Assembly: GCA_947649495.1 (NCBI GenBank)
Contig: CANSRU010000004.1
Coordinates: 1-64,000, forward strand
Length of the DNA stretch: 64,000 nt
Direction of reading: 5' to 3'
Source: an uncultured Porphyromonadaceae bacterium
Lineage (GTDB): Bacteria; Bacteroidota; Bacteroidia; Bacteroidales; Muribaculaceae
Notes under the pieces: generated by a model
What the model was told of the DNA's origin: nothing
Seen by the model: only the letters and a program-made list of their open reading frames with translations
The model's database searches: none
Part shown: in pieces, positions 1 to 64,000 of the stretch
How the letters are laid out: each line of letters begins with the position of its first letter
Position numbering within the stretch: position 1 is the stretch's first letter
Translations under genes and position numbers: made by a program

Positions 1-40
1 AATAGATTATGCTAAATTGTGATAGTTGTTGATAACTAAG

Positions 41-55
41 TCACTTTCCGATGCA
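41..55. repeat. attL: attL core (15-bp direct repeat)
   Basis: TCACTTTCCGATGCA is repeated exactly at 52071-52085, where it is the 3-prime end of mnmE. Bases 1-40 should therefore be the chromosome that originally followed mnmE. The repeat encloses all the phage genes, which fits a tyrosine-integrase core site. The exact crossover point within the 15 bp cannot be read from the sequence. Confidence 0.85.
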
Positions 56-119
56 ATATGTGAAGAAACGACGTTATTATATTGATTATCAGTGTTTTAT
101 ATATCTTGCTATTTACTCC

Positions 120-140
120 GAGTAACAAAGTAACAACAAA
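120..140. repeat. Left arm-type integrase repeat
   Basis: A 21-bp sequence containing two GTAAC units recurs exactly at 51917-51937, just inside the other prophage end. Direct repeats next to both att cores, with GTAAC half sites, suit arm-type binding sites of a tyrosine recombinase. The binding role is inferred. Confidence 0.6.
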
Positions 141-241
141 TCTGCAAAAATGGGGCTTTTTGACCGTGTCCTCCCTGCAAATATACGCTTTTATTTCGTC
201 TCTTACAAATCCGGGGTGGTGGATGGTTTCGCGGATAAAAT

Positions 242-275
242 AAGAGCGACCTATCCTCTCGGACACGCCGCTCTT
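242..275 (-). terminator. Putative terminator of the late/lysis operon
   Basis: AAGAGCG and CGCTCTT are complementary arms that fold into a hairpin. On the minus strand the hairpin is followed by a T-rich run (TTATTTTAT). It lies just after the last leftward gene (spanin, ending at 304), where a terminator is expected. The loop is long, so this is only moderately supported. Confidence 0.4.
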
Positions 276-303
276 GAGAACATGAAATTGACTCTCTGTC
301 TGC

Positions 304-828
304 TTATGTGGTCTTGGTCAGTAATCGCCGGGCGAGGGTTATCAGTGGCTTCCTGCAAACCCGGCCGATGCAGAGGACAAGGGCGGTTACGAGCCAGCCC
401 CATGTATCGAGGCGTATCTTCTGCCATGAGGTCAGTTCTCGCTCGACTTCTTTCGGGACTTCCACCGGGACTGGCTTCTCGATGAATTTGTCGACGTACA
501 CCGTGTCTGTCGAATTCTTGACCGGGACTGGCTGCTTTGTCGGTTTATTGTGTAGCGTGTGGGTCAGAGTGCCGTCCTCGTTGATTCTTGCGTCGCTCTC
601 GGCATAGTCGGTTTCGAGGTGGGATTCCTTTCCGGGAGTGGTGCGTTCTGCGCTCTGCGCCGGAATTTCAATGAACACCGTGTCGATAGTCTCGATGTGG
701 ACTATCTTCGTGTCAGTGTTCGTCTCGATCGGCACAATAGGGAGCTGTTCCTGTACCGTCTTGTGAGTCTTGCAGCCTGTCGTGAGGAGTGCCCCCGACA
801 GGAGAATTAATAAAGTGGTCTGCTTCAT
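304..828 (-). CDS. Putative unimolecular spanin (u-spanin)
   Basis: A 174-aa lipoprotein that begins with a hydrophobic signal and a lipobox-like LLTTGC (Cys19). A long polar, Pro- and Glu-rich periplasmic stretch follows, then a single C-terminal membrane segment (about residues 143-158) with a basic tail. An outer-membrane lipid anchor plus a C-terminal inner-membrane helix in one chain is the architecture of u-spanins such as T1 gp11, which fuse the two membranes at the last step of lysis. The start overlaps the endolysin stop by ATGA, so the two are translationally coupled. No sequence homology was checked; the call rests on topology and position. Confidence 0.65.
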   Translation of the reverse strand: MKQTTLLILLSGALLTTGCKTHKTVQEQLPIVPIETNTDTKIVHIETIDTVFIEIPAQSAERTTPGKESHLETDYAESDARINEDGTLTHTLHNKPTKQPVPVKNSTDTVYVDKFIEKPVPVEVPKEVERELTSWQKIRLDTWGWLVTALVLCIGRVCRKPLITLARRLLTKTT

Positions 829-1478
829 GGCTTCTGTGCTTTGAGATAGTTGATGATTCCGTTGACGTGGAGTGCCGTGAGATGCTTCTTACCGTCCTCG
901 GAATTGAGGAAGTCCACGTCTGCCTTGTTGTCTTGAAAGAGCGACTCTGTGAGGACTGCCGGACATTGAGTGTGAACGAGAATGTAAAATCTCGCTTCAT
1001 AATCGGGGTCTCCGTCGGAGTAGTCTGTGCGCACGGGTCTCTGTTTGCTGTCATATTTGCCGAGGCTCTTGTGGATTGGGAACTGCTGAATATATCCGGC
1101 AAGCTCCACCTCTGCGGCATTGTAGAGGCTTGTGGCGAGAATGTCGGCTTTCGTCTGTCCCGGCGAGGTGTATGCGCACCAACCTCCGGCGGTCTTCCAT
1201 TTGCCGTCCGCTCCGGCTGCGTTGCAGTGTATTGAAACGAGGATTACGTTCTGTGTTCCGAGCTTGTCGCACATCGCGTTCACTCGCCTGCATCGCTCTC
1301 CGAGGCTGATGTCCCGGTCTTCCGGCACGATACGCTCTGCGTCGTAGCCATTGGCTTTGAGTTGGGCTACGATTCGTGTGGCGATTTCTCTCGCCCATTT
1401 GTATTCCCGAAGGCTTTTGTCCGGGGCGCATTTCCCGGCTGTGTCTGAGCCGTGTCCGTTGTCGATTAAAATCTTCAT
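825..1478 (-). CDS. Endolysin: N-acetylmuramoyl-L-alanine amidase (Amidase_3)
   Basis: A 217-aa protein that should cleave the amide between MurNAc and L-Ala in peptidoglycan at lysis. The Amidase_3 zinc site is visible: DNGHG (His9), a conserved Glu near residue 25 (REYKWA), SIHCNA (His84) and a catalytic Glu178 in VLTESLF. There is no signal peptide, so export would need a holin or similar pore. It sits between a one-helix membrane protein upstream (ATGA overlap at 1475-1478) and the spanin downstream, making a compact lysis cassette behind its own late promoter at 1944-1977. Confidence 0.9.
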   Translation of the reverse strand: MKILIDNGHGSDTAGKCAPDKSLREYKWAREIATRIVAQLKANGYDAERIVPEDRDISLGERCRRVNAMCDKLGTQNVILVSIHCNAAGADGKWKTAGGWCAYTSPGQTKADILATSLYNAAEVELAGYIQQFPIHKSLGKYDSKQRPVRTDYSDGDPDYEARFYILVHTQCPAVLTESLFQDNKADVDFLNSEDGKKHLTALHVNGIINYLKAQKP

Positions 1479-1912
1479 TGGGGTAATAATTTTTGTGAAT
1501 GATACTCTTCCTTTGTCATTCCCGGTTTGGGAGGGGTCTGTGCGTTGGGCGGTCTTCTGAACGGGCAGTCGTTATCGTCGCAGCGAACCTTTACAAGTTC
1601 AATTCGCAGCTCTGCTTTCTCCTGCTCATGATTTATCTCCATCTCCGCCATCTTGGTCGTGAGGTCGAGAATTTCGGTGTTCTGCTTTCTGACAAGTTGC
1701 GTCTGTTCTGCAAACCGTTCCTCTTTCGCCTGTAGCTGCTTTTGCAGCCATTCGTTTGTTTCCTGTAGGTGGTGGAATTCTGCGCTCTCTGCTTCGGCGA
1801 GGGCTATGCGAGTGTTCGTCTTGCGGTTGAAGAACCACTTGATGCACTCAAACCCTCCCAAAGCTCCGAGAATTGCTACGAGAACCTGCCACCATGTCGT
1901 TGCTTGTTCCAT
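1475..1912 (-). CDS. Membrane-anchored coiled-coil protein, possible holin or lysis accessory
   Basis: A 145-aa protein with one hydrophobic helix near the N terminus (about residues 7-28, WWQVLVAILGALGG...), then a Glu/Gln/Lys-rich coiled coil (about 35-110) and a polar Pro-rich tail. It is the first gene of the lysis cassette and overlaps the endolysin by ATGA, the usual holin position. A single helix with a long coiled coil is not a classical holin, so it could instead be a pinholin-like or regulatory lysis protein. Function is inferred from position only. Confidence 0.5.
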   Translation of the reverse strand: MEQATTWWQVLVAILGALGGFECIKWFFNRKTNTRIALAEAESAEFHHLQETNEWLQKQLQAKEERFAEQTQLVRKQNTEILDLTTKMAEMEINHEQEKAELRIELVKVRCDDNDCPFRRPPNAQTPPKPGMTKEEYHSQKLLPQ

Positions 1913-1943
1913 GCGTCGATGTGGGGTTTTTATGGTTCAATTG

Positions 1944-1977
1944 CAAAGTTAGTCATTTCTGATTACATTATAATCAC
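1944..1977 (-). promoter_or_regulatory. Late promoter P1 with palindromic operator (lysis cassette)
   Basis: On the minus strand a Bacteroidetes -7 box TAACTTTG (1944-1951) is preceded, 8 nt upstream, by the 18-bp imperfect palindrome GTGATTATAATGTAATCA (1960-1977). The same arrangement occurs at 34877-34910 with the same 8-nt spacing and at 23905-23946 with 16 nt. The palindrome covers the -33 region, so a regulator probably binds there. The start site would be about 1938, ahead of the ATG at 1912. Confidence 0.65.
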
Positions 1978-1991
1978 TTCGCGCTACGAAT

Positions 1992-4900
1992 TTAGAGCGT
2001 ACTCCACGAATTGCCGCCGTTGGTTGTCTTCTGTACGCCGCTCGTGGTCACTCGCAGTCCGTAATTGCCCACGCGGACGATGAGTCCCTCTCCCGAATGG
2101 AAGCGCAGGTAGTTCGCGTTGTAAATCGCCATGAAGCCGTTCTTGGCAATAAAAACCTCCTCCTTTGCGGTCTTCGCCTGTAAGCCTTGAGACAGGACTT
2201 GGAGTGTGCCGTTCCACAAGCTGTACCCGGTAACGTACACCGTGAGGTAAATCGCGATTCTGATACGTCCGGCTGTTGGGATTGTGATTTCTCCCTGTCC
2301 TTGCGAAAGTGCGACCTGTCCGATTAAATCCCAAGAGTTGCCGTTCTTTTTGAGGACGTTTGCGTACATGGATGTCGTGATTTTGTTGTATGGGATCGCG
2401 TTCCCGTTAAAGTCCTTGAGTTGGCAGTTCCCTTGAAGGTCTCCGAAGTCTATTCGGGTGGAATTCTCCGCTATGTCATACTCCACGTAACCATAGAGGG
2501 TATTGTCTTCGGTCGGGGCATAGTCATCACGTCCTTCGTCATAAAAGGCTGCGTATTCAAATGCCACTTCGGTCGGGGTCTCTCCGATGTAGGTCGCGCT
2601 TCCTCCGTAGGCTTTCACGACGAGATCTGTGGTCTTTCCGGCTGCGTTGACCGAGGGCAGGGCGTTGGGCGTGATGCGGAGGCGTTCTATGCCGTCGTTG
2701 TCCACTCCGACTAAATCCTTGCCATCGACGAAGATCCAGCCAATCCTTGCGCCTGTGCCATCGAACACGACCTTGCCGGCTGCAAAGGACGCGATGTTCT
2801 TCAGTCCGTCGATGAAGAAGTTCGGGACTCCGTTGGTCGTTGCCAAGCTCTCAAGACGTTGGTTTCTGAATATGAGGTTGGCGATGTTGGCGTTCTCCGC
2901 GAGGAGCAGTCCTGTTGCCACGCTTTCAAACGATGAGCCGAACTGATTCCAATAATCCGTATTTGTCGGGACTTTGTTGGAGAAGCCGCCCACGCCATTG
3001 GGAGCGTCCGTCCTTGCCACATAGTATGTGCTGCCGTAAAATACGCAGTCCACCCTGCTGGCGTTGCCGTAGTAGGTCTTTGATGAGCTGTAGTTCCCTC
3101 TGAAAACAAGAGCAGGACTTTTGCCGTCTTTGCCGTCTTTGCCGTCCTGCGGAGTCATGCGTACCGGGATTGACCATGCGCTGACGAGGGATGTTCCGCT
3201 GCCGTTCTTCACGGCTTTCGTCATCCACAGGTAGAATCCTTTGTTGACGGTCGGCATCGCCGTTGACCACCCGGATGGGTTGAGGGAATTCCGCACAAGT
3301 GTCGGGGGAGTCGTTGTCGAACCATTGACAGCAAATCGGTACTCGGTATAGTTGCCCGGCTGTCCTGTCGAGCCGTTCTGTCCATACTTCGCCCAAAGTG
3401 CGGCAACCGCGTTATTGCTCGCACTCCCGATGAATGCTCCCCATGCGCCCTCAGTCTTCTTCCTGTAGCAAACCCATTCGTAGGGGTATGATGATGTTAC
3501 CCCTGTCGGGTCATCCGTCCAGCCGCTTGGCACGAAGCCGTCGGTCTGACTGATATCCGTGGGGGTTGACGGTGCGCTTGAGGAAGCGGTGCGCTTGTAG
3601 ATGAATTCATAGCCGAGACCGTCTTGCCCTGTCCACTTCATCCACTTGTAGTCGTTCCATGAGGAGCTGTCCGTGGGGTTGTTGTCTGAGTAGATGCCTA
3701 TGTATTCTCCGGGGGTTTCCCCGTTGTTGGCTGTCCAATCGTTTACCGTGAGGCTGTTGGCGAATTTGATATGAACGTATGCGTTCTTTCCAGCAGCTCC
3801 GGGATTACCTGTATCTCCTTTGATGCGTCCTACGTTTACCCATCGTTCTGTGTCGGCGACAAAGAGGTCTCCGTCTTCAGAAGAGTCATCATTTGACATG
3901 ATGTAAGCATCGCCCGGTTCTGCATACTTGGTCATCCATCCCGGTGCAAATCCAGGGCGAGGGATACCGTATTGCTTGATGATGCAATATTTCGTTTCCT
4001 CTGTGGCTTCCGTTCCGGCTTCGAGGTCTGTATCGATGAGGTATGTTCCGAAGCGCGTTGCTCCTATGCCGGACGCTGTCCACTCCGATAGTTTTCCGAA
4101 GTGTCCTGTACAATTTCCCTTGATATGGATTGAGGAACCGTCTTCACCACTCTCCCCCTTGATGCGCGACATCTGCCATTCGCTCCATACTCCGTTGCTC
4201 TTGCGTGAGGTCGCCATCCATATTGTGTCAGTAGAGGACTCGTTGCTCCATTGGGTATTTGTGTTGGGGTGTCCTGTCGGAGCGGTCGGGTTTTCCTCTG
4301 ACGAGAATTCGACATCGAAGTCTGCGGTGTCGGTCATCTGTCGTGGGGCTGTCCATGCGCTCTGCTGCGGTGCTTTGCCGTCAGTCGTGAATATGCGTGT
4401 AGATGCCCATAGCTTCGCTTCTCCGGCAGGGATACCGTCGCTCCAGCCTGTCGGTACGGGATTGCTGAAACTGCCGCCTGTCGGTCGTGCAGGATTGCTG
4501 TTTGTCCGGCAGAACACGGTTGATTTGAATGAGGCGTTGGGACTGATTCCGTCTTTGCCCGGTTCTCCGGCGACACCTGCCGCCGAGACTTGCCATGAGA
4601 GCGTGTTGGTGGGCGGCACTCCTGTTATGGGTGTCGGCGAAATGCAACGGTATGAGGATGTCGGACTCTGCTCGTCGGGGCGGTAGACAACCTCGTCTCC
4701 GTTGAAATAGGTCGTCTGTGCATTGTATTCCCCTCGGTAGCAGCCGAGCGGAGATTCGTCGATTCCGTTTTGGCTCTGCACCATCACACCTTTGAATTTC
4801 AGTTCTCCGTCTCCGTCAATGTTGAACTGCAACTTGTCTTTCAGCTTCATGGCGGCATTGAGCATATCGAAGTAACTCTGTCCATCAGATGCGAGGAGGC

Positions 4901-7055
4901 GGTCTGCGGTAATGCGTCCGGGGAGTATCTCCGTGAAGCCGTAGAGGGTTGCAAAGCTGCGCTCTCCGTCGTACTCCGTGTTGAGGACTCCGACAAGCAG
5001 CCAGTAATAATTGCCTTCTTCGAGCTTATGGGCTACGGTTTCAAGTCTAAACTCCGCGCTCCCTGCGACTCCGCTGAATTGCTTGACTGCGCGAATGTAA
5101 AGGTAATATTTGACTGCTCCGTCTGTCAGTGATGCGCTCTCGAAAGATGCCACGTTCCAATAGAGGTACTCATTCGGCTCGTGGCTCGGTCGTATGCTGT
5201 CAATGCCGAGAGTGAGGTGCTGTATCGTTCCGGCAGGAGCGACGAGCTGCTTGGTTTCTTCGCTCCATTCTATATTGTGAGGAACAGCTTCTGTACTGCC
5301 CGGCTGTGCTACAAACTGATATTGCAGTCTCTCGTCGCCTACGAGCAAGGACATCGTTTCGACCGCTATCGGGTTAATGCGATTCGTGAAATTGTCGGAC
5401 AGCGCGGCTTCGATCATCTCGATTGTTTCCTTTGCGTCTCTGAACCTACGCTTCGTAAACTGCAACGCTGCCCGGTGGTTCTCGTCTATGACTACTTCCG
5501 TGCTTTGCAGTTCCTTGAGGGTTGAGGAAACGCTGCCGGAGACGGTCTCGTTGCTCAGTGTAATCTTTGGCTTATGTGGATTGTTGATGTAGTCCTTGAT
5601 GTTGGTAATGCGCACAAGCACTCCCTCTCGCTCGAACTGCTCGTTAGTAAAGCGCACGAACCCTCCGAGGCGGATTCTTCCCCCGATGTTTATCCAATCT
5701 TTTTTTGCCCATATACCGTCGAGTTCCCCGGTAAAGGAGAACTTCATCTGCTCGTTGTCAAAGAGGTGCTTGACCGCTGCTCTGAACATATCCCATGACG
5801 CTCCGCTCTTGTCTGCGTCATTGCGAATGTATGCATCGGGGAGCATGACGTTGAAGACAGCGTAAGTGTCGCCCGGCTTTGGAACAAACGAGCCGCCGGG
5901 CATCATCATTCCGTCGATTTCCTGCGCCACGATTTCAAAGCGTCTTCCGGTTTTGTTCTTGCCGTTGATAGTCTTCGGCTCATGGTAATATTTGACATCG
6001 AATTCGCGCCCGGCAAGTTCCCCGGATTGGAAAACAACAGTCATCTGCTCCTCTCCGATGAGGTAGTCTTCATAGTTGAGGTCTGCCGGAATGCTGCTGT
6101 CGATGAAGTCGTAGAAATTCTTGTCTTTGTCCACCTCTACCACTTGGCTGATTGTGCCGACGCGCTTCGGGTAGTCATCGCTGCGGTCGAGGCTGTCTTC
6201 TGCAAGCGTGGATAGCTCCTTGTCGATGTTTCGGATTGACAGACCGAGGTCATCGACAATGTAATGCCGGGCTGCATCGGGATTGTATCCGTCTTCATTC
6301 TCGAAGTGTTCGCCGTCATATCCGATGGTCTGTCCGACCGGGAGCAGAAGGCAACCGCCACTCGTTGCCCGGAGAGTCTCCGATGCAGGGTATTTGCTTC
6401 TGTCGATGTTTCTGTCTCCGCCTTGAACAAAGAGGATTTCGGTCGGCAGGGAGTCTCCGCTATTGCTCCTACCGACACCCGATTTGAAGCCGTTTCCCCT
6501 GCCGTATGAAAGAGGCAGAGGTTGGCTCTTGCTGTATTCCACTTTTCGCAAGGATACCCTTTTCCCCACAATCTCGAATTCGGTTTTGAATGTGGTGGCT
6601 TGCTTCGTGAGGGCATCCCAGCAGTAGTCGTGGTCGTAGCTGATGAGTGTCTCCACATCGTCAATGCATTCGCCGACCGTCCAGCCGGAGTCTCGCCTGT
6701 TCATATTGTCCACGAACATCTGAAGGTGTTCTTTCGGCTTTGCTGTCAGTGGAAATTTGAGGCGACCATCTACCGGGTTTCTGAATTTCCAAATCTTTGC
6801 CTTGTCCTGTTCGCTCGAAAAGGTTACGGTGTAGTCGTAGAGCCGCGTGTGCTTCATCTTTAGCTGTTCCGGGCGCAAGAGAAAATATCGCGTACCCTCG
6901 TACTCGCAATATGAACCTACGGGTATCTCGACGTGTGTCGGGAGCGAGTAGTAAAGAGTGAGGTTGTGGTCGCCCATAATCGCCCGGTTGCGGTAGCTGT
7001 TGTCATTTACCACAATGTCGAGAATGAGCCTGTCGGTTTTGTCGTAAATCTTCAT
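1992..7055 (-). CDS. Tail hub / tail-associated fiber protein with collagen-like segments
   Basis: A 1687-aa protein. The first 400-500 residues (MKIYDKTDRLILDIVV...) look like the hub domain of siphophage tail-tip proteins (Tal / T4 gp27 type), which close the tail tube and anchor fibers; this is a resemblance only. The remainder alternates beta-rich modules with short collagen-like Gly-X-Y runs, for example GEPGKDG, GESGEDG, GDTGNPGAAG, GQNGSTGQPG and QDGKDGKDGKS, which can trimerise. The C terminus resembles a host-contact domain. It is the last tail gene and lies directly downstream of leader element A. The size is large but normal for a tail fiber in a Bacteroidetes phage. Confidence 0.75.
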   Translation of the reverse strand: MKIYDKTDRLILDIVVNDNSYRNRAIMGDHNLTLYYSLPTHVEIPVGSYCEYEGTRYFLLRPEQLKMKHTRLYDYTVTFSSEQDKAKIWKFRNPVDGRLKFPLTAKPKEHLQMFVDNMNRRDSGWTVGECIDDVETLISYDHDYCWDALTKQATTFKTEFEIVGKRVSLRKVEYSKSQPLPLSYGRGNGFKSGVGRSNSGDSLPTEILFVQGGDRNIDRSKYPASETLRATSGGCLLLPVGQTIGYDGEHFENEDGYNPDAARHYIVDDLGLSIRNIDKELSTLAEDSLDRSDDYPKRVGTISQVVEVDKDKNFYDFIDSSIPADLNYEDYLIGEEQMTVVFQSGELAGREFDVKYYHEPKTINGKNKTGRRFEIVAQEIDGMMMPGGSFVPKPGDTYAVFNVMLPDAYIRNDADKSGASWDMFRAAVKHLFDNEQMKFSFTGELDGIWAKKDWINIGGRIRLGGFVRFTNEQFEREGVLVRITNIKDYINNPHKPKITLSNETVSGSVSSTLKELQSTEVVIDENHRAALQFTKRRFRDAKETIEMIEAALSDNFTNRINPIAVETMSLLVGDERLQYQFVAQPGSTEAVPHNIEWSEETKQLVAPAGTIQHLTLGIDSIRPSHEPNEYLYWNVASFESASLTDGAVKYYLYIRAVKQFSGVAGSAEFRLETVAHKLEEGNYYWLLVGVLNTEYDGERSFATLYGFTEILPGRITADRLLASDGQSYFDMLNAAMKLKDKLQFNIDGDGELKFKGVMVQSQNGIDESPLGCYRGEYNAQTTYFNGDEVVYRPDEQSPTSSYRCISPTPITGVPPTNTLSWQVSAAGVAGEPGKDGISPNASFKSTVFCRTNSNPARPTGGSFSNPVPTGWSDGIPAGEAKLWASTRIFTTDGKAPQQSAWTAPRQMTDTADFDVEFSSEENPTAPTGHPNTNTQWSNESSTDTIWMATSRKSNGVWSEWQMSRIKGESGEDGSSIHIKGNCTGHFGKLSEWTASGIGATRFGTYLIDTDLEAGTEATEETKYCIIKQYGIPRPGFAPGWMTKYAEPGDAYIMSNDDSSEDGDLFVADTERWVNVGRIKGDTGNPGAAGKNAYVHIKFANSLTVNDWTANNGETPGEYIGIYSDNNPTDSSSWNDYKWMKWTGQDGLGYEFIYKRTASSSAPSTPTDISQTDGFVPSGWTDDPTGVTSSYPYEWVCYRKKTEGAWGAFIGSASNNAVAALWAKYGQNGSTGQPGNYTEYRFAVNGSTTTPPTLVRNSLNPSGWSTAMPTVNKGFYLWMTKAVKNGSGTSLVSAWSIPVRMTPQDGKDGKDGKSPALVFRGNYSSSKTYYGNASRVDCVFYGSTYYVARTDAPNGVGGFSNKVPTNTDYWNQFGSSFESVATGLLLAENANIANLIFRNQRLESLATTNGVPNFFIDGLKNIASFAAGKVVFDGTGARIGWIFVDGKDLVGVDNDGIERLRITPNALPSVNAAGKTTDLVVKAYGGSATYIGETPTEVAFEYAAFYDEGRDDYAPTEDNTLYGYVEYDIAENSTRIDFGDLQGNCQLKDFNGNAIPYNKITTSMYANVLKKNGNSWDLIGQVALSQGQGEITIPTAGRIRIAIYLTVYVTGYSLWNGTLQVLSQGLQAKTAKEEVFIAKNGFMAIYNANYLRFHSGEGLIVRVGNYGLRVTTSGVQKTTNGGNSWSTL

Positions 7056-7066
7056 ATTCTGATGCG

Positions 7067-7161
7067 GAGTTATTTTATTGGAATTTGCGCCCTGCTGCGT
7101 CGTAGTCGTTCAGATGTGCGGTTGTTCCACTCGACCCGAAACGATGCGACACAGGGGCGCA
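7067..7161 (-). ncRNA. Repeated structured intergenic leader, copy A
   Basis: Read on the minus strand, this gap has the shared blocks CTGTGTCGC, GTGGAACAACC and, near the ATG, GCAAATTC and AAAATAACTC. Its ends pair perfectly (TGCGCCC with GGGCGCA). Copies with different but still paired stems lie at 20667-20759, 32800-32891 and 49855-49947. It fills the gap before the tail hub gene, so a 5-prime regulatory RNA is the natural reading; function unknown. Confidence 0.6.
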
Positions 7162-7178
7162 TTTGGCTTCACTGCGGA

Positions 7179-7577
7179 TTACTTGATGCCAAGCTCGACG
7201 CAGTCTGCATCGACCTGTTCCTTGAGGGTCTTGCGACATTCGAGGAATTCCTTGTATGCCGCGATTCTCTCTTTGGCTTCGTCGCTTGTCTTCGAGCCGC
7301 CGACCATGCCGAGATTGGCTGCGTTAAACTCGTTGACGAGCTTCTGCTCGTGCGAAGCCGGACAGATTGCCGTGATGACCGCTTCCGTGATTTTGTTGGG
7401 CGATAGCGGAGCCCACACGATTACTTCATCGCACTTCCACGAGGTTCGGGTGCTGACGGGTTCGTCTGTTCCCTCGGCATGGATTTCCGAGGTCTGTTCT
7501 TCGATGTTGAAACGGTAGATGTAACTGCCGTTCCCTACTGCTTCCAAAACGGAAGGCTTTTCGTCATAAAATGCCAT
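7179..7577 (-). CDS. Conserved phage protein after the DGR RT, possible tail accessory
   Basis: A 132-aa protein beginning MAFYDEKPSVLEAVGNG, predicted mixed beta then helical, with a C-terminal helix rich in Glu and Lys. The start overlaps the end of the reverse transcriptase by 14 bp. It sits between the DGR and the tail hub gene, so it may be a small tail component or a fiber assembly factor. I do not recognise a named domain. Confidence 0.6.
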   Translation of the reverse strand: MAFYDEKPSVLEAVGNGSYIYRFNIEEQTSEIHAEGTDEPVSTRTSWKCDEVIVWAPLSPNKITEAVITAICPASHEQKLVNEFNAANLGMVGGSKTSDEAKERIAAYKEFLECRKTLKEQVDADCVELGIK

Positions 7578-8634
7578 TTTGAAATTCGGGTTTAATTATG
7601 GTTTTTAATAAGTGCTTGCTGTTGCTGTGCTGCGCCCAACCGAGCCACGATGCGACTCTCTGCTTGTAGTCGGCAAGTGAAATGTCGTTGCGTTTGTTGA
7701 GCTTGGCTACGGTGCGGCAGAAGTTCTGCTTGATGCTCTTGCGTATCAGCTTCTGTTCCCGGTAGAACTTATATCCAACGAAATCGAGGGCGCGTCCGTG
7801 GCGGTCTTCCCTGTTCTTGGCGAGAGGGAAGATTTGCCAATTGCCCTTTATCTCAAGTTCAAGCTCGTTCTCAATGAAAGGCTTGATGTGTTCAAAGAAC
7901 ATTCGGCGAAGCCATTCCGGGCTTGTGCCGTAGAACGCGAAATCGTCAGCGTATTCATCTACGTCGATGCGCCATTCCTCATTGCATAGGTGCATGAATA
8001 CTGCAAAGACAAGGTTGGCAAGGTACTGCGACAAATAATTCCCGATGGGGAGGTTTTCTCCGTCGCATATCTCGTCCCTGCGCACTGGGTGGGGAGTACC
8101 GTTCACGCTGTCGATTATCTCGTCAATCAGCCATAGAGTGTCAGGACATTTGATTTTCCACCTTGCGGCTTTCTTCAGAACCTTGTGCTTGAGCGACGGG
8201 TAGAACTTCTTGATGTCGATTTTGAGGATGTAGAGGGGTTGTCCGTCGTACTTGCGGATGTGCCGCTCGACGCTTCGAGCGCATCCCTCTATTCCTCTGC
8301 CTTTGACGCAGGAGTATGTGTTGTGCGTAAAGGCTGCGACCCATATCGGTTCGAGAATGTTCATTATTGCGTGATGAACTATTCTGTTGGGGTAATATGG
8401 AAGACGGTAAATCAGCCGTTCTTTTGGCTCATAGACCGTGAATACTTCGTAGGCTGAGGTTTTGTATGTCCGGGTTAGCAACGCTTCGTGCAGGGCTTCA
8501 AGATTGGCTTCTCGGTTTCGATCATGATGCCGCACTCCGTATGTGCGGTGTTTCCCCCGGCGAGCCTTTTGGTCAGCCAGCCGGAGGTTCTCCACCGAGA
8601 TTATCTTTTCGTATAAGTTTCCTATACGCTTCAT
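7564..8634 (-). CDS. Diversity-generating retroelement reverse transcriptase
   Basis: A 356-aa reverse transcriptase that copies the template-repeat RNA into adenine-mutagenised cDNA for replacement of variable repeats. RT motifs run in order: RLIYRLPYYPNRIVHHAI (RT2 area), LKIDIKKFYPS with catalytic Asp140, IGNYLSQ at 197-203, YADD at 228-231, and LDFVGYKFYR (RT7). The IGxxxSQ form of motif 4 marks DGR RTs; group II intron and retron RTs have other residues there. There is no maturase or endonuclease domain. The template repeat lies about 145 bp upstream (8779-8894), and targets are at 9371-10813 and 44425-45024. Confidence 0.95.
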   Translation of the reverse strand: MKRIGNLYEKIISVENLRLADQKARRGKHRTYGVRHHDRNREANLEALHEALLTRTYKTSAYEVFTVYEPKERLIYRLPYYPNRIVHHAIMNILEPIWVAAFTHNTYSCVKGRGIEGCARSVERHIRKYDGQPLYILKIDIKKFYPSLKHKVLKKAARWKIKCPDTLWLIDEIIDSVNGTPHPVRRDEICDGENLPIGNYLSQYLANLVFAVFMHLCNEEWRIDVDEYADDFAFYGTSPEWLRRMFFEHIKPFIENELELEIKGNWQIFPLAKNREDRHGRALDFVGYKFYREQKLIRKSIKQNFCRTVAKLNKRNDISLADYKQRVASWLGWAQHSNSKHLLKTIIKPEFQNGIL

Positions 8635-8778
8635 TGCTTTGCTTTCTTACTTGGGGCTTTCGGTCGTCGATACGAGGGACGTGCCTACTAACTCCTTTTA
8701 GGGTGGTCGATATTTTTTGCCAAGAGGCACGGTCGTCTTCCTGTTATTTCGTCGGGGTTTATTCCGTCGAGATTCTTT

Positions 8779-8894
8779 AAGCAGAGGTGAGAGCCGATGT
8801 TCGCATTCGTATTCGAGGGGGTGTTATTCGAGTTCGCATAGGCGAGACCTGCATTCGCACCGTTATTCGCGTTACCGCTGAACAGGACACCACG
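8779..8894 (-). repeat. DGR template repeat (TR)
   Basis: A 116-bp sequence matching VR1 (9384-9499) over its whole length and VR2 (44504-44577) over 74 bp. Read on the minus strand it has ten Asn (AAY) codons, the usual TR signature, since adenines in AAY give the widest residue choice. All VR differences are at TR adenines except changes in the 3-prime end (CACCTCTGC here, CGCCTTTGC in both VRs), which mark IMH* versus IMH. The 140 nt between TR and RT contain complementary GTGCCT/AGGCAC and may be the priming spacer. Confidence 0.95.
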
Positions 8895-8920
8895 AGGAAG
8901 ACCAACCTTTATGTTATTTG

Positions 8921-9289
8921 TTATTCAAAATAAAACCTGTTGCCGTTTGAGCGAAGCGTAACCTTACGAGGAAATGCGTCGCGCTTCTGTATCTCTTTGA
9001 GGACATAAAGGATTTCGGCAGACCCTGTGAAAAATTTCTGCGATTCAGATTCCGGGCTGTCCTTGCTCGGTCGGATTTGCACGAGTGTCTGTCCTGCCGT
9101 TCCTTTCTGCTTGCTGAAACGGGTGGGGATGTCTTCAAGGAATTTGAAAACCCAGAACGAAGTGTTCACAATCTTCGACTGCTTGATTTCGTCTCCGATG
9201 AGGCTTCGGCTGTTCTCGTCTCTTGGGATTCTGAGGAAGGCAAGGCTTCCGTCATCTACTCCCTGCTGTACGTTGTCTTCATTGTTCAT
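8921..9289 (-). CDS. Putative DGR accessory protein (Avd position, not Avd-like)
   Basis: A 122-aa protein between target gene 1 and the TR, exactly where Avd is found in many DGRs (target, accessory, TR, RT). The sequence does not look like the four-helix Avd bundle: it has alternating hydrophobic segments (SLAFLRIP, SFWVFKFLED, TLVQIRPS, EILYVLKEIQ, FPRKVTLRSNGNRFYFE) suggesting a beta-rich fold. Basic C-terminal residues could contact RNA. The role in mutagenic retrohoming is inferred from position alone. Confidence 0.6.
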   Translation of the reverse strand: MNNEDNVQQGVDDGSLAFLRIPRDENSRSLIGDEIKQSKIVNTSFWVFKFLEDIPTRFSKQKGTAGQTLVQIRPSKDSPESESQKFFTGSAEILYVLKEIQKRDAFPRKVTLRSNGNRFYFE

Positions 9290-9323
9290 GTCTGTAATGT
9301 TTTGAGGTTATTGGTTTGGTTAA

Positions 9324-9360
9324 GACCCTGCTCCCCATCGGGGGACGAGGAGCGAGGGTC
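9324..9360 (-). other. Hairpin just downstream of VR1
   Basis: GACCCT pairs with AGGGTC, and the inner arms GCTCC/GGAGC and CCCC/GGGG pair too, giving a long imperfect hairpin. It starts about 24 bp beyond the VR1 end on the coding strand and 11 bp past the target stop codon. The Bordetella phage DGR needs a hairpin after its VR for efficient retrohoming, so this may be the equivalent. It has no T-run, which argues against an intrinsic terminator. Confidence 0.45.
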
Positions 9361-9370
9361 GGGGGTCGTG

Positions 9371-10813
9371 TTAATCGGGTAAAAAGCAAAGGCGAGAGCC
9401 GATGCGCGCATGCGTACGCGAGGGGGCGCTAATCGAGCTCGCAAAGGCGAGACCCGCAAACGCACCGCGATACGCGTCACCGCCGAACAGGACACCACGG
9501 AGCGTCTCTGCTGTGGGTATGTTCGTGTAGTGATAATCGCAGAAGAACGTGGTGCTTCCACCGCCTGTGCAAAGGGTCGGCATGATGTCACCCTCCTCGC
9601 CGAAGATTATCTCCTTGACATATCCATCGGTTCGGGCTTCATTGCCTACGTGGTGGTATCCGTCGTATCCGTTGTCCTTAAACTTGGAGGGGTCGGAGCA
9701 GACGAATACCTTGCTCAGTTCGTCTCCGCCGTTGGCTGCTGTGGGAGAGATGCGGACGTTGATGCCGTCTGTCCACTGCCAAATATGACCGAAGGGGTTC
9801 TCTACGCCACGATAGCGAGGAACGGAGACAGAGACGGTGGTGGCGTTGTATTCCGAGGGCATATCGAATGAAACAACGCCTGTGCCGTTGCCGATGCTGT
9901 CCGTATAACCGCAGGGAATAAAGGGATAGTAGCCGTTGAAGGTGTTCCACTTTCCTTCGTCGAGTGTTGTCACACCTGCACCGAGACCGCCCTGCTTATA
10001 GCCCTCGGTGGTCGGCTCTGCGTTAAATGCCGCCTGTGTATTGAGGTTGGCATATTCGACCACGAAGAGCCAATAGAGGGTCTTCTGTACATCGTAGGTC
10101 ATGCAGTTCCATTCGGTGGAGTTAGCCTTGCGGTTTCGGGCGTAGGTTCTGAAATTCGTGCGGCTGATGGAGGTCGCCGGGACACCGAGTTGTGTTTTTG
10201 CTGTGCCGTCGAGAGTAGCGTTGTTGTTGCCGCCACGGTAGTCTGCGGTGTTATTGGCTACGGATGCCAGCTTGTTGGTCGAGCGTTGTACGGTGGCTTC
10301 GTATGCCGAAACGTAGCACTTGGGGACTTGATGGTATCCGGGCAGCGGAAATTCTGAAAGCATAACGCGCTGTTTGTTTCCGTCCGTGATAAAGCGGCGG
10401 TAGTGCAGAGGAATTTCTACCATGACCTGTCCGTGCGAGCCGTCGCGGTGCTGTCCTGTCCAGTTTTTGGGGTCGAGGTATTCGACCACTTCGCCCTCAT
10501 CATTGAGGAGGACACCACGCATCCTGTTATGGATTGGGAGCGATTTGTGTAGGGCTACACTGCCGATGCGTGTGCAAACCGAGGAACTTACCGTCTTGTC
10601 TCGCTCGATGCCGTATGCGCACTGTTCCTCAAGATATGGGAGGAGGGTAGCGAGTGCTGCTTTTTTGCTCTCGCCGTCGGTGTCGAGAACCTCGACGTAG
10701 AGGTCATAGGGATTTGTCCCTTTTACGTTTGGCAAGTCGGAGATCCGCTTGCCGTTCTGAAACGCTTCGATCAGTTGTTTGAGAAGCGATTCTTCTGCTG
10801 CTGTAAATGCCAT
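9371..10813 (-). CDS. DGR target 1: variable C-type-lectin-fold tail protein
   Basis: A 480-aa protein whose last 40 residues are VR1. The C-terminal half (WNCMTYDVQKTLYWLFVVEY, GHIWQWTDGI, YHHVGNEAR, GSRLCF at the end) has the features of the C-type-lectin/formylglycine-enzyme-like fold used by DGR targets to display variable residues. The N terminus is helical (AAEESLLKQLIEAFQNGKR), suitable for tail attachment. Being in the tail-fiber region, it is probably the diversified receptor-binding protein. The stop codon follows the VR by only four codons. Confidence 0.9.
   Translation of the reverse strand: MAFTAAEESLLKQLIEAFQNGKRISDLPNVKGTNPYDLYVEVLDTDGESKKAALATLLPYLEEQCAYGIERDKTVSSSVCTRIGSVALHKSLPIHNRMRGVLLNDEGEVVEYLDPKNWTGQHRDGSHGQVMVEIPLHYRRFITDGNKQRVMLSEFPLPGYHQVPKCYVSAYEATVQRSTNKLASVANNTADYRGGNNNATLDGTAKTQLGVPATSISRTNFRTYARNRKANSTEWNCMTYDVQKTLYWLFVVEYANLNTQAAFNAEPTTEGYKQGGLGAGVTTLDEGKWNTFNGYYPFIPCGYTDSIGNGTGVVSFDMPSEYNATTVSVSVPRYRGVENPFGHIWQWTDGINVRISPTAANGGDELSKVFVCSDPSKFKDNGYDGYHHVGNEARTDGYVKEIIFGEEGDIMPTLCTGGGSTTFFCDYHYTNIPTAETLRGVLFGGDAYRGAFAGLAFASSISAPSRTHARIGSRLCFLPD
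9384..9499 (-). repeat. DGR variable repeat 1 (VR1)
   Basis: A 116-bp copy of the TR that ends four codons before the stop of the target gene. By hand alignment about 19 positions differ at TR adenines (coding strand) and one at a non-adenine, the C-to-T in the IMH shared with VR2. TR Asn codons are replaced by Asp, Tyr, Arg, Phe, Ser, Ile and His here. This is the expected footprint of adenine-specific mutagenesis. Confidence 0.95.
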
Positions 10814-10839
10814 GTTGAAATTGTTGAATTGTTAAAAAA

Positions 10840-11640
10840 TCAGTTCAGCCTTATTGCTCCGCTTGAAATCAGCCGGAGCTTCTTCCGGGTATTGACCATG
10901 CGAAGTGTCGGGGCTTCTACCCTTATGATTATTGTTTTTGCGAGGTCGGTGTTGCAAGTCGGTATAATCTGCACCTCGCTTGCTCCGATTCCAACCACCT
11001 TAATTCTTCCTTTTTGGTCGATTCTGACGGCTTCGTTATCGGAAATGAATATGATGTTCGGCATCGTTCCATTGGGCGTGAGAGTGGCTTCTATGCGGTT
11101 CTCTGCGGTGTTTCCGTAGGTTATCCGGCTTATGGACTCCACTTTAAGTCCTGTCGGAATAAGTCGGGCAAGTGCGGCGATTGTCTGTTCCGTGGCTAAC
11201 TGCGCAGCGATAGTCGCTTCGTGTGCCTCTTCTGTCGCTTCTATTGCGGCGGTAGTCGCAGCGTCTGCATTGTTCTTGGCAGTGGTCGCTTGTCCGGCTG
11301 CGTCATTGGCGGCAGACGTTGCGGCATTTGCTTTCCCGGTAGCTGTGTTCGCATCGTAGGCTGCTTTGTTGGCTGCAGAGGTCGCTGTCCGGGCATTAGA
11401 AGCGGCGGTGGTTGCGCCCGATGTCGCTGTCTGCGCAGCGGTGGTAGCGGTTCGAGCCGCAGTGGTTGCCGCCTGTGCTTCTCGTGTCGCGGTTTCAGCG
11501 TTTTCTACTGCTGTGTTGGTCTTCTCCTCGACAAACTCAAGCGAGACCTTGACCGAGCGATTGTCTTTGTCTGTGCCGATTGTAAACAACCCTTTGAGGG
11601 ACGAGTAAAGTGGTAGTTCTGTAATCTTTATTTTTTTCAT
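10840..11640 (-). CDS. Tail fiber with Ala/Thr heptads and Ig-like domain
   Basis: A 266-aa protein; ATG at 11638-11640 (MKKIKITELPLYSSLKG) is preferred over longer readings that run into Dit. About residues 50-160 are a long run of TA(A/T)xxA heptads with almost no aromatic residues, suiting a trimeric coiled-coil rod. A Big_2-like Ig module follows (NIIFISDNEAVRIDQKGRI...VVGIGASEVQI). The end, LRMVNTRKKLRLISSGAIRLN, matches a motif at the ends of Dit and the extended tail tube protein. It lies between Dit and the DGR target. Confidence 0.75.
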   Translation of the reverse strand: MKKIKITELPLYSSLKGLFTIGTDKDNRSVKVSLEFVEEKTNTAVENAETATREAQAATTAARTATTAAQTATSGATTAASNARTATSAANKAAYDANTATGKANAATSAANDAAGQATTAKNNADAATTAAIEATEEAHEATIAAQLATEQTIAALARLIPTGLKVESISRITYGNTAENRIEATLTPNGTMPNIIFISDNEAVRIDQKGRIKVVGIGASEVQIIPTCNTDLAKTIIIRVEAPTLRMVNTRKKLRLISSGAIRLN

Positions 11641-11654
11641 CTTGAGGAATGATA

Positions 11655-12665
11655 TTAGTTGTTGAACCTTAATGTGCCGCTCCCGGTCAGCCTTAATGAT
11701 GCCCGGTTGTTCACGAAGCGCATCGACGGATATTTGAAGTAATCCGGCAGCATCTCGATAGCGTTCTCTCCGTCCTGCGTGAAGATGATGATGCCGTCCT
11801 CGGAAGCGAGAACATAATCGTCGCCGTTGAGCCGGAAAGAGTGCGTGAATGTGAGGGTCAGCGTGAACCGCAGCCATATCTTGTCTTCCGGGTAAAATTC
11901 CGAAACGCTTGCGCTCTTGTAGTGACATGGGAACTCCTGCTCCAATGAGGAAACCTCCAGCAGTCGCTCGTCGGGTCGCGTGAGGTCAAAAAGCAGAGCG
12001 TCGTAGTTGCGCCACAATTCATCGAGTGTCTCGGCTCGCATCAGGCAGTTCAGCTTAACGTCCTTGCTCTTGAATGTCACTGCTGCGTCATCGTATATTG
12101 CCCCGGACTGGGTTGCGATGTTGCGCAGGAGGTTCTCCTTGACGGCTGCTGTCTTCATTACTTCCGACAGACTTCCCTGCAATATCCGGCATCCGTAGTC
12201 CGTGAACGGCAATCCGTCGATGAGGTAGTCTTCCGCTCTCATGACGCTGCTTCTCGGTGCTTTGTAGCTGTATCCTTTGAGGGGGAAGTCGTTGCTGAAT
12301 TTGAGAGTGGCGAAGCCGAGGGTCTGTGCGTGGTCGAGGTTCGGCATCTGTGTCAGCCGAAGCGTGTACCGTCTTCCGATGTGGGCGCAGTTGAATTCGT
12401 GGTATGCCCTGTCCGAAAGCATCGTTACAAATTCGATGAACCGACTGAACAGACCGCCGTATGCGATGTTGATGGAGACTTCTTTCGTATTGAGTTTCGG
12501 GTCGGAGAGGTCGGCTTCGATGCCATCCTCCTCTTGCCAATCATTGTATTCGACGGTCTTAAGCGGAGGGTATGCGATTAGCTCGTTCCACCCTCCGCTC
12601 ACGACATAGACACCCCACTGCTTGTATGCGTCGTGTCCGTCGATGTATAGTCTCCCGGTCATCAT
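11655..12665 (-). CDS. Distal tail protein (Dit-like)
   Basis: A 336-aa protein placed after the tape measure, where siphophages encode Dit, the hub joining tail tube and tip. It is beta-rich with a repeated half structure (FSNDFPLKGYSYKAP ... LRFTLTLTFTHSFRLNGDDY), consistent with two domains. The C terminus (SMRFVNNRASLRLTGSGTLR) carries the motif also present at 10840-11640 and in the -1 frame after the tail tube protein. ATGA overlaps with the upstream gene at 12662. Assigned by order and fold impression. Confidence 0.7.
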   Translation of the reverse strand: MMTGRLYIDGHDAYKQWGVYVVSGGWNELIAYPPLKTVEYNDWQEEDGIEADLSDPKLNTKEVSINIAYGGLFSRFIEFVTMLSDRAYHEFNCAHIGRRYTLRLTQMPNLDHAQTLGFATLKFSNDFPLKGYSYKAPRSSVMRAEDYLIDGLPFTDYGCRILQGSLSEVMKTAAVKENLLRNIATQSGAIYDDAAVTFKSKDVKLNCLMRAETLDELWRNYDALLFDLTRPDERLLEVSSLEQEFPCHYKSASVSEFYPEDKIWLRFTLTLTFTHSFRLNGDDYVLASEDGIIIFTQDGENAIEMLPDYFKYPSMRFVNNRASLRLTGSGTLRFNN

Positions 12666-13153
12666 AAAATTATCGCATTGTCAGATGTTCTGCGGATTAT
12701 ATTGGTTGAGACTCCGGCTTCGGTTCTGACAACCGCCCAGCCGGAAGCGAGGACGGTTGCCGATGCTCCGTGCATGGTTATGACGGTATGATTCTCGCAA
12801 GTGTCGCATTTGATTGTTGCCGTTGTCTTGCCGATGAGAACTGCTGTCTTCGGATTCTTGAGTGTTATGTTCCCTGCGTCAATGTAGAAGCTATATTGCT
12901 CCGGGTTGAAACGCTTGAACAGACGGAATGTCGCAAGGTTTGGAAAATTCGCCGCGAGGCAAAATTCCACACCCTGCGGAGACGTGAACAGCCGGGCAAT
13001 CCCGGCGATGTCCTCCGTTCCTTTGAAAAGGTTGCAAGCGGCGAGTTTCTCTGCCACAACACTCATGTGGCTTGCTTCGCACCGCTGTCTGCGTTGTTCT
13101 TTGGCTATAAGCCATTGGCGGTGTATCCGCTCTATGATGTCTTTTGCTTCCAT
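12662..13153 (-). CDS. Tail protein between tape measure and Dit, unknown
   Basis: A 163-aa protein whose N-terminal third is helical and basic (IHRQWLIAKEQRRQRCEASH) and whose C-terminal part looks beta-rich (NITLKNPKTAVLIGKTTATI). It has a CDTC pair (KCDTCENH) that might bind metal with His residues. It starts 3 bp after the tape measure stop and overlaps Dit by ATGA, so it is expressed with tail genes. No family recognised. Confidence 0.6.
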   Translation of the reverse strand: MEAKDIIERIHRQWLIAKEQRRQRCEASHMSVVAEKLAACNLFKGTEDIAGIARLFTSPQGVEFCLAANFPNLATFRLFKRFNPEQYSFYIDAGNITLKNPKTAVLIGKTTATIKCDTCENHTVITMHGASATVLASGWAVVRTEAGVSTNIIRRTSDNAIIL

Positions 13154-13156
13154 AGG

Positions 13157-16100
13157 CTATGGCTTTAATTTAATTCCTTTGGTGGCTATATCGTCGAGGG
13201 TGTCTGTCATCTCTTGGATATTATTCTCCATGCGTTGAAGGCGTGCGCCGAACCCCTCGGTCTCCGTCTCGATGTTCATCACGCTTCGCAGGATTGCCTG
13301 TGTAATGGCGAGAATTGCTTTCGTGTTCTCGCTGATAGAGAAAGTATGCCCCTGCACCGCTGTCATGCGACCGTTGAGTTCGTCGATGCTGTCTTGGTCG
13401 GCTGTGGCGATTCCTTTCTGTGAGGCTTCTCGTTCCGCGTCGCTCGTGACCGTGAACATATTCTTGACGCTGTCCGGGAGATTCTCCCAAATGGCGGCGA
13501 AGTCTGCGCCCACTGCGTTGAGGTCATTGGCGAAGCCCTGCATGGAGTTGATGACGCTGTCGAGCCCTTGAAATTGTCCGTCTTTGAACCACTTGGCTTT
13601 ATACTTGTTGAAGATGTCTCCGAGAGGTTCTTCCAAGAACTTGCTTATAAGCATACGTTTCAGAACATCAGCGACAATCTCGTTAACCTTTTCGCCCCAT
13701 GCTTCGGCAGCGTCCTCTCCGGCTTGGAAGGCTTCAAAGAAGGCATCTGCAAGTTCTTCAGCGATTCCTGTTGAGGTGTCTCCGATGATGTCCTCGACCA
13801 TATCGTTAATCAGCTCGATAGACTGCTGTCCGAGTTCCTCGATTTTATTCTTCCATTCTTGGATTTGTCCGCTGTCGGAGTCTTTCTTCGAGGCTTCCGC
13901 GTTGATTTGCTCCTGTAGAAGTATCTGCTGCTGCGCGAGGTTCTTGAGCTGCTCGTTGGCTTGCTGATACTTCGCTCCACCGAGAGCCTTGTCTGCGGTG
14001 TAGGACATCGAACCATAAGCCTGTGCGAGTTTCTCTGCGGTCTTCTGCATCAGAACTTGGCTGTCGGAGGCTTTCATGAAATAAATCCACCATTTCTGCC
14101 AGCCTGCTGCTCCGGCTGCAAGTTCTACCTTTGTCTGCCACAGCGTCTTGTTAAGTCTATCTATGGCAGTGCCATATTGCTGCTGAACCCTGCCTATTTC
14201 TTGATGGTCGAGTTCCCACTGGAGTTGGTCGATGCGTTCTTGGAGGTGTTCTATCTCCTTTTGCTTCTCCTCATCATCGTTAAAGAGACTTGCTATCTGC
14301 ATCGCAATCTGTAAGGCTGCGCTTATAATCGTGAGGATTACCGAGGCTTTCTCCATCGTTGAAATGGCGGACGCTCCGGCTACAGCGGTAGCTTGCATCG
14401 AGGTTGAGCTCATCTGCACAAGTTGAACGATGCCATTAATCATCGTGAGCGTGGAGGAGGCGAATTGTCCGCACTCGGATATTATTTCGCCGACCGTGCC
14501 ACCGATGGTATCGCCCATGCTCTCGAATTCTTTCTCTACCTCGTTCAGAGTCTTGTATAGGTCTTCCCACTCCTTTATGGTGCGCTTTCCGGGATTGGTC
14601 TGATTCTTGGCGTTAGCCTTGTTTACAGCCGTCTGTGCAGTAGCGACCTTTGCTCGTGCCTGTGCGAGTTGCTGTGGGTCGGCTGTTCCGCTCTTTTCGA
14701 GTTCGTCGAGGTTCTTCTTTGCCTGTTCAAGAACTGCGTTGAGCTGCTTGAGGGAGAGGTTTGCGATTTCCTCGCACCATGCTTGGTATGTCTCCTCTCG
14801 TGAAGCAAACTGCTCGTCAACTGCTTTGAGGGCTTCTGTCTCCTGTCGGTCGAGTTCATCGAGGTTGCCTTGCGTCACACCTTTCCGCATGACCTTGTTG
14901 CCGTCTGCATCGGTCTTGAATGTGCCGTCTTCGTTTTTCTCGTAGAGGGCATCGCGCTTCCGGGTATATTCTTCGGTTATCTTGAGACGCTGTTGCTCGT
15001 AGGTCAGCACGTCTCCGAGCATCTTGTCAAGTGCTTCCTTTTCTCCCTGCGCCCGGATTTCCGTAGCAATCCGGGAGTAGGCTTTGAGTTGGTCGAGCAT
15101 ACCCTGCAAGCGGTCTGCTTCTGCATTTTTGCCTTGCTCCCGAAGGGCAGCGACGTTGGCTTCTGACAAATAATCATCAGAAACCGACGAGCGATCGAAT
15201 GTCAGACCGTTCTTTTTGGCGGTGGGATTTGCGTTCTCCCATTCGAGTTCTTTGAGGTCGCGGATTCCCTCAAGCATTTCTGCGCGTCTCTGCTGATTAG
15301 CAAACACGAGGCGGTCGTAGTTAAGCTCGACCTGCTTGAGTTCTTTTTCCACTCCGTCCTTGAGCAAATCTATTTCGTTCTGTCGTATGTCGAATTCCGC
15401 TTCTCTTTGAGCCTTGATGACCGATTCGGCGTATTCCTTGATTTTCTGATTACGCTCTGCCGTCTGAACTGCGATTTGGTTGTCTTCTCGCTCCTGTTTT
15501 GCAGCCGCTGTTTCTCCACGTTTTGCGCTCCCGGTTACGTTGTAACCTTGCACCTTTTGGTCGGCACGAAGAATTTCAGCAGCAAGCGCACGACCTTTTT
15601 TGCTTGTGCGCTCTGCTTCTGTCATGGCATCATATTCAGCCTGCTTCGCTTTCTTGTAATCCTCCCAATCTTTTTTGTTGTACTGGGCTTCGGTCTTGGC
15701 TGCGGCGGCAGGAGCGGTTTTCTTCTCCGGGGCTTTACCGTACATGGCTTCGGCTTGGGCGAGTGCATCGTCATACACTTTGCGAGCCTTGCCAATTTTG
15801 CTATAAATTTCGGTTATTTCGTTTGTTGTGTATGTGAGTGTCTGTGCCCCTATGTTGGTCATGGGGTCTCCGGGAAGATATTTCTCATGTTTGACATCCC
15901 AGCCTTTTAGCCAATCAGCATTAAGCGTAGCAATCGTGCCGCCATTCTGAATGTGTCGTTTGAGTTGGTCGAAATAGTCAAGGTACAGGAGCTGTCCACT
16001 CTTGTTTTTCTTGTTGCCATATCGGTTTTTGAGGGCTTCCTGCAATTTCTTCATCTGCTCACCCTCTGCCTGTCCGTATGCGTCGGCTTCTCCCTTGACA

Positions 16101-18223
16101 GCGGCTTCCATTGCCCTTGCACGGGCTGCTTCAAGTGCCGCCTGTTTAACGGCTTTGTATGCAGCTTCAACATCTTTGAGGGTGGCAATTTCGTTGTTCA
16201 ACCCTTGCAGATAGCTTCCGTACTGACTGAGGATTGCATCTTTGGCATCCTTGTATTCCTGCGTTCCCTCTTTGGCATTTTTAAGGCGAGTGAAGAGGGT
16301 GTCAATCTGTATCTGCTCCGATGCGCAGGTCGCATTAAAATCCTCATTGACCTTGTTGAGGCGCTCCTGTGCTCTCTGTGCATCGGTCTGATAAGTGATG
16401 AGCTTGTATATCCCATAACCTAATGCCACAACCGCTGCTGCCGCAATCGCCCACGGGTTTGCCATGATGACGGCATTGAGCTTGGCGGCTACGGCTGTCA
16501 GTTTGGTCTTTGCGGCTGACAGAAACCCGGTTGCGGTCGCGTTGGCTGTCTCTGCTGCGGTATCGAGAGCCGTTTCGATTGTTCCGGCTTTTCTGACGGC
16601 AGTATTCACATCCGCCGCTTTGCTCTGAACCTCTCGTGCGGCTGTGTTACGGACTTTGGAAGCTGTGTTGAGTTCTTCCTGTGCTGTCTCCAGCGCGGCT
16701 TCTGCGGTCGCTATTTTCTTCGAGGTCGTAGCATCAACTTGTGCCGCCATCTCCTTTCGGAGTGCGACGATGTTGCGGCTATGCTGAACTTCTTCGGCTC
16801 GCGCAGTCGCAATTTTTTCGCTGATTGTGGCTATCTCCCGGTTCTTGGCTGCTATGACCTCCTGCGAGGCTCCGGCTTCCTTGAGAGCCCTTGCCTGTGC
16901 TATGGCAGCGTTCTTCTGTTCCTCCAACTTGACCGCAAGGAGGGCAGCTCGGCTCTGCGCTTCGCTCTCCGCTGCTATCTTCTTGATTGTTGAAGACTGT
17001 TGGTCTGCGGCTGCGGAAGCGTAGGCTGCTTCCACCTCTGCTTGTCGTGAAGCCACCTTTTCCGCAGCCGCGACCTTTGCCGATTCTGCTGTTGCGAGAC
17101 GCTCTCGTGCGGCGGTCAGCTCTACTTGTGTCGTTTGGGCGAGCTGTATCTGCCGCTCCATCTCGGTCTTCATTTCAGCAATCACGGCAGCACGATAGGC
17201 TTCCGAGGTCTCTGCAAGACCGAGTTTTGAGATTTTGGCTTTCTGCTCTGCTGTCATGACAGCGTAGATTTGAGCCGCTTCTTCTGTATGCTTTATCGCT
17301 GTTACGCTGCGGCGCACGGCTTCTGTTGCGATGAGTGCCGCTTTGTATGCTCCGTATGTCCCGACAATAACTGCGAGGATTTCTGCGATTTCCTTATAGT
17401 GCTTGACTATGGTTGTAGCACCACCGATGACCTCGACGGTCGCTCCCTGTGCGGCTGTACCGAGGTCATTGTACATATCATCGATTGCGCCCTGTAAATT
17501 GGAGATTGCGCCCTGCGTTCCTTTGCTCTGTTTCTCAAGCATCCCGTAGAACTTGCCCCCGGCAGAGGTTGCTGAAATAAAGGCTTCCGTTACCATCTCG
17601 GTCGTGATTTTGCCTTTCTCCATTTCCTCTTTGAGTTCGCCTATCGACTTTCCTGTCTTCTCGCTGATGACCGACAAGGGGTTGAACCCTGCGTTAATCA
17701 TCTGCAAAAGGTCTTGACCCATCAGTTTTCCTGTCGCGCTCATCTGCGAAAAGGCAAGAGTGAGGGAATTGAATTTCTGCGCGTCGCCCATCGAAATATC
17801 TCCAATCGCCCGGAGCATCGGCATGACCTTTTCGGCTTCAATATTAAAAGCGAGCATGGTCTGTGCGCCCGAAGCGAGGTCTTTCAGCATCATGGGCGTG
17901 TTCACGGCAAATTCCCTGATGTCTTTGAACATCGCAGAACCCTTGATGTCGCTTCCGAGGAGAGTGTTGAACGAGATTTCAAAACTTTCAATCTCTCCAC
18001 GGAGTTGTATAATGTTGGAGGTAAATTCTTTAATTTGCCCCACAGCAAAAACACCTCCTGCGGCTTTTGCTATTCTGCCGAAGGTGGCATCCATCTTATT
18101 GCCCTCCTGTACTGCGGTCTGCCCGATACTTGCGAGTATGTTCCGGGATTCTGCCGCGTCGCTGCGGAGCTGTGAATTGTCTATGCCTGTGGCGTAGAAT
18201 AGTCTGCCGTTATCAGTGTTCAT
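13157..18223 (-). CDS. Tape measure protein
   Basis: A 1688-aa protein that sets tail length and is ejected into the host. The N terminus (FNTLLGSDIKGSAMFKDIRE, then FAVNTPMMLKDLASGAQTML and AFNIEAEKVMPMLRAIGDIS) matches the tape-measure N-terminal domain. Long Ala/Glu/Lys coiled coils follow (about residues 340-560 and 850-1100) with hydrophobic segments (AEILAVIVGTYGAYKAAL; NPWAIAAAAVVALGYGIYKL). At 0.15 nm per residue the tail would be about 250 nm, so a siphovirus. It lies directly after the frameshifting chaperones, the standard order. Confidence 0.95.
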   Translation of the reverse strand: MNTDNGRLFYATGIDNSQLRSDAAESRNILASIGQTAVQEGNKMDATFGRIAKAAGGVFAVGQIKEFTSNIIQLRGEIESFEISFNTLLGSDIKGSAMFKDIREFAVNTPMMLKDLASGAQTMLAFNIEAEKVMPMLRAIGDISMGDAQKFNSLTLAFSQMSATGKLMGQDLLQMINAGFNPLSVISEKTGKSIGELKEEMEKGKITTEMVTEAFISATSAGGKFYGMLEKQSKGTQGAISNLQGAIDDMYNDLGTAAQGATVEVIGGATTIVKHYKEIAEILAVIVGTYGAYKAALIATEAVRRSVTAIKHTEEAAQIYAVMTAEQKAKISKLGLAETSEAYRAAVIAEMKTEMERQIQLAQTTQVELTAARERLATAESAKVAAAEKVASRQAEVEAAYASAAADQQSSTIKKIAAESEAQSRAALLAVKLEEQKNAAIAQARALKEAGASQEVIAAKNREIATISEKIATARAEEVQHSRNIVALRKEMAAQVDATTSKKIATAEAALETAQEELNTASKVRNTAAREVQSKAADVNTAVRKAGTIETALDTAAETANATATGFLSAAKTKLTAVAAKLNAVIMANPWAIAAAAVVALGYGIYKLITYQTDAQRAQERLNKVNEDFNATCASEQIQIDTLFTRLKNAKEGTQEYKDAKDAILSQYGSYLQGLNNEIATLKDVEAAYKAVKQAALEAARARAMEAAVKGEADAYGQAEGEQMKKLQEALKNRYGNKKNKSGQLLYLDYFDQLKRHIQNGGTIATLNADWLKGWDVKHEKYLPGDPMTNIGAQTLTYTTNEITEIYSKIGKARKVYDDALAQAEAMYGKAPEKKTAPAAAAKTEAQYNKKDWEDYKKAKQAEYDAMTEAERTSKKGRALAAEILRADQKVQGYNVTGSAKRGETAAAKQEREDNQIAVQTAERNQKIKEYAESVIKAQREAEFDIRQNEIDLLKDGVEKELKQVELNYDRLVFANQQRRAEMLEGIRDLKELEWENANPTAKKNGLTFDRSSVSDDYLSEANVAALREQGKNAEADRLQGMLDQLKAYSRIATEIRAQGEKEALDKMLGDVLTYEQQRLKITEEYTRKRDALYEKNEDGTFKTDADGNKVMRKGVTQGNLDELDRQETEALKAVDEQFASREETYQAWCEEIANLSLKQLNAVLEQAKKNLDELEKSGTADPQQLAQARAKVATAQTAVNKANAKNQTNPGKRTIKEWEDLYKTLNEVEKEFESMGDTIGGTVGEIISECGQFASSTLTMINGIVQLVQMSSTSMQATAVAGASAISTMEKASVILTIISAALQIAMQIASLFNDDEEKQKEIEHLQERIDQLQWELDHQEIGRVQQQYGTAIDRLNKTLWQTKVELAAGAAGWQKWWIYFMKASDSQVLMQKTAEKLAQAYGSMSYTADKALGGAKYQQANEQLKNLAQQQILLQEQINAEASKKDSDSGQIQEWKNKIEELGQQSIELINDMVEDIIGDTSTGIAEELADAFFEAFQAGEDAAEAWGEKVNEIVADVLKRMLISKFLEEPLGDIFNKYKAKWFKDGQFQGLDSVINSMQGFANDLNAVGADFAAIWENLPDSVKNMFTVTSDAEREASQKGIATADQDSIDELNGRMTAVQGHTFSISENTKAILAITQAILRSVMNIETETEGFGARLQRMENNIQEMTDTLDDIATKGIKLKP

Positions 18224-18226
18224 TGT

Positions 18227-18517
18227 TTAATCTATTGAGTCGAGAAATGCTCGTACCTTTTCTTTGTTCTTGGGGTCTCCGGCATCGATGTTCTCCTGTT
18301 GGTCGCCTTTGTCTTTCTTGTCTTTGGGGCTTTTGTAGGAGGGTAGCGATGCGCCGTAAAGCGTGAGGTTTGCATAGCTGAGTTCATAAAGAACGTAGTC
18401 TATCGGAAGGTTGAAAGCCTTGACCGTTCCGGCGACTACTGCCCAGATGCTATCGCTTCGGTTTCCACTTTCGTCGGGCGCATCAGATTTATCTCTGTCA
18501 GGAAAGTGGTAAGCCCG
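18227..18517 (-). CDS. Tail assembly chaperone, -1 frame extension (GT-like)
   Basis: There is no plausible start of its own. Reading begins after a -1 shift at 18517-18523 in the upstream chaperone gene and continues RAYHFPDRDKSDAPDES... for 96 residues to the stop at 18227. The fusion would be 246 aa (150 from frame 0 plus 96). The extension ends in a highly charged Lys/Asp tail (SPKDKKDKGDQQENID), as in lambda gpGT-type proteins where the T part binds the tape measure. It stops 3 bp before the tape measure start. Confidence 0.85.
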   Translation of the reverse strand, partial: RAYHFPDRDKSDAPDESGNRSDSIWAVVAGTVKAFNLPIDYVLYELSYANLTLYGASLPSYKSPKDKKDKGDQQENIDAGDPKNKEKVRAFLDSID

Positions 18518-18966
18518 AAAAAATCGCCGACCTGCATTTTGAGAAGGGTTTGGGCGATGATGTTGTGGAGGTCTCTCGGTGTCGTGTCTTCCAGCAATTC
18601 CCGGCTCAGTCGTTCTTTCTTTGTTTCGTACTTGACTACCGTATGCTTCGTGCTGAATAACCCCCATAGATGCCGTTTCTTTTCCGTGTGGCGGCTTTCG
18701 ACAATGTCGTTTATGTGTTTTGCCCCAAGAATTAAAGTCGCGGCTATATCGCCTAATTCTTGGCAGTCTTTGGCTACTGACAATGTCTCCTCGATTACCT
18801 TGTCTTCGTCGAGGTGGAGGTGGGGTAAACGCGAGACCCCTCCCGAAACGAGGATTAAGGTCGCTACGCTCGGAGGGGCTATTGTGTATGTCTTGCCGCC
18901 TATTGTCATTCCCTCCGGCTGTTGGAGGATGGTTTGGGCGACCTTTTCTTCAATTGTCTTTTCCAT
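18436..18966 (-). CDS. Tail assembly chaperone (G-like)
   Basis: A 176-aa protein in the lambda G position between the tail tube and tape measure genes. ATG at 18964-18966 (MEKTIEEKVAQTI); an upstream reading would translate the tRNA and is rejected. The frame-0 product ends ...KVETEAIASGQ. It should coat the tape measure during tail assembly together with its frameshifted longer form. Confidence 0.85.
   Translation of the reverse strand: MEKTIEEKVAQTILQQPEGMTIGGKTYTIAPPSVATLILVSGGVSRLPHLHLDEDKVIEETLSVAKDCQELGDIAATLILGAKHINDIVESRHTEKKRHLWGLFSTKHTVVKYETKKERLSRELLEDTTPRDLHNIIAQTLLKMQVGDFFGLTTFLTEINLMRPTKVETEAIASGQ
18517..18523 (-). promoter_or_regulatory. Programmed -1 frameshift site T TTT TTC
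   Basis: In frame the codons are GAT TTT TTC GGG, giving the canonical X XXY YYZ heptamer TTTTTTC. A -1 slip puts the ribosome in the frame CGG GCT TAC CAC, which stays open to 18227. Location in the tail chaperone gene before the tape measure is the classic site for such shifts. Confidence 0.85.
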
Positions 18967-18983
18967 CGCTGTGAGGTATTGAT

Positions 18984-19058
18984 TGGTTGCGAGAGTGGGA
19001 TTCGAACCCACGACCTCTGTGCCGGGAACACAGCGAGCTGCCACTGCTCTATCTCGCT
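18984..19058 (-). tRNA. tRNA-Gly (anticodon CCC), phage-borne
   Basis: A 75-nt cloverleaf on the minus strand: acceptor AGCGAGA/TCTCGCA, D arm GAGC-AGTGGCA-GCTC, anticodon arm CTGTG-TTCCCGG-CACAG (anticodon CCC), T arm GTGGG-TTCGAAT-CCCAC, then A and an encoded CCA. The first acceptor pair (A-A) is mismatched. It lies between the tail tube extension stop (19075) and the chaperone start (18966), inside the tail operon, so it must be processed from the late transcript. Confidence 0.85.
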
Positions 19059-19074
19059 TGGGCTGTAGTGTGCG

Positions 19075-19170
19075 CTACGGGGTAATTGTGCTGAGGTTGT
19101 TGAACCTCAGTGTTCCGTCTGCTGTCAGTCTGAATGTCGCCCAATCATTCACACACCGCACACCACTTAG
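19075..19170 (-). CDS. -1 frame C-terminal extension of the tail tube protein
   Basis: After a -1 slip at 19170-19176 the frame reads LSGVRCVNDWATFRLTADG, then TLRFNNLSTITP, for 31 residues to TAG at 19075. The core (VRCVNDWATFRLTADGTLR) closely matches the C termini of Dit (MRFVNNRASLRLTGSGTLR) and of the 10840 fiber. There is no start codon of its own. C-terminal extension of a fraction of tail tube subunits by frameshifting is known in SPP1 (+1). Confidence 0.75.
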   Translation of the reverse strand, partial: LSGVRCVNDWATFRLTADGTLRFNNLSTITP

Positions 19171-19631
19171 TTTTTTGGAGCGTTCTTGAAGTAGGGTTTG
19201 ACCATCTTGCCCTCTTTGGGCTTGAGGACTTTCGCCACATAGTGGAGCATGATACCGTCTGCGGTGGTATAGCTCTCCTCGACGCGCAGGGTGCAGCGGT
19301 CGATTTGGATACCCTCGCAGTCCGGGTCTTCGGGCGTGATACGGAAGGCGTGTTCTCCGGCGATGATGCCGTCGTTGTCTTCCCACGGACGCTTCTTGCC
19401 TTTCTTGACGAAGTGGTCAAATTCTAACTGATATTTGTTCTTCCCGGTGCGCGAGTCTACGACATCGCCACCTTCTTCGAGTGCTTCGGTCTCCGTACCG
19501 GCGGTCGGAGTGAGCTTGGTCGTTGTGTCTTTGGGGGTGTCGATTGATTTCCACGTTGCAGCGGCAGCGGGTGCGCCGTCGGTGGATTCTGCGGTCTCGA
19601 TATCGGGTTTACCCCATGAAAGTAATGCCAT
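19167..19631 (-). CDS. Major tail tube protein
   Basis: A 154-aa protein placed between the tail terminator-like gene and the tail chaperones, the usual position of the major tail protein. Its short beta-rich body (NKYQLEFDHFVKKGKKRPW, HAFRITPEDPDCEGIQIDR, IMLHYVAKVLKPKEGKM) fits the tail tube fold. It ends KNAPKN just before TAA, and the last codons form a -1 slippery site giving a 185-aa long form. Most copies should be the short form. Confidence 0.75.
   Translation of the reverse strand: MALLSWGKPDIETAESTDGAPAAAATWKSIDTPKDTTTKLTPTAGTETEALEEGGDVVDSRTGKNKYQLEFDHFVKKGKKRPWEDNDGIIAGEHAFRITPEDPDCEGIQIDRCTLRVEESYTTADGIMLHYVAKVLKPKEGKMVKPYFKNAPKN
19170..19176 (-). promoter_or_regulatory. Programmed -1 frameshift site A AAA AAC
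   Basis: The codons CCA AAA AAC TAA contain the canonical heptamer AAAAAAC immediately before the stop. A -1 shift enters a 31-codon open frame whose sequence is conserved at the ends of two other tail proteins, which argues that the extension is translated. The stop codon directly 3-prime could help pausing. Confidence 0.75.
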
Positions 19632-19652
19632 ATTATTCTTGTTTATGGGTTG

Positions 19653-20210
19653 TTAATTATTCTGTTTCTGAACAATCGGAGTGATTATGACCTCGTCTCC
19701 GTTCTCCGTCTCAAGAAGAGGGAAGTATCCGTCATCGGTGTCGGAGTCCGTGGCATCGATCATCGCCGACTGCGGTGTCTGTATCGGGTCATTGTCGTGT
19801 CCGAAATACTCGTACTTGAGCTTGACGACCACGAAATGCTGATTAATGCTCGGTTCGGCTTCCGTGTAGATTGTCTGCTGCAACTTGAATTTGTAGCATG
19901 AAACCTCTGCCGTAAGGCTGTCAGCCCATGCCTGTGCGAGTTTCTCTATCTCCTCGGTTCGTCTTCCGTCTTCCAGCCATGTGCCGTTGTCTTCGGGGTC
20001 GATGTCCGGCACAAAGATGTTGACGGTTACCACGCCTGTCTGTATTTGGTCGGGCAGTCCGGCAGTGAATGTCACAACCGCATCTTCCATGCGGCTGTCT
20101 CGTGGGCGGTAGCCGTTCCGATAGACCTCTCCCGATATTTGGGTGTAAAGGGTCGAGTCTTTCAAGAGACGGCTAATGTCGCCCTGTATCTGCTTTCCTG
20201 TCTTTGCCAT
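19653..20210 (-). CDS. Tail terminator / tail completion-like protein
   Basis: A 185-aa protein just upstream of the tail tube gene, where the tail terminator (lambda gpU class) is expected. The N terminus (KQIQGDISRLLKDSTLYTQI) and central beta part (GVVTVNIFVPDIDPEDNG), with several Asp/Glu-rich loops, are compatible. Assigned by order. Confidence 0.55.
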   Translation of the reverse strand: MAKTGKQIQGDISRLLKDSTLYTQISGEVYRNGYRPRDSRMEDAVVTFTAGLPDQIQTGVVTVNIFVPDIDPEDNGTWLEDGRRTEEIEKLAQAWADSLTAEVSCYKFKLQQTIYTEAEPSINQHFVVVKLKYEYFGHDNDPIQTPQSAMIDATDSDTDDGYFPLLETENGDEVIITPIVQKQNN

Positions 20211-20219
20211 TGGGTCGTG

Positions 20220-20660
20220 TTATTTAAATCCGAGTTGTTTCAAAATCTGCGGCACAAGTTTGTCAGCAAGCAATTCCGCGCTGTCGAGAACGTCTCGCCC
20301 TGTGGCGGAGACAAAGGAGGCGTAATTCATTCCGGCTACCACGATGAGAACAATGCCCTCCGGGAATTGCCGGGCGACCTCTTTCGCGTATTGGATTCCG
20401 CTCTTTGCTCCGCTGTCGCCTTGCATGACCACCTCGAAGTCACTCTGATATTTTATCTTTCCGTCAAGAACGATGACGTATCCGAGCGAGCTTCGAAGGT
20501 TGCCTGTGCGGTCTTTGTAGGAGTTTGTCTCACGGGCGGCATTGAGGCATTTTTCGCCGATGAACTGCAAGTTGTAAATAAGCGCATTTGTCATGCGTTC
20601 CACCTGCTGTTCAATGTAAGCGTCAATCTCTGCTGCCGGGGTCTTCTGCGTGATTCCCAT
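20220..20660 (-). CDS. Head-tail joining protein (HK97 gp10-like)
   Basis: A 146-aa protein with pattern IGEKCLNAARETNSYKDRTG, NLRSSLGYV, ... YAKEVARQFPEGIVLIVVAG, characteristic of the HK97 gp10 / minor tail-joining family in which NLRxSL follows a long helix. It lies between connector genes and the tail terminator. The 108-bp gap before it, unusual in this tight operon, holds leader element B. Confidence 0.8.
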   Translation of the reverse strand: MGITQKTPAAEIDAYIEQQVERMTNALIYNLQFIGEKCLNAARETNSYKDRTGNLRSSLGYVIVLDGKIKYQSDFEVVMQGDSGAKSGIQYAKEVARQFPEGIVLIVVAGMNYASFVSATGRDVLDSAELLADKLVPQILKQLGFK

Positions 20661-20666
20661 TTTCGT

Positions 20667-20759
20667 GAGTTATTTTCTCCGAATTTGCCCTCTGTGGCGT
20701 TTTGTCGTGCAAATGGTATGGTTGTTCCACCCGACCGAAAGAAGCGCGACACAGGGCAA
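20667..20759 (-). ncRNA. Repeated structured intergenic leader, copy B
   Basis: Minus-strand blocks CTGTGTCGC, GTGGAACAACC, GGGCAAATTC and AAAATAACTC match copy A, while the 27 nt between them differ. The closing stem is TTGCCCT/AGGGCAA, different from copy A but still fully paired. It sits immediately before the gp10-like gene. Confidence 0.6.
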
Positions 20760-20768
20760 CACACGGGG

Positions 20769-21098
20769 TCATATTAAAATCCTTATTTCTCCGACCGCTT
20801 CAAGGGCTTCCGGGGGCGCAATCAATGAGAATTCTCCGAGGACCTTGCCGCTTCGTTCCGTCAGCCGGATTTGTTCCGAGGAGGGCAGCGGCTGTTCCTC
20901 AATCAGTACCGTGTAGGTGGCTGTCGTGAAACGCTCGCCGTTGACCCTGCCGAGGTTCGTGCGGTTGTTGGGGATAAACTGACAAGGGATCGGTTTGCTC
21001 CAGCCGACCGCTGTCGCTTTCGTTGGATAGCCTGTCTCCGGGTCAATCTTTCCGGGGGTCTTCTCTTTGAATTCGATTGTGCCGTTCTCGATTATCAT
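20769..21098 (-). CDS. Head-tail connector / head closure protein
   Basis: A 109-aa protein; ATG at 21096-21098 (MIIENGTIEFKEKTPGK) overlaps the upstream stop by ATGA. The beta-rich sequence with TATYTVLIEEQPLPSSEQIR and a preceding DPETGYP is typical of small stopper proteins in this position (head-tail adaptor family). Family not confirmed. Confidence 0.6.
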   Translation of the reverse strand: MIIENGTIEFKEKTPGKIDPETGYPTKATAVGWSKPIPCQFIPNNRTNLGRVNGERFTTATYTVLIEEQPLPSSEQIRLTERSGKVLGEFSLIAPPEALEAVGEIRILI

Positions 21099-21427
21099 AG
21101 TCTGTCTCCTTTGTAGCCGTATGAGACGCACCCGGCATTTGCCGTAGGCTCGTACACGTCATAAATCGCGTTAGCCTGTCGCTTAAAATCTTTTCGCTGC
21201 TCGTCGGTAAACGAGAAGGACTGACCGCCCTGTGAAATGTTCGGAGCTCCAGAGAGCCAAAGCAGAAGGTCTGCTTTGGCAAGGAGATAATCCTTGCCTT
21301 GCAGACTCTCCTGCGAGGTTTCAGCGGCAAGCGAAATATTACGACGTTCCGCTGTCTCCGTGAGGGTGCGCAGCGGTATCGGGTAAGCGTTCACGCTCTT
21401 TAATGCGTCGAGGTTGGTTTGTGCCAT
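21095..21427 (-). CDS. Head-tail adaptor (gp6-like) protein
   Basis: A 110-aa helical protein (LDALKSVNAYPIPLRTLTE; YLLAKADLLLWLSGAPNISQ) directly after the major capsid gene. Position and helical content match the small adaptor ring (HK97 gp6 / SPP1 gp15 class). Reads as a member of a common Bacteroidetes phage family, unnamed here. Confidence 0.55.
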   Translation of the reverse strand: MAQTNLDALKSVNAYPIPLRTLTETAERRNISLAAETSQESLQGKDYLLAKADLLLWLSGAPNISQGGQSFSFTDEQRKDFKRQANAIYDVYEPTANAGCVSYGYKGDRL

Positions 21428-21450
21428 TGATGCTTCGCATTACGGGGAGA

Positions 21451-22548
21451 TTAATCCCATGAGGTTTTGTCGGTGCGGACGTAAACGTTGCGGTATGCCG
21501 TGTCGAGGACGGGGATTGCGTCGGCTTCGCCGATGGTTACCTCGCCTTTCGGCTCGATTGTGCCATATTTCTTGATGACGGTGTGAGAGCGCACGGCGCG
21601 GATTATGCAGTGGCTCGTGTCGTCATCTTCGAGTATGTCGTACTGGGTAGAACCCAGCTTCTCGGTTTCCGAAAGAACGAGACGGTGGTCGGCGAATGGG
21701 TTTCCTGTAATGTCCGGCTTGTCATCAAACTCACGAGTGATGTCTTGGTCGATGATGCGGAGCTGAAGACCGCCCAGCCATGCCTGTTCCTTGAGCATCG
21801 CGTTAATCTGCGCGAGGTTCGGGGTTTGCGAAATGTTGAGGGCGTTGGATGCAAACGAGGCGCAAGCCTTGATGATTTGGTCGGTCGAGGCGATGCGGTA
21901 GAGTTCGTTCAAGTTGATGAAAGCGAACTTGGGATTGCGTCCGTATTTCTTCTGCTCCTCGCGGATTTTCACGAGGTCGCCGATGATGTCGGCAGATGCC
22001 TTGTTGCCCCAATCGGTCAGAGCGACGACTTTCTGCTCATCATCGACATCGTAGTCGAGGTCGAATTCGTTTGCAAATGTCGCGTTGGTCGTGGTCGTGA
22101 ACTTCATCACGCCTGCGTTTGACAGGAGCGTCCATGCGATGTATTCAAGCTCGGACTGAACACCGTTTGCGCAGAAGTCCACGTCTTCGCCCCAAAACTC
22201 GACGAGGTTGGTCGCGTCATCGTCTTTGGCGAGAGCGCGTTCTGTCTGATAACGCTTCATGTCCGCACGTGTCATTTCACGAGAAATGGCGATGTACGGC
22301 AGGTCGCCTTTCGCGCTCTGAAAGATGGGACGACGCTTGCGGATGATAGTGCCGTTGTCTGCGTGGAGGTCAGCGGCTACGTTCTTTTTTGTGAGCTGAT
22401 TGGTCAGCGTCTCCCAATTGAACCCGGTTCTTTTCTTCACGGGGAAGTAAGTGCCGAAAAGGAAGGGCTTCATGTCGATGCTGTTCAGTCGACATTCCAC
22501 CATCTGTTGATTCAGCCCGTGGATAAGTGTATTTACTACTGTTGCCAT
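21451..22548 (-). CDS. Major capsid protein (HK97 fold, lambda E-like)
   Basis: A 365-aa protein following scaffold and decoration-like genes. Pattern MKPFLFGTYFPVKKRTGFNW, then RPIFQSAKGDLPYIAISREM and a C-terminal GEVTIGEADAIPVLDTAYRN fits lambda E-type capsid proteins. No N-terminal delta domain is visible; a separate scaffold gene (23168-23869) provides that function. Confidence 0.85.
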   Translation of the reverse strand: MATVVNTLIHGLNQQMVECRLNSIDMKPFLFGTYFPVKKRTGFNWETLTNQLTKKNVAADLHADNGTIIRKRRPIFQSAKGDLPYIAISREMTRADMKRYQTERALAKDDDATNLVEFWGEDVDFCANGVQSELEYIAWTLLSNAGVMKFTTTTNATFANEFDLDYDVDDEQKVVALTDWGNKASADIIGDLVKIREEQKKYGRNPKFAFINLNELYRIASTDQIIKACASFASNALNISQTPNLAQINAMLKEQAWLGGLQLRIIDQDITREFDDKPDITGNPFADHRLVLSETEKLGSTQYDILEDDDTSHCIIRAVRSHTVIKKYGTIEPKGEVTIGEADAIPVLDTAYRNVYVRTDKTSWD

Positions 22549-22560
22549 TGCTTATCGGGG

Positions 22561-23142
22561 TTAGAGGTTGATGATTCCTTTCAGTTTGGCGATGAGGAAT
22601 TCGGGGACGGGGTTGTTGCGCGTCACACCGATTACCCATGCGTCAGTGCTGATGTTCGACTTGGGGTCGAAAGGTTGCCCGGTGCCGTTGACGGACTGCG
22701 GCTCGTATTTGAGCTGCGACTTGCTGTTTTCTGCGCCTGTCGCTTCTTCTGCCGCTTCAACGATGAAGCCACCGAGGGCGATTGCGCCGAGTGTGGTGTT
22801 TACCGTGATGGTGTCATACTTTTTGTTGGTCTCGTCGATCGCCGTGATTTTGTGTGCGACCTTGCCGGGTTCAACCATGATGCAGTCGCCGACTTTGAAG
22901 TTATGGAACTTCGAGACCTTGATGGTCTTGTCGGCTGCGGTGACCTCGGCGATAACCTCGGCGGTCTTGACCACATGAGTGATGCCCTCGACGGGTGCGC
23001 TCAGAATTGCGCCCTCCCGGAGATAGTCTCCACCGAGTTCCGAAGCTGCCACAGAAACGCCACCACGAATGTCTGCGTTCTTGTGCAGGAAGACGCGAGG
23101 TGTCTGGTCATCGCGTCTTTTCTTTACGGTCATTTTTGCCAT
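22561..23142 (-). CDS. Putative capsid decoration / head protein
   Basis: A 193-aa beta-rich protein with a basic N terminus (MAKMTVKKRRDDQTPR), between scaffold and major capsid. In lambda-like gene orders this slot holds the decoration protein (gpD class). A KOW-like strand-turn segment (NFKVGDCIMVEPGKVAHKIT) suggests a small barrel. Assigned by order only. Confidence 0.55.
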   Translation of the reverse strand: MAKMTVKKRRDDQTPRVFLHKNADIRGGVSVAASELGGDYLREGAILSAPVEGITHVVKTAEVIAEVTAADKTIKVSKFHNFKVGDCIMVEPGKVAHKITAIDETNKKYDTITVNTTLGAIALGGFIVEAAEEATGAENSKSQLKYEPQSVNGTGQPFDPKSNISTDAWVIGVTRNNPVPEFLIAKLKGIINL

Positions 23143-23167
23143 TCTTCAGTGAGTTAATGGGTTAAAC

Positions 23168-23869
23168 TTAGAAAGGCTGATTACCTGCGGCAGGGATGCC
23201 CTCTCGATGCGAGATTGCAGCTTTCTGCGCTTCGGTGAGTTCAGTCTTGTTCTGTGCGCCTGTTGACGCGGAAGGTTTGCCGAAGACAGCCCCTTGTGCT
23301 GCCGTATCGTCAGCGATGCCCTCGACCTCGGTCGTGATGTCTGCGATAAGGGTGTTGAACTCCTCGGCAGAATATTTGTCGATAGGGAGTCGCTCATAAG
23401 CCTTACGCATGGGTTCGGGTAATTTGCCTATTACGGCGTTGAGTTGCTGGGTTCGGGTTTCGGTTGTCTTGGCGGTCTCCATGCGTTCGATACGCTCGAT
23501 GAGTGTTCTCGCCCATGCAGGAGTCTCGTCAGTTCCCCCGGTTGTTGGGTTGGTTGCGCTGCCGCCTGTCGGCTGCTCGCCCCCGGTCGTTGTGGTTGTG
23601 GTCTTCACTCCGTCTTTCACTCCGTCTTTCAGTCCGTAGCGGCTCTCGTATTCCTGCACCGCGTTCTTGCGAGCGGTTTCGGATGCTTCGGTCGCTCGGC
23701 TGTCGCCGTAGCTTTCGATGACCTGCTGAATGGTCACTCCCTCTACTGCGGTCTTGACCTGTTCTGCTGTTGTGGCAGTCTTCGCGAGCTTGGTCGCTAT
23801 CCTGTCGAGAATGCTGTCGCTGACCCCCGGAAATTTGGCTTTCAGCGCATCAAATAATTCTTTTTTCAT
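23168..23869 (-). CDS. Capsid scaffold protein
   Basis: A 233-aa protein that is mostly helical, with a Gly/Thr-rich linker (TTTTTTGGEQPTGGSATNPT) and coiled-coil segments around residues 120-150. It is the first gene after late promoter P2 and precedes the head genes, as scaffolds do. No protease gene is seen nearby, so it may act without cleavage. Confidence 0.65.
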   Translation of the reverse strand: MKKELFDALKAKFPGVSDSILDRIATKLAKTATTAEQVKTAVEGVTIQQVIESYGDSRATEASETARKNAVQEYESRYGLKDGVKDGVKTTTTTTGGEQPTGGSATNPTTGGTDETPAWARTLIERIERMETAKTTETRTQQLNAVIGKLPEPMRKAYERLPIDKYSAEEFNTLIADITTEVEGIADDTAAQGAVFGKPSASTGAQNKTELTEAQKAAISHREGIPAAGNQPF

Positions 23870-23904
23870 CGCGATTTGGGTTGGTTTACTAATCAGTTAA
23901 TGCG

Positions 23905-23946
23905 CAAAGTTACAAAGAAATTTTGATGTGATTATAATAAAATCAC
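23905..23946 (-). promoter_or_regulatory. Late promoter P2 with palindromic operator (head/tail operon)
   Basis: Minus strand: -7 box TAACTTTG at 23905-23912, and the 18-bp palindrome GTGATTTTATTATAATCA at 23929-23946, 16 nt upstream. The palindrome is the one seen at P1 and P3, but 8 bp further away. It drives the scaffold gene at 23869 and probably the whole head and tail operon. Confidence 0.65.
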
Positions 23947-24037
23947 AAAAATCCAAATTATTCTCCGGGAATTTTCGTCTGAACACACTATTTAGCATAG
24001 TTGGGTGTAAAAGAATAAAAGAGTTAAAAATTGCCTG

Positions 24038-24095
24038 TTCGGTTAATTTTTCTCTCAAAAGATGAAGTATTAACCGAATAGTTAATGTAACTTTG
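24038..24095 (+). promoter_or_regulatory. Promoter of the rightward cassette, with inverted repeat
   Basis: A -7 box TAACTTTG at 24088-24095 faces right. Upstream, perfect 10-bp inverted arms TTCGGTTAAT (24038-24047) and ATTAACCGAA (24069-24078) flank the expected -33 zone, a likely operator different from the late one. It is divergent from P2, about 140 bp away. Confidence 0.55.
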
Positions 24096-24144
24096 TGTCG
24101 TGAATATGAACCACGGGCGTTCAGCCCCTCTAAAACTTGAAATC

Positions 24145-24390
24145 ATGGCTTCTGCATCTGCATCCGTTTATCCCTCCTCCTACATCAACCGCAACTACCT
24201 CATCAAGGTTAACGGTCTTTCGCCCTCCGGCGACAAGCTGAACGTGTTGGTCGGCGTTTCCGGCGCGATTGCTCTCATCGGGGAGGAGCTGTTCTACAAG
24301 TTTGTCGGTCGTGCCGAGCGCGACATCAACAACGATGTTACCCACTGCAAACTCCGCCGTGGTATCAAGTTCTCTTTCTATCGCAAATAA
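24145..24390 (+). CDS. Small basic protein of the rightward cassette, unknown
   Basis: An 81-aa protein; ATG at 24145-24147 after TTGAAATC. Sequence: YINRNYLIKVNGLSPSGDKL then a hydrophobic stretch (VLVGVSGAIALIGEELFYKF) and a basic end (CKLRRGIKFSFYRK). The hydrophobic stretch is too short to call a membrane helix. First gene of a four-gene group that is in the opposite direction to the surrounding late genes. Confidence 0.6.
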   Translation: MASASASVYPSSYINRNYLIKVNGLSPSGDKLNVLVGVSGAIALIGEELFYKFVGRAERDINNDVTHCKLRRGIKFSFYRK

Positions 24391-24401
24391 ATTTTACTTT
24401 T

Positions 24402-24605
24402 ATGCTTACTTCCGAACAACTTACTGTCGTGCGCCACGTAAATGCGCACCGTCGCGCTCCGAAATGCTACGGATGCATCCATTCCGTTGATAGCTGCTAT
24501 GGTTGTCAGCTCTGTGAAATTGACAATAAGTGGCGCGATTCATTCGCCGACCGCTCCGAATGTGCGAATTGGAAGACGAAGTTTCCGCTTCTTTCTGAAA
24601 AATGA
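24402..24605 (+). CDS. Small Cys-rich (zinc-ribbon-like) protein
   Basis: A 67-aa protein with Cys in CYGC and CYGCQLC plus one further Cys (ECANW), which could hold one zinc. It begins 11 bp after the previous stop. Function unknown; small zinc proteins of this kind in phages often bind DNA or host polymerase. Confidence 0.6.
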   Translation: MLTSEQLTVVRHVNAHRRAPKCYGCIHSVDSCYGCQLCEIDNKWRDSFADRSECANWKTKFPLLSEK

Positions 24606-24652
24606 ACAATAAACCGGGTCGGCTTCAGGGTCGCCCCTCAAAATAAGTTGAA

Positions 24653-24994
24653 ATGGAAAAATTACGCAATCTTGAAATGCTCCGCTTCGAGAATTGGCTT
24701 TGGAAGCATTACAACCCTGCCGAGGTCTTCGAGGACTGGGCAGAAAAGACCACCGAGGCTGTCATGGCTCTTGCTATTGCCGCCGACCTCGACCCCTCTG
24801 ATATCGTTCTTCCTCTCTCGGAGGAGGGCATCTTCAAACCCATCTGTGGTCTCCATGACTTTCTCCGCACTCCTGTTGAAGAGCGCGACCCCGGCGAGGT
24901 CTGCCGGGAGTTCTATCCGGGTGTCGCCTTGACAAAGGACGAGCTTCGGTGGGTGGCTCTGCACATTCAGTCGGCTCTCATTCCGGCTGTGTGA
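24653..24994 (+). CDS. Unknown acidic helical protein
   Basis: A 113-aa acidic protein (LRFENWLWKHYNPAEVFEDW; TKDELRWVALHIQSALIPAV) without recognised domain. It is the last gene before the iteron cluster at 24999-25128. Confidence 0.6.
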   Translation: MEKLRNLEMLRFENWLWKHYNPAEVFEDWAEKTTEAVMALAIAADLDPSDIVLPLSEEGIFKPICGLHDFLRTPVEERDPGEVCREFYPGVALTKDELRWVALHIQSALIPAV

Positions 24995-24998
24995 AAAG

Positions 24999-25128
24999 AT
25001 AACCCATTTGGTTATGTCTTCGGTTATCCCTTTGGTTATCCCCGCTTATGAAAAGATAACCGGGGGATAACCGAAAGATAAGCCATAGTAGAGTAAAGTA
25101 GAGTATATTATTGGTTATTGGCATAACC
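24999..25128. repeat. Iteron cluster, possible replication origin 1
   Basis: Eight copies of ATAACC/GGTTAT (starting at 24999, 25010, 25022, 25034, 25056, 25067, 25113 and 25123), largely at 10-12-bp steps and in both orientations, plus an AT-rich block TAGTAGAGTAAAGTAGAGTA. The same hexamers and block occur inside the initiator gene at 41114-41194. No gene lies in this 233-bp gap. Origin function is inferred. Confidence 0.6.
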
Positions 25129-25227
25129 ATATAAAAAATCTCCCTACGGGAGACAAAAAGCCGTCCCAGCCGTTGTTTCGGGTTATCCGCCTGTATCATC
25201 CGCAAGGGAGGCGAAAAATTAAAAATC

Positions 25228-25509
25228 ATGGGAGTAATCGCAAAATCCGGCGCAAAGCCAAAAGAGACGGGCGACCGTTTCGTCTATTCCGTGGTGTTCT
25301 TCGGCGCACCTATCCCCGACAAACCTCGACAGAAGTTCTTCCTGTTCTCGTCGCTTGCCGCCATCTACGAGGTCTTCTCCGTGGAGCAGATAGGCTGCAC
25401 TCTCGGACACCTCTACAACCTTAAAGTGCCAGACGGCTCTGCCTTTGCCGGAAAGCGATGTATCATCAAGCGTGAGCCTGTGGTCTCAAAGCGTCAGAAA
25501 CGGCTCTAA
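25228..25509 (+). CDS. Unknown small basic protein
   Basis: A 93-aa protein (GDRFVYSVVFFGAPIPDKPR; YNLKVPDGSAFAGKRCIIKR) with a strongly basic tail (KRQKRL). Predicted mostly beta. It starts about 100 bp downstream of the iteron cluster. A short hairpin (CTCCCTACGGGAG, about 25140-25152) lies in its leader. No family recognised. Confidence 0.55.
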   Translation: MGVIAKSGAKPKETGDRFVYSVVFFGAPIPDKPRQKFFLFSSLAAIYEVFSVEQIGCTLGHLYNLKVPDGSAFAGKRCIIKREPVVSKRQKRL

Positions 25510-25612
25510 TTTCGTTTTCCGGCTCTCCGGCGGTGTCTCGCTCGTCTCATGGCTCTCTCGTGCGACAGCGGCGAAATTTGGCGGCTTCTGCGGTATTCTC
25601 GAATAATTAACG

Positions 25613-25620
25613 TAACTTTG
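25613..25620 (+). promoter_or_regulatory. Promoter of the ADP-ribosylglycohydrolase gene
   Basis: TAACTTTG fits the Bacteroidetes -7 consensus and lies 25 bp before the ATG at 25645. No late-type palindrome is nearby, so expression may be independent of the late regulator, for example in the lysogen. Confidence 0.55.
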
Positions 25621-25644
25621 TAATCTTAAATCTCTGAACTGCTT

Positions 25645-26427
25645 ATGTTAGGAGCAATAATCGGCGACATCGTTGGCTCGCCTTATGAATTTGCCAACAC
25701 ATCTAATCCTCGCTTCCCTCTGTTCTCGAAGCGCAGCTCTTTTACGGACGATACCATCTGCACGGCCGCTGTCGCTGATGCGCTTGTGCGAGGTTCTGAT
25801 TTCGGGCAGACGCTCCGGGAGTGGTGTCTGCGTTATCCCAATCCGATGGGGGCTTATGGCGGCTCGTTCAATGCGTGGCTGCACTCTGAAAATCCACAAC
25901 CCTACAATTCTTTCGGCAACGGTGCAGCAATGCGTGTCTCTCCTGTCGGGTGGGCGTTCAACTCGGAAGCGGAGACGCTCCGGGCTGCGTTGGCTTCGGC
26001 TGCTCCGACCCACAACCATGTGGAGGGGCTTATCGGGGCTTCGGTCGTGGCTCGTGCCATCTTCCAGCTCCGGGCTATGAACCGCCCCTCGTTCCTCAGT
26101 GGTGAGGTCTCTGCTCTTGTGGCGGCTTCCTATGGGGAGGATTGGGAATATTATCTTCCGGCTCGAGGGGTCTTTGACGAGACTTGTCAGGGATGTGTCC
26201 CTCTCGCGTTCCACATTTGCTCTGTTTCCACGGGCTTCGAGCCAGCCATTCGCCGGGCAGTCGTGTGGGGTGGCGATTCGGACACTCTCGCAGCGATCGT
26301 CGGCTCACTTGCCGAGGCTCGTTGGGGCATCCCTGCCAAAATCCGGGAGAAGGCTCTGTCGATGCTCCCTGCTGATATGGTTGACGTTATTATGAAATTC
26401 AAATCTAAATTTGGCTATGAGTGCTAA
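25645..26427 (+). CDS. ADP-ribosylglycohydrolase (ARH/DraG family)
   Basis: A 260-aa enzyme that should remove ADP-ribose from modified proteins or nucleic acids. The family metal-binding motifs are clear: GAIIGDIVGSPYE at the N terminus, FTDDT (Asp35, Asp36) and GGDSDTLAAI (Asp211, Asp213) near the C terminus, for two Mg ions. It is intact at the usual domain length. It runs toward, and ends about 360 bp from, a gene whose product carries an ADP-ribosyltransferase domain. Reversal of or immunity to that activity is the likely role, as for the ARH-type immunity protein Tri1 opposite Tre1. Confidence 0.9.
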   Translation: MLGAIIGDIVGSPYEFANTSNPRFPLFSKRSSFTDDTICTAAVADALVRGSDFGQTLREWCLRYPNPMGAYGGSFNAWLHSENPQPYNSFGNGAAMRVSPVGWAFNSEAETLRAALASAAPTHNHVEGLIGASVVARAIFQLRAMNRPSFLSGEVSALVAASYGEDWEYYLPARGVFDETCQGCVPLAFHICSVSTGFEPAIRRAVVWGGDSDTLAAIVGSLAEARWGIPAKIREKALSMLPADMVDVIMKFKSKFGYEC

Positions 26428-26752
26428 TAATACCCTTTTGAAATCTTGCCGCTACTACAAAGGCGAGTCCTCGAACCCATACGAGGGCAAAGACCACAAT
26501 AAAGCCATGCTGTGGTCTTATGAGCAGATGTGGGTGCGCGATGCCGAGCGCGGTCTGTCTCCTGCCGATTCCGGCACTCTCGAAGACTACGAGGCTTATG
26601 GTCTCAAGTCTTTTAATGCCGATGATGGCGTTCCAATTTCGTTAAAGGCTTTCCTGTTCAACCGCTTCATGCATTGGCAGGGGGGCAACGGTATGGAAGC
26701 TGACCGGGAAGGGTTCAAACGCTTCTATCGTCGGTTCTACATGGGTAAATAA
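26417..26752 (+). CDS. Unknown protein coupled to the ADP-ribosylglycohydrolase
   Basis: A 111-aa protein; ATG at 26417 overlaps the end of the hydrolase gene. Aromatic- and acid-rich sequence (LLKSCRYYKGESSNPYEGKD; NKAMLWSYEQMWVRDAERGL; FKRFYRRFYMGK). Coupling suggests a related role, possibly as a partner or second immunity factor. No family recognised. Confidence 0.6.
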   Translation: MSANNTLLKSCRYYKGESSNPYEGKDHNKAMLWSYEQMWVRDAERGLSPADSGTLEDYEAYGLKSFNADDGVPISLKAFLFNRFMHWQGGNGMEADREGFKRFYRRFYMGK

Positions 26753-26777
26753 AAAAGAGGGCTTCGCGCCCTCTTTT
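26753..26777. terminator. Bidirectional terminator between convergent genes
   Basis: AAAAGAGGGC and GCCCTCTTTT form a perfect 10-bp stem with a 5-nt loop and T-runs on both strands. It separates the convergent 26417-26752 gene and the head-ART gene. Confidence 0.9.
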
Positions 26778-26786
26778 CGTTTATGG

Positions 26787-29552
26787 TCATTTGAACGGAT
26801 ATCCTCCGACGTATGGGAATGTAACGGGGTGCTGTTCTATGATGTCCACATCGATATACCATGTGCCACCGCTTTTCTCAATCTTGGTTATCTTGAATTT
26901 CGTTCCTCGCTGAATAAGGATTTCGCTTTCGTAGCCGTAGCTACTTTGTCCGGCGATACCATCCCAATTCTTACCCCTGCCTTGTCCGTATGCGGAGAAT
27001 GGCTCGCAGTACATCGCCTTTGTTCCTTTCGGGGCATAGATGTTGAAGATGATGTCTCCGCTGAAACCCTTTCCTTTGGCAACTCCGGCAGACCAGAACG
27101 CACCCTCGACACCCTCTGCCCCAAGAAGAGCCATGATGTCTGCATCGGTGGGGTTGCTCCAATTGGTAAGACCGAATTTCTTCAGAGCAACCATGCCGTC
27201 TCCTCGTTGCAGCCACATATCGAAATCGTATGAAGACCTGTCGATGATGGACTCGATGTGGGGGATTCTTCTCAAACCCTCCGCTTTCTTTGTGGCTGAA
27301 CCGCAATAGGTCAGACCACGCAGCGGCTCATTGATGTTGCAGAATGATTGCGTGTAGCCGTATATCGCTCCGCGTTCTTGAGAAGATGCACCACGCCACA
27401 CCTCTCCGCATTTTCCACGAAGACGCTTGTCTGCTTCTTCTGTGTCCTGCGCCCACATTGCAGCGTCTTTTCTCTTTTGGGAGTAGGCATCGTCTCCGAA
27501 TTGCGAAGATGTGCTTTTGACGGAGGTGCCGGATTTCCCCTTTCGGTTGTGTTCGAGGACTTTCTGTTTCCATTGGGCAGATGCGATGTAACTCTTGGCG
27601 GTCTTTACGTCTCCGGCATCGATCGCGGCTTTGGCTTTCGCCATGAACTCCTTGAAATCCTTTGACGTGGTCTTAAAGCCAAGCAGGGCAGTGTATTCCG
27701 CGTTGAGCTTCGTGAGTTCGATATGTGTCTCGACCTCGGCGAGCTTCTTCTTGTATGCGTCCTGTGCGACCTGCCATGTGGAGTGCTTCTTGTTCTTTTC
27801 GAGCCACTGGATTTCAAACTCCAGCTTGCTCTTTAGCTTCTCTGCGTTGGTGGTCATCTCGATGCCTTGCAGCTCCCATTTCATCATCTTGTCATCAACG
27901 GCATAGTAAACCTGCTTGAGTTCTGCGAGAGTGAATGTCTTGTGCCACTCGTGTACGTTGTCGAGGTATGCCGACATCGCTTTATAGTCGGCTCTGACTG
28001 CCTTGATTGCCTGTGCGACGTTCCGGGCTTCCTCGCGCATCTTCGTGAGGTTGTTCTGTGCGATGAGCTTCTCAAGCGCGGAGAAATCCACGTCGTGGGG
28101 ATATTCGGAGCGCAGCTTGAGTATGTTGTTGGCGATGAGCTTTGTTGTCGCGTCTCGTTTCTGCTTGGCTTCCCATGCTTTCTTGATGTCCTCGATTTGC
28201 TGCGGAGTCCTTGCCTTATGCCGAACAGATGCTCTTTGGAGCGTGGCAATCCGGGAGTTGATTTCCTCGAAATGCTCCGGGTCGTTCATGGCTCGCATCT
28301 CCTTGATTGCTTCCTTGCACTCCTGTGGCAGATAACCGTCCACAATGTCTTCCCGGAGGTTGTCAAGTCTCCATTTGTTCCACCTCTGCTGAATAGCTGC
28401 TGCCTGTTCCGGGGTTCGTGCATCATGCCGTTCCTGTGCGATTTCGAGCGGTGTCTTCTGCGGTTCTGTGGTAATGCCGAGAATGGTGTCCACCCTCTTG
28501 CGGTTGTCGGCTATGAAATATGGCAAATTTCCGCCCATTTCTATTCGGTCGGCGTGTTCTTCCACCCAGCCTTTGAAAGCGGCAGGAACGTCGCGCACGG
28601 TGTTCACAGAGCCTTTCTCCGGCTGTTCTCCGGCGAGTATGCGTTGTGTATCCTCCGCCATTTCCTCCTCGGTCTTCAGAACCGTTACGACATGGCAGCG
28701 GCAATGCGGATGCCACCCTGTAAACTTGAAGTCTTTTGGGTAGCGTCCGGCGAGAGTGTCGCAGATGTCGGTCAGCGGCACTCCGTTCATCGTGTGGTTG
28801 TTGCTCAGTTTGATTTCGATGCCCACCACGAATTCCATCTGTTGCCACCGCAGGTGGTCGCTCGTGCGATATGCTATGTTGGTCTCCGTACAGGCAAGTC
28901 TCCGGGCGTTCTTGTAGCTGCTGCGGTAAACTCCGCGTCCGGGGTGGAAATCTCGTGCTGCTTGAGAGAGCCGGAGGTTTCCGTGCTTGTCTCGCACTCG
29001 TCTGAACAGCTTGTCGGGGTGTTGCAGATATTGCCGGAGGCTTCGGGACATTTGCGCTGCGCTCTCCCCGGTGCGTATTCCCAAGTCAAGACCCAGCTCT
29101 ATCTCTCGCTTGAAAGATTCGGTATATCTCCATACCCTGTCGGATAGGTTCAACCCTTGCGCCTTGCGTTGCAGAAATGCGTCGAGAGCCGCTCCGTTGG
29201 TCGAGAAGTAACGTCGGTATTGTTCCTTGCTCAATTCGCCGACACGGTCGCCGAAAATGCGCGAGACGAGGGCATTGTTCTTGTTGTTGCTCAATGTCCA
29301 TGCAGACCGCACTCCGCTCACGATGGTTGTCTCCATTGACTCTTGCAGCGCGGTCATCAGTCGCTCTATCTGCTTTTTTGTCGCCGGGTAATCATCGAAG
29401 CTAAAAATGCGGTCTTCCGGGAGTGTTGTCTTGATTGACACACCAATCTTGGCGGCTTCCTCGGCTGCTTTCTTGAAGATACGGTCTATTCGCGTACCGA
29501 TTGCCGCCATGTTGCGAAGGTGCGTCTTGTCATAATCAGTTGGCTTCGGCAT
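26787..29552 (-). CDS. MuF/SPP1 gp7-like head protein fused to an ADP-ribosyltransferase
   Basis: A 921-aa protein. Residues about 60-300 are the phage head morphogenesis (Mu F/SPP1 gp7) domain ending in GWHPHCRCHVV (281-286). A long helical region follows (about 370-690). The last 230 residues match an exoenzyme-type ART: Arg783 in MWLQRGDG, Ser821 in GAFWSAG, and Glu875-x-Glu877 in YESEILIQRGTKFKI. MuF proteins enter the capsid and can be ejected with DNA, so the ART could modify host targets on infection, as T4 Alt does. All key residues are present. The ARH hydrolase is its convergent neighbour. Confidence 0.9.
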   Translation of the reverse strand: MPKPTDYDKTHLRNMAAIGTRIDRIFKKAAEEAAKIGVSIKTTLPEDRIFSFDDYPATKKQIERLMTALQESMETTIVSGVRSAWTLSNNKNNALVSRIFGDRVGELSKEQYRRYFSTNGAALDAFLQRKAQGLNLSDRVWRYTESFKREIELGLDLGIRTGESAAQMSRSLRQYLQHPDKLFRRVRDKHGNLRLSQAARDFHPGRGVYRSSYKNARRLACTETNIAYRTSDHLRWQQMEFVVGIEIKLSNNHTMNGVPLTDICDTLAGRYPKDFKFTGWHPHCRCHVVTVLKTEEEMAEDTQRILAGEQPEKGSVNTVRDVPAAFKGWVEEHADRIEMGGNLPYFIADNRKRVDTILGITTEPQKTPLEIAQERHDARTPEQAAAIQQRWNKWRLDNLREDIVDGYLPQECKEAIKEMRAMNDPEHFEEINSRIATLQRASVRHKARTPQQIEDIKKAWEAKQKRDATTKLIANNILKLRSEYPHDVDFSALEKLIAQNNLTKMREEARNVAQAIKAVRADYKAMSAYLDNVHEWHKTFTLAELKQVYYAVDDKMMKWELQGIEMTTNAEKLKSKLEFEIQWLEKNKKHSTWQVAQDAYKKKLAEVETHIELTKLNAEYTALLGFKTTSKDFKEFMAKAKAAIDAGDVKTAKSYIASAQWKQKVLEHNRKGKSGTSVKSTSSQFGDDAYSQKRKDAAMWAQDTEEADKRLRGKCGEVWRGASSQERGAIYGYTQSFCNINEPLRGLTYCGSATKKAEGLRRIPHIESIIDRSSYDFDMWLQRGDGMVALKKFGLTNWSNPTDADIMALLGAEGVEGAFWSAGVAKGKGFSGDIIFNIYAPKGTKAMYCEPFSAYGQGRGKNWDGIAGQSSYGYESEILIQRGTKFKITKIEKSGGTWYIDVDIIEQHPVTFPYVGGYPFK

Positions 29553-29781
29553 TGTCGGTCTTGTCTATGGGTCGTTCCTTGAATTGGTCACACTCCGGGT
29601 CGGACAGGAACTTGCAGAATTTTCCGTGTTGGCTCTTGGCATCATACGGACAGCGGCACAGGATTAGGTGTCCGTCGAGGGCTTTGTTGTGCCAATCGTA
29701 GGAGTGTGCGCAATCCCGGCAGCGTCTCTTGGGTGCTTCCGGCTGCTTCTTTTTGGGTGGGCGGACTGGTGTTCGTGCCAT
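29536..29781 (-). CDS. Small zinc-ribbon-like protein between portal and MuF
   Basis: An 81-aa protein with a basic N terminus (RPPKKKQPEAPKRR) and Cys/His spacing CRDCAHSYDWH ... CRCPYD ... FCKFL ... ECDQF, likely one zinc site. It overlaps the MuF start by 17 bp, so it is expressed with head genes. Function unknown. Confidence 0.65.
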   Translation of the reverse strand: MARTPVRPPKKKQPEAPKRRCRDCAHSYDWHNKALDGHLILCRCPYDAKSQHGKFCKFLSDPECDQFKERPIDKTDNAEAN

Positions 29782-29793
29782 GATGCGATTGGT

Positions 29794-31194
29794 TTATTCG
29801 GTCAAATCGAAGGAGTCCACGGTCTCCTCTTCCTTTATCTCCTTGATTGTTTTGTCGACATTGTCCGAGTGTCCGTATTCCTCGATGCTCTCTCGCTGCG
29901 ACATGATGGGTTTATTGCCGTTTGCGGTCATCAGCCTTTCCACTCGTTCTTTCTCGTCCGTGATGCGGTAGGGGGTTATGATATTCTCAACCGGGAGAGC
30001 GTCGATGTCGGCATGGTATGCGCTGCCCATCACAAGTTTGGCATAAGCCTTGACCACGTTGACCTCTCGATCGAAGAATTCGATAAGGTCTCCGCTCTCG
30101 TCTCCCACCTTGAGTTCTGCGTCGATGAACATCTGCTTGCGGCTCTCCCCGGAGAGTGCCTGTTGGCTCATCTTCTCATAGCTCCAATCCGGGAGTTGTA
30201 GCTGCGTGAAGTACAGGCTTCGCAGAGTCTCGATGTGGAACTTGAGGCTCTCGGTAGCTTGCTGCCATGTGACGTATTCCGCTTTTGCTCCCGATGGGAA
30301 CTGCGAGACCGCCTTGAATTCCTTGTTGGGGCTTTTCTCGTCGCCGTACTGAATGACTGCGTCGGCGCAGACCACGAATTTGGGTTTGCTGTTCTCCCGG
30401 AGGTAGTTGCCGTTTCGGGAGAGAGACCATTCCATCTCGTACACGTTCCGGGACGTGTCTTCCCATATCGGCATCGGTCGCCATGCGTAAACGCCGGGGA
30501 TTTTAAGGAGCGTTGTCTTCTCGTCTTCGACCACAGCCCAGTCTCCGCCCTCGTTGCTCCATTTGATGTGGCGGCTGTCCTCTCCGTCTGTGTAGGTGTC
30601 GAAATACTGCACGTTCTTGCGCCCGACCTTTCGTGTGTAGCCTATGCTCATGGCGGTCATGTCGCCGTACTCGTCGAAGAACGGGTATAACTCGTCTCCG
30701 AGCATTGGGGAGAATGTCCGGCAGCGCAGTTTGATAGGGCTGTTGACGCCATAGAGATTGTTCTGCTGCTTCACGGCATACCAAAGCGTGAATATTTCGC
30801 ACCCGGCGAACAACTGCTTGCATCGTTTGGTATTAACGCTGTTGATGCGGTTGCGGTCGTATATCTTTTCAATTACTTCCGCTGCGAGCTTCTGTTTGTC
30901 GCCCTCCGGCTTATACACTCGCTTCACGGGTATGCCTGTGCAGAGTTCGCTCATGCGTGTTGCGGCGAGTTTCTGAAACGAGAGGGTTATTCGCGTTACT
31001 CTCTCTACTCCGTCATCGCGCACAATGTCGGGGTATATCTGCTTGTCCATGACGGGGTGCTTCTTTGGGTCGTACTCGCTTTCAAGACCCTTTCTGCCTG
31101 CCCACACCGGGACACTGACGGTCTTCTGCTTGAGCGCGGTTATTCGCTCTCTTTCGGTCGTATTTGCGCCGAGAATTTCTTGGATGCTTGGCAT
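29794..31194 (-). CDS. Portal protein (SPP1 gp6-like)
   Basis: A 466-aa protein between TerL and MuF, the expected place. It has the typical pattern of SPP1-type portals: SFQKLAATRMSELCTGIPVK, then YGDMTAMSIGYTRK and LKFHIETLRSLYFTQLQLPD. It forms the dodecameric ring for packaging and ejection. The C terminus is very acidic (IKEIKEEETVDSFDLTE). Confidence 0.85.
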   Translation of the reverse strand: MPSIQEILGANTTERERITALKQKTVSVPVWAGRKGLESEYDPKKHPVMDKQIYPDIVRDDGVERVTRITLSFQKLAATRMSELCTGIPVKRVYKPEGDKQKLAAEVIEKIYDRNRINSVNTKRCKQLFAGCEIFTLWYAVKQQNNLYGVNSPIKLRCRTFSPMLGDELYPFFDEYGDMTAMSIGYTRKVGRKNVQYFDTYTDGEDSRHIKWSNEGGDWAVVEDEKTTLLKIPGVYAWRPMPIWEDTSRNVYEMEWSLSRNGNYLRENSKPKFVVCADAVIQYGDEKSPNKEFKAVSQFPSGAKAEYVTWQQATESLKFHIETLRSLYFTQLQLPDWSYEKMSQQALSGESRKQMFIDAELKVGDESGDLIEFFDREVNVVKAYAKLVMGSAYHADIDALPVENIITPYRITDEKERVERLMTANGNKPIMSQRESIEEYGHSDNVDKTIKEIKEEETVDSFDLTE

Positions 31195-31215
31195 TTGTCG
31201 TTGATATTGGTGTTG

Positions 31216-32787
31216 TTAAAAAATTCTTTGGAGACGTTCTATGTCGATAGCTCCGCGCATATCCATCGGGTAGAAGGTGTTGGCGAGAGCGTCGAAGCGG
31301 TCGGTCGAACGGTTGAGACGTTTCTTTATATCTTCTTTTGGTTCTATCTGTATCTTGCCGTCGGAGCGGAAGAACCACCGTATCTCCGTCGCTTCTTCCT
31401 CAAAGAGTGGGTCGGGCGGCAGCATCGCCCCTGTGTTGTTCTTGGGGTTGAGCCAATCCCGGACGCACCAGAACAGATAGGCTCGCATATTCACGAAGCG
31501 ATATTGCCCGGTTATGTCTCTCATTTTATCGGGGTTGTTTCCTCCCCATTCGCTGTATTTGCAGCTGATTATGTATTCCGGGCTGTTCTCCACCTCACGG
31601 CATCGGGAATAAACCCCTGCGCCCTCTCCGATGGTGTCTATGCTTACGAAGCCGTAGGGGTTGCGTCTCCTCCATGTCGCCACCTTTCCTGCAACCTCCA
31701 TGTGGTCTGCCGTGCCGCCGGAGTTGTGGCTGTCGAAGCCGGAACACCATGCGCCCATGCGCTCGACATAGCAAGTCGCGTCTCGACCCATGCCAGCCAC
31801 GTCCACACCAAGCATCCGAATGTCTCCGTCTCTTTCGATCGGCTCTTTGCCATGCGCCTGTTTCCACCGCTCCTGTGCGGTTTCTATCCACTGCTGGGGT
31901 ATCAGCACATCGTCTCCGACCTTTGGGAACTTGCCGAGGACTTTCTTTCTGAACAAGTCCTCCGGGCGATACCATTGCCCCTCGAATTCGAAGTCATCAA
32001 GTTCCGGCTGCACCTCGTCGGGGCGGATACGCATACACCATTGTTCGAGCTTGTCAACCACCCACGGGTAGTCCACCTGTCCGGGTATGATGATTCGCTT
32101 CTCCGTTACGTTTGGTGCTGTCAGTGAGTTGAGTCGGAACTTTGCCCAGCGTTCTCCCTTTTGGCTTCGTGCCGCATATCCGATTGGGGTATTGGGGTTG
32201 AACACAAGAAGAATTCGGGAGTCTCCTTGCAGATTACCCTCGATTGCGTCGAAGATGTTGTCTGATACGCCGGAGGCTTCCGTGACGATGAACATCGTAT
32301 GCACCGCGTGAAAACCCGACCATGCTTCGTGATTCTGCTCGTCGGCTTTGAAGCCTGTTAGAAACCATTCGCGGCTGTTCGTGCGGATTCGGTCTGTGGT
32401 CACGCTTCCGGGAAGAATGATGCCGCGTTGTTTGGCTCTCTCCATAAGTCGTGCGACCTCCGGCATCATGATGTTCTTTACCTGCCTGTCCGTCGGTGCT
32501 GTCAGAGCGACTTTGGTGTTCTCCACAAGCTCCTTGCGGCTGTTCCACCGTGGAGTAAGGAACAGGCAGCTCACAGCGCAGCAAGCAGCGACAAAGTCTT
32601 TCCCTCGTGCTGTTCCCGAAGCCACCGAGGTTCGGGGGTTGAACTGCACCGAGGTTACGATTGCCTGCTGCTCTTTGTCAAGGTTCGCGCCCAACGCTTC
32701 ACGGATGAACTTGTTCCAATCCTGCCGCCATGAATTCAATAGGTCGATGCCCCTTTGCCGGAGTATGATGTCTTGCTGTCGTGCCAT
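31216..32787 (-). CDS. terL: Terminase large subunit
   Basis: A 523-aa packaging motor. The ATPase P-loop is in ASGTARGKDFVAA, a deviant Walker A; the Walker B region is MFIVTEASGV. The RNase H-type nuclease has LGVDVAGMGRDA (Asp), VSIDTIGEGAG (Asp) and TDRFDALAN (Asp). The sequence is otherwise full length. The 104-bp gap upstream holds leader element C. Confidence 0.9.
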   Translation of the reverse strand: MARQQDIILRQRGIDLLNSWRQDWNKFIREALGANLDKEQQAIVTSVQFNPRTSVASGTARGKDFVAACCAVSCLFLTPRWNSRKELVENTKVALTAPTDRQVKNIMMPEVARLMERAKQRGIILPGSVTTDRIRTNSREWFLTGFKADEQNHEAWSGFHAVHTMFIVTEASGVSDNIFDAIEGNLQGDSRILLVFNPNTPIGYAARSQKGERWAKFRLNSLTAPNVTEKRIIIPGQVDYPWVVDKLEQWCMRIRPDEVQPELDDFEFEGQWYRPEDLFRKKVLGKFPKVGDDVLIPQQWIETAQERWKQAHGKEPIERDGDIRMLGVDVAGMGRDATCYVERMGAWCSGFDSHNSGGTADHMEVAGKVATWRRRNPYGFVSIDTIGEGAGVYSRCREVENSPEYIISCKYSEWGGNNPDKMRDITGQYRFVNMRAYLFWCVRDWLNPKNNTGAMLPPDPLFEEEATEIRWFFRSDGKIQIEPKEDIKKRLNRSTDRFDALANTFYPMDMRGAIDIERLQRIF

Positions 32788-32799
32788 TGTTGAAATGTG

Positions 32800-32891
32800 G
32801 AGTTATTTTCTCTGAATTTTGCGCCTGTGGGCTTTCATGCTTGTTGGTGGGCGGTTGTTCCACCCAGAGCGAAACGAGCGAACAGCGCGGC
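32800..32891 (-). ncRNA. Repeated structured intergenic leader, copy C
   Basis: Shares GTGGAACAACC and CAAAATTC ... AAAATAACTC with copies A and B on the minus strand. The closing stem pairs plus-strand GCGCCTGT with ACAGCGC with one bulge. It lies directly before the large terminase gene and next to the end of terS. Confidence 0.55.
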
Positions 32892-33470
32892 TTACACGGG
32901 GAATTCCGTGCTGTTCGCCTCTGCTTCATCAAGCATACCGCTTTCCATAAGCAGATTTGCAAAGGAAAGCTCCCCGGAGACCTCTTTCTTTTCCGGGGCA
33001 TAGAGTCCGAGCAGCTTGCGCCGCTCCTGCAACTGCGCCCGGATTTCAGAAATGTACGAGACGTTGCCGAGACCTATGACTGTGCTTTCGCGTGTCTCTA
33101 TCTGCGTGGTCTTGCTCTTGCCGCCCTCGTCTCCGAACTGCGGCACTCCTTTACGCTTCTTCATGGTGCGGACATAGTCCTCTTTGGATTTCTCCCATTG
33201 CGCCCATAGCTCACGGCACGTCTCGTCGATGCGCTCAAGCTCCAACTGCAAGGCGTACTCTGCGTTGTCGAGCCGCTGCTGCTGGAGTTCTTCGAGTACG
33301 GTCTTGATGTCGTTCTGAACCGTGGCTGTAGAGTAGGTTGAAAGGTTGAGCCGCTTCATTACCTCGGCTCTGATTTGGCGCACCGTGTATTGCCGGAGAA
33401 ACATCTGCGAGACAATCTCCAGCCGTGCTAACTTGGCTTGATTGCGCCGTTGTGTCTGCATCTTGCTCAT
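32892..33470 (-). CDS. Terminase small subunit-like protein
   Basis: A 192-aa protein with an N-terminal helix-turn-helix type segment (MFLRQYTVRQIRAEVMKRLN), a central coiled coil and an acidic end, placed just upstream of terL. This layout (DNA binding, oligomerisation, TerL contact) suits TerS. Assigned by order and architecture. Confidence 0.7.
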   Translation of the reverse strand: MSKMQTQRRNQAKLARLEIVSQMFLRQYTVRQIRAEVMKRLNLSTYSTATVQNDIKTVLEELQQQRLDNAEYALQLELERIDETCRELWAQWEKSKEDYVRTMKKRKGVPQFGDEGGKSKTTQIETRESTVIGLGNVSYISEIRAQLQERRKLLGLYAPEKKEVSGELSFANLLMESGMLDEAEANSTEFPV

Positions 33471-33482
33471 TGTCGGGTTATG

Positions 33483-34859
33483 TTAAGGGGTTATGCGCTC
33501 CGCTTCTTCTCCTGTGAGTTTTTCCCAGCGATCGAGAATTGCGTCGCAGTATTTAGGGTCGTATTCCATCGTGAAGCACTTGCGGTTTATCTGCTCGCAA
33601 GCGATAAGGGTCGAGCCGCTGCCGCCGAAAAGGTCAAGGACGAGCTGCTCTTGCTTGGTGCTGTTCTTGATAAGTCGCGCCATCAGCTTTACGGGCTTCA
33701 TGGTCGGGTGGATGTCGTTCTTTGTCGGCTTGTCTTCGTAGATTACCGTGTTGGGGACTGACACGTCCGTGAGTTGAAGCACGAGCTTCAGCAGTTCGTC
33801 TTTCTTGAGCTTGCGGTAGTCCACCCCGGCATCCTCGATTACGGTGCTTTGGCTGCGGTCATCGACGAAGTAGTGCGCTGCTCCGTCTTTCCACCCATAC
33901 AGGCATGGCTCGTGCCGCCACTGGTAGTCCTGTCTTCCGAGGACGAGCGCGTTCTTGACCCATATCAGCGTCTCCCGGAGCGTCAGTCCGACCTCCTTGA
34001 GTGCCGTGCGGAATTCATAGCCTTTGCTGTCTGCGTGCCACACATAGAAAGCCGCGCCCGGTCGCATCGCTTGAATGGCGCAGTTAAAGGCAGCGGTCAA
34101 GAAGCCGACAAATGCCACGTCATCCATGTTGTCGTTGGCGATTTTCATTTTGTCCTTTGTGCCGCCTTGATAGTCCACGTTGTATGGTGGGTCGGTCAGC
34201 AGGAGGTCTGTCTGTTCTCCACCCATCAGTTTGGCTACATCGGCTTCTTTGGTGCTGTCTCCGCACATGAGCCTGTGCCGTCCGAGTTCCCACACATCGC
34301 CGGGGTTGCAGCGTGTGGGTGCGTTGGCTGCATCTTCCTCTCCGTAGTCATCCTCGTCTGCATCGTTGTCTTCCGGCTCATCGTCGAAGTCTCCGAGACC
34401 CCAATCGAGAAGCTCGTCGGGGTCGAAGTCTTCGGAGAGTGTCTCGTCGTCCCACTCTCCGAAAGCCACGTTATCCTTGATGATGAATTCTCGCTTCTGC
34501 TCCTCGGTCAGTTGGTCGGCTCGCACGATGATTGCCGTGGGGTCTGCGAGCCATGCTTCCCAATAATCGCGGAGGTTCTGCCGTTCCGCTTCGGTCTTCT
34601 GTGCATAGCCCTTGCAGCCGTTAGCCAGCATCATGTTGATTTCCGCAGGGCTTTTCTCGGAGATTGCGGTTAATGCCCGGTAGCGCATATTGCCGCCGAG
34701 GGCTGTGTAGGTCTCGTCTATGACTATCGGGCGCAGGGTCTGCATCTCCGGGAAGATGAGAATTGAGCGCACAAGTCTTTCGAGCTGCTTGTCTGAAATC
34801 TTGCGCGGATTCCGTGCGTTGATATTGATTTGTGATAGTTTGATTTTTTCGGTCTTCAT
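33483..34859 (-). CDS. ParB-domain / beta-class DNA methyltransferase fusion
   Basis: A 458-aa protein; ATG at 34857-34859 (MKTEKIKLSQINI) just below promoter P3. N-terminal ParB/Srx-like domain (INARNPRKISDKQLERLV; IVIDETYTALGGNMRYRAL), a very acidic linker (about residues 165-205), then a methyltransferase with TDPPYNVDY (motif IV) before DLFGGSGSTLIACE (motif I), the beta order. It probably makes N6-methyladenine (or N4-methylcytosine) in phage DNA, perhaps to evade restriction or guide packaging. It leads the terminase operon. Confidence 0.85.
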   Translation of the reverse strand: MKTEKIKLSQININARNPRKISDKQLERLVRSILIFPEMQTLRPIVIDETYTALGGNMRYRALTAISEKSPAEINMMLANGCKGYAQKTEAERQNLRDYWEAWLADPTAIIVRADQLTEEQKREFIIKDNVAFGEWDDETLSEDFDPDELLDWGLGDFDDEPEDNDADEDDYGEEDAANAPTRCNPGDVWELGRHRLMCGDSTKEADVAKLMGGEQTDLLLTDPPYNVDYQGGTKDKMKIANDNMDDVAFVGFLTAAFNCAIQAMRPGAAFYVWHADSKGYEFRTALKEVGLTLRETLIWVKNALVLGRQDYQWRHEPCLYGWKDGAAHYFVDDRSQSTVIEDAGVDYRKLKKDELLKLVLQLTDVSVPNTVIYEDKPTKNDIHPTMKPVKLMARLIKNSTKQEQLVLDLFGGSGSTLIACEQINRKCFTMEYDPKYCDAILDRWEKLTGEEAERITP

Positions 34860-34876
34860 TGCTTCTGTTTTATCTG

Positions 34877-34910
34877 CAAAGTTACTTAAAAATGATTGTA
34901 ATATAATCAC
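34877..34910 (-). promoter_or_regulatory. Late promoter P3 with palindromic operator (terminase operon)
   Basis: Minus strand: TAACTTTG (34877-34884) with the palindrome GTGATTATATTACAATCA (34893-34910) 8 nt upstream, the same layout as P1. It reads into the ParB-methyltransferase gene. The operator overlaps the 3-prime end of the nuclease gene ending at 34907, marking the early/late boundary. Confidence 0.65.
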
Positions 34911-35311
34911 TTTTGGGCGCAATTAGAGGCTTCCTGTGGCTCTGCCGAGTATCGCATAGTCTCTCGTATCATGTTGAGCGTTGCGTTGCTGCACAGCTCG
35001 TCAGGAATGGTGCGCAGAACTCGCCAGCCCATGACGGTGGCGGTGTTGTACTTCTCCATGTCGTTGAGAAACCCTTTCGGGGACGTGTGCCGTCCGCCTG
35101 TCCACACTCCGCCCTCGACTTCGACTGCTATCTTGTGTTCCGGGATTGCGTAGTCGAACCGCCACTTGCGTGTGGGGTGGAACTTATGCTCTTTAACACA
35201 CTCGACTTTCAAATCGGAGCGGCAGAGTAGTGTGAAAAAGTCCGATTTTAGCTGCTGCGGCTTCGCCTGTCGCGTTTTCTTGCGTCTTGTGGGTGTTTGG
35301 TCGTTTTTCAT
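34907..35311 (-). CDS. PD-(D/E)XK-type nuclease (Vsr/HJ-resolvase-like)
   Basis: A 134-aa protein with a basic N terminus and the nuclease core: RFDYAIPEHKIAVEVEGG (Asp, then E-x-E after nine residues) followed by GWRVLRTIP, the pattern of very-short-patch or DUF559-like endonucleases. It may resolve Holliday junctions in replicating phage DNA. It is the last early gene before P3. Confidence 0.75.
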   Translation of the reverse strand: MKNDQTPTRRKKTRQAKPQQLKSDFFTLLCRSDLKVECVKEHKFHPTRKWRFDYAIPEHKIAVEVEGGVWTGGRHTSPKGFLNDMEKYNTATVMGWRVLRTIPDELCSNATLNMIRETMRYSAEPQEASNCAQK

Positions 35312-35348
35312 TGTTTCGTTGAAATTTGGGGCATTTCTGTGCGTCTGT

Positions 35349-35390
35349 GGGCATACACGACAAACGGGGGATTACTCCCCCTGTATGCCC
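35349..35390 (-). other. Two-tier hairpin in the gap before the nuclease gene
   Basis: GGGCATACA pairs with TGTATGCCC (9 bp) and an inner GGGGGA with TCCCCC (6 bp). The gap 35312-35417 is otherwise empty. On the minus strand it lies in the leader of the nuclease gene. It may be a weak terminator or a leader RNA; no T-run follows. Confidence 0.45.
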
Positions 35391-35417
35391 GGTTGCCCGG
35401 TCTTGGTTGCGTGGTGG

Positions 35418-35789
35418 TCAGAACGGAAGGTCTTCCTCTGCGCCAACCATATACGGATTGTTGTTGGCGGTCAAGTCCACAGCCGCCTGTGGCTTCTTGG
35501 CGAGGACGTGCAGTCCACCTATGATTGGTTGGGCGGCTCGTTCCTCGTCGGTCATGCGCTCGTATACCTCCCGGTCATGGCTGACCTTGATGCAGTGAGT
35601 GTCGCTGTATTGTGGGTTCTGCATCTCAATTGCGGTCATGTTGAGATAGCAGCCCTTTTCTCCGAGGAACAGACCGCTCTCGTCGATGGGGATGCAAAGA
35701 CATTGCTTGGTCGTGGTCTTGCCTTTGATGTTGGTTACGAATGCCCCCTGCAGTTTCAGAAGGTCTGTCTTGATGCTGTAATTTGCCAT
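35418..35789 (-). CDS. Probable phage single-strand DNA-binding protein analogue
   Basis: A 123-aa protein with a beta-rich body (IKTDLLKLQGAFVTNIKGK; CLCIPIDESGLFLGEKG) and the C-terminal tip GAEEDLPF, which closely resembles the acidic DDDIPF-type tail that SSB proteins use to dock partners. It lies in the replication gene block. An OB fold could not be verified by eye. Confidence 0.55.
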   Translation of the reverse strand: MANYSIKTDLLKLQGAFVTNIKGKTTTKQCLCIPIDESGLFLGEKGCYLNMTAIEMQNPQYSDTHCIKVSHDREVYERMTDEERAAQPIIGGLHVLAKKPQAAVDLTANNNPYMVGAEEDLPF

Positions 35790-35801
35790 ATCGTTTTGGG
35801 T

Positions 35802-36005
35802 TTAGGAGTGTTGGAACATATCGGGGTATTCGAGGTTGAAGCAATCCCGGAGAACTGTGTGTTTGTATCCGTCCGCCTTAAGGTTGGACAGGGTGTTCTC
35901 TATGCGCCGCTCAAGTGCTGCGCCATTCTCTGCATACAGGACTCTGCACTCTGTGGAGAATTCGCCCTGTGCGTTCTTTGTCTCGATGATGATTTTAACC
36001 GTCAT
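35802..36005 (-). CDS. Small unknown early protein
   Basis: A 67-aa protein (TVKIIIETKNAQGEFSTECR; YKHTVLRDCFNLEYPDMF) likely with a beta hairpin and one helix. It is 12 bp upstream of the SSB-like gene and in the same operon. No family recognised. Confidence 0.55.
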   Translation of the reverse strand: MTVKIIIETKNAQGEFSTECRVLYAENGAALERRIENTLSNLKADGYKHTVLRDCFNLEYPDMFQHS

Positions 36006-36017
36006 TATTGTTGGGGT

Positions 36018-36368
36018 TTATTTATTAAATGGTTTCTTCAATAGTGCGTATCCGTTGCCGTACTCCAGCTTCTCGTATCCACGGCTTATGTAGTGGTCGA
36101 GCATCCACGTCGGGGTGTCTGCCGCTTCCCATTCGAGGTACACCGCGCTGAGTCCGTTGTTACGGGCAATCGTCTCCGCTTTGTTAAGCAGTTCTTTGGC
36201 TTTGCCCTCTTTCCGGCAGTAAGGCTGCACCCATAGGTTGTGGATAAATGCGCCTATGCCGTACTCTCCCTGTGGCTGCGTGTAGATGTCGAGCTGAACA
36301 CTGCCGCCGTCGGTTATGAGTAGGTAGAGGGTTCTTTTTGACCATGTTTGTTTTTGGATTTGTATCAT
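36018..36368 (-). CDS. GNAT-family acetyltransferase-like protein
   Basis: A 116-aa protein with the GNAT core: FIHNLWVQPYCRKEGKAKEL (acetyl-CoA loop area, Q/R-x-x-G/K-K form), LNKAETIARNNGLSAVYLEW and a C-terminal YISRGYEKLEYGNGYALLKK. The substrate is unknown. GNATs in phages are sometimes counter-defence or toxin-like. The pyrophosphate loop is less canonical (CRKEGKAK), so activity is uncertain. Confidence 0.7.
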   Translation of the reverse strand: MIQIQKQTWSKRTLYLLITDGGSVQLDIYTQPQGEYGIGAFIHNLWVQPYCRKEGKAKELLNKAETIARNNGLSAVYLEWEAADTPTWMLDHYISRGYEKLEYGNGYALLKKPFNK

Positions 36369-36550
36369 TGATTTTTTGTTTGAATTATTTTTGTTCGGGT
36401 CTCCGATTTGCCGCCGAGCCGCTTTCCCTCTACCGTCGAAGCCCCTTGCGCAACACGTGCTGAAACCTGCCGGGGCAGTGGATATTTACGAGGGGAGGTC
36501 AGTTGTTCCATTTGCGGATGTGGCAGTCTCTCTGGCTGAGTGCGGTCGTA
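36369..36550. other. Gap without a convincing gene
   Basis: This 182-bp gap has no supported reading frame. On the minus strand it contains TGGAACAAC and GGCAAATCGGAG ... AAAATAATTC, which faintly resemble the four-copy leader element, but the middle is too long and the 5-prime block is missing. It could be a decayed copy; it lies before the GNAT gene. Confidence 0.3.
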
Positions 36551-36904
36551 CTACTTGCTTGCGGCTGTGTCGGAGGTTACCTTTCTGAGTTGGTCTTTGA
36601 GTTGAATTAATTGCAGGAGCAGTTGGGAGATTGCGGATTTTTGTCTCTTGATTTTGTCCTTGACATCACCGCGCTTCTTGTTGCCGCTGTAATCTGCGAT
36701 TGAAGCGAGAGCGTTCATATATCGGTCTCGTTCTTCCCGGAGTTGGTCGTTCTCCGCTTGGAGCTGCGCTATCAGTTCCTTTTGTCTGCGGTCGTATGCG
36801 TGGTACTCCTTGACAAATTTGTGGAAAAATGCGCCCGACACCGTGTCGTGGTATCCGATGTAAGTACCGAGTGTTTCGGATTGTATCTTGCGGTATTCGT
36901 TCAT
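36551..36904 (-). CDS. Coiled-coil early protein, unknown
   Basis: A 117-aa protein with a clear coiled coil (KELIAQLQAENDQLREERDR) and a second helix (KSAISQLLLQLIQLKDQLRK). ATGA overlap with the upstream gene at 36901. No catalytic motif is seen. Confidence 0.55.
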   Translation of the reverse strand: MNEYRKIQSETLGTYIGYHDTVSGAFFHKFVKEYHAYDRRQKELIAQLQAENDQLREERDRYMNALASIADYSGNKKRGDVKDKIKRQKSAISQLLLQLIQLKDQLRKVTSDTAASK

Positions 36905-37104
36905 TTTAGTTTAAATGGATTGAATAAGGGAATTCTCATGGACTCTATCCATAGCTTCTTCTTGTAGTCCTCTATCTGTTCCTCTGTTAGCTGTAATGGG
37001 GGAACGTCTAAAATAAGACCTATTGTGATACGCTCTCGGTCTTTCTGCGCTTGGGCTTCGCGAGCCATCCGCAGGAATTCGTCTATAATTGGGAATTTGC
37101 TCAT
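36901..37104 (-). CDS. Small unknown early protein
   Basis: A 67-aa helical protein (IIDEFLRMAREAQAQKDRER; LTEEQIEDYKKKLWIESMRI). It overlaps both neighbours by ATGA, which supports it as a real gene of the operon. Function unknown. Confidence 0.55.
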   Translation of the reverse strand: MSKFPIIDEFLRMAREAQAQKDRERITIGLILDVPPLQLTEEQIEDYKKKLWIESMRIPLFNPFKLK

Positions 37105-37466
37105 AAGTCGAAAAGGGAGGGGCTTGGGTTGGGTTTATAGTGAAGGTCTCGAAGTTCGCCTTTTACAATCATCAATTCGATGTTGTAGACGACATGGGTG
37201 CATTGGAACTTTCCGCGTTCATCGGCTTTGTAGAAGTCCACGACAAGTCTCTCGTCGGGACAGACTCCTCTCCGTGGGGCTTCTTCCCGGACGCGTCCTA
37301 TGTAGCGTTGCTCGTTAATCCATCCGAATAGCCGCTTTAGCGTTTTTGCGCTAAATGGGTTGTTTTTCGGCTTTAAATACGTCACCCATATGGTATCGCC
37401 GGGACGGAGCGTTACGGTTCTGTGTGGGTAATGCTCGAATTTAATCATGCTTTTTGTCTCTTTCAT
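37101..37466 (-). CDS. Unknown early protein, beta-rich
   Basis: A 121-aa protein with beta segments (HRTVTLRPGDTIWVTYLKPK; GKFQCTHVVYNIELMIVKGE). The start at 37466 overlaps the upstream stop by ATGA; a second in-frame ATG lies six codons later. It contains CPDERLVVDFY. No family recognised. Confidence 0.55.
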   Translation of the reverse strand: MKETKSMIKFEHYPHRTVTLRPGDTIWVTYLKPKNNPFSAKTLKRLFGWINEQRYIGRVREEAPRRGVCPDERLVVDFYKADERGKFQCTHVVYNIELMIVKGELRDLHYKPNPSPSLFDL

Positions 37467-38032
37467 TTTCCCTCGATCATCTTGTGGTAGTGGTTGTCGT
37501 TGAGTGTGCCCATCATCGCCACGACCGCTTGAAGTCTGCGGAGGTCGATTGGTTGGCTGCTCAGTTCTTCTTCAGCATCCTCCGGGTCGTTGCTGCGGTC
37601 TCTGAAGATGCGATGCTTCTGAACGTAGGCTTCGAAGACGAGCTGCTGTGTCTGCTCGATGTCTTTCTTGAGGTTGTTCTTGTGCCAAAAGAAAAGGTTA
37701 GAAATTTCTGCAAACTGGTAAGCGGTCAGTTCCACTCCTCTGATGATGCTGCTTGTCTCCCGGATATACCGCAGTTGGCGATTCCCGGTTACGTTTGCGT
37801 AGCATTGCATGAAAAGACTGAGCCAAATCTTTCCCTTGCCAATCTCGAAGCGGTAGCGGTTCTTCTTCTCTTGGTCGAGAACGTCTTCAAGGCTTACTCC
37901 ATATTGCTCACACAACTTGTCGAGTAATTTCTTGGCTGCTTCCGCTTCGCCTTTATACCCTTGTTCTGCGAGGGCTTGCAGTTTTCGGAGCTTGCTTTTG
38001 ATGCTCTCGAATGATTGTTTGTCTTTGTTCAT
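37463..38032 (-). CDS. DUF2786-like protein
   Basis: A 189-aa protein. The N terminus (KLRKLQALAEQGYKGEAEAA, then KKLLDKLCEQYGVSLEDV) matches the DUF2786 pattern of small helical repeats found in many phages. The rest is helical with aromatic residues (ISNLFFWHKNNLKKDIEQTQ). Function of the family is not known. Confidence 0.65.
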   Translation of the reverse strand: MNKDKQSFESIKSKLRKLQALAEQGYKGEAEAAKKLLDKLCEQYGVSLEDVLDQEKKNRYRFEIGKGKIWLSLFMQCYANVTGNRQLRYIRETSSIIRGVELTAYQFAEISNLFFWHKNNLKKDIEQTQQLVFEAYVQKHRIFRDRSNDPEDAEEELSSQPIDLRRLQAVVAMMGTLNDNHYHKMIEGK

Positions 38033-38319
38033 TTCTCCCGGTTATTTATCTTTCGTTTGGTGTCTCTGATGATTTCTCCGAGCGTAGCGGATTCGCCGTA
38101 TCCGAGCCTGTCGCTCATGATAATGGCAGCGTACTGGGTTATCTTGTGGTTGCTCTCCCGGATTGCTTTCTTCCACCCTTTGCGCTCTCTGATGAAGCGT
38201 GTGGAGAGGTGGTATCCGAGAAATGCGCTGCCGTAGATGATTGCGACTGCAAATGCCAACATTGCGAGGGTCAGCAGTCCGAAAAGAACCCAGCCGCAGA
38301 TTGTGATCGTTGTCTCCAT
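38029..38319 (-). CDS. Single-helix membrane protein
   Basis: A 96-aa protein with one strong hydrophobic helix (about residues 8-32, CGWVLFGLLTLAMLAFAVAI) and a basic cytoplasmic tail. It sits in the early operon with ATGA overlap at 38029. It could be a superinfection-exclusion or membrane-tethering factor; this is a guess. Confidence 0.55.
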   Translation of the reverse strand: METTITICGWVLFGLLTLAMLAFAVAIIYGSAFLGYHLSTRFIRERKGWKKAIRESNHKITQYAAIIMSDRLGYGESATLGEIIRDTKRKINNREK

Positions 38320-38330
38320 GTTGTCTCGTG

Positions 38331-38591
38331 TTAAAAATCAAAATTGAGGGTATACTGTATTGCTTTCTTTCGTGGGTCGTTGAGGATTTTGTCCACGCTC
38401 TTGGCATGAATGGGACATTCTCCTGTGTAGGGACATTGCCCGGCTGCTGCTTGGAGGTGCGCTCCGTGCCACCGCTCCCATTCTTTCTCTCCGTCTCTCG
38501 TGAGAAAGGTTATCAGCTTCATGCAACCGAAGCCGCGCTCATTCTGCTTTGTGTCGTGAAGCTCGACGATGCCTGTTTCCTGTGGTCTCAT
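38331..38591 (-). CDS. Small Cys/His protein, unknown
   Basis: An 86-aa protein with CPYTGECPIH, a compact possible metal site, and a preceding region (KLITFLTRDGEKEWERWHGA). It shares one base with the upstream stop. Function unknown. Confidence 0.55.
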   Translation of the reverse strand: MRPQETGIVELHDTKQNERGFGCMKLITFLTRDGEKEWERWHGAHLQAAAGQCPYTGECPIHAKSVDKILNDPRKKAIQYTLNFDF

Positions 38592-38857
38592 TATTTACCC
38601 CTCCCGATAAATGCGAGGCGTAGCACGTCGAATGTCCGCCCAATGATGGCAAATTCAAACATAGCCCCTGTGTCGGCTACGTCATTTACTTGTAGGACTG
38701 GATATGGAGAATGCATTGTGTTGATTCTCCAATAATCCACTATTGCGTCTTCATCGACCGTCTTGAAAAAGTGGTCGAGACTTTCGATAAGGCATTTCAC
38801 ATAGTCGGGACTATATGCTTCCGCTATCTTGTCTTGGTTTCGTAGTGCGTATCTCAT
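38591..38857 (-). CDS. Small unknown early protein
   Basis: An 88-aa acidic protein (CLIESLDHFFKTVDEDAIVD; MFEFAIIGRTFDVLRLAFIG). It is located 18 bp after the primase-helicase gene. No family recognised. Confidence 0.5.
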   Translation of the reverse strand: MRYALRNQDKIAEAYSPDYVKCLIESLDHFFKTVDEDAIVDYWRINTMHSPYPVLQVNDVADTGAMFEFAIIGRTFDVLRLAFIGRGK

Positions 38858-38875
38858 CGCTTGCTGTATTTTGTG

Positions 38876-40717
38876 TTAAAATGGTGCTTCCTCATCTGTC
38901 GGGCGCAGCCAATCGTCAAAGTCAAAATGAGCCGCTTCCGCTGCGTCCTGTGCGCGTCTGCGCTCCTCCTCGACAAGATGGTTGGTGTTATCCCATTGAG
39001 GCTCCTGTTCGGGATAATAGGGGGTATAGCGTCCGTTGTTGAGGTTGTATTTCATGAGTGCCGTTCCCGGCTCTCCGAGGTGTCTGAACTTAACCTTTTC
39101 GATGCGTATCTCCACCGTGTTGTTCACGCGGTCGCGGTGTACGACAATACCGAAATCCGCCTTATTGAAAAAGTGCGCCGAGCCGCTGATGTCGTAGAGT
39201 GTCGGAGGGTCTATCTTTCCGTCTTTGTTCTTGGCTGGCTTCGTGGGGTGCGCCATCAGAATGATGAGAATGTCGTGCTGCTGTGCAAAGTTGGTCAGTC
39301 GGTCAAGCAGTTGGCTGATGTAGTCGGTCTCTTTCATGCCGCTCTTTTCGTCTTCGAGGCGGTTGTATGGGTCAATGACAAGAGCCTTGATGCCTTTGCG
39401 CCGGACGAGGTACTTGGCTTTTTCGAGGATTGTGTCCACCTTGTAGTCGCTCGGTGCGATGAAGAAGAAGTTCTGTTCGAGGTGTTCCTTGACTTGCTTG
39501 TACTCCCCGAATGTGAGGTGCTTTTGGTCGAAGTGCTTTCCTGTAAACTTTTCGATCAGCTTACTTGCGTGGTATGCGAGGGGGGCGTTCTCCGGACTAA
39601 AATATGCGAAACGCCAGCCGTACCTCATGTTGAGCCGCTCTGCCATCTCGTCGATGAATTCTGACTTGCCGCTTCCGGGGTAGCCTGTTACCATGCAGAG
39701 ACGCTTGGTCTCAAAGCTGATTAAGCGGTCGACGTTCTCATGTCCCATGACCACTCCTTTCTGCAATCCGAATTCAAAGATTGCGTCGAGGCTCTGTTCA
39801 AAGTCCGAGACCGTGAATACCCCCTCGACCTTGATTTCCGGGGCTTGTGCTATGCAGCGCAGGAGGCTCTCCCTGCCGTGTGCCATGAGGTGTTCGTTGG
39901 CATCCTTGCAGTCCTCTCCGAAATCAAGCACCCGGCATCGGTCAGCTCCGAAGCGTCGTATAAGCTCGTCTCGGAGCATGACACCTTTCGCGTCTGTATC
40001 AACCGCGATGTAGATTGTCTCTTTGTCCTCGAAATAGTCCTCTATGAAATCGTCGAGGTAGTCAAGGTTTGCATTTGCTCCGTTGGGAACGCTGACTACG
40101 TCGTGCCGTCCGACTTCGTAGAAGCTCAAGGCATCCATTTCGCCCTCGACGATGATGCACTCTTTCTTTCCCTTTATTGCGTCGATGTTGTAGGGTATCA
40201 GTTCTGCGCCGGAGCAAAGTTTGAAGCACTTGTCGCCTGTCCTGTATTTCGTGTTGATGAGCTGTCCGTCCCGGTAGTAGTTGAACTGAACCGTATTGAT
40301 TTTGCCGTTCTTCTGCGGCATCCATTCTTCGCCCTCTGTTACCTTGAGGGCTTCGAGAGTCGCTTGGCTGATGCCCCTGCTTGCGAACCATGCGAGTGCG
40401 CGTTCCTCCATCGGTGCGTGTGGCTTCGGGGTGGGTCGCTTGTATTCCGGCTTCTGCTTGCGGATTTGGGCGGGTCTGAACCACGGCTGTCTCTCCATCC
40501 ACTGCTGCTTCTCGCTTTCCGTGGGAACGGCTGCGCATCCGCTGAAACCGCAGTAATGACACTTGAACATACCTGTGCGCATATTGACCGAGAGGCTCTT
40601 GTCTCGCTTGTCTCTGCGTTGGTCGTGGCATTGGGGACAGTATGTCTTGGCATTTGTAGCGTGGCTGTTCAGTCGGCTCACGTCGATGCCGTATTTTTCA
40701 AAGTCGAAGTTGTTCAT
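38876..40717 (-). CDS. Primase-helicase (T7 gp4 / Twinkle type)
   Basis: A 613-aa protein; ATG at 40717 overlaps the initiator stop (ATGA). Zinc-binding CPQC (Cys27, Cys30) and CHYC (Cys53, Cys56), a TOPRIM domain with IIVEGEMDAL (Glu191) and AVDTDAKG (Asp240, Asp242), then a RecA-like helicase with P-loop GYPGSGKS (345-352) and ALVIDPYNRLE and ILMAHPTKP motifs. It primes and unwinds at phage forks, loaded by the upstream initiator. The acidic C terminus ends TDEEAPF, a possible SSB-like tip. Confidence 0.95.
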   Translation of the reverse strand: MNNFDFEKYGIDVSRLNSHATNAKTYCPQCHDQRRDKRDKSLSVNMRTGMFKCHYCGFSGCAAVPTESEKQQWMERQPWFRPAQIRKQKPEYKRPTPKPHAPMEERALAWFASRGISQATLEALKVTEGEEWMPQKNGKINTVQFNYYRDGQLINTKYRTGDKCFKLCSGAELIPYNIDAIKGKKECIIVEGEMDALSFYEVGRHDVVSVPNGANANLDYLDDFIEDYFEDKETIYIAVDTDAKGVMLRDELIRRFGADRCRVLDFGEDCKDANEHLMAHGRESLLRCIAQAPEIKVEGVFTVSDFEQSLDAIFEFGLQKGVVMGHENVDRLISFETKRLCMVTGYPGSGKSEFIDEMAERLNMRYGWRFAYFSPENAPLAYHASKLIEKFTGKHFDQKHLTFGEYKQVKEHLEQNFFFIAPSDYKVDTILEKAKYLVRRKGIKALVIDPYNRLEDEKSGMKETDYISQLLDRLTNFAQQHDILIILMAHPTKPAKNKDGKIDPPTLYDISGSAHFFNKADFGIVVHRDRVNNTVEIRIEKVKFRHLGEPGTALMKYNLNNGRYTPYYPEQEPQWDNTNHLVEEERRRAQDAAEAAHFDFDDWLRPTDEEAPF

Positions 40718-41634
40718 ATCGTTTTCTCCCATTGATTCGTTGTCTCACTCCAATAGTGGGCTTCTGATGGTCTTGGGGGTGCTTGCGGCGGCACAGGCTG
40801 TCCGCTCGTGCCGTAGGTGCGTATTCCTTTGCTGTTGATGAATTCGCCGACACCGAGGCTCTGTGTGCCTTGTACGGGGGGCTGCGCCCTGTCTCTCGAT
40901 GCCCATGTTCGAACGGTCGCTCTCCAGTCTTTCATGGGGTTGCGTCCTACGCGCCAGCCGTTGGAGGTGTAGTAATCCACAAAATGTTCCGGGTCGATGT
41001 TGTAACCCTTTTCTTGGGCGTAAGCTCTGACCTCATCAACCGTGGGGGCGGAAAAACGTGAGGCGGTTTTCTTTTCCCCTTTAGGGGATTTTTCTTTTTG
41101 TTGCTTTACTCTGCTATACTCTACGTTACTCTGCTCTACTATAGGGTTATCTTCGGTTATCTCTTGGGTTATGTTTGGGTTATCTTCCATAACCGGTTCG
41201 GTTGTCCGATAGTATGGATTTGGCTGTCCTTTCTTGAAGTTCGGGTTACCGCCCTTGCGTCCGTTTCTCCGGGCTGCTTCGGCTCTCCTCTGACGCACCT
41301 CAAGCATCCGCACAAAGCGTCTCTTGTGTGCTGCGCTGAATATCTTTCCATCTTCGTGCTGAAGGAGTCCGATTTTCACGCTGTAGTCGATTATCTCCCT
41401 TAGTTCTGCGACAGGCACGTCGAAATCTGAGGCGAGCAGCTCTTGACTGACCTCGTTGTAGTCAAATTCAAAATTTGTGCAATCCGTGAGGTATTCAAGC
41501 ATGAAGCACCACACGGCATATCCTGTGTGGCTGAATTTACGACGCAGGGCTTTGACCTTGATGTCGTTCCTCATGTCTATGTCGTGGCTGAAGTAGTCTG
41601 CTCCGCCGTTGTCGTTATTCTTTTGTCGTGCCAT
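40714..41634 (-). CDS. Replication initiator (DUF4373/DnaD-like, lambda O-like)
   Basis: A 306-aa protein. The N-terminal domain (YFSHDIDMRNDIKVKALRRK; AVWCFMLEYLTDCTNFEFDY) is the Lin1244/Lin1753-like or DUF4373 winged-helix type found in phage initiators. A linker (about 149-176, DNPNITQEITEDNPIVEQ) is encoded by ATAACC iterons, so the origin lies in the gene as in lambda O. The C-terminal part (RAYAQEKGYNIDPEHFVDYY; NGWRVGRNPMKDWRATVRTW) is DnaD-like and may load the primase-helicase downstream. Confidence 0.85.
   Translation of the reverse strand: MARQKNNDNGGADYFSHDIDMRNDIKVKALRRKFSHTGYAVWCFMLEYLTDCTNFEFDYNEVSQELLASDFDVPVAELREIIDYSVKIGLLQHEDGKIFSAAHKRRFVRMLEVRQRRAEAARRNGRKGGNPNFKKGQPNPYYRTTEPVMEDNPNITQEITEDNPIVEQSNVEYSRVKQQKEKSPKGEKKTASRFSAPTVDEVRAYAQEKGYNIDPEHFVDYYTSNGWRVGRNPMKDWRATVRTWASRDRAQPPVQGTQSLGVGEFINSKGIRTYGTSGQPVPPQAPPRPSEAHYWSETTNQWEKTI
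41114..41194. repeat. Iteron cluster inside the initiator gene, probable origin 2
   Basis: Five GGTTAT/ATAACC hexamers start at 41145, 41155, 41167, 41178 and 41189 (10-12-bp spacing, about one DNA turn). They adjoin TAGTAGAGCAGAGTAACGTA on the minus strand. Nearly the same block and hexamers form the intergenic cluster at 24999-25128. In lambda-type phages iterons within O are the origin. Confidence 0.7.
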
Positions 41635-41648
41635 GTCGTGGGTCGGTC

Positions 41649-43025
41649 TTATAGTGTCGCAACAATGGATTTACGCAGCCGCTCGTTCCGGCTGTTCCAT
41701 TCGAAGGTTCGTATCATCCATTGCTTGTAATCTGATGGAATGTCCTTAATTCTTTCCCCTTTGTATTTGCCAAAGGGCATTATTTCGATTGGTGGTTCTT
41801 GTTTCGTATCGATTGCCGTCGTGTCCTCTCTTGTGTACTTGCCGATTTGGTCGATGGGTATGCCGGAGAGAAGCACTCCTCCTGTGCCGAAAAGCCGCCA
41901 CATCTTGCCCTGCTCGAATACCAAGTCTTCAATTCTGCCGAACCGCTTCACGTTCCCTCCGAGGTCAACGATGAGTGCGTCTTCCTTGTCGGGGTCTATT
42001 CGTGTGGCGCGTCCGAGGATTTGGTAATAAAGGGCTATTGAGGCGGTGCTGATACCGAGGACGATGCAGTCTATCTTGGTGTAGTCAAATCCTGTAGAAA
42101 GCACCCGGACATTGAACAGCACCCGGAGTCTCCCTGCCCGGAAGTCTGCGATGTTCTGTTCTCGCTGTGCTTTGTCCATGTCTCCGTAGATGACCGCTGA
42201 ATGTGGATAATGCTCGGAGAGGGCTATTGCGTCCGCTACGCTTGGCGCAAAGGCGAGGATATGCTTTCGGTCGGGATTGCTGTCAAGGGCGCGTATGATT
42301 GCGTCTGTGCCGCCGTTTGCGTCGTATGCTCGCTGTACGCTGTCCTCGGTATATTCGCTCTTGCTGCTGTTGAATACGAGGAGGCTGTCATCGAACCCCT
42401 CGGTCTGGTATCGCAGCTTGCACCAAAATCCGAGGCGCACCATTTCCTGCACCTGTCCTACATGGATTATCTCTTTGAAGAAGTTCCCTTTCTTACTCCG
42501 GCTCGTCAGCATGACAAGTTTGGAGTATGTACCTCCGTCTCTGTCACGATTCGTCTGCAATTTGACCGGGGTTGCGGTTATGCCGAGGACGTGCGTAATT
42601 CCGCTCTCTTGGAGGAAACGTCCGAGCATTGAGTCTGCTTCTCTTGGATAAAGGTGCGCTTCGTCTATGAGCATCTTCGTGAAGCCGTGTCTCTTGAATT
42701 CCGCACCGAGGTTTTTGATTGAGCCGATGGTCGCGTATGTAATCTGTGCCATCTCTCGTTTCCCGAAGCTCGCGCTGTAAATCCCGGCATTGCTCCCGAA
42801 GCCACCGCAGAGGGTATCGTACTTTCGGAAGTTCTGCTCAAGCAATTCTTTTGATGGCTGGAGGACGATGAGCTTGTCGGTCGTGTTCTTTGCCACAAAA
42901 GCCGTGAGGATTGACTTGCCCCATGCCGTCGGCAGGACTATGAGGCTCGGCTTCGGTTTCTTCTCTTGGAAGAAAGCGATTGCTTTGCGTATTGGTTCTT
43001 CTTGGTTTTCCCGGAGTGTAATCAT
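41649..43025 (-). CDS. SF2 DEAD/DEAH helicase (UvsW/SSL2-like)
   Basis: A 458-aa protein; ATG at 43023-43025 (MITLRENQEEPIRKAI) is preferred to longer readings. Motif Q/I: RENQEEPI and PTAWGKS; II: LIDEAH; III: ITATP; VI: QILGRATRIDPDK. A C-terminal PFGKYKGERIKDIPSDYKQW resembles the DUF3820 putative DNA-binding motif. It may act in recombination-dependent replication. A 9-bp closed RNA element lies upstream at 43041-43117. Confidence 0.85.
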   Translation of the reverse strand: MITLRENQEEPIRKAIAFFQEKKPKPSLIVLPTAWGKSILTAFVAKNTTDKLIVLQPSKELLEQNFRKYDTLCGGFGSNAGIYSASFGKREMAQITYATIGSIKNLGAEFKRHGFTKMLIDEAHLYPREADSMLGRFLQESGITHVLGITATPVKLQTNRDRDGGTYSKLVMLTSRSKKGNFFKEIIHVGQVQEMVRLGFWCKLRYQTEGFDDSLLVFNSSKSEYTEDSVQRAYDANGGTDAIIRALDSNPDRKHILAFAPSVADAIALSEHYPHSAVIYGDMDKAQREQNIADFRAGRLRVLFNVRVLSTGFDYTKIDCIVLGISTASIALYYQILGRATRIDPDKEDALIVDLGGNVKRFGRIEDLVFEQGKMWRLFGTGGVLLSGIPIDQIGKYTREDTTAIDTKQEPPIEIMPFGKYKGERIKDIPSDYKQWMIRTFEWNSRNERLRKSIVATL

Positions 43026-43040
43026 TTCGTAAAAAAGTAA

Positions 43041-43117
43041 TGCTCCGCAGGTAGGGCTAACCACGCACTACAGCCGCGTCGGGAGTCCTTTCGGTCTTCC
43101 CACCCATGTGCGGAGCA
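43041..43117 (-). ncRNA. Structured leader candidate before the helicase gene
   Basis: TGCTCCGCA and TGCGGAGCA form a perfect 9-bp closing stem around a 59-nt interior that can form GGGA...CTCCC and GTAG...CTAC helices on the minus strand. The 3-prime stem arm is followed by a T-run (ACTTTTTTACG), then the ATG. A cis-acting RNA or attenuator is possible. It does not match any riboswitch I recognise. Confidence 0.5.
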
Positions 43118-43181
43118 AATATTTTCATTCTTTTTCATGTCGTCGTTTCGGTTATCGCAACCATGTATGATTGGGAGGTAA

Positions 43182-43388
43182 TCACTTTTGTGGTTGCTTT
43201 TGCTTCTTGTCGAGCTTTGATTCCACCGGGAGCGTCTGCTTGCGCTCCAGCTTCTTTGCAAGGTTAAGTGCCATTCTACGGGCGTTAAACTGCGTTGTGG
43301 TGCGCATTCCACGTTCTTGGAGCATAGAAGCGTATGCTCTGATGAATTCGACCGCTTTGTCCCGGTCTGCGTTGGAAATGCCAATCAT
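43182..43388 (-). CDS. Small unknown basic protein
   Basis: A 68-aa helical, Lys/Arg-rich protein (DKAVEFIRAYASMLQERGMR; RRMALNLAKKLERKQ) ending in KKQKQPQK. It is between the YqaJ nuclease and the helicase. It may bind nucleic acid; no family recognised. Confidence 0.5.
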   Translation of the reverse strand: MIGISNADRDKAVEFIRAYASMLQERGMRTTTQFNARRMALNLAKKLERKQTLPVESKLDKKQKQPQK

Positions 43389-43414
43389 AACCCTATCTGT
43401 ATATCTCGGTTTTG

Positions 43415-44365
43415 TTATTTGAGCAGAAGTCTTCGCGCTCCCTGTACTTGGTGCGTGTATGCGGCAGCAAGGTCGGGGTGTTCGGCGACAAAGGCTTTAT
43501 CGTCGAATTTGTTGCTTGGCTTCGGGGCTTTCCATGTGGCGATGGTGTCTCCACCGTAGGAGAGTGCTTCTGCGTCTTCAAAAGCCATCTTCAGGGTTGC
43601 TTCAAGACTTTCCTTGCGCTCCTTGAGTGCGTCGAGTTCTTTCTTGACCACCTTGAGGTCTTGGTATGCCGAGAAGACCTCCTCGCTACACTCGATGATT
43701 TTCCCTCCTGTGTGGCGATTGTATTTGATGAGAACGTCGGCTACGTTGACCGCGCTGGGTTCTTGACCTCCTACGATGTTGTCAGTCCAAAAGCGCGAGA
43801 CGGAGTCGATGAGCCACTCGAAGAAGTCAGGCACGAGCTTGAGGTCTTGGTATCCGAAATCGAAACCTTGTCCGGCTGAAAGCCATGCGAGGCTACCCTG
43901 CGTATATCCGGCTACACCGAGCTGATACTGCACCTGCGCAAACCAATATTTAGGGAGGTCTTCCGGGTCAACTTTCATGCGCGTGGTCTTGATTTCGAGG
44001 ATGCCCTTATTGTCGTTGGCTCGGCTATCGTCTGAGAGCCAATAGGTGCGGTCGGGGCTTACTTGGAGATAGGGACGGTCGTTGTCTCGGATAATCCAAT
44101 CGATCGCGCTGCGCTTGATGATTTCGCGTCCTGTCGCGTCGTTCCACATCCGGCTGACTGCGTCTTCGAGGTGGTGTCCGTTGCGCATGGCTGCGTTCTC
44201 CTGTTTCGGCTCGTCGAGTCCTGTCTTGCGTCTCCATAGTTGGTAGGGGGTCTCCCACGGGTTGAGTCCTACGATTGTGGCAACCTCGGAGCTGCCGATT
44301 CCGCTCTTGCGGATTTCGAGCCATTCTTCACGGCTCTTGGGTCTGATGATGGTTACGTTGCTCAT
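43415..44365 (-). CDS. YqaJ-family recombination exonuclease
   Basis: A 316-aa protein; ATG at 44363-44365 (MSNVTIIRPKSREEW). The YqaJ/lambda-Exo core is visible: GIGSSEVATIVGLNPWETPY, NGHHLEDAV (Glu), SPDRTYWL (Asp) and GILEIKTT (Glu, Lys). It resects double-strand ends for annealing by a partner protein, probably the 45031-45963 product. A DGR target gene separates the two. Confidence 0.9.
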   Translation of the reverse strand: MSNVTIIRPKSREEWLEIRKSGIGSSEVATIVGLNPWETPYQLWRRKTGLDEPKQENAAMRNGHHLEDAVSRMWNDATGREIIKRSAIDWIIRDNDRPYLQVSPDRTYWLSDDSRANDNKGILEIKTTRMKVDPEDLPKYWFAQVQYQLGVAGYTQGSLAWLSAGQGFDFGYQDLKLVPDFFEWLIDSVSRFWTDNIVGGQEPSAVNVADVLIKYNRHTGGKIIECSEEVFSAYQDLKVVKKELDALKERKESLEATLKMAFEDAEALSYGGDTIATWKAPKPSNKFDDKAFVAEHPDLAAAYTHQVQGARRLLLK

Positions 44366-44424
44366 TGTGCTGATGTCTTTTTTGAGGTTATGAAATGGGG
44401 AGAGCCGAAGCCCTCCCCGGTGGA

Positions 44425-45024
44425 TTACTTGCAGAATAGGTTGAAATCCATCCAAAGGTCGATGAAGGTCTTCCCGGCGTAGTCCGCGAGCTTGTCGCTC
44501 TTAAAGCAAAGGCGAGAGCCGAAGTACGCATCCGAAAGCGAGGGGGCGGCAGCCGAGCCCGCATAGGCGAGACCCGCCCATTCCCCTCGGTGGTACTGCA
44601 TCGTAGTGAGGTGGCGGTCACGCTTCCATTCTTCGCTCTTTTCGGCGAGTTCCTCGTCTGTGTAGAGGAAAAACCACGGATACCATCGTTCTTCGTCCTG
44701 CGTGAACTGAGGCTCCCAGCCCTCGTTGAGTGCTGCCGTGATGATGCGGAGCTTGAGGTATGCGACCACGTCGTTGTTGACGTTTGCTCCGGCTTTCTCG
44801 CTTTTGTCGTAGATGTCTCGGAACATCTGAACGTAGAGGTGGTCTTCGCCGAGTTCTGCACAGGCATCCGCGAATGTCTTGATGCGTTCCGTTACCGGGC
44901 GGTTGTCTGCCGGAGTGAAGTCGATGTCGGGGTAGAGGGTTTCGAGTACTTTGCAGGTGCTGTCTGCTCCTGTCTCTTTGGCTACGTTGTACGCCTTGAT
45001 GATGTTTTCTTTTGTCGTTTCCAT
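44425..45024 (-). CDS. DGR target 2: early-region protein with remote variable repeat
   Basis: A 199-aa protein: acidic helical N terminus (IIKAYNVAKETGADSTCKVL), a conserved middle (YLKLRIITAALNEGWEPQFT; RWYPWFFLYTDEELAEKSEE), then the VR2 segment (WAGLAYAGSAAAPSLSDAYF) and a fixed tail (GSRLCFKSDKLADYAGKTFI). Unlike target 1, 26 residues follow the variable segment. The last part resembles the lectin-like end of target 1 (GSRLCF). It lies between exonuclease and annealing-protein genes, 6 bp below the latter, so it is expressed early. Its role is unknown. Confidence 0.8.
   Translation of the reverse strand: METTKENIIKAYNVAKETGADSTCKVLETLYPDIDFTPADNRPVTERIKTFADACAELGEDHLYVQMFRDIYDKSEKAGANVNNDVVAYLKLRIITAALNEGWEPQFTQDEERWYPWFFLYTDEELAEKSEEWKRDRHLTTMQYHRGEWAGLAYAGSAAAPSLSDAYFGSRLCFKSDKLADYAGKTFIDLWMDFNLFCK
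44504..44577 (-). repeat. DGR variable repeat 2 (VR2), 36 kb from the RT
   Basis: A 74-bp partial copy of the TR 3-prime end. By hand alignment about 15 positions differ, all at TR adenines of the coding strand, plus the single C-to-T in the IMH that VR1 also has. Both VRs share GCTCTCGCCTTTGCTTT where the TR has GCTCTCACCTCTGCTTA. Identity then breaks off sharply at 44577. Confidence 0.9.
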
Positions 45025-45030
45025 GTTCTT

Positions 45031-45963
45031 TTATTTTTTGGATGATTTCTTGACTTTCTTTACCTCCCCGGTTTCGGGGTCTATTTCTTCAGCTTCGACA
45101 TCCTCAACCGCCGGGGTAGCAGGGAGGGGGGCTTCGCCTGTTGCAGCAGCGAGGGCAGCCGCCGCTTTGTCCTTTGCTGTGGTTGCGTTCTTGACCGCTT
45201 CCGCTGCCGCCTGTGCTTCTTTCTCCGGGTCGATGAATGTTTCCTTGACCGTGGTCGTTCCCTCCTCTATGGCATTGCGGAGGGCGCGGAGTTCGAATAT
45301 CATCCGTTGGTCGATTTCCTCGATGCTCTTGACACCGAGGTATCGGAGCAACTGGTCGGTTTTTACCCCCACGCGGTTGTAGTAGGCGATGACGTTCTTG
45401 CGGCTCTGTTCGAGGTCGATTGATTGACCCATTGCCACCGCCTTGACATCATTGATGATTTTCTTGGTTATGGCTTTGGGAATGACTGCGAGGACTGCGT
45501 TTCGGAAGGCGATGCTGCTTGCTGCGTTCCCGGTCACAATCTGCATATCCTGTGAGTAGGTCTTGCCTGTGCGCGTAGTGATGGAGCGTGAGACCTCTTT
45601 GCAGACCGCTACGTTGCTTTCGAGGTCATGGCACATCGCCTGTGCTGTTATCATGCGTCCGTCGTTGCCGATGATTCGTGTCTGAATTCGGAGGTTGCCC
45701 CATGCGGAAGCGATGATTTCTGCCATTCGGACTGACAACCCCTCGATGAGCGAGTCGTTGCCATCTCTGTCCTTACGTCGGAGGACGTAGAAGCAGTCTT
45801 CTGCCGTCTCCTTGTCCATCTTGGCGAAGGTGGCGATTTTGTTCAGCACCTGTGACAAATCGCGTGGGTACTGCTTGGCGGTGGCTATCTGCATATCCAC
45901 CTCGGTGCGGTTGATTGCTGCGAGCATCTCAGCTTGTTTTACTTCGATGATTTCATTTTCCAT
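45031..45963 (-). CDS. Probable single-strand annealing recombinase (RecT/Rad52-like)
   Basis: A 310-aa protein with KDRDGNDSLIEGLSVRMAEI, WGNLRIQTRIIGNDGRMITA and FRNAVLAVIPKAITKKIIND, a common phage pattern next to YqaJ exonucleases. The C terminus is a Lys/Ala/Glu-rich flexible tail (AAEAVKNATTAKDKAAAALA). A beta-rich core with helix flanks would suit an annealing protein. Assigned by the exonuclease pairing; which superfamily is not certain. Confidence 0.6.
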   Translation of the reverse strand: MENEIIEVKQAEMLAAINRTEVDMQIATAKQYPRDLSQVLNKIATFAKMDKETAEDCFYVLRRKDRDGNDSLIEGLSVRMAEIIASAWGNLRIQTRIIGNDGRMITAQAMCHDLESNVAVCKEVSRSITTRTGKTYSQDMQIVTGNAASSIAFRNAVLAVIPKAITKKIINDVKAVAMGQSIDLEQSRKNVIAYYNRVGVKTDQLLRYLGVKSIEEIDQRMIFELRALRNAIEEGTTTVKETFIDPEKEAQAAAEAVKNATTAKDKAAAALAAATGEAPLPATPAVEDVEAEEIDPETGEVKKVKKSSKK

Positions 45964-45996
45964 TTTGAATGGGTTTTGTGGGGTTTATAAATTGGG

Positions 45997-46401
45997 TTAG
46001 ATTTTCCGTATGGGGGTCGCGGTCATGATTCTGTACCACTCGATGCCGTCCTGTTCTGTGGGTTTGGCGGCAAGGAGGAAGGTTGCAGATTTCTCTGCTT
46101 TGACCGAGTCGAGGATTTCGATCGCGGCGGTTTTGTATTGCGCCCGGTATCCGCTTGTCGGCTTGCCTTGCGCCTGGAGCTTCATGCCGTCCAGCTTTTC
46201 CCCAAATGCGACGTACCAATCGTTGCGGCTCTCCTCATCTTTGGCGATAAGGATTCTTGTTTCGTTGGTCAGTCCGAGTTCTCGGATGCACTTGCTGTTG
46301 AAGCTGAAATAGCCACCTTTCCTGTTCGCGTTCACGAGGCGTTCCTGTGACTGCGGAAAATTGCCGCCTCCGTGCGCTCTTTTGATAATCTGTAGTTTCA
46401 T
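45997..46401 (-). CDS. Unknown early phage protein
   Basis: A 134-aa protein (GGGNFPQSQERLVNANRKGG; TRILIAKDEESRNDWYVAFG; AAIEILDSVKAEKSATFLLA). Likely alpha-beta. It is directly upstream of the annealing protein gene. No named family recognised. Confidence 0.55.
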   Translation of the reverse strand: MKLQIIKRAHGGGNFPQSQERLVNANRKGGYFSFNSKCIRELGLTNETRILIAKDEESRNDWYVAFGEKLDGMKLQAQGKPTSGYRAQYKTAAIEILDSVKAEKSATFLLAAKPTEQDGIEWYRIMTATPIRKI

Positions 46402-46414
46402 ATAGGTTGAGGGT

Positions 46415-46933
46415 TTAAAGTGCGACAGCGGCGAATTCTCGGCGTGTCTGCGTGATTATTCTGTTGGTCGTGTTGTTGATTGCAGTTGTGCCTATCCCGA
46501 AGGTGTCCGTAATATCCCGGCAGGAAAAGCCGAGCAGTCGGAGTTCAAGGATTCGCACGTCTCTGCGTGGGAATGTCGCCCGGATATGTCGTTGTATTTT
46601 TGCGACAATCTTTTCGGTCGAGGATTCTTCCGGCGCGTCTTCCATAGGGTCTGCGTCTTCGGAAGGAAGCAGAGAGAAGAACAACTCGTCGGGATGCCAT
46701 GTGGAAAATGTCTCGCTGAGGTTCTTCCCGGAAAACTTGCGGTATGCTTTCATGAAGGCTACCTCGTAGCCGGCATGGTCATCTTCTGTCTCTGCAGTAG
46801 TGGCGAGGGTTAGGTATGCGTCTTGAAATGCGTCCTCGTCAAATGCCGTGTAGAGGCTCAGTTTCTGTTTGAGCGCAGATGCGTTCTTGCAAATCCACTC
46901 GTTTAATGATACTGTGTGCATGGCTCTTTTCAT
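46415..46933 (-). CDS. Sigma-70-like regulator, candidate late activator
   Basis: A 172-aa protein; ATG at 46933 overlaps the upstream stop (ATGA). The N-terminal half contains AFDEDAFQDAYLTLATTAET, like sigma region 2 in Bacteroidetes phages. The C-terminal part (RRDVRILELRLLGFSCRDIT, DTFGIGTTAINNTTNRIITQ) is a region-4 type helix-turn-helix. It is the only sigma-like gene and so a candidate for driving the late promoters; that link is an inference. Confidence 0.7.
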   Translation of the reverse strand: MKRAMHTVSLNEWICKNASALKQKLSLYTAFDEDAFQDAYLTLATTAETEDDHAGYEVAFMKAYRKFSGKNLSETFSTWHPDELFFSLLPSEDADPMEDAPEESSTEKIVAKIQRHIRATFPRRDVRILELRLLGFSCRDITDTFGIGTTAINNTTNRIITQTRREFAAVAL

Positions 46934-47220
46934 TTGTGGGTTGCTACATAGGTCTGCGCTTTGCTGTTTATCTCTCGCTGCGTTAAGACCTTGTTCTCGG
47001 TCATCCATGCTTCGAGTTCGTCTTTCTTGAAGTAGAGCTTGCCGTTCTTCTTGTAGTGTGGTATCCTCTTTTCACTCGTGAGCGTGTAGATGCCCTTGAC
47101 GGTGTATCCTGTCAGCATTGCCGCTTCCTCCACGTCGATGACGTTCTTTGCGGCGAGGAGTGTCGCGGTCTGCAATTGGTCGAACCGCCGCTCCATGTAG
47201 TCTCGTATCTCGCTTGTCAT
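46930..47220 (-). CDS. HTH_17 / excisionase-type DNA-binding protein
   Basis: A 96-aa protein with the MerR-like excisionase domain: IDVEEAAMLTGYTVKGIYTL, TSEKRIPHYKKNGKLYFKKD, ELEAWM. A short helical N-terminal extension precedes it. In this family members act as recombination directionality factors or as regulators; a role in prophage excision is plausible. Confidence 0.75.
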   Translation of the reverse strand: MTSEIRDYMERRFDQLQTATLLAAKNVIDVEEAAMLTGYTVKGIYTLTSEKRIPHYKKNGKLYFKKDELEAWMTENKVLTQREINSKAQTYVATHK

Positions 47221-47223
47221 GGT

Positions 47224-47454
47224 TCAGTCCTCCTCGTCTTCTTTGATTTCCGGGAGTAGTCCCTTTTTGTTGAGCCATTTCCCGGTGCGGAAACAAAGCC
47301 AAAGGCTTGCCATTGCTGCGAGCTTCGAGCCGAAAAACTTTAAATCGCTCATAGGCTGTCCGGGGATGTCCTCTCCGGCGAGGATAAAGAAAGAAATAAC
47401 CGCCCAAATACCCAGCAGACTCAGCCGGATGTTCTGTTTTGTCTTGGCTTTCAT
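47224..47454 (-). CDS. Small two-helix membrane protein
   Basis: A 76-aa protein with hydrophobic helices at about residues 10-26 (LSLLGIWAVISFFILAG) and 44-58 (LAAMASLWLCF), and an acidic tail (IKEDEED). It is close-packed in the early operon (ATGA overlap at 47451). Function unknown. Confidence 0.5.
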   Translation of the reverse strand: MKAKTKQNIRLSLLGIWAVISFFILAGEDIPGQPMSDLKFFGSKLAAMASLWLCFRTGKWLNKKGLLPEIKEDEED

Positions 47455-47684
47455 ACCGTCTCCTCCTGTGCGTTGTATCGTTCCTCCACTCGCTTCAAAA
47501 TCACATAAAGCGTCGCGTTGGAGCGGATGTTATATTTCTGCATCAGATACTTGTTGACCTCGGTTCGGCTCTGCCCCTCGATAGAGACAAGGTCGTTATA
47601 CTCTTTGAAGACTGCGAGGTCTCGTGCTTCGCGCTCCTCTTGAAGCGCGGTCTTCTTTCGAAGTTGAGGTGTTGTCTGTTCCAT
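47451..47684 (-). CDS. Small helical, possibly DNA-binding protein
   Basis: A 77-aa protein with a helix-turn-helix-like second half (SRTEVNKYLMQKYNIRSNAT, LYVILKRVEERY). Common in Bacteroidetes phages as a short early regulator. The tRNA-like element lies right upstream in its leader. Confidence 0.55.
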   Translation of the reverse strand: MEQTTPQLRKKTALQEEREARDLAVFKEYNDLVSIEGQSRTEVNKYLMQKYNIRSNATLYVILKRVEERYNAQEETV

Positions 47685-47709
47685 TTTATCGGTACTTTAA
47701 ATTCTTGTT

Positions 47710-47776
47710 TGGTAGAAGGGGCAGGATTCGAACCTGCTGCGCCGAGGTTTCATGTCGGTTCTCCGCAGACCCTCCC
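47710..47776 (-). ncRNA. tRNA-like element (degenerate tRNA-Phe or structured RNA)
   Basis: The minus strand has a perfect T arm GCAGG-TTCGAAT-CCTGC, an acceptor strand CCCTTCT and ACCA. GGGAGGG (47770-47776) or AGAGGGG further upstream can pair with CCCTTCT. With the first choice the body is only 67 nt, the D arm is truncated and the anticodon loop ATGAAAC (GAA, Phe) has a stem mismatch. The whole 189-bp gap 47685-47873 has further hairpins (CCGGC/GCCGG, CGCCGG/CCGGCG). It may be a relic or a functional tRNA-like RNA. Confidence 0.45.
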
Positions 47777-47873
47777 GAAATGCCGCCGGGCTTGCAATTC
47801 CGGCGACGGTTCTTATGTTTTGCCTTTCGGCTTTCCCGGCTCTCTTGCCGGAGGATTGCCCCTCTCTTGGGGT

Positions 47874-48140
47874 CTAACCCTGTATCGTGAATGTCTCCTC
47901 AAAGGCGCAACCGTCTATCTTGGCGCAGTATGTCAATTCGTTACGGGCGGCAAGTATGAGCATCCTGTTGGTTGAAAAGAAGAAGAAGTCCTGCGCTCTC
48001 GCTCCGCGCACCTCGTATCCGTGGCGGTCTTGGTCGTACTTGATTGCTGTGATTGTGAATGCCGTGAGGCTTCCTGTAAAGCCGTCGTGGTAGCTTATTT
48101 TCTTGCCCACGAGTCCGTTGATGTCCGCTGTCTGTCCCAT
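47874..48140 (-). CDS. Small unknown early protein
   Basis: An 88-aa beta-rich protein (LVGKKISYHDGFTGSLTAFT; ITAIKYDQDRHGYEVRGARA). A 3-bp gap separates it from the gene upstream. No family recognised. Confidence 0.55.
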   Translation of the reverse strand: MGQTADINGLVGKKISYHDGFTGSLTAFTITAIKYDQDRHGYEVRGARAQDFFFFSTNRMLILAARNELTYCAKIDGCAFEETFTIQG

Positions 48141-48143
48141 GTC

Positions 48144-48554
48144 TTATCGGAGATTGTCGGTTATGTATTCGTTGTCTGTCTCGCTCAGTGCGAAGCCTTT
48201 GTGCAGTTTCCATTTGATGCAGTCCTTGCGTCCGATGAGCGTGGCTGCTATCTTGTCGATCGCGTCTGCCGAGGCTTCCATGCCGCCCTGTCTGATTTCG
48301 TCGGCTTCCCGGAGCAGAGCATGGGCTGTGCTTTGTATCTTTGTCTCTTGGTCGCGTATCCATATCGATTGGCTGTTGACCCTATCTCCGAGTGTTTCGA
48401 TGATGACGCTTCCTTTGTGCTTCTTGTAGTCCGCACAGAATGCGTCCTTATCAAGGTTTCCGGCGTTCAGGTAGATGGCATCTGCTGTGGCGTATTCTTC
48501 ATCCGAGCAAAAGCCGAGGTATCCCATTCGGGTGCTGTATTCTTCGATTGTCAT
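48144..48554 (-). CDS. Unknown early protein
   Basis: A 136-aa acidic helical protein (YSTRMGYLGFCSDEEYATAD; TKIQSTAHALLREADEIRQG; DAIDKIAATLIGRKDCIKWK). It is the second gene of the leftward early operon. Function unknown. Confidence 0.55.
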   Translation of the reverse strand: MTIEEYSTRMGYLGFCSDEEYATADAIYLNAGNLDKDAFCADYKKHKGSVIIETLGDRVNSQSIWIRDQETKIQSTAHALLREADEIRQGGMEASADAIDKIAATLIGRKDCIKWKLHKGFALSETDNEYITDNLR

Positions 48555-48565
48555 AGTTGTTTCGG

Positions 48566-48788
48566 TTATGCGTTCTTGTCGTTTAGCTCGTCTTGGTTCT
48601 CAGCTACCTCCCATGTCTTGCCGGGGTTCAACTTTTCCATTCGTGCCTTTACGTCTTCAGGAGAATTCTCCGAGCCGGAGAATTCGTAGAAGGTGGGCTT
48701 GGCATAACGCTCGCCATTGTTCTTAATGCCGTAGAGCCATGCTCCTTTAGGCTGTCCGTTGCGGTTTTTTTGTCTTGGTCGGTCTCAT
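48566..48788 (-). pseudogene. First early gene, frame broken at an A7 tract
   Basis: ATG at 48786-48788 reads MRPTKTKKPQRTA and stops. Removing one base of the seven-A tract (about 48765-48771) instead joins it to an open frame, MRPTKTKNRNGQPKGAWLYG and on to ...KLNPGKTWEVAENQDELNDK NA at 48566, 73 residues that look like a real protein. Either a phase-variable or slippage-decoded gene, a recent mutation, or a sequencing error in the homopolymer. Confidence 0.55.
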
Positions 48789-48828
48789 ATTCTTTTCAGT
48801 TAAATTTCCGTTTTTAGTTCTTTATTTG

Positions 48829-48836
48829 TATCTTTG
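48829..48836 (+). promoter_or_regulatory. Rightward promoter of the lysogeny genes
   Basis: TATCTTTG matches the TAnnTTTG -7 consensus and faces the repressor-like gene at 48940. The predicted start (about 48843) makes a leader of about 97 nt that contains the operators. Confidence 0.55.
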
Positions 48837-48861
48837 CGCGTTCTTTCTTTTGGACGCGATG

Positions 48862-48869
48862 CAAAGTTA
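48862..48869 (-). promoter_or_regulatory. Leftward early promoter
   Basis: TAACTTTG on the minus strand is a -7 box reading into the early operon. Its -33 region (TTTG about 19-20 bp upstream) overlaps the operator palindrome at 48879-48892, so a bound repressor would silence early genes. Confidence 0.65.
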
Positions 48870-48878
48870 AACAAATTG

Positions 48879-48913
48879 TTTGGAATACCAAATAAAATGT
48901 TTGGAAATATTAG
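48879..48913. promoter_or_regulatory. Lysogeny operators (TTTGG...CCAAA)
   Basis: TTTGGAATACCAAA (48879-48892) is a near-palindrome with 5-bp arms. A half site TGTTTGGAAA follows at about 48899-48908. A third palindrome, CCAAATATTTTGTTTGG, lies within the repressor-like gene at 49081-49097. Repeated operators around the repressor gene suggest cooperative autoregulation. Confidence 0.55.
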
Positions 48914-48939
48914 TGTTAAAGAAAGTTAATAAATACATT

Positions 48940-49413
48940 ATGACTGAAACAGAAAGACTTAGGGCAGTATTCGACTATCTTCGTGAGAACAAGATAGTTC
49001 GCAACCAGCAGGACTTTGTCGAGCGCATCGGCTCTGACAAGTCCACGGTATCTCAAATCTTAAATGGTCGCATTCCTATTCCAAATATTTTGTTTGGAAA
49101 GGTGGTCGCTGCCTTTCCGCAGTTTGATGAAGGGTGGTTGCGTTCAGGCGAGGGTTCGATGCTTAAACCGTCTGTGCAACAAACCTCGTATGGCGACCAT
49201 TCTCCGAATGTAAACGGCGACGGCAATCATTTCGGGGGCTGCGCGTCTATTGACCGGGCATTTACCACTCTCGACAATTCTTTGGCTCAAAATGCTGCGA
49301 TGCTTAAGACCCTTGATGCCGCCCTTGCCGAAATCGCCGCCCAGCGTGAACTCGTGGCTCAGTCAATGGCTCAGACCGCCATGCTCATTCAGTTGCTCCA
49401 AAATCAAAAATAA
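48940..49413 (+). CDS. XRE-family phage repressor (CI-like)
   Basis: A 157-aa protein; ATG at 48940. The N-terminal helix-turn-helix (NQQDFVERIGSDKSTVSQIL, NGRIPIPN) is followed by a Gly/Asn linker and a long helical C terminus (AAMLKTLDAALAEIAAQREL) for oligomerisation. There is no LexA-type Ser-Lys peptidase, so induction would not be by self-cleavage. It lies beside the operators and faces away from the early operon. Confidence 0.75.
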   Translation: MTETERLRAVFDYLRENKIVRNQQDFVERIGSDKSTVSQILNGRIPIPNILFGKVVAAFPQFDEGWLRSGEGSMLKPSVQQTSYGDHSPNVNGDGNHFGGCASIDRAFTTLDNSLAQNAAMLKTLDAALAEIAAQRELVAQSMAQTAMLIQLLQNQK

Positions 49414-49419
49414 CCCGGT

Positions 49420-49857
49420 ATGGAAAAATTGCTATTTGCGGTTGTTGCCGTCATATCGCTCGTCTGTTCTGCACAGACCTCTAATGAAACGAAGACGAGT
49501 GTTGATGCGCTTAAATCCTCTATCCCATATCCCAAATACAACATAGGAGATACGCTGTTTATCGCCTTTATCAATGACCCGGAGGTTGCTGCTGATGCCG
49601 CTCGTTCTGCTGATGTGAGCGTCTCCAAAGTCCGCATCGTAGAGATGATGCTTTATAATACTTTTGGAGGTAAGGACTACCATAAGGGGGTATTTCTTAA
49701 TTCTCCTGTCGAAGAGTTTCCTCTAAAATGGCAGTATCAGTTTCTCGATGTTTCGCTTCAAAATCCGAAATATGGAGACCGCTCGGAATTCCAAGATGAA
49801 GACCGCTTTTTCTCAAATCCCGAAGATGCCGCTTCATCTCTAATAAGTCAGCAATAG
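49420..49857 (+). CDS. Exported protein in the lysogeny region
   Basis: A 145-aa protein with a signal peptide (MEKLLFAVVAVISLVCSA, cleavage near residue 18-19) and a soluble body (YPKYNIGDTLFIAFINDPEV; VSKVRIVEMMLYNTFGGKDY). Expressed next to the repressor, it is a candidate lysogenic-conversion or superinfection-exclusion factor. No family recognised. Confidence 0.6.
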   Translation: MEKLLFAVVAVISLVCSAQTSNETKTSVDALKSSIPYPKYNIGDTLFIAFINDPEVAADAARSADVSVSKVRIVEMMLYNTFGGKDYHKGVFLNSPVEEFPLKWQYQFLDVSLQNPKYGDRSEFQDEDRFFSNPEDAASSLISQQ

Positions 49858-49947
49858 TTATTTTACTCAAAAATCGCCACACGGCGCGTTTGTTGTCTTT
49901 CGTGGGTGCTTGTTCCACCCGAAGCCAAACGGCGCGACACGCGGCAA
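49855..49947 (-). ncRNA. Repeated structured intergenic leader, copy D (antisense)
   Basis: The minus strand has CGTGTCGC, GGGTGGAACAAGC and GGCGATTTTTGAGTAAAATAAC, matching copies A-C. The closing arms GCCGCGT and GTGTGGC pair with G-U wobbles. Unlike the others, its orientation is opposite to the flanking rightward genes, so a transcript would run antisense into 49420-49857. Confidence 0.5.
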
Positions 49948-49962
49948 AACAAAGGCTATCTC

Positions 49963-50442
49963 ATGAATAATCGTCTTTTGGATATAATCAAGTATAAAAC
50001 CGGTGGTCGGCAGAAAGCTTTTGCCGAGCTTCTCGGTTGGACTCCTCAGTATCTCGCCAAGTTGTTGCGCGGCGATAATTTCGGGTTGCAGCCTGTGTTG
50101 ACCCTCTTGGAAAAACTGCCGGAGATAAATGCCCGGTGGCTGCTCTTGGGTGTGGGCGAAATGCTGAACGATGATAAAGTTTTCGGTCTTCGACGGGAGA
50201 CCTATTCTCGTGTGCAGTCTATCCTCATGTTCGACCGCTTCCTGTCCGTAATGTCTCCCGACGAAATCCATCGCTTTGAGGAGGTCTTGAGCGGCCAGTC
50301 CTACCCGGACTTCTCGGACGAGGAGGTTGCCCGGTGGGAGGCTCTGCTTGCTGAACGTCGGCAGTCGCTCGACGCTCGTGTAGATGATGCAATCGCTAAA
50401 TCTGTAACGCCATGCAAACACCCGAAAGTCAAGCAATCGTGA
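49963..50442 (+). CDS. DNA-binding lysogeny regulator
   Basis: A 159-aa protein; ATG at 49963. It has an HTH-like N terminus (DIIKYKTGGRQKAFAELLGW, TPQYLAKLLRGDNFGLQPVL) and the sequence NARWLLLGVGEML, a WLL-G segment shared with other Bacteroidetes XRE regulators (WLRSGEGSM in the repressor). Probably a second regulator. Confidence 0.7.
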   Translation: MNNRLLDIIKYKTGGRQKAFAELLGWTPQYLAKLLRGDNFGLQPVLTLLEKLPEINARWLLLGVGEMLNDDKVFGLRRETYSRVQSILMFDRFLSVMSPDEIHRFEEVLSGQSYPDFSDEEVARWEALLAERRQSLDARVDDAIAKSVTPCKHPKVKQS

Positions 50443-50684
50443 AGCGGTTCTTTGCCGCTCTCTATCGTCTGAAGGAAGACCGAAAAATCCGGGGCAAGCA
50501 GACCTTTACTCGTGAGTATGGTATCAATCGGTGGAACTTGAACACATTGGAAAAAGAGCCGGAGCGCGACATCTTTCAAGTGTCATGGCTCTCGTATCTC
50601 GTGAGGGACTATGGCGTGTCTCCCATGTGGCTGCTTACAGGCTTCGGGGATTTCTACACAAAAAAAGCGGAGACCATTCGCTGA
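50412..50684 (+). CDS. Small HTH-like regulator
   Basis: A 90-aa protein overlapping the previous gene by 31 bp. It has REYGINRWNLNTLEKEPERD and VSPMWLLTGFGDFY, again the WLLtG-type segment of the two regulators upstream. The three proteins may be diverged relatives from duplication. The stop codon lies in the loop of the terminator at 50664-50694. Confidence 0.65.
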   Translation: MQTPESQAIVKRFFAALYRLKEDRKIRGKQTFTREYGINRWNLNTLEKEPERDIFQVSWLSYLVRDYGVSPMWLLTGFGDFYTKKAETIR

Positions 50685-50694
50685 CCTCCGCTTT
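50664..50694. terminator. Bidirectional terminator between lysogeny genes and integrase
   Basis: AAAGCGGAG and CTCCGCTTT form a 9-bp stem with A- and T-runs on either side. It separates the rightward regulator gene and the convergent integrase gene. Confidence 0.8.
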
Positions 50695-50697
50695 CCG

Positions 50698-51873
50698 TTA
50701 TTTCTTGCTTTGCTCGTCTCCTGCGATCGGCAAAATCGGGGGGATGAGCATTGCTGCTTCTTGCTTCTTCTTATCCATTACCTTTGCGTAGATTTGGGTC
50801 GTGTGGATTTCCTTATGTCCGAGGAGCTTCTGCACCGTGTAGATGTCCGCTCCGAGGTCGAGCATCATCACGGCGAAGGTGTGCCGTCCGCTGTGGAACG
50901 TGATGTCTTTCGTTATTCCTGCCCGGACTGCCCATCGCTTCAACTCCATTAGGTAGTACGAGGAATAGGAAAAATTCGGGAAGACGTGGTCTTCGGGATT
51001 GCGTCGCTTTCCCATGAAAGCCACTGCCTGTGGGTTGATGTCGATGTATTCCTGTCCGCCTGTCTTCTTCTGCTTGAAGACAATTCTCGTGAATTCTCCC
51101 TGTTGCCGTACCTCGCTCCATTTCATCTTTTCGATGTCGCTCTTGCGCAGTCCTGTAAGGCACGAAAAGAGGAAGGCGTTCCGAAGCACCGGGTATTTGC
51201 ACTCTGCCGCTGCCATTGCTCTGACCTCGTCAAGCGTGAGGTACACTCGCTCTCGTTCTTCGAGCTTGAACCCCTCTATACCTCGCAGGGGGTTCCGGGG
51301 TATGATGCCGTCCTCAAAGGCTTGGTTGATACAGGCTCGGAGTTTGTTGAAGTACGACACCTTTGTTGCGTTGGATATCGGTTTCATGTCCTCGGTTGTG
51401 GTAGCTTTCTTCCTCTTGTCTCTGACACGGGCAGTCTTGTCGAGGTAGTCCTTAAACCCCTGCACAAATGCCGGGGTCACGTCTCTGAACGTCATGTCGG
51501 GGCGGCAGTATCTTTCGAGGTGCTTGAGTGCGCTGTACCAATTTCCCCAATTACCGAGGCTCTCCGGGTTCTGATGCCGTCTCTCGCAGAGCATCCTGTA
51601 ATAGTCGAGAAAGTTGGTGTCAAGTTTGTAGCCGTCCTCGAAACCGAAGCGACCGTTCTGAAACTCGACCACTCTCTGCGCCCGGACTGCATCGGCAAGT
51701 TTGAGGGTCTCTTTGTTCTTCTCCTTGTCTGCTCTTGTCTTCTCCGGCACAAGATAGAGGTTGAGGAACTCGTAGCTCCGCTTGCCGTTCATGTAAATGT
51801 CGAGGTAGAGGGAGATGTTGCCGTTCCGCAACGCTCGCTTTCGGATGCGGATTGGTTCTTTCGATTTTTCCAT
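50698..51873 (-). CDS. int: Tyrosine-recombinase integrase
   Basis: A 391-aa protein; ATG at 51871-51873 (MEKSKEPIRIRKR) is chosen because longer readings run into the arm repeat. It has an N-terminal arm-binding domain, a SAM-like core-binding domain (DYYRMLCERRHQNPESLGNW) and the catalytic domain with TGLRKSD (Arg), a KQKKTGG Lys, HSGRHTF (His-x-x-Arg), LLGHK (His) and QIYAKV (Tyr). This fits the Bacteroides conjugative-transposon/phage type. The att core is about 200 bp away. Confidence 0.95.
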   Translation of the reverse strand: MEKSKEPIRIRKRALRNGNISLYLDIYMNGKRSYEFLNLYLVPEKTRADKEKNKETLKLADAVRAQRVVEFQNGRFGFEDGYKLDTNFLDYYRMLCERRHQNPESLGNWGNWYSALKHLERYCRPDMTFRDVTPAFVQGFKDYLDKTARVRDKRKKATTTEDMKPISNATKVSYFNKLRACINQAFEDGIIPRNPLRGIEGFKLEERERVYLTLDEVRAMAAAECKYPVLRNAFLFSCLTGLRKSDIEKMKWSEVRQQGEFTRIVFKQKKTGGQEYIDINPQAVAFMGKRRNPEDHVFPNFSYSSYYLMELKRWAVRAGITKDITFHSGRHTFAVMMLDLGADIYTVQKLLGHKEIHTTQIYAKVMDKKKQEAAMLIPPILPIAGDEQSKK

Positions 51874-51916
51874 GTTCTCGTCTGTATTTTTGTTACTCGT
51901 GTTACTTCTTTCTTTG

Positions 51917-51937
51917 GAGTAACAAAGTAACAACAAA
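51917..51937. repeat. Right arm-type integrase repeat
   Basis: Identical to 120-140. On its left an inverted GTTAC pair (TGTTACTCGTGTTACTTC, about 51890-51907) adds more half sites. It lies in the integrase leader, so binding may also control int expression. Confidence 0.6.
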
Positions 51938-52070
51938 AATTTCGGAACTCAAAAGGAAAGGTTTAGAAAACGCTAAAATTTTCGAGGCTGCGTACTCGAC
52001 TGATATTCGGCTGTCTTTTTCTGTCTCTTTGCGGATTGTTTGCGGTTTCTTTCCGTGTGGTTTTTCTGCT

Positions 52071-52085
52071 TCACTTTCCGATGCA
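52071..52085. repeat. attR: attR core at the 3-prime end of mnmE
   Basis: The 15-bp repeat TCACTTTCCGATGCA overlaps the last codons and stop of mnmE (CIGK-stop on the minus strand). SGI1-type islands use the same end of trmE/mnmE in gammaproteobacteria, so this codon set is a recurrent integration target. Confidence 0.85.
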
Positions 52086-53459
52086 GAAGTGGGAGAAGAT
52101 GTGGGTGAGGATGTCGGGGGTGGTGACGGTGCCGGTGATGGAGCCGAGGTGGTGGAGGGTTTCGCGGAGGTCTTGGGCGATGAAGTCGCATGAGAGGTTG
52201 GCGTCGAGTCCTTCGATTACTCTTGTGATGCAGTCTTTGGCTGTTGTGAGCGATTGGTAGTGACGTGCGTTGGTGACCATTACGGTGTTCTCGTCTATGC
52301 CGGCGGCTCCGGAGAGGCTGTGGATTGTCTCTTTCAGCTGTTCAATCCCTTTTCCAGTAGCCGCGCTTATGCGCAGGCATGTCGCGTCCATGTCTGCGGG
52401 TAGGTGCGGATTTATGTCGGTGCCCGATATGTCTGTTTTGTTTATGGCTATGATGGTGCGGGCGTCGTCGGTTTTTGCCCGGTTGATTTGAGTTGCGGTG
52501 TCGTTTATTGTGTCGGTGTCGTTTGGGTCAATCACCCATATTATTATCCGCGCTTGTTTGATTCGTGCCATGGCGCGTTCTATGCCAAGGGATTCAATGA
52601 TGTCGGCGGTGGTTCGCAGACCGGCTGTGTCGATTATGCGGTATAGTGTGCCATGGATTGTGATGGTGTCTTCGATTATGTCGCGTGTGGTGCCCCGAAT
52701 GTCGCTTACAATTGCGCGGTCTTCGCCAAGCAGGGTGTTTAGCAGTGTTGATTTTCCGGCATTGGTGGCTCCAACTATCGCTACCGGTATGCCGTCTTTG
52801 ATGGCTGCTCCGGTGGCGAATGAGGCCGTGAGCCGGTGTAATTCCTGATATATTTCTTCTGCGAGTTTTTTTAGTTCGGTGCGTGATGCGAATTCTACGT
52901 CTTCTTCCGAGAAGTCAAGTTCGAGTTCCAGCAGGGCTGACAGTTTCAGCATTGAGTCGCGAAGTGTGTCAAGGCGCTGTGAGAATCGGCCTCGCATCTG
53001 GTTCATCGCCACGCGATGGGATGCGGCCGATGATGAGGCTATGAGGTCGGCCACGGCTTCGGCTTCGGTGAGGTCGAGCTGCCCGGATGTGAATGCCCGG
53101 CGGGTGAATTCGCCCGGCTGTGCCATCCGTGCTCCGCTGTCTATCAGAATACGGAGCAGCTCTTGTTGTATCCATGTCGAACCATGGATGGATAGTTCCA
53201 CAACATTTTCTCCGGTATATGAGTGTGGCGCGCGGAACACTGTAGCCAGGGCTTGGTCCAGAATCTGATGTGATGACGGGTCTATGATATATCCCAGATG
53301 TGCGGTGTGGCTTTTAACCTTGTCAAGGTCTGTGCCTTTCCAGAGCTTATTGGTAATAGCAATTGCTTCCGGACCGGAAATTCTTGCCACGGCGATGCCT
53401 CCGCATCCGGGAGCTGTGGCTATGGCGCATATAGTGTCGTTAGGTGTAATGTTGGTCAT
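52071..53459 (-). CDS. mnmE: tRNA modification GTPase MnmE
   Basis: A 462-aa protein; ATG at 53457-53459 (MTNITPNDTICAIATA). N-terminal formyl-THF-binding domain (GGIAVARISG, PGEFTRRAF), helical domain, then the G domain with GATNAGKST (G1), DTAGLR (G3) and NKTD (G4), and the C-terminal FCIGK with catalytic Cys. With MnmG it makes cmnm5/nm5 U34 in tRNA. The terminal codons are the phage attachment site and are intact. Confidence 0.95.
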   Translation of the reverse strand: MTNITPNDTICAIATAPGCGGIAVARISGPEAIAITNKLWKGTDLDKVKSHTAHLGYIIDPSSHQILDQALATVFRAPHSYTGENVVELSIHGSTWIQQELLRILIDSGARMAQPGEFTRRAFTSGQLDLTEAEAVADLIASSSAASHRVAMNQMRGRFSQRLDTLRDSMLKLSALLELELDFSEEDVEFASRTELKKLAEEIYQELHRLTASFATGAAIKDGIPVAIVGATNAGKSTLLNTLLGEDRAIVSDIRGTTRDIIEDTITIHGTLYRIIDTAGLRTTADIIESLGIERAMARIKQARIIIWVIDPNDTDTINDTATQINRAKTDDARTIIAINKTDISGTDINPHLPADMDATCLRISAATGKGIEQLKETIHSLSGAAGIDENTVMVTNARHYQSLTTAKDCITRVIEGLDANLSCDFIAQDLRETLHHLGSITGTVTTPDILTHIFSHFCIGK

Positions 53460-54295
53460 CTGATAGTACTCCAATAATGAAAATCGCATTGAGATTCCAC
53501 TTCGCGTTCCACCTCATCAGGCAGTGCCGAGAAGAAATCAAGGCCTGTCACCCGCTCTATCTCGTCAATACTTACGGCGGCAGCCTGAATACCTCCGGGG
53601 ACTTTATCGTTAGGCATAAGGAACCCTATGCCGCGCGGTGGATATGCGTATGGTGAAAGAATCACTTTAAAGAATCGTTTCGGTACGGCCACACGGCTGT
53701 CGCCGAAATATTCCCTTATGGGGTCGTTGGTTACAGGGCCGCAGATTATTATGATTGCACTGTCGGCTTTGGCCCATTGCCTGCATTTTTCTTCAAGCCG
53801 TTTCCATGAGCCGGTATTGAGCACCTTGGCCTGAGGGCATATATTGGTCATGTAAAATGTTTCCAACATGGCTTGTCTGTCCCATTTCATATCGCCGGCA
53901 GGGGCCATGTGCCCGCGGTCGAAGCCGGAATAGTTGTAGTCGTATGTCTCAGGACATCCTTCTATCCGTTCGTCTTTATAGAATTTGTTTGTGCGCGGGG
54001 TTTTCCCATTCGTTTCGTCTGCGGTCAGTTCCCATGCCACCCAGTTGGGGATATGCAGTTTGGGGTTAAATGACACCCGCATACCTGTATAGTCGATAAT
54101 CTGTTGTGGAATGGTGGAGTCGGTGGTTACTTCCAGCAGCAGATTGACATCGGGTACTGTGAAATCGGTGGCGTGGGTTGTGTGTTTATTGCATTCGTTG
54201 GCTATGAGCTGCCATGTTCCGATGGCTATAATGACAAGCAGAGCCACGATATGTCTGTGGCGGTTGGTCAGTTTTGGTAGTCTTTTGGTGGACAT
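53456..54295 (-). CDS. DNA/RNA non-specific endonuclease (His-Me), membrane-anchored or exported
   Basis: A 279-aa protein: a hydrophobic N-terminal segment (IVALLVIIAIGTWQLIA) after a basic stretch, then the NUC domain with SGFDRGHMAPAGD (DRGH; His as base) and MTNICPQ. It overlaps mnmE by 4 bp, so they may be co-transcribed. Probably periplasmic, degrading extracellular nucleic acid. Confidence 0.9.
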   Translation of the reverse strand: MSTKRLPKLTNRHRHIVALLVIIAIGTWQLIANECNKHTTHATDFTVPDVNLLLEVTTDSTIPQQIIDYTGMRVSFNPKLHIPNWVAWELTADETNGKTPRTNKFYKDERIEGCPETYDYNYSGFDRGHMAPAGDMKWDRQAMLETFYMTNICPQAKVLNTGSWKRLEEKCRQWAKADSAIIIICGPVTNDPIREYFGDSRVAVPKRFFKVILSPYAYPPRGIGFLMPNDKVPGGIQAAAVSIDEIERVTGLDFFSALPDEVEREVESQCDFHYWSTIR

Positions 54296-54297
54296 GG

Positions 54298-55434
54298 TCA
54301 GATACTGAATTTGTTTATTATATGGGCTATATGGGCGGCATCGGCCACTGATGTGCAGTCGCTTATAGGCAGGCTCAGCACCTCGTTACACAATGTTTCC
54401 GTGAGATTCAGGTCTCCGTGACTCAGATTGGAGTAGCAGGGTTGGAGATGAGGGGGAGTAGCGTAATGGATGTCGGTGCCTACGCCTTGGGATGTGAGGT
54501 ATTGCCGCATGGCATCGCGGTTGTTGCCGGAAACACGTATGACGTACTGATGCCATACGCAATCGGTGGCTGCTTTGCTGAAATGTGGTTTCGTGACTAA
54601 CGGATGTTTCAATTCGTTATTGTAGGCCACGGCACGTTCAAATCTGCGTGCGTTTACGTTGTGGATGTCGTGTAGCTTGACACGCAATATCGCTGCCTGA
54701 ATGGGGTCGAGACGACAATTGTAGCCGGCGTATATGTTGTGGTACCGTTTGTCGGAGCCGTAGTTGGCCAGTGCGCGCACGGCTTCGGCGAGTTTGTCAT
54801 CGTGGGTTATGACAGCGCCGGCATCGCCCAGAGCTCCCATGTTTTTCGTCGGGTAGAAACTCAAGGCTCCCGCGTGACCAATGCCTGCTGCCGTCCGGCT
54901 TCCAAACAGTCCGTTATCGGCTGCCTGAGCGCCTATGGATTGAGCTGCGTCCTCAATTACAATCAGGTTGTGGCGGAGTGCCAATTCGCATATCTCATTG
55001 TCCCATGCTATACGTCCGTAAAGATGTACCGGCATTATGGCGCGTGTGCGGGATGTGATGGCTCGGCTTATGCCTGCGGCCGATAGATTCATGGTGGTCT
55101 CATCGGGGTCTACAAGGACCGGTGTGAGCCCGGCTCTTGTCACAGCCAGTACTGATGCGATATATGTGTTGGCTGGGACTATGACCTCATCGCCAGGGTT
55201 GAGTGTGCCCAACACTTTGTAACCCTCTAATATCAGTGTCAGCGCATCCAGACCGTTGCTGACGCCAATGGCATACGGAGTGTGGCAGAAGCGGGCGAGT
55301 TCCTTATTGAAGGTCTCTACCTCATCACCTCCGATATATCGGCCGCTGTCTATTATACGGCCGACGGCATTCTTTATGTCGTCGGCATACGGCTCATTGA
55401 TTGTGGCCAGGTCAAGGAATGGATATTTGGACAT
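54298..55434 (-). CDS. DegT/DnrJ-family sugar aminotransferase (FdtB/QdtB-like)
   Basis: A 378-aa PLP enzyme; ATG at 55432-55434 after the TTG. Motifs: SNGLDALTLILEGY (PLP phosphate), EDAAQSIGA (Asp) and SFYPTKNMGALGDAG (Schiff-base Lys). Next to the ketoisomerases it should transfer an amino group to C3 of dTDP-3-keto-6-deoxyhexose, giving a Fuc3N- or Qui3N-type sugar for surface polysaccharide. Confidence 0.9.
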   Translation of the reverse strand: MSKYPFLDLATINEPYADDIKNAVGRIIDSGRYIGGDEVETFNKELARFCHTPYAIGVSNGLDALTLILEGYKVLGTLNPGDEVIVPANTYIASVLAVTRAGLTPVLVDPDETTMNLSAAGISRAITSRTRAIMPVHLYGRIAWDNEICELALRHNLIVIEDAAQSIGAQAADNGLFGSRTAAGIGHAGALSFYPTKNMGALGDAGAVITHDDKLAEAVRALANYGSDKRYHNIYAGYNCRLDPIQAAILRVKLHDIHNVNARRFERAVAYNNELKHPLVTKPHFSKAATDCVWHQYVIRVSGNNRDAMRQYLTSQGVGTDIHYATPPHLQPCYSNLSHGDLNLTETLCNEVLSLPISDCTSVADAAHIAHIINKFSI

Positions 55435-55444
55435 CTGCAAACGG

Positions 55445-55882
55445 CTATCTCGGTAACACTTGTTTCAGTTTCAGGAAATCGTCAAAATGACGTACATAAT
55501 CACTTTCGTCGAACTTTGTGGAACATAGTGTGAGGCACACACTCCCGCTTGAGAAATTGTGGAGAGAGCGCCATATCCCGGCCGGGATATACAATCCCTC
55601 GTATGGTTTGCGCATGGTCAGTGTGCGTTGGTTGCGTCCATCCGAAATCACTATGTCGAAGCATCCGCATGCGGCTATTATAAGTTGTTCCTCCATGTGG
55701 TGCGAATGTCCACCTCGCTCCGCTCCGGCCGGTATATCATATATGTAAAATACCCTGCGTATGGCAAACGGGAGTGCGTCGGAATTCTCGGCAACGGTCA
55801 ATGTCCCCATTTGGTGGTGATTGCGGTTAAGATTTATTATGCGGCAATCGTCGATGGTGGTGGCGGGATGGTCAGTCAGCAT
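55445..55882 (-). CDS. WxcM/FdtA-like dTDP-sugar 3,4-ketoisomerase
   Basis: A 145-aa cupin. RRVFYIYDIPAGAERGGHSH and MEEQLIIAACGCFDIVISDG, GLYIPAGIWRSLHNFSSGSV match the PF05523 (WxcM-like) family; the HxHH pair is the active-site region. It converts dTDP-4-keto- to 3-keto-6-deoxyglucose (or the galacto epimer). A second, diverged member precedes it with an 11-bp overlap. Confidence 0.85.
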   Translation of the reverse strand: MLTDHPATTIDDCRIINLNRNHHQMGTLTVAENSDALPFAIRRVFYIYDIPAGAERGGHSHHMEEQLIIAACGCFDIVISDGRNQRTLTMRKPYEGLYIPAGIWRSLHNFSSGSVCLTLCSTKFDESDYVRHFDDFLKLKQVLPR

Positions 55883-56288
55883 TGTCGGTCAGGAGTTGGT
55901 CAAAGTATGTTTTGTCGCGTATGTAGTCTACCTCATCATAAAGTGTCGACGACACGATGAGAGCCACCGAGTTGGTGGCGAAGTTGTCGAGTTCGCGCCA
56001 TGTCATTTGAGGGATGTACAGTCCGGTGTCGGCTTTTGACAGGGTGAACTTCTTTATGCCGTCGGCATTTTCGGTAATCACATCGAAACTGCCGGATATG
56101 GCCACTATGAATTCTTGTGAAGAATAGTAGGCATGTCCGTAGCGGGTCATTCCACCTGGCACGTCGTGAATCCAATAAGTGCGTGCGATGTCAAATGGCA
56201 GGGATGATGGATATTGCAGTACGGAGAGGTTGCCTCGCGGGTCGGCGATTTTAACAATATCAATAAGATGTGGGTTATTCGATTCCAT
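55872..56288 (-). CDS. Second WxcM/FdtA-like ketoisomerase
   Basis: A 138-aa cupin (ATG at 56286-56288). [36 protein letters not shown] and [20 protein letters not shown] align with the neighbour, but here GHAYY stands in the place of GGHSHH, so chemistry may differ (for example FdtA versus QdtA type epimers). It overlaps rfbA by 14 bp. Confidence 0.85.
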
Positions 56289-57156
56289 TTTCAGCAAGCG
56301 CGAGAAGATACTGTCCGTAATGATTGTTGCGCATTGGCATGGCTATCTCAGTCAGTTTTTCTGCTGTAATCCAACCTTTGCGGAATGATATTTCCTCCAA
56401 TGCGGCAACTTTGAAACCTTGGCGTTTCTCAATTGTCTCTATGAAATTCGATGCTTCCATAAGCGAATCGGTAGTGCCTGTGTCAAGCCATGCGAAACCT
56501 CGGCCAAGCCGTTGCACGGTAAGTTTGCCATAGTTCAGATATGTCTGGTTGACTGAGGTTATCTCAAGTTCTCCGCGTGCTGATGGTTTGACCTCTTTTG
56601 CAACATTTATTACCGAATTGGGATAGAAATAAAGGCCCACAACGGCAAGATTCGACTGCGGATGTTCCGGCTTTTCGACTATGGATGTGGCGTGCCATTC
56701 GTTGTCGACAGTCACAACACCGTAGCGGTGGGGGTCATGCACCGGATAGGCGAATATAGTGGCCTCGCCTTTTGCCGCAGTGTCGACAGCATTGTGCAGC
56801 ATGGCCGAGAATCCTTGTCCGTAAAATATGTTATCGCCAAGCACAAGACATACATCGTCGTCGCCGATAAAGTCTTGACCGATGAGGAATGCCTGAGCCA
56901 GTCCCTCGGGGCGGGGTTGTTCGGCGTATTGGAAATTAACGCCTATGTCGGCTCCGTCGCCGAGCAGCCTGCGGAACATCGGAAGGTCGTCGGGGGTGGA
57001 TATAATCAGTATGTCCTTTATCCCGGCCAGCATGAGTACTGATATAGGATAATAGACCATCGGTTTGTCAAAAACCGGAATCAGTTGTTTTGAAATCCCC
57101 TTGGTTATAGGATATAATCGTGTGCCGGAGCCACCGGCCAATACAATACCTTTCAC
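56275..57156 (-). CDS. rfbA: Glucose-1-phosphate thymidylyltransferase
   Basis: A 293-aa enzyme (RmlA) making dTDP-glucose. Signature [20 protein letters not shown] at the N terminus, then [20 protein letters not shown] and [11 protein letters not shown]. It feeds rfbB directly upstream in the operon. Confidence 0.95.
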
Positions 57157-57168
57157 TCGGATTAAAAA

Positions 57169-58368
57169 TTATCGGTTGGAATACATTTCATCATAATAAC
57201 GCTGATAGTCGCCGGAAGTTACACCATCCACCCAATCCTGGTTGTCAAGGTACCATCTTACGGTTTTGACAATACCTTCGCTGAACGGTGTTTCAGGATA
57301 CCATCCAAGTTCGGTGGCAATCTTAGTCGGGTCTATGGCATAGCGCATGTCATGTCCCGGGCGGTCAGTCACGTATGTTATGAGATTATAGTTGATGTTT
57401 TCTGCAGGATGCTTGAGAAGCCGGCGGTATTCCGGCTCGGTTGCCATGATGTCTGCGATAATGTCAATTACAGATTTTACTATCGATATGTTCTGTTCCT
57501 CGTTGAATCCGCCTATATTGTATATCTCTCCAATGCGGCCATTCCGGAGTACCATGTCAATAGCCTTTGCGTGGTCGGTTACATAGAGCCAGTCGCGCAC
57601 ATTGTCGCCTTTGCCGTATACCGGGAGATTTTTTCCGTCGAGAATGTTTTTGATAATCAGCGGAATCAGTTTCTCGGGGAAATGATACGGCCCATAGTTG
57701 TTGCTGCATCGGGTTATGTTTATCGGCAGGCCGTAAGTGTGATGATAAGCAATGGTAATAAGGTCGGCCGAGGTTTTTGCAGCCGAATAAGGCGACCGTG
57801 GGGCAAGGGGAGTTGTTTCAGTGAAAAATTCGTGTCCGAATGTCTTCAGGTCGGTGCGTCCGTTCACCACCTTGCTTACATCGTCGGTCAGATGGAGTTC
57901 GGTGGCGTTGTCAAAATCCTTGGTTAGGGAGCCATAGACTTCGTCGGTGCTTATCTGAAGATATTTTTTGCCATCCCGATATGTGGGGTGTCCATGTTCA
58001 TCTATGCCGGTAAACCATGCTTTTCTTGCACAATCGAGCATGTTCTGAGTGCCGAGTATGTTGGTTTCCAGGAACAGTCGCGGATTTGTTATGCTTCTGT
58101 CGACATGTGATTCAGCTGCGAAATTTACAATATAGTCGGGGTCAAAATCAGCCAATAGGCTCTCCACAAGAACTCTGTCGCCGATGTCGCCTTTGACAAA
58201 TGTCACATTGGGTCGTTTTACTTCCTCCTTTATAGTGATAGGATTGCCGGCATAAGTCAAGGCATCCAATATCAGAATTTCGGCATCGTTATCCCATTTT
58301 TCAAGGATATATTTCACGAAATTCGCGCCGATAAATCCGGCCCCTCCGGTTACTAAATATTTCTTCAT
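57169..58368 (-). CDS. rfbB: dTDP-glucose 4,6-dehydratase
   Basis: A 399-aa SDR enzyme (RmlB). GGAGFIGANF binds NAD; the STDEVYGSL and YSAAKTSADL (Tyr-x-x-x-Lys) motifs are present, slightly longer than usual because of an insert (KTFGHEFFTETTPLAPRSPY region). It makes dTDP-4-keto-6-deoxyglucose for the ketoisomerases. rfbC and rfbD are not next to it, supporting an amino sugar rather than rhamnose. Confidence 0.95.
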   Translation of the reverse strand: MKKYLVTGGAGFIGANFVKYILEKWDNDAEILILDALTYAGNPITIKEEVKRPNVTFVKGDIGDRVLVESLLADFDPDYIVNFAAESHVDRSITNPRLFLETNILGTQNMLDCARKAWFTGIDEHGHPTYRDGKKYLQISTDEVYGSLTKDFDNATELHLTDDVSKVVNGRTDLKTFGHEFFTETTPLAPRSPYSAAKTSADLITIAYHHTYGLPINITRCSNNYGPYHFPEKLIPLIIKNILDGKNLPVYGKGDNVRDWLYVTDHAKAIDMVLRNGRIGEIYNIGGFNEEQNISIVKSVIDIIADIMATEPEYRRLLKHPAENINYNLITYVTDRPGHDMRYAIDPTKIATELGWYPETPFSEGIVKTVRWYLDNQDWVDGVTSGDYQRYYDEMYSNR

Positions 58369-58406
58369 TATTAGGTGTTTCCTGAATTAAAGATGCAATT
58401 TAGCAA

Positions 58407-58802
58407 TTATTTTTCACATCCGTGTTGTTTGGAGCAACTCTTTTTTCCGCTGCATGCGTGTCCATTCTTGTTGCCGGATTCGTTACAACAGTTGCCTTTT
58501 TCGGCGTTGCATTTGCCATAGGCCTTGGTTGCGGTGGCCTGGTAACCTATTTTCTTTAATGCATCGGATAATTTTTCAGAGGTGTTTTTTGCGGGGTCGT
58601 ATGTTATGGCGACAGTCTGGTCCTGCAGCGATGTCTCAATTTTTTTGACACCTTTCTCAAAACGGATGTTTGACTTTATTTTGTTTTCGCAGTTCTGGCA
58701 CGACATTGGCGGTTCCACGTTGAATACTACCGTCACCGGAGTGCCGGCTAAAACTCCCGAAGCTATGAATAAACTGATGATTAGAGTGGCGAGTTGTTTC
58801 AT
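58407..58802 (-). CDS. Exported heavy-metal-associated (HMA) domain protein
   Basis: A 131-aa protein with a signal peptide (LATLIISLFIASGVLAG) and an HMA domain (PPMSCQNCENKIKSNIRFEK, MSCQNC as the metal site), then a Cys/His/Lys-rich tail (KCNAEKGNCCNESGN, HACSGKKSCSKQHGC). It likely binds copper or a similar metal in the periplasm. A TonB receptor gene precedes it by 18 bp. Confidence 0.85.
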   Translation of the reverse strand: MKQLATLIISLFIASGVLAGTPVTVVFNVEPPMSCQNCENKIKSNIRFEKGVKKIETSLQDQTVAITYDPAKNTSEKLSDALKKIGYQATATKAYGKCNAEKGNCCNESGNKNGHACSGKKSCSKQHGCEK

Positions 58803-58820
58803 TTGTCAGAATGAATTTAG

Positions 58821-60851
58821 TTAATATTTCTTTAATGTAAAACGGAATCCGGCATATATTATTGCTCCATGTACCGGGGCATATATCATGGTTGCGTCGA
58901 ACGAGTCACCCCATGGATCGGAAGCACCGATTATTGGAGTCCGCTGGCGGTAGTTGGTCAGGTTTTCACCGCCGATATACACGGCCCATCGGCGGAAATT
59001 GCGTGTGATTTGGGCGCTGAGCTGGCAAAAGGTGTGGTATCTCCCGGGCCACGATTGTTGTCCATCGGCCGATATGTATGGCGATGGCATGCGTGCGCCT
59101 CCATTTACGGCGAGTGTGACGTCAAACTGCCAGATGCCCATGTTCGGTCCATACGAGGCCGATATAAGGGTTTTGCTTCTTCCGGTAAGAGGCTTGGATG
59201 TAAGCCCATGTCCGAAATCAACCTTCACATCGGTATATCTGTATGCAGCTGTGAGGTTCAGGTCTGATAATATTGGATATGAAGCTTCGATTTGCAGTGT
59301 ATGGGAATATGACTTGCCGGGCGAATTTTTGAATATGGCTGAATGAGGGTCGGAATCGAGGTCTACCACAAGTTGGTTAGAGAAGTCGGTGTAATAATAC
59401 TCAGCGCTGAAGTCGAGAGTTCGGCCACTGACCGGTATGGCCAGATTAGTTCCTATACCGAAATTCCATGCGCACTCCCGGTGCAGGTCAGGGGCTATTA
59501 TGATGGAACGTGATGAGGCGAGCAGATAATTGTATTCGGCCATTACGTGTGTGTTGCGGAATCCGCGCCCGGCCGATGCATGGAGCGACAGGAGCGATGT
59601 CGGATTCCATTTTATATGCATTCGTGGCGTGACCATGCTTCCCGATACGGAGCTGTGGTCGTAGCGCAAGCCGAGCATAAGAAGCAATTTCGTGTCAAGA
59701 TTGAGGGTGTATTGGAGATATGCACCGCCCACACCTTCAATCTCCTTGGCGCTATGGGGCTGTTCTGTAGGGGAGTGGGTCAGACGCATAGACTGGTCGT
59801 AGTGGTCGTAATTGAAACTGAGGCCGGTTGAAAGGGAGTGCATACGGTTGAATTTGCGTTCAAACATAAGAGATGCATACAGGTTGCCTTGCGTTACATC
59901 GTATAGTTTCAATCCATAGTGCGAGTCCATGTCGTGGTATGAGCCGGAGAGAATCAACGCCACATTGCCATCATGTTCTTTGTCGAAGATGTATGCGTTT
60001 TTGGTGAATGCTTCCCAGCGTCGGGTGTCTATTCCGATAGTGTACCGTTGGTGTCCATCGGTGGGGGTATGGTGAGGGCTTTGTCCGCTGGTGCGTTTTT
60101 CATCGAGGAATTTTATGCCGGCCTGAAACACATAGTTGTCGCCCATCCATGCCCAGCGGTTCATACCGCTGTATTGTCTGACGCTCGGCATATCCATGAA
60201 TCCGTCGTTATTGTTGTCGTGCGATGCGAGGGTGTTCTCGTAGTGCAGCAGTAGTCCGGTGGAGAGGCGTTGGTTTATGTGCATGTTGGCATTGGCGTTG
60301 GCCTCCATACGTCCGGTGTGGTCAATGTAAGCGTTGGCGGCAATCTCCTCTTCAGCCTGAGGCTTCTTGAATTCGATGTTGATTTGTCCGGACATTGATT
60401 CATATCCGTTCTTTACCGAACTGGCTCCTTTTGACACCTGTATGGACTGCATCCAGGTGCCGGGCACATATCCAAGGCCGTAGGGTGATGCCGCGCCGCG
60501 AAAATTGGGATAGTTTTCGGTGAGCATCTGTACGTAGGCACCTGAAAGCCCGAGTAGCTTTATCTGTCGGGCCCCGGTGGCGGCATCGTTGTAGCTTACG
60601 TCTACCGATGGGTTGGTTGTGAAGCTCTCTCCAAGATTGCAACACGCGGCGCGTCTCAGCTCCGAGGTGGTTATTATATGGGTGTTGTCGGCGCGACCTA
60701 TCGGTTTCAATACGCCTTTAGGTCGGGCGGTAATGGTTACGCTCTCGAGTTCATGGAATGTCGAGTCCTGCGATTCGGGGGTGTCATTTCCGGCTATGGT
60801 CGGCAGGAATGTCAAAATTGCGCAGAACACAATGATGTATCTCAAATGCAT
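58821..60851 (-). CDS. TonB-dependent outer-membrane receptor
   Basis: A 676-aa receptor with signal peptide (IIVFCAILTFLPTIAG), a plug domain (ADNTHIITTSELRRAACCNL, SGQINIEFKKP) and a 22-strand-type barrel ending in GAIIYAGFRFTLKKY with a terminal aromatic. The operon with an HMA protein suggests a metal or metallophore substrate, perhaps copper. It has its own promoter at 60881-60888. Confidence 0.9.
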   Translation of the reverse strand: MHLRYIIVFCAILTFLPTIAGNDTPESQDSTFHELESVTITARPKGVLKPIGRADNTHIITTSELRRAACCNLGESFTTNPSVDVSYNDAATGARQIKLLGLSGAYVQMLTENYPNFRGAASPYGLGYVPGTWMQSIQVSKGASSVKNGYESMSGQINIEFKKPQAEEEIAANAYIDHTGRMEANANANMHINQRLSTGLLLHYENTLASHDNNNDGFMDMPSVRQYSGMNRWAWMGDNYVFQAGIKFLDEKRTSGQSPHHTPTDGHQRYTIGIDTRRWEAFTKNAYIFDKEHDGNVALILSGSYHDMDSHYGLKLYDVTQGNLYASLMFERKFNRMHSLSTGLSFNYDHYDQSMRLTHSPTEQPHSAKEIEGVGGAYLQYTLNLDTKLLLMLGLRYDHSSVSGSMVTPRMHIKWNPTSLLSLHASAGRGFRNTHVMAEYNYLLASSRSIIIAPDLHRECAWNFGIGTNLAIPVSGRTLDFSAEYYYTDFSNQLVVDLDSDPHSAIFKNSPGKSYSHTLQIEASYPILSDLNLTAAYRYTDVKVDFGHGLTSKPLTGRSKTLISASYGPNMGIWQFDVTLAVNGGARMPSPYISADGQQSWPGRYHTFCQLSAQITRNFRRWAVYIGGENLTNYRQRTPIIGASDPWGDSFDATMIYAPVHGAIIYAGFRFTLKKY

Positions 60852-60880
60852 ATTTCTGGTGAATGATGGTAAAACCGCTG

Positions 60881-60888
60881 CAAAATTA
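60881..60888 (-). promoter_or_regulatory. Promoter of the TonB receptor-HMA operon
   Basis: TAATTTTG on the minus strand fits TAnnTTTG and lies 30 bp before the ATG at 60851. No further operator is clear. The gap 60852-61130 also holds the divergent porin promoter at 61091. Confidence 0.55.
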
Positions 60889-61068
60889 CAAAAACATCCG
60901 ACAATGTATCGACTATATATAATAAGGTGTGAGTAGCCTTTCGGGGATTGATGTGTGTAAATTAAAAATGTTAAATTCTAAACAAAAGAATCGTAGCCTT
61001 GTTTCTTAGATAAAGCCGCTTCACTTAATGCTTATGATTGATGTGGCAGTTTAAATATTAACAAATTA

Positions 61069-61098
61069 TTGTTAAATAAAAAAGTATTTATATCTTTG
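61069..61098 (+). promoter_or_regulatory. Promoter of the first OmpA-like porin gene
   Basis: TTG at 61069-61071 (-33) and TATCTTTG at 61091-61098 (-7) with 19-bp spacing match the Bacteroidetes consensus. The ATG is at 61131. Confidence 0.75.
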
Positions 61099-61130
61099 TG
61101 CCGATTTTATCAACTCAAAACAAAATTCAA

Positions 61131-62243
61131 ATGAAAAAATTATTCCTTATCGCTATTGCTGCTGCCGGTATGATGACAGCACAAGCACAACAGGCATTGG
61201 AAGCTACCAATTTCGGTTCCAATTGGTCGATAGGTGTTGACGGTGGTGCCACCACCCCCATGGCCAACGGTCATGCTTTCTTCGGTGACATGCGCGGCGT
61301 GTTCGGAGCACACATCCAGAAGCAGATATCTCCCGCTTTCGCACTTGGTGTTGAAGGTGTGGCTATGGTAAATACCACAGGTGCCAAAACCGCCATCGAC
61401 CAGTCGTATGTAGGCGCTTACGGTGCAGTTAACCTGTTCAACCTTTTCGGTGGTTACAAATGTGATGGCCGCTTGTTCGACATGGAACTCGTAGGTGGTG
61501 CCGGTTGGGGTCACGATTACGTAGCCGGTCATGGCGACCACAACTACTTTGCCACAAAGGCAGGTGTGAACTTCAACTTCAATGTTAACAAGCATCTTAC
61601 CGTTTCGCTCAAGCCTTATTTCGCATGGGATATGAGCGATGCCAAGGCTAAGCAGAGCAGCGCTTCCTACAACAAGGAATATTGCTCGTTCAATATTCTT
61701 GCAGGCGTTACATATCACTTCGGTCAGGGATTCCGTTGCGCTGATGTCCGCAATCTCGCCGAAATCGATGCTCTCAACGCTCAGATCAACAAGCTCCGTG
61801 GCGATCTTGACGCATGTGTTGCAGCAAATGCCGCTGCCGAAGCTCAGAACGCTGCCCTCGCTGCTGAACTTGCAGCTTGCCAGAACCGCAAGCCTCAGGT
61901 GATCAAAGAGGTGAACAATAATCTTCAGAGCGTTCGCTACATATTCTACAAGGTTGGTAGCTCAGTTATCACAGCCGACCAGCAGCCTAATGTGGAAATG
62001 GTAGCCCAGTACCTCAAGAATCACAAGAACTCCAAGGTAGTTGTTAAGGGTTATGCATCGCCCGACGGTAACCTCGAATTCAACAAGAAACTTGCAGCCG
62101 CACGTGCAGAGTCAGTTAAGAACTCTCTCGTTAAGAAGTATGGCATCAGCGCCGATCGCATCACAGCCGAAGGCGAAGGTATCGGCCACATGTTCAGCGA
62201 AAACGACTGGAACCGAGTTTCAATCTGTACTCTCGAAGATTAA
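61131..62243 (+). CDS. OmpA-family porin, copy 1
   Basis: A 370-aa protein: signal peptide (LFLIAIAAAGMMTAQA), N-terminal beta barrel, a short coiled coil (EIDALNAQINKLRGDLDACV), then the OmpA-like peptidoglycan-binding domain (KVVVKGYASPDGNLEFNKKL, AARAESVKNSLVKKYGISAD). Nearly the same C-terminal half as the next gene. It anchors the outer membrane to the wall. Confidence 0.9.
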   Translation: MKKLFLIAIAAAGMMTAQAQQALEATNFGSNWSIGVDGGATTPMANGHAFFGDMRGVFGAHIQKQISPAFALGVEGVAMVNTTGAKTAIDQSYVGAYGAVNLFNLFGGYKCDGRLFDMELVGGAGWGHDYVAGHGDHNYFATKAGVNFNFNVNKHLTVSLKPYFAWDMSDAKAKQSSASYNKEYCSFNILAGVTYHFGQGFRCADVRNLAEIDALNAQINKLRGDLDACVAANAAAEAQNAALAAELAACQNRKPQVIKEVNNNLQSVRYIFYKVGSSVITADQQPNVEMVAQYLKNHKNSKVVVKGYASPDGNLEFNKKLAAARAESVKNSLVKKYGISADRITAEGEGIGHMFSENDWNRVSICTLED

Positions 62244-62281
62244 TAAAGTAAGGTGATATAAATCACCGTAAAATAGTAAAT

Positions 62282-62313
62282 AAACACATCCGGCCATTTG
62301 GCCGGATGTGTTT
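62282..62313 (+). terminator. Intrinsic terminator after porin 1
   Basis: AAACACATCCGGCC and GGCCGGATGTGTTT form a perfect 14-bp stem with an ATTT loop, followed by ATTTTAG. It ends the first porin transcript, so the second needs its own promoter. Confidence 0.9.
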
Positions 62314-62413
62314 ATTTTAGTTAAAAGGTAAATTATATCTATATAAATTCTATATAAATAATGTGTGCAATCAAAAAAGGCATAAAAATTGTTATATTCA
62401 TAAATTAAATAAT

Positions 62414-62421
62414 TACCTTTG
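62414..62421 (+). promoter_or_regulatory. Promoter of the second porin gene
   Basis: TACCTTTG matches the -7 consensus; a TTG occurs at 62389-62391, 22 bp away. It is 37 bp before the ATG at 62458. Confidence 0.65.
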
Positions 62422-62457
62422 CGAATTAAATAGTTTTAACAAGTATATATTATTAAG

Positions 62458-63666
62458 ATGAAAAAGTTCTTATTATCAGTGGTTGCGCTGGCCGGTGTTA
62501 TGTCGGTTAATGCGCAGCAGGCTCTTGAATCTCCCGGATTCTGGTCCAATTGGTCGGTAGGTGTTGACGGTGGTGTGACCACTCCTCTCAAGGATCATGC
62601 TTTCTTCGGTGATATGCGCGGTGCATTCGGTCTTCACATCCAGAAACAGCTCACACCCGCCTTTGCTCTCGGTGTTGAAGGCGCTTTCGGTGTGAACACC
62701 TCTTCGTGGAATCAAAAATATTTTGAAGATATATTTGCTGACTATATGCTCAGCGGACGTAGTTCTACAGCTATAGACAATATGTATATCGGTGCATACG
62801 CATCTGTCAACCTGTTTAATCTGATAGGCGGTTACAAGTGCGATGGCCGTCTGTTTGACATGGAAGTTGTGGCCGGTGCAGGCTGGGGTCATGAATTCTT
62901 CGATAAGATGGCTTTGTTCCCCATGAGCATTGACGCCAAGGATCAGAACTATTTTATGACTAAGGTAGGTCTTAATTTCAACTTCAATGTTTGTGAAAAT
63001 CTTACTGTGTCGTTGAAACCGTCGGTTAACTTCAACATGACCGGCACTCACTACAACGCTCTCGATGTTGACAATACCAGCGCTGCTTACAATGTGCGCA
63101 AGGCTACGTTCAATCTCATGGCCGGCGTTACTTATAACTTCGGTCCCGGGTTCAAATGTGTTGAAACCCGCAATCAGGGCGAGATTGACGCACTCAACGC
63201 CCAGATTAACAAACTTCGTGGCGATATCGATGCATGTGCTGCCAATGGAGCCGCAATCGCTGCCAAGCGTGCCGCTCTCGCTTCTGAACTTGAGGCATGC
63301 AAAAACCGCAAGCCCGAAGTGGTGAAAGAGGTTAATAACAATCTTCAGAGCGTTCGTTACATATTCTACAAGATAGGTAGCTCGGTGATTACAGCCGACC
63401 AGCAGCCCAATGTGGAGATGGTAGCCCAGTATCTCAAGAACCACAAGGATTCAAAAGTGGTTGTGAAGGGTTATGCTTCTCCCGACGGTAATCTTGAATT
63501 TAACAAGAAACTTGCTGCTGCCCGTGCCGAATCAGTAAAGACCGCCCTTGTCAAGAAGTATGGTATAAGCGCTGACCGTATCACAGCTGAAGGCGAAGGT
63601 ATCGGCGAGATGTTCAGCGAAAACGACTGGAACCGAGTTTCGATCTGCACCCTCGAGGATAAATAA
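62458..63666 (+). CDS. OmpA-family porin, copy 2
   Basis: A 402-aa protein with a signal peptide (FLLSVVALAGVMSVNA), a barrel with a longer N-terminal insert (WNQKYFEDIFADYMLSGRSS) and the OmpA domain, nearly identical to copy 1 from about EIDALNAQINKLRGDID onwards. Tandem duplication with the barrel loops diverging and the wall-binding part conserved. Confidence 0.9.
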   Translation: MKKFLLSVVALAGVMSVNAQQALESPGFWSNWSVGVDGGVTTPLKDHAFFGDMRGAFGLHIQKQLTPAFALGVEGAFGVNTSSWNQKYFEDIFADYMLSGRSSTAIDNMYIGAYASVNLFNLIGGYKCDGRLFDMEVVAGAGWGHEFFDKMALFPMSIDAKDQNYFMTKVGLNFNFNVCENLTVSLKPSVNFNMTGTHYNALDVDNTSAAYNVRKATFNLMAGVTYNFGPGFKCVETRNQGEIDALNAQINKLRGDIDACAANGAAIAAKRAALASELEACKNRKPEVVKEVNNNLQSVRYIFYKIGSSVITADQQPNVEMVAQYLKNHKDSKVVVKGYASPDGNLEFNKKLAAARAESVKTALVKKYGISADRITAEGEGIGEMFSENDWNRVSICTLEDK

Positions 63667-63696
63667 TCAGGTCGTTAAGTTTAATAAGATTTAAGG

Positions 63697-63732
63697 CAAT
63701 CCCCGCAGTCTGGTAAACGGCTGCGGGGATTG
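63697..63732 (+). terminator. Intrinsic terminator after porin 2
   Basis: CAATCCCCGCAG and CTGCGGGGATTG form a 12-bp stem with a 12-nt loop, followed by TTGT. No strong T-run, so moderate. Confidence 0.65.
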
Positions 63733-63814
63733 TTGTGCTGACATGGCCTTTATGAATGATTGTTAAAACTCAGGGATGTGCAATCAGTAGAGGTAAGGAG
63801 CCGAGAATTTTTAC

Positions 63815-63822
63815 TACATTTG
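63815..63822 (+). promoter_or_regulatory. Promoter of the DHH phosphoesterase gene
   Basis: TACATTTG fits TAnnTTTG and lies 18 bp before the ATG at 63841. Confidence 0.5.
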
Positions 63823-63840
63823 TAACGAAAAAGTATTGAA

Positions 63841-64000
63841 ATGCTAAAACCGCTTATAAGTCAGGATAAGATAGAGGCCTTCCGTAAGTTGATGGAAGCG
63901 AGTGCCAATGTGGCCGTGGTATGCCACATGACACCCGATGGCGACGCCATGGGCTCCAGTCTTTGTCTGATGCATGTGTTGCGGGCTGCCGGTAAGAGTG
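63841..64000 (+). CDS. DHH phosphoesterase (NrnA-like), 5-prime part only
   Basis: The open frame (LKPLISQDKIEAFRKLMEAS then NVAVVCHMTPDGDAMGSSLC) starts at 63841 and runs off the window. HMTPDGDAMGSS is the first metal motif of DHH/DHHA1 nanoRNase/pAp phosphatase proteins. Only 53 residues are seen. Confidence 0.85.
   Translation, partial: MLKPLISQDKIEAFRKLMEASANVAVVCHMTPDGDAMGSSLCLMHVLRAAGKS

Follow-up and report, generated by a model that had tools for sequence, protein, structure and literature searches.

A prophage DGR of a Muribaculaceae bacterium diversifies a tail protein and a remote, probably early protein of the phrog_11581 family

Phage DGRs with two targets are already known (PMC10743442), and the closest described systems, cited here and below from excerpts of the papers concerned, include several in which one target lies far from the reverse transcriptase (RT). 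The Quimbyvirus DGR has two targets, one of them distal and not a tail protein, with C-type lectin domains in both (Benler et al. 2021, PMC8008677); four gut prophage species carry a distal second variable repeat (VR) near counter-defence genes (Nature 2025, PMC12629997); and the Bacuni phages of Bacteroides uniformis have two DGR targets, one of them distant (PMC8143477). By the account of Roux et al. (2021), their own approach would miss remote targets. Quimbyvirus and the four gut prophage species provide published cases of distal, non-tail targets, and the lack of precedent implied by an earlier note on the present locus does not hold, given the distal second targets near counter-defence genes in the excerpts of PMC8008677 and PMC12629997.

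In this study, we analysed a stretch of 64,000 nucleotides (the window: contig CANSRU010000004.1 of assembly GCA_947649495.1, positions 1 to 64,000) from an uncultured bacterium of the Muribaculaceae, most of which is occupied by a prophage (Table 1). On the reading that we consider probable as a whole, a single DGR serves both a tail protein, through VR1, and a remote gene, through VR2, whose product would act early inside the cell by binding a variable host partner.

Table 1. Features of the prophage and its DGR, in coordinates of the window
Feature	Position	Strand	Remarks
Prophage	41..52085	.	15-base repeat at 41-55 and 52071-52085
DGR reverse transcriptase, 356 aa	7564..8634	-	RVT_1 E 9e-12; phrog_1423 E 6e-108
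TR	8778..8894	-	8778-8852 common to VR2; to 8894 common to VR1
122-aa gene between VR1 and TR, phrog_19665	8921..9289	-	possible accessory-gene position; not identified as Avd
First DGR target, 480-aa tail protein	9371..10813	-	phrog_5302 E 5e-132
VR1	9383..9499	-	20 adenine and 1 other difference from TR over 117 bases
RecE-like exonuclease	43415..44341 scanned, frame open to 44455	-	YqaJ E 1e-23; phrog_434 E 2e-75
Second DGR target gene, 199 aa	44425..45024	-	ORF; phrog_11581 E 1e-63
VR2, codons 150-174 of target gene	44503..44577	-	17 differences from TR
IMH-like 3' end of VR2	44503..44520	-	same as VR1 3' end, differs from TR
phrog_3657 gene, annealing-protein position, no named function	45031..45963	-	phrog_3657 E 4e-63
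Integrase	50698..51936	-	phrog_1 E 7e-58

The repeat finder returned one 75-base repeat family in three copies, in TR (8778-8852), VR1 (9383-9457) and VR2 (44503-44577), and a genome-wide search at E <= 0.001 gave no fourth. Read on the minus strand, VR2 departs from the TR at 17 of its 75 positions, 16 of them TR adenines and one a C-to-T change; this C-to-T and the A-to-T at the last base of VR2 are also present in VR1, and both lie in the IMH-like end. The earlier note had drawn VR2 at 44504-44577, with about 15 adenine differences over 74 bp and an IMH change common to VR1, and its picture stands with one more base, 16 adenine differences and a second common change. In an alignment that tolerates changes at adenines, VR2 scores 59 over 79 bases, against at most 8 for the 75-base TR in the rest of the window and 8-13 in ten block-shuffled windows; together with the mispaired controls described below, these scores rule out a chance repeat. 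The VR2 gene, on the same strand as the RT and about 36 kb from it, combines an adenine-biased VR, a DGR-type RT in the same element and an IMH that differs from the TR, and we regard the DGR anatomy and the targeted mutagenesis of VR2 as practically certain. Past VR2 the best stem is 4 bp, with a mean of 4.25 over 56 sequences (3.84 expected), and a hairpin hidden in the coding sequence there was rejected as a candidate, being barely above synonymous-codon shuffles (2 of 56 sequences individually below 0.05). An inverted repeat that follows VR1 (9320-9365, minus strand; GACCCT.GCTCC ... GGAGC.GGGTC) is perhaps a DGR hairpin or a terminator, and nothing of its size was found past VR2. A Pfam scan of the 122-aa phrog_19665 gene gave no match.

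The VR2 gene codes for a member of phrog_11581, a family of no known function, with residues 2-197 aligned to positions 5-193 of the 200 in the profile. Transcription runs from the phrog_3657 gene through the VR2 gene to the RecE-like exonuclease. Of the two neighbours named in the earlier note, an exonuclease and an annealing-protein gene, the former is borne out, whereas the label of the latter comes from its position, because the phrog_3657 match names no function; in relatives, RecT (phrog_148) is found on that side. From this gene order, the VR2 gene appears to be early and to lie in an operon other than that of the RT. The VR2 protein has no hydrophobic segment (maximum 19-residue mean hydropathy 0.74), and a crude hydropathy test of 97 intact relatives, some of whose matches begin inside the gene, found a signal-like N-terminus in none and one segment above 1.6 in three. 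Sequence comparisons named no known domain or function for the family: in 46 members, Pfam gave weak matches only, the best to DUF5008 (two members, 0.007) and DUF4088 (one member, 0.01), NCBIfam gave none, and PADLOC, which covers defence systems and not their inhibitors, gave two single-member matches (0.002 and 0.003), while a PDB sequence search returned nothing credible. Two members (L071 and L072, from G110 and G259) carry a C-terminal extension of about 130-150 residues.

Some further features of the window and genome are recorded here in their own right. A tRNA-Gly (ccc) gene lies inside the prophage among tail-side genes (18984-19058, minus strand), and a 921-aa head-morphogenesis-type protein (26787-29552, minus strand) also matches the ADP-ribosyltransferase family phrog_3895 over residues 779-906. 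Just outside the prophage are two tandem related frames (61098-62243 and 62458-63666, plus strand) with repeats 73-81% alike, and outside the window the same genome codes for a second DGR-type RT (G000 contig C1, 26597-27961).

A metagenomic copy of the prophage allowed us to see VR2 in a second state. The IMG/VR contig G001 (52,116 bp) is the excised prophage, base 41 being joined to 52085 with a 15-base overlap, and over 52,045 bp it is separated from the window by 39 substitutions, one deletion of 12 bases and one insertion. Of the substitutions, 17 fall in VR1 and 12 in VR2, 29 of 29 at TR adenines, with ten outside both repeats, and the TR is identical over the 117-base query. In the target protein, the window and the metagenomic copy differ by eight changes, all within residues 154-167; elsewhere, the metagenomic copy lacks 12 bases (23604-23615) and has an insertion at about 33702, inside a DNA methyltransferase frame (33483-34922). 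In close-up, the comparison of two natural copies of this prophage (window/L006) shows 12 of 12 VR2 differences at TR adenines and none of 1322 positions around VR2 differing. Because the copies differ at TR adenines in VR2, we conclude that VR2 is diversified in nature, and neither of two doubts raised by the earlier note applies to these natural copies, since VR2 is not fixed (12 differences) and does not change at non-adenines (12 of 12 at adenines). Three metagenomic contigs of this phage have one common VR2, so that two VR2 states have been seen, not four.

The same pattern recurs in other close pairs of family loci, of which seven have a known TR (window/L006 included) and eleven do not. 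Differences in the VR fell at TR adenines in 14 of 14 cases for L093/L091 (0/1315 positions differing outside), 14 of 14 for L093/L096 (109/1291), 17 of 18 for L113/L116 (13/1053), 11 of 12 for L173/L174 (5/1233), 17 of 20 for L128/L127 (231/1118) and 16 of 17 for L142/L133 (136/1231). Among the pairs without a known TR, L105/L106 have 14 differing sites, all inside 42 bases of the gene; L010/L012, L009/L107, L007/L008 and L162/L165 show clusters of differences in the VR segment, plus others elsewhere; L012/L013 differ at two sites, both in the VR segment, and L143/L144 at two, one of them there; and L119/L121, L150/L151, L101/L102 and L101/L103 differ at two bases each, none in the VR segment. 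The VR is a hot spot in most close pairs, not in all, and its change is not constant, as the VR2 shared by three contigs and the near-identical pairs without a VR difference indicate.

The phrog_11581 family was found in 12 of 393 genomes of the same order, and in 9 of these 12, as well as in the phages LoVEphage, Versailles and BT-TP2, the family gene holds a VR of an RT-linked TR. Thirteen gene-TR pairs from genomes and isolates show 11-22 adenine and 0-2 other differences; in G309, two prophages on one contig each have a gene that matches its own TR, and no match came from cross-scans. For another eight family genes or loci, the stretches first scanned contained no convincing TR, although one of them (G355a) later matched with the full TR. 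A phylum-wide draw found the family in 3 of 395 genomes, namely the window's own, G259 and G750, the last outside the order. The hosts of GTDB contigs (16 loci) include Alistipes, Phocaeicola coprocola, Bacteroides, Muribaculaceae, Segatella copri, Barnesiella and Prevotella, and also two MAGs labelled Ruminococcus and Clostridia.

Viral contigs, taken as the best 80 of 158 relatives from one query and 21 from another, extend this association. A DGR RT was present in 30 of 36 viral contigs with the family (at least 39 kb, G001 aside), 29 of them with a TR-VR pair (30 of 31 contigs with an RT when G001 is included), and in these pairs 453 of 760 TR adenines are changed, compared to 26 of 2409 other positions, a lower bound under a scoring that forgives adenine differences. 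Not every pair counts as independent (G001 comes from the window's phage, and G425 is apparently the G309 prophage pair over again), and some are weak (G412, with five other differences and 13 adenines; G414, with four others; G410, with three). In a sample of 20 of the 30 pairs, cognate scores range from 48 to 105 and those of 40 mispairings from 11 to 47, the top mispaired scores, which may come from related TRs, nearly reaching the lowest cognate ones; with C, G or T tolerated instead of A, cognate pairs score 24-83, probably through VR1 or shorter matching stretches. RT and target lie on one strand in 25 of 29 contigs, at linear distances of 10.5-75 kb (median 33.7 kb).

The asparagine codons of the TRs fall in the frame of the remote target: AAY occurs at 281 of 1007 codons in that frame, whereas the other two frames have it at 2 of 1011 and 10 of 1014. 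A stop is within reach of mutation at only 9 of the 1007; the frame is intact across the match in 97 of 99 family loci. VR1 could be aligned in 27 of 30 phages, and in 26 of the 27 VR1 and VR2 have a common 3' end that differs from the TR, the exception being G422, whose aligned stretch stops short. Within one phage, VR1 and VR2 differ at 10-24 sites, mostly TR adenines, so each was mutated on its own.

A DGR was not detected for every family gene. Among the genomes, the RT is absent from G274 and G075 and in G294 occurs on other contigs only, with no TR in the stretches scanned; in G274 about 6 kb separates the gene from a contig end, and the G075 contig is only 7.4 kb. Among the viral contigs, the RT was not found in 6 of 36, and no TR was found in G396, G397, G404, G416, G426 (full contig) or G421 (from base 79,001 only). 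Between the G426 and L162 genes, 16 differing sites are packed into 75 bases of the VR segment and 2 lie elsewhere, and this clustering suggests that the RT is probably just missing from the G426 contig. G404 and both copies of G423, a contig that has an RT, carry diverged VR segments, neither G423 copy matching a TR in the stretches scanned, and these may be true non-DGR members; a second copy beside the true target in G110 (G110b) likewise has no TR match.

For comparison, we turned to the phrog_3657 module, which occurs also without a phrog_11581 gene, taking 56 of 59 loci (window's own phage left out); the family gene was nearby in 23 of the 56, and contigs of at least 27 kb were carried forward. 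The RT is present in 31 of 37 contigs with the family gene, compared to 4 of 14 with phrog_3657 but without it (Fisher p 0.0003), and the difference persists for contigs of at least 39 kb (31/37 versus 4/9, p 0.025) and at least 45 kb (28/31 versus 4/9, p 0.008). The 37 are the 36 viral contigs plus G001, L281/G443 (RT present, weak family matches) having been dropped before counting, and the p values are indicative only, as the contigs are fragmentary, share ancestry and were drawn by different queries. On a third doubt of the earlier note, that the gene might always carry this segment in phages lacking a DGR, these counts go in favour of the note, the gene being found mostly together with a DGR.

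The surroundings of the family were surveyed in 80 dereplicated loci from frames chosen by hand on the same strand, in general one or two genes off and occasionally three, amounting to 111 of 230 listed upstream frames and 114 of 214 listed downstream. The upstream neighbours include 19 metal-dependent hydrolases of phrog_392, 15 phrog_3657 members, 12 NinB and 8 RecT, and the downstream ones 18 RecE-like proteins, 8 DnaD-like helicase loaders and 4 replisome organisers (one family). Many frames match no named family, and the recombination-module setting holds for only part of the neighbours. In the isolates examined, the family gene was not near the repressor.

Some Mu-like prophages carry the DGR within the early operon itself. 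The 49-kb contig G355 holds a complete-looking prophage with genes for terminase, portal, major head, tail sheath and baseplate hub; its early operon runs from the transposase (phrog_310) through the MuB-like protein (phrog_296), an ATPase and DUF3164 to a pair of phrog_11581-type genes, followed by TR and RT. Over the full contig, the only VRs found are in these two genes (13/21 and 15/20 adenines changed, 0 other positions), none being found in the tail genes. G108 (15.8 kb, all scanned) repeats the arrangement from the MuB-like protein through ATPase, DUF3164, two family genes, TR and RT, the transposase not being seen on this fragment; L318, covered over 17.7 kb of its 30-kb contig, starts with the transposase and continues with the MuB-like protein, the ATPase, two family genes, TR and RT, with one VR aligned (13 adenine, 0 other differences). 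As G108 and L318 are fragments, a tail VR could lie outside their covered sequence. Within the 60 kb scanned in G750, VRs were found in three family-type genes and nowhere else, with A-only changes and a DUF3164 gene nearby, and no Mu transposase was found in that stretch. A search for further Mu-like relatives yielded one (L318), and the phage collection none beyond LoVEphage-type records. The earlier proposal of a second, remote and diversified DGR target outside the tail module is upheld by the adenine-only VR2 differences and by the recombination and replication neighbours of the relatives; its further suggestion of a non-tail protein is favoured by the same neighbours and by the Mu-like prophages in which only such targets were found. 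We consider it likely that the VR2 protein is a non-tail early protein.

These data have to be weighed against other uses of a second VR. The VR2 gene might code for a further protein of the virion or of adsorption whose place among early genes is accidental, with VR2 diversifying receptor binding as VR1 does, as known phage DGR targets are mostly tail proteins (PMC12629997, in the part excerpted), the Versailles homologue is annotated 'tail protein' and residues 144-177 of the VR2 protein resemble the C-terminus of the tail family phrog_5302 (E 0.0024). Yet this likeness is confined to the VR segment, with no tail homology seen outside it, which may explain the Versailles label, and the placement of relatives among recombination, replication or transposition genes, together with the early-operon DGR of G355 and the lack of VRs found in its tail genes, makes a virion role unlikely. 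A protein directed against other phages, acting in superinfection or prophage competition and with a rival's protein as variable partner, would fit the observation that hosts often carry several DGR phages, as in G309, where both prophages have a TR and a target of their own, or in the window's genome with its second RT. Nothing, however, ties the VR2 gene to immunity or exclusion; in the isolates examined it stands away from the repressor, and its neighbours are DNA-processing genes, so we hold this quite unlikely.

A passive role of VR2, as a copied stretch that is overwritten by the DGR again and again to no benefit, is very unlikely. An IMH and a hairpin suffice to send a DGR to a foreign gene (PMC3240598, as excerpted), and VR1, TR and VR2 do have common sequence; against this stand the same position of the VR in one family across diverged phages, the intact frames, the asparagine codons of the TR in the target's frame with few stop-prone ones, and the DGRs for which only such targets were found.

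We therefore return to the early intracellular binder. By analogy with the biology of the BPP-1 DGR, TR RNA would be reverse-transcribed with errors at adenines, and the cDNA would replace the VR from the IMH onward. The VR2 protein would then work within the cell soon after infection or induction, and a variable surface towards its C-terminus would bind a host component that differs between hosts, our best guess being a defence or DNA-processing component. The early intracellular role is suggested by the gene order, the absence of signal-like N-termini and the Mu-like phages with VRs found only in such genes. A variable host partner seems the simplest reason to diversify the protein, and we put its existence at about even chances; the anti-defence or host-interaction role put forward in the earlier note is likewise conjectural. 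More tentatively, and with slightly less than even confidence, we suggest that phrog_11581 is a class of early intracellular DGR-diversified proteins of Bacteroidota phages, evolvable binders of a variable host partner that temperate phages reach remotely and for which some Mu-like phages keep a dedicated early-operon DGR. Phage DGRs are mainly explained as receptor-switching devices, whereas phrog_11581 is repeatedly diversified from recombination, replication or transposition modules, at times by a DGR for which no other target was found; some phages thus appear to bear the cost of hypermutating, in a targeted way, a protein whose site of action is probably intracellular. If this is true, targeted hypermutation operates within the cell rather than at the receptor, which raises the question of which host or rival molecule varies enough to need an evolvable binder, and phrog_11581 is a family to seek where surveys scan only beside the RT.

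Known systems share parts of this arrangement. The BPP-1 DGR of Mtd shares TR, VR, IMH and adenine mutagenesis with the locus studied here but requires a hairpin past the VR (PMC3240598), none being evident after VR2, and its target is a tail fibre (PMC6199706), unlike the VR2 gene. The Treponema denticola DGRs also have targets far from the core, though these are bacterial and not early phage genes (PMC4891356), and both Bacuni targets are described as adhesion-type proteins (PMC8143477). Hankyphage, a Bacteroides phage with a Mu-like transposase and a DGR target of no known function, is described with an RT and two adjacent repeats (PMC6199706); it was not among the eight phage records with phrog_11581 relatives. 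Closest is Quimbyvirus, with adenine-only substitutions as seen here (PMC8008677), which is very likely the same phage as LoVEphage (OY731433). In LoVEphage the RT is split into three pieces, methyltransferases and a tRNA ligase lie close to the distal gene, and this gene is a phrog_11581 member that carries a VR (19 differences at adenines and none elsewhere); the combination of the three-piece RT with this distal VR suggests that the Quimbyvirus target is probably phrog_11581 too. In the excerpted text, that paper stresses defence-related neighbours, and the account of the four gut prophage species names neither a protein family nor a Mu-like early-operon DGR (PMC12629997); here, the target adjoins a RecE-like exonuclease and is placed in one family across many phages. 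We found no report of the family-level phrog_11581 pattern or of early-operon DGRs in the open-licence literature, as excerpted, and what is new here is the single protein family, its early-module setting and the DGRs apparently dedicated to it.
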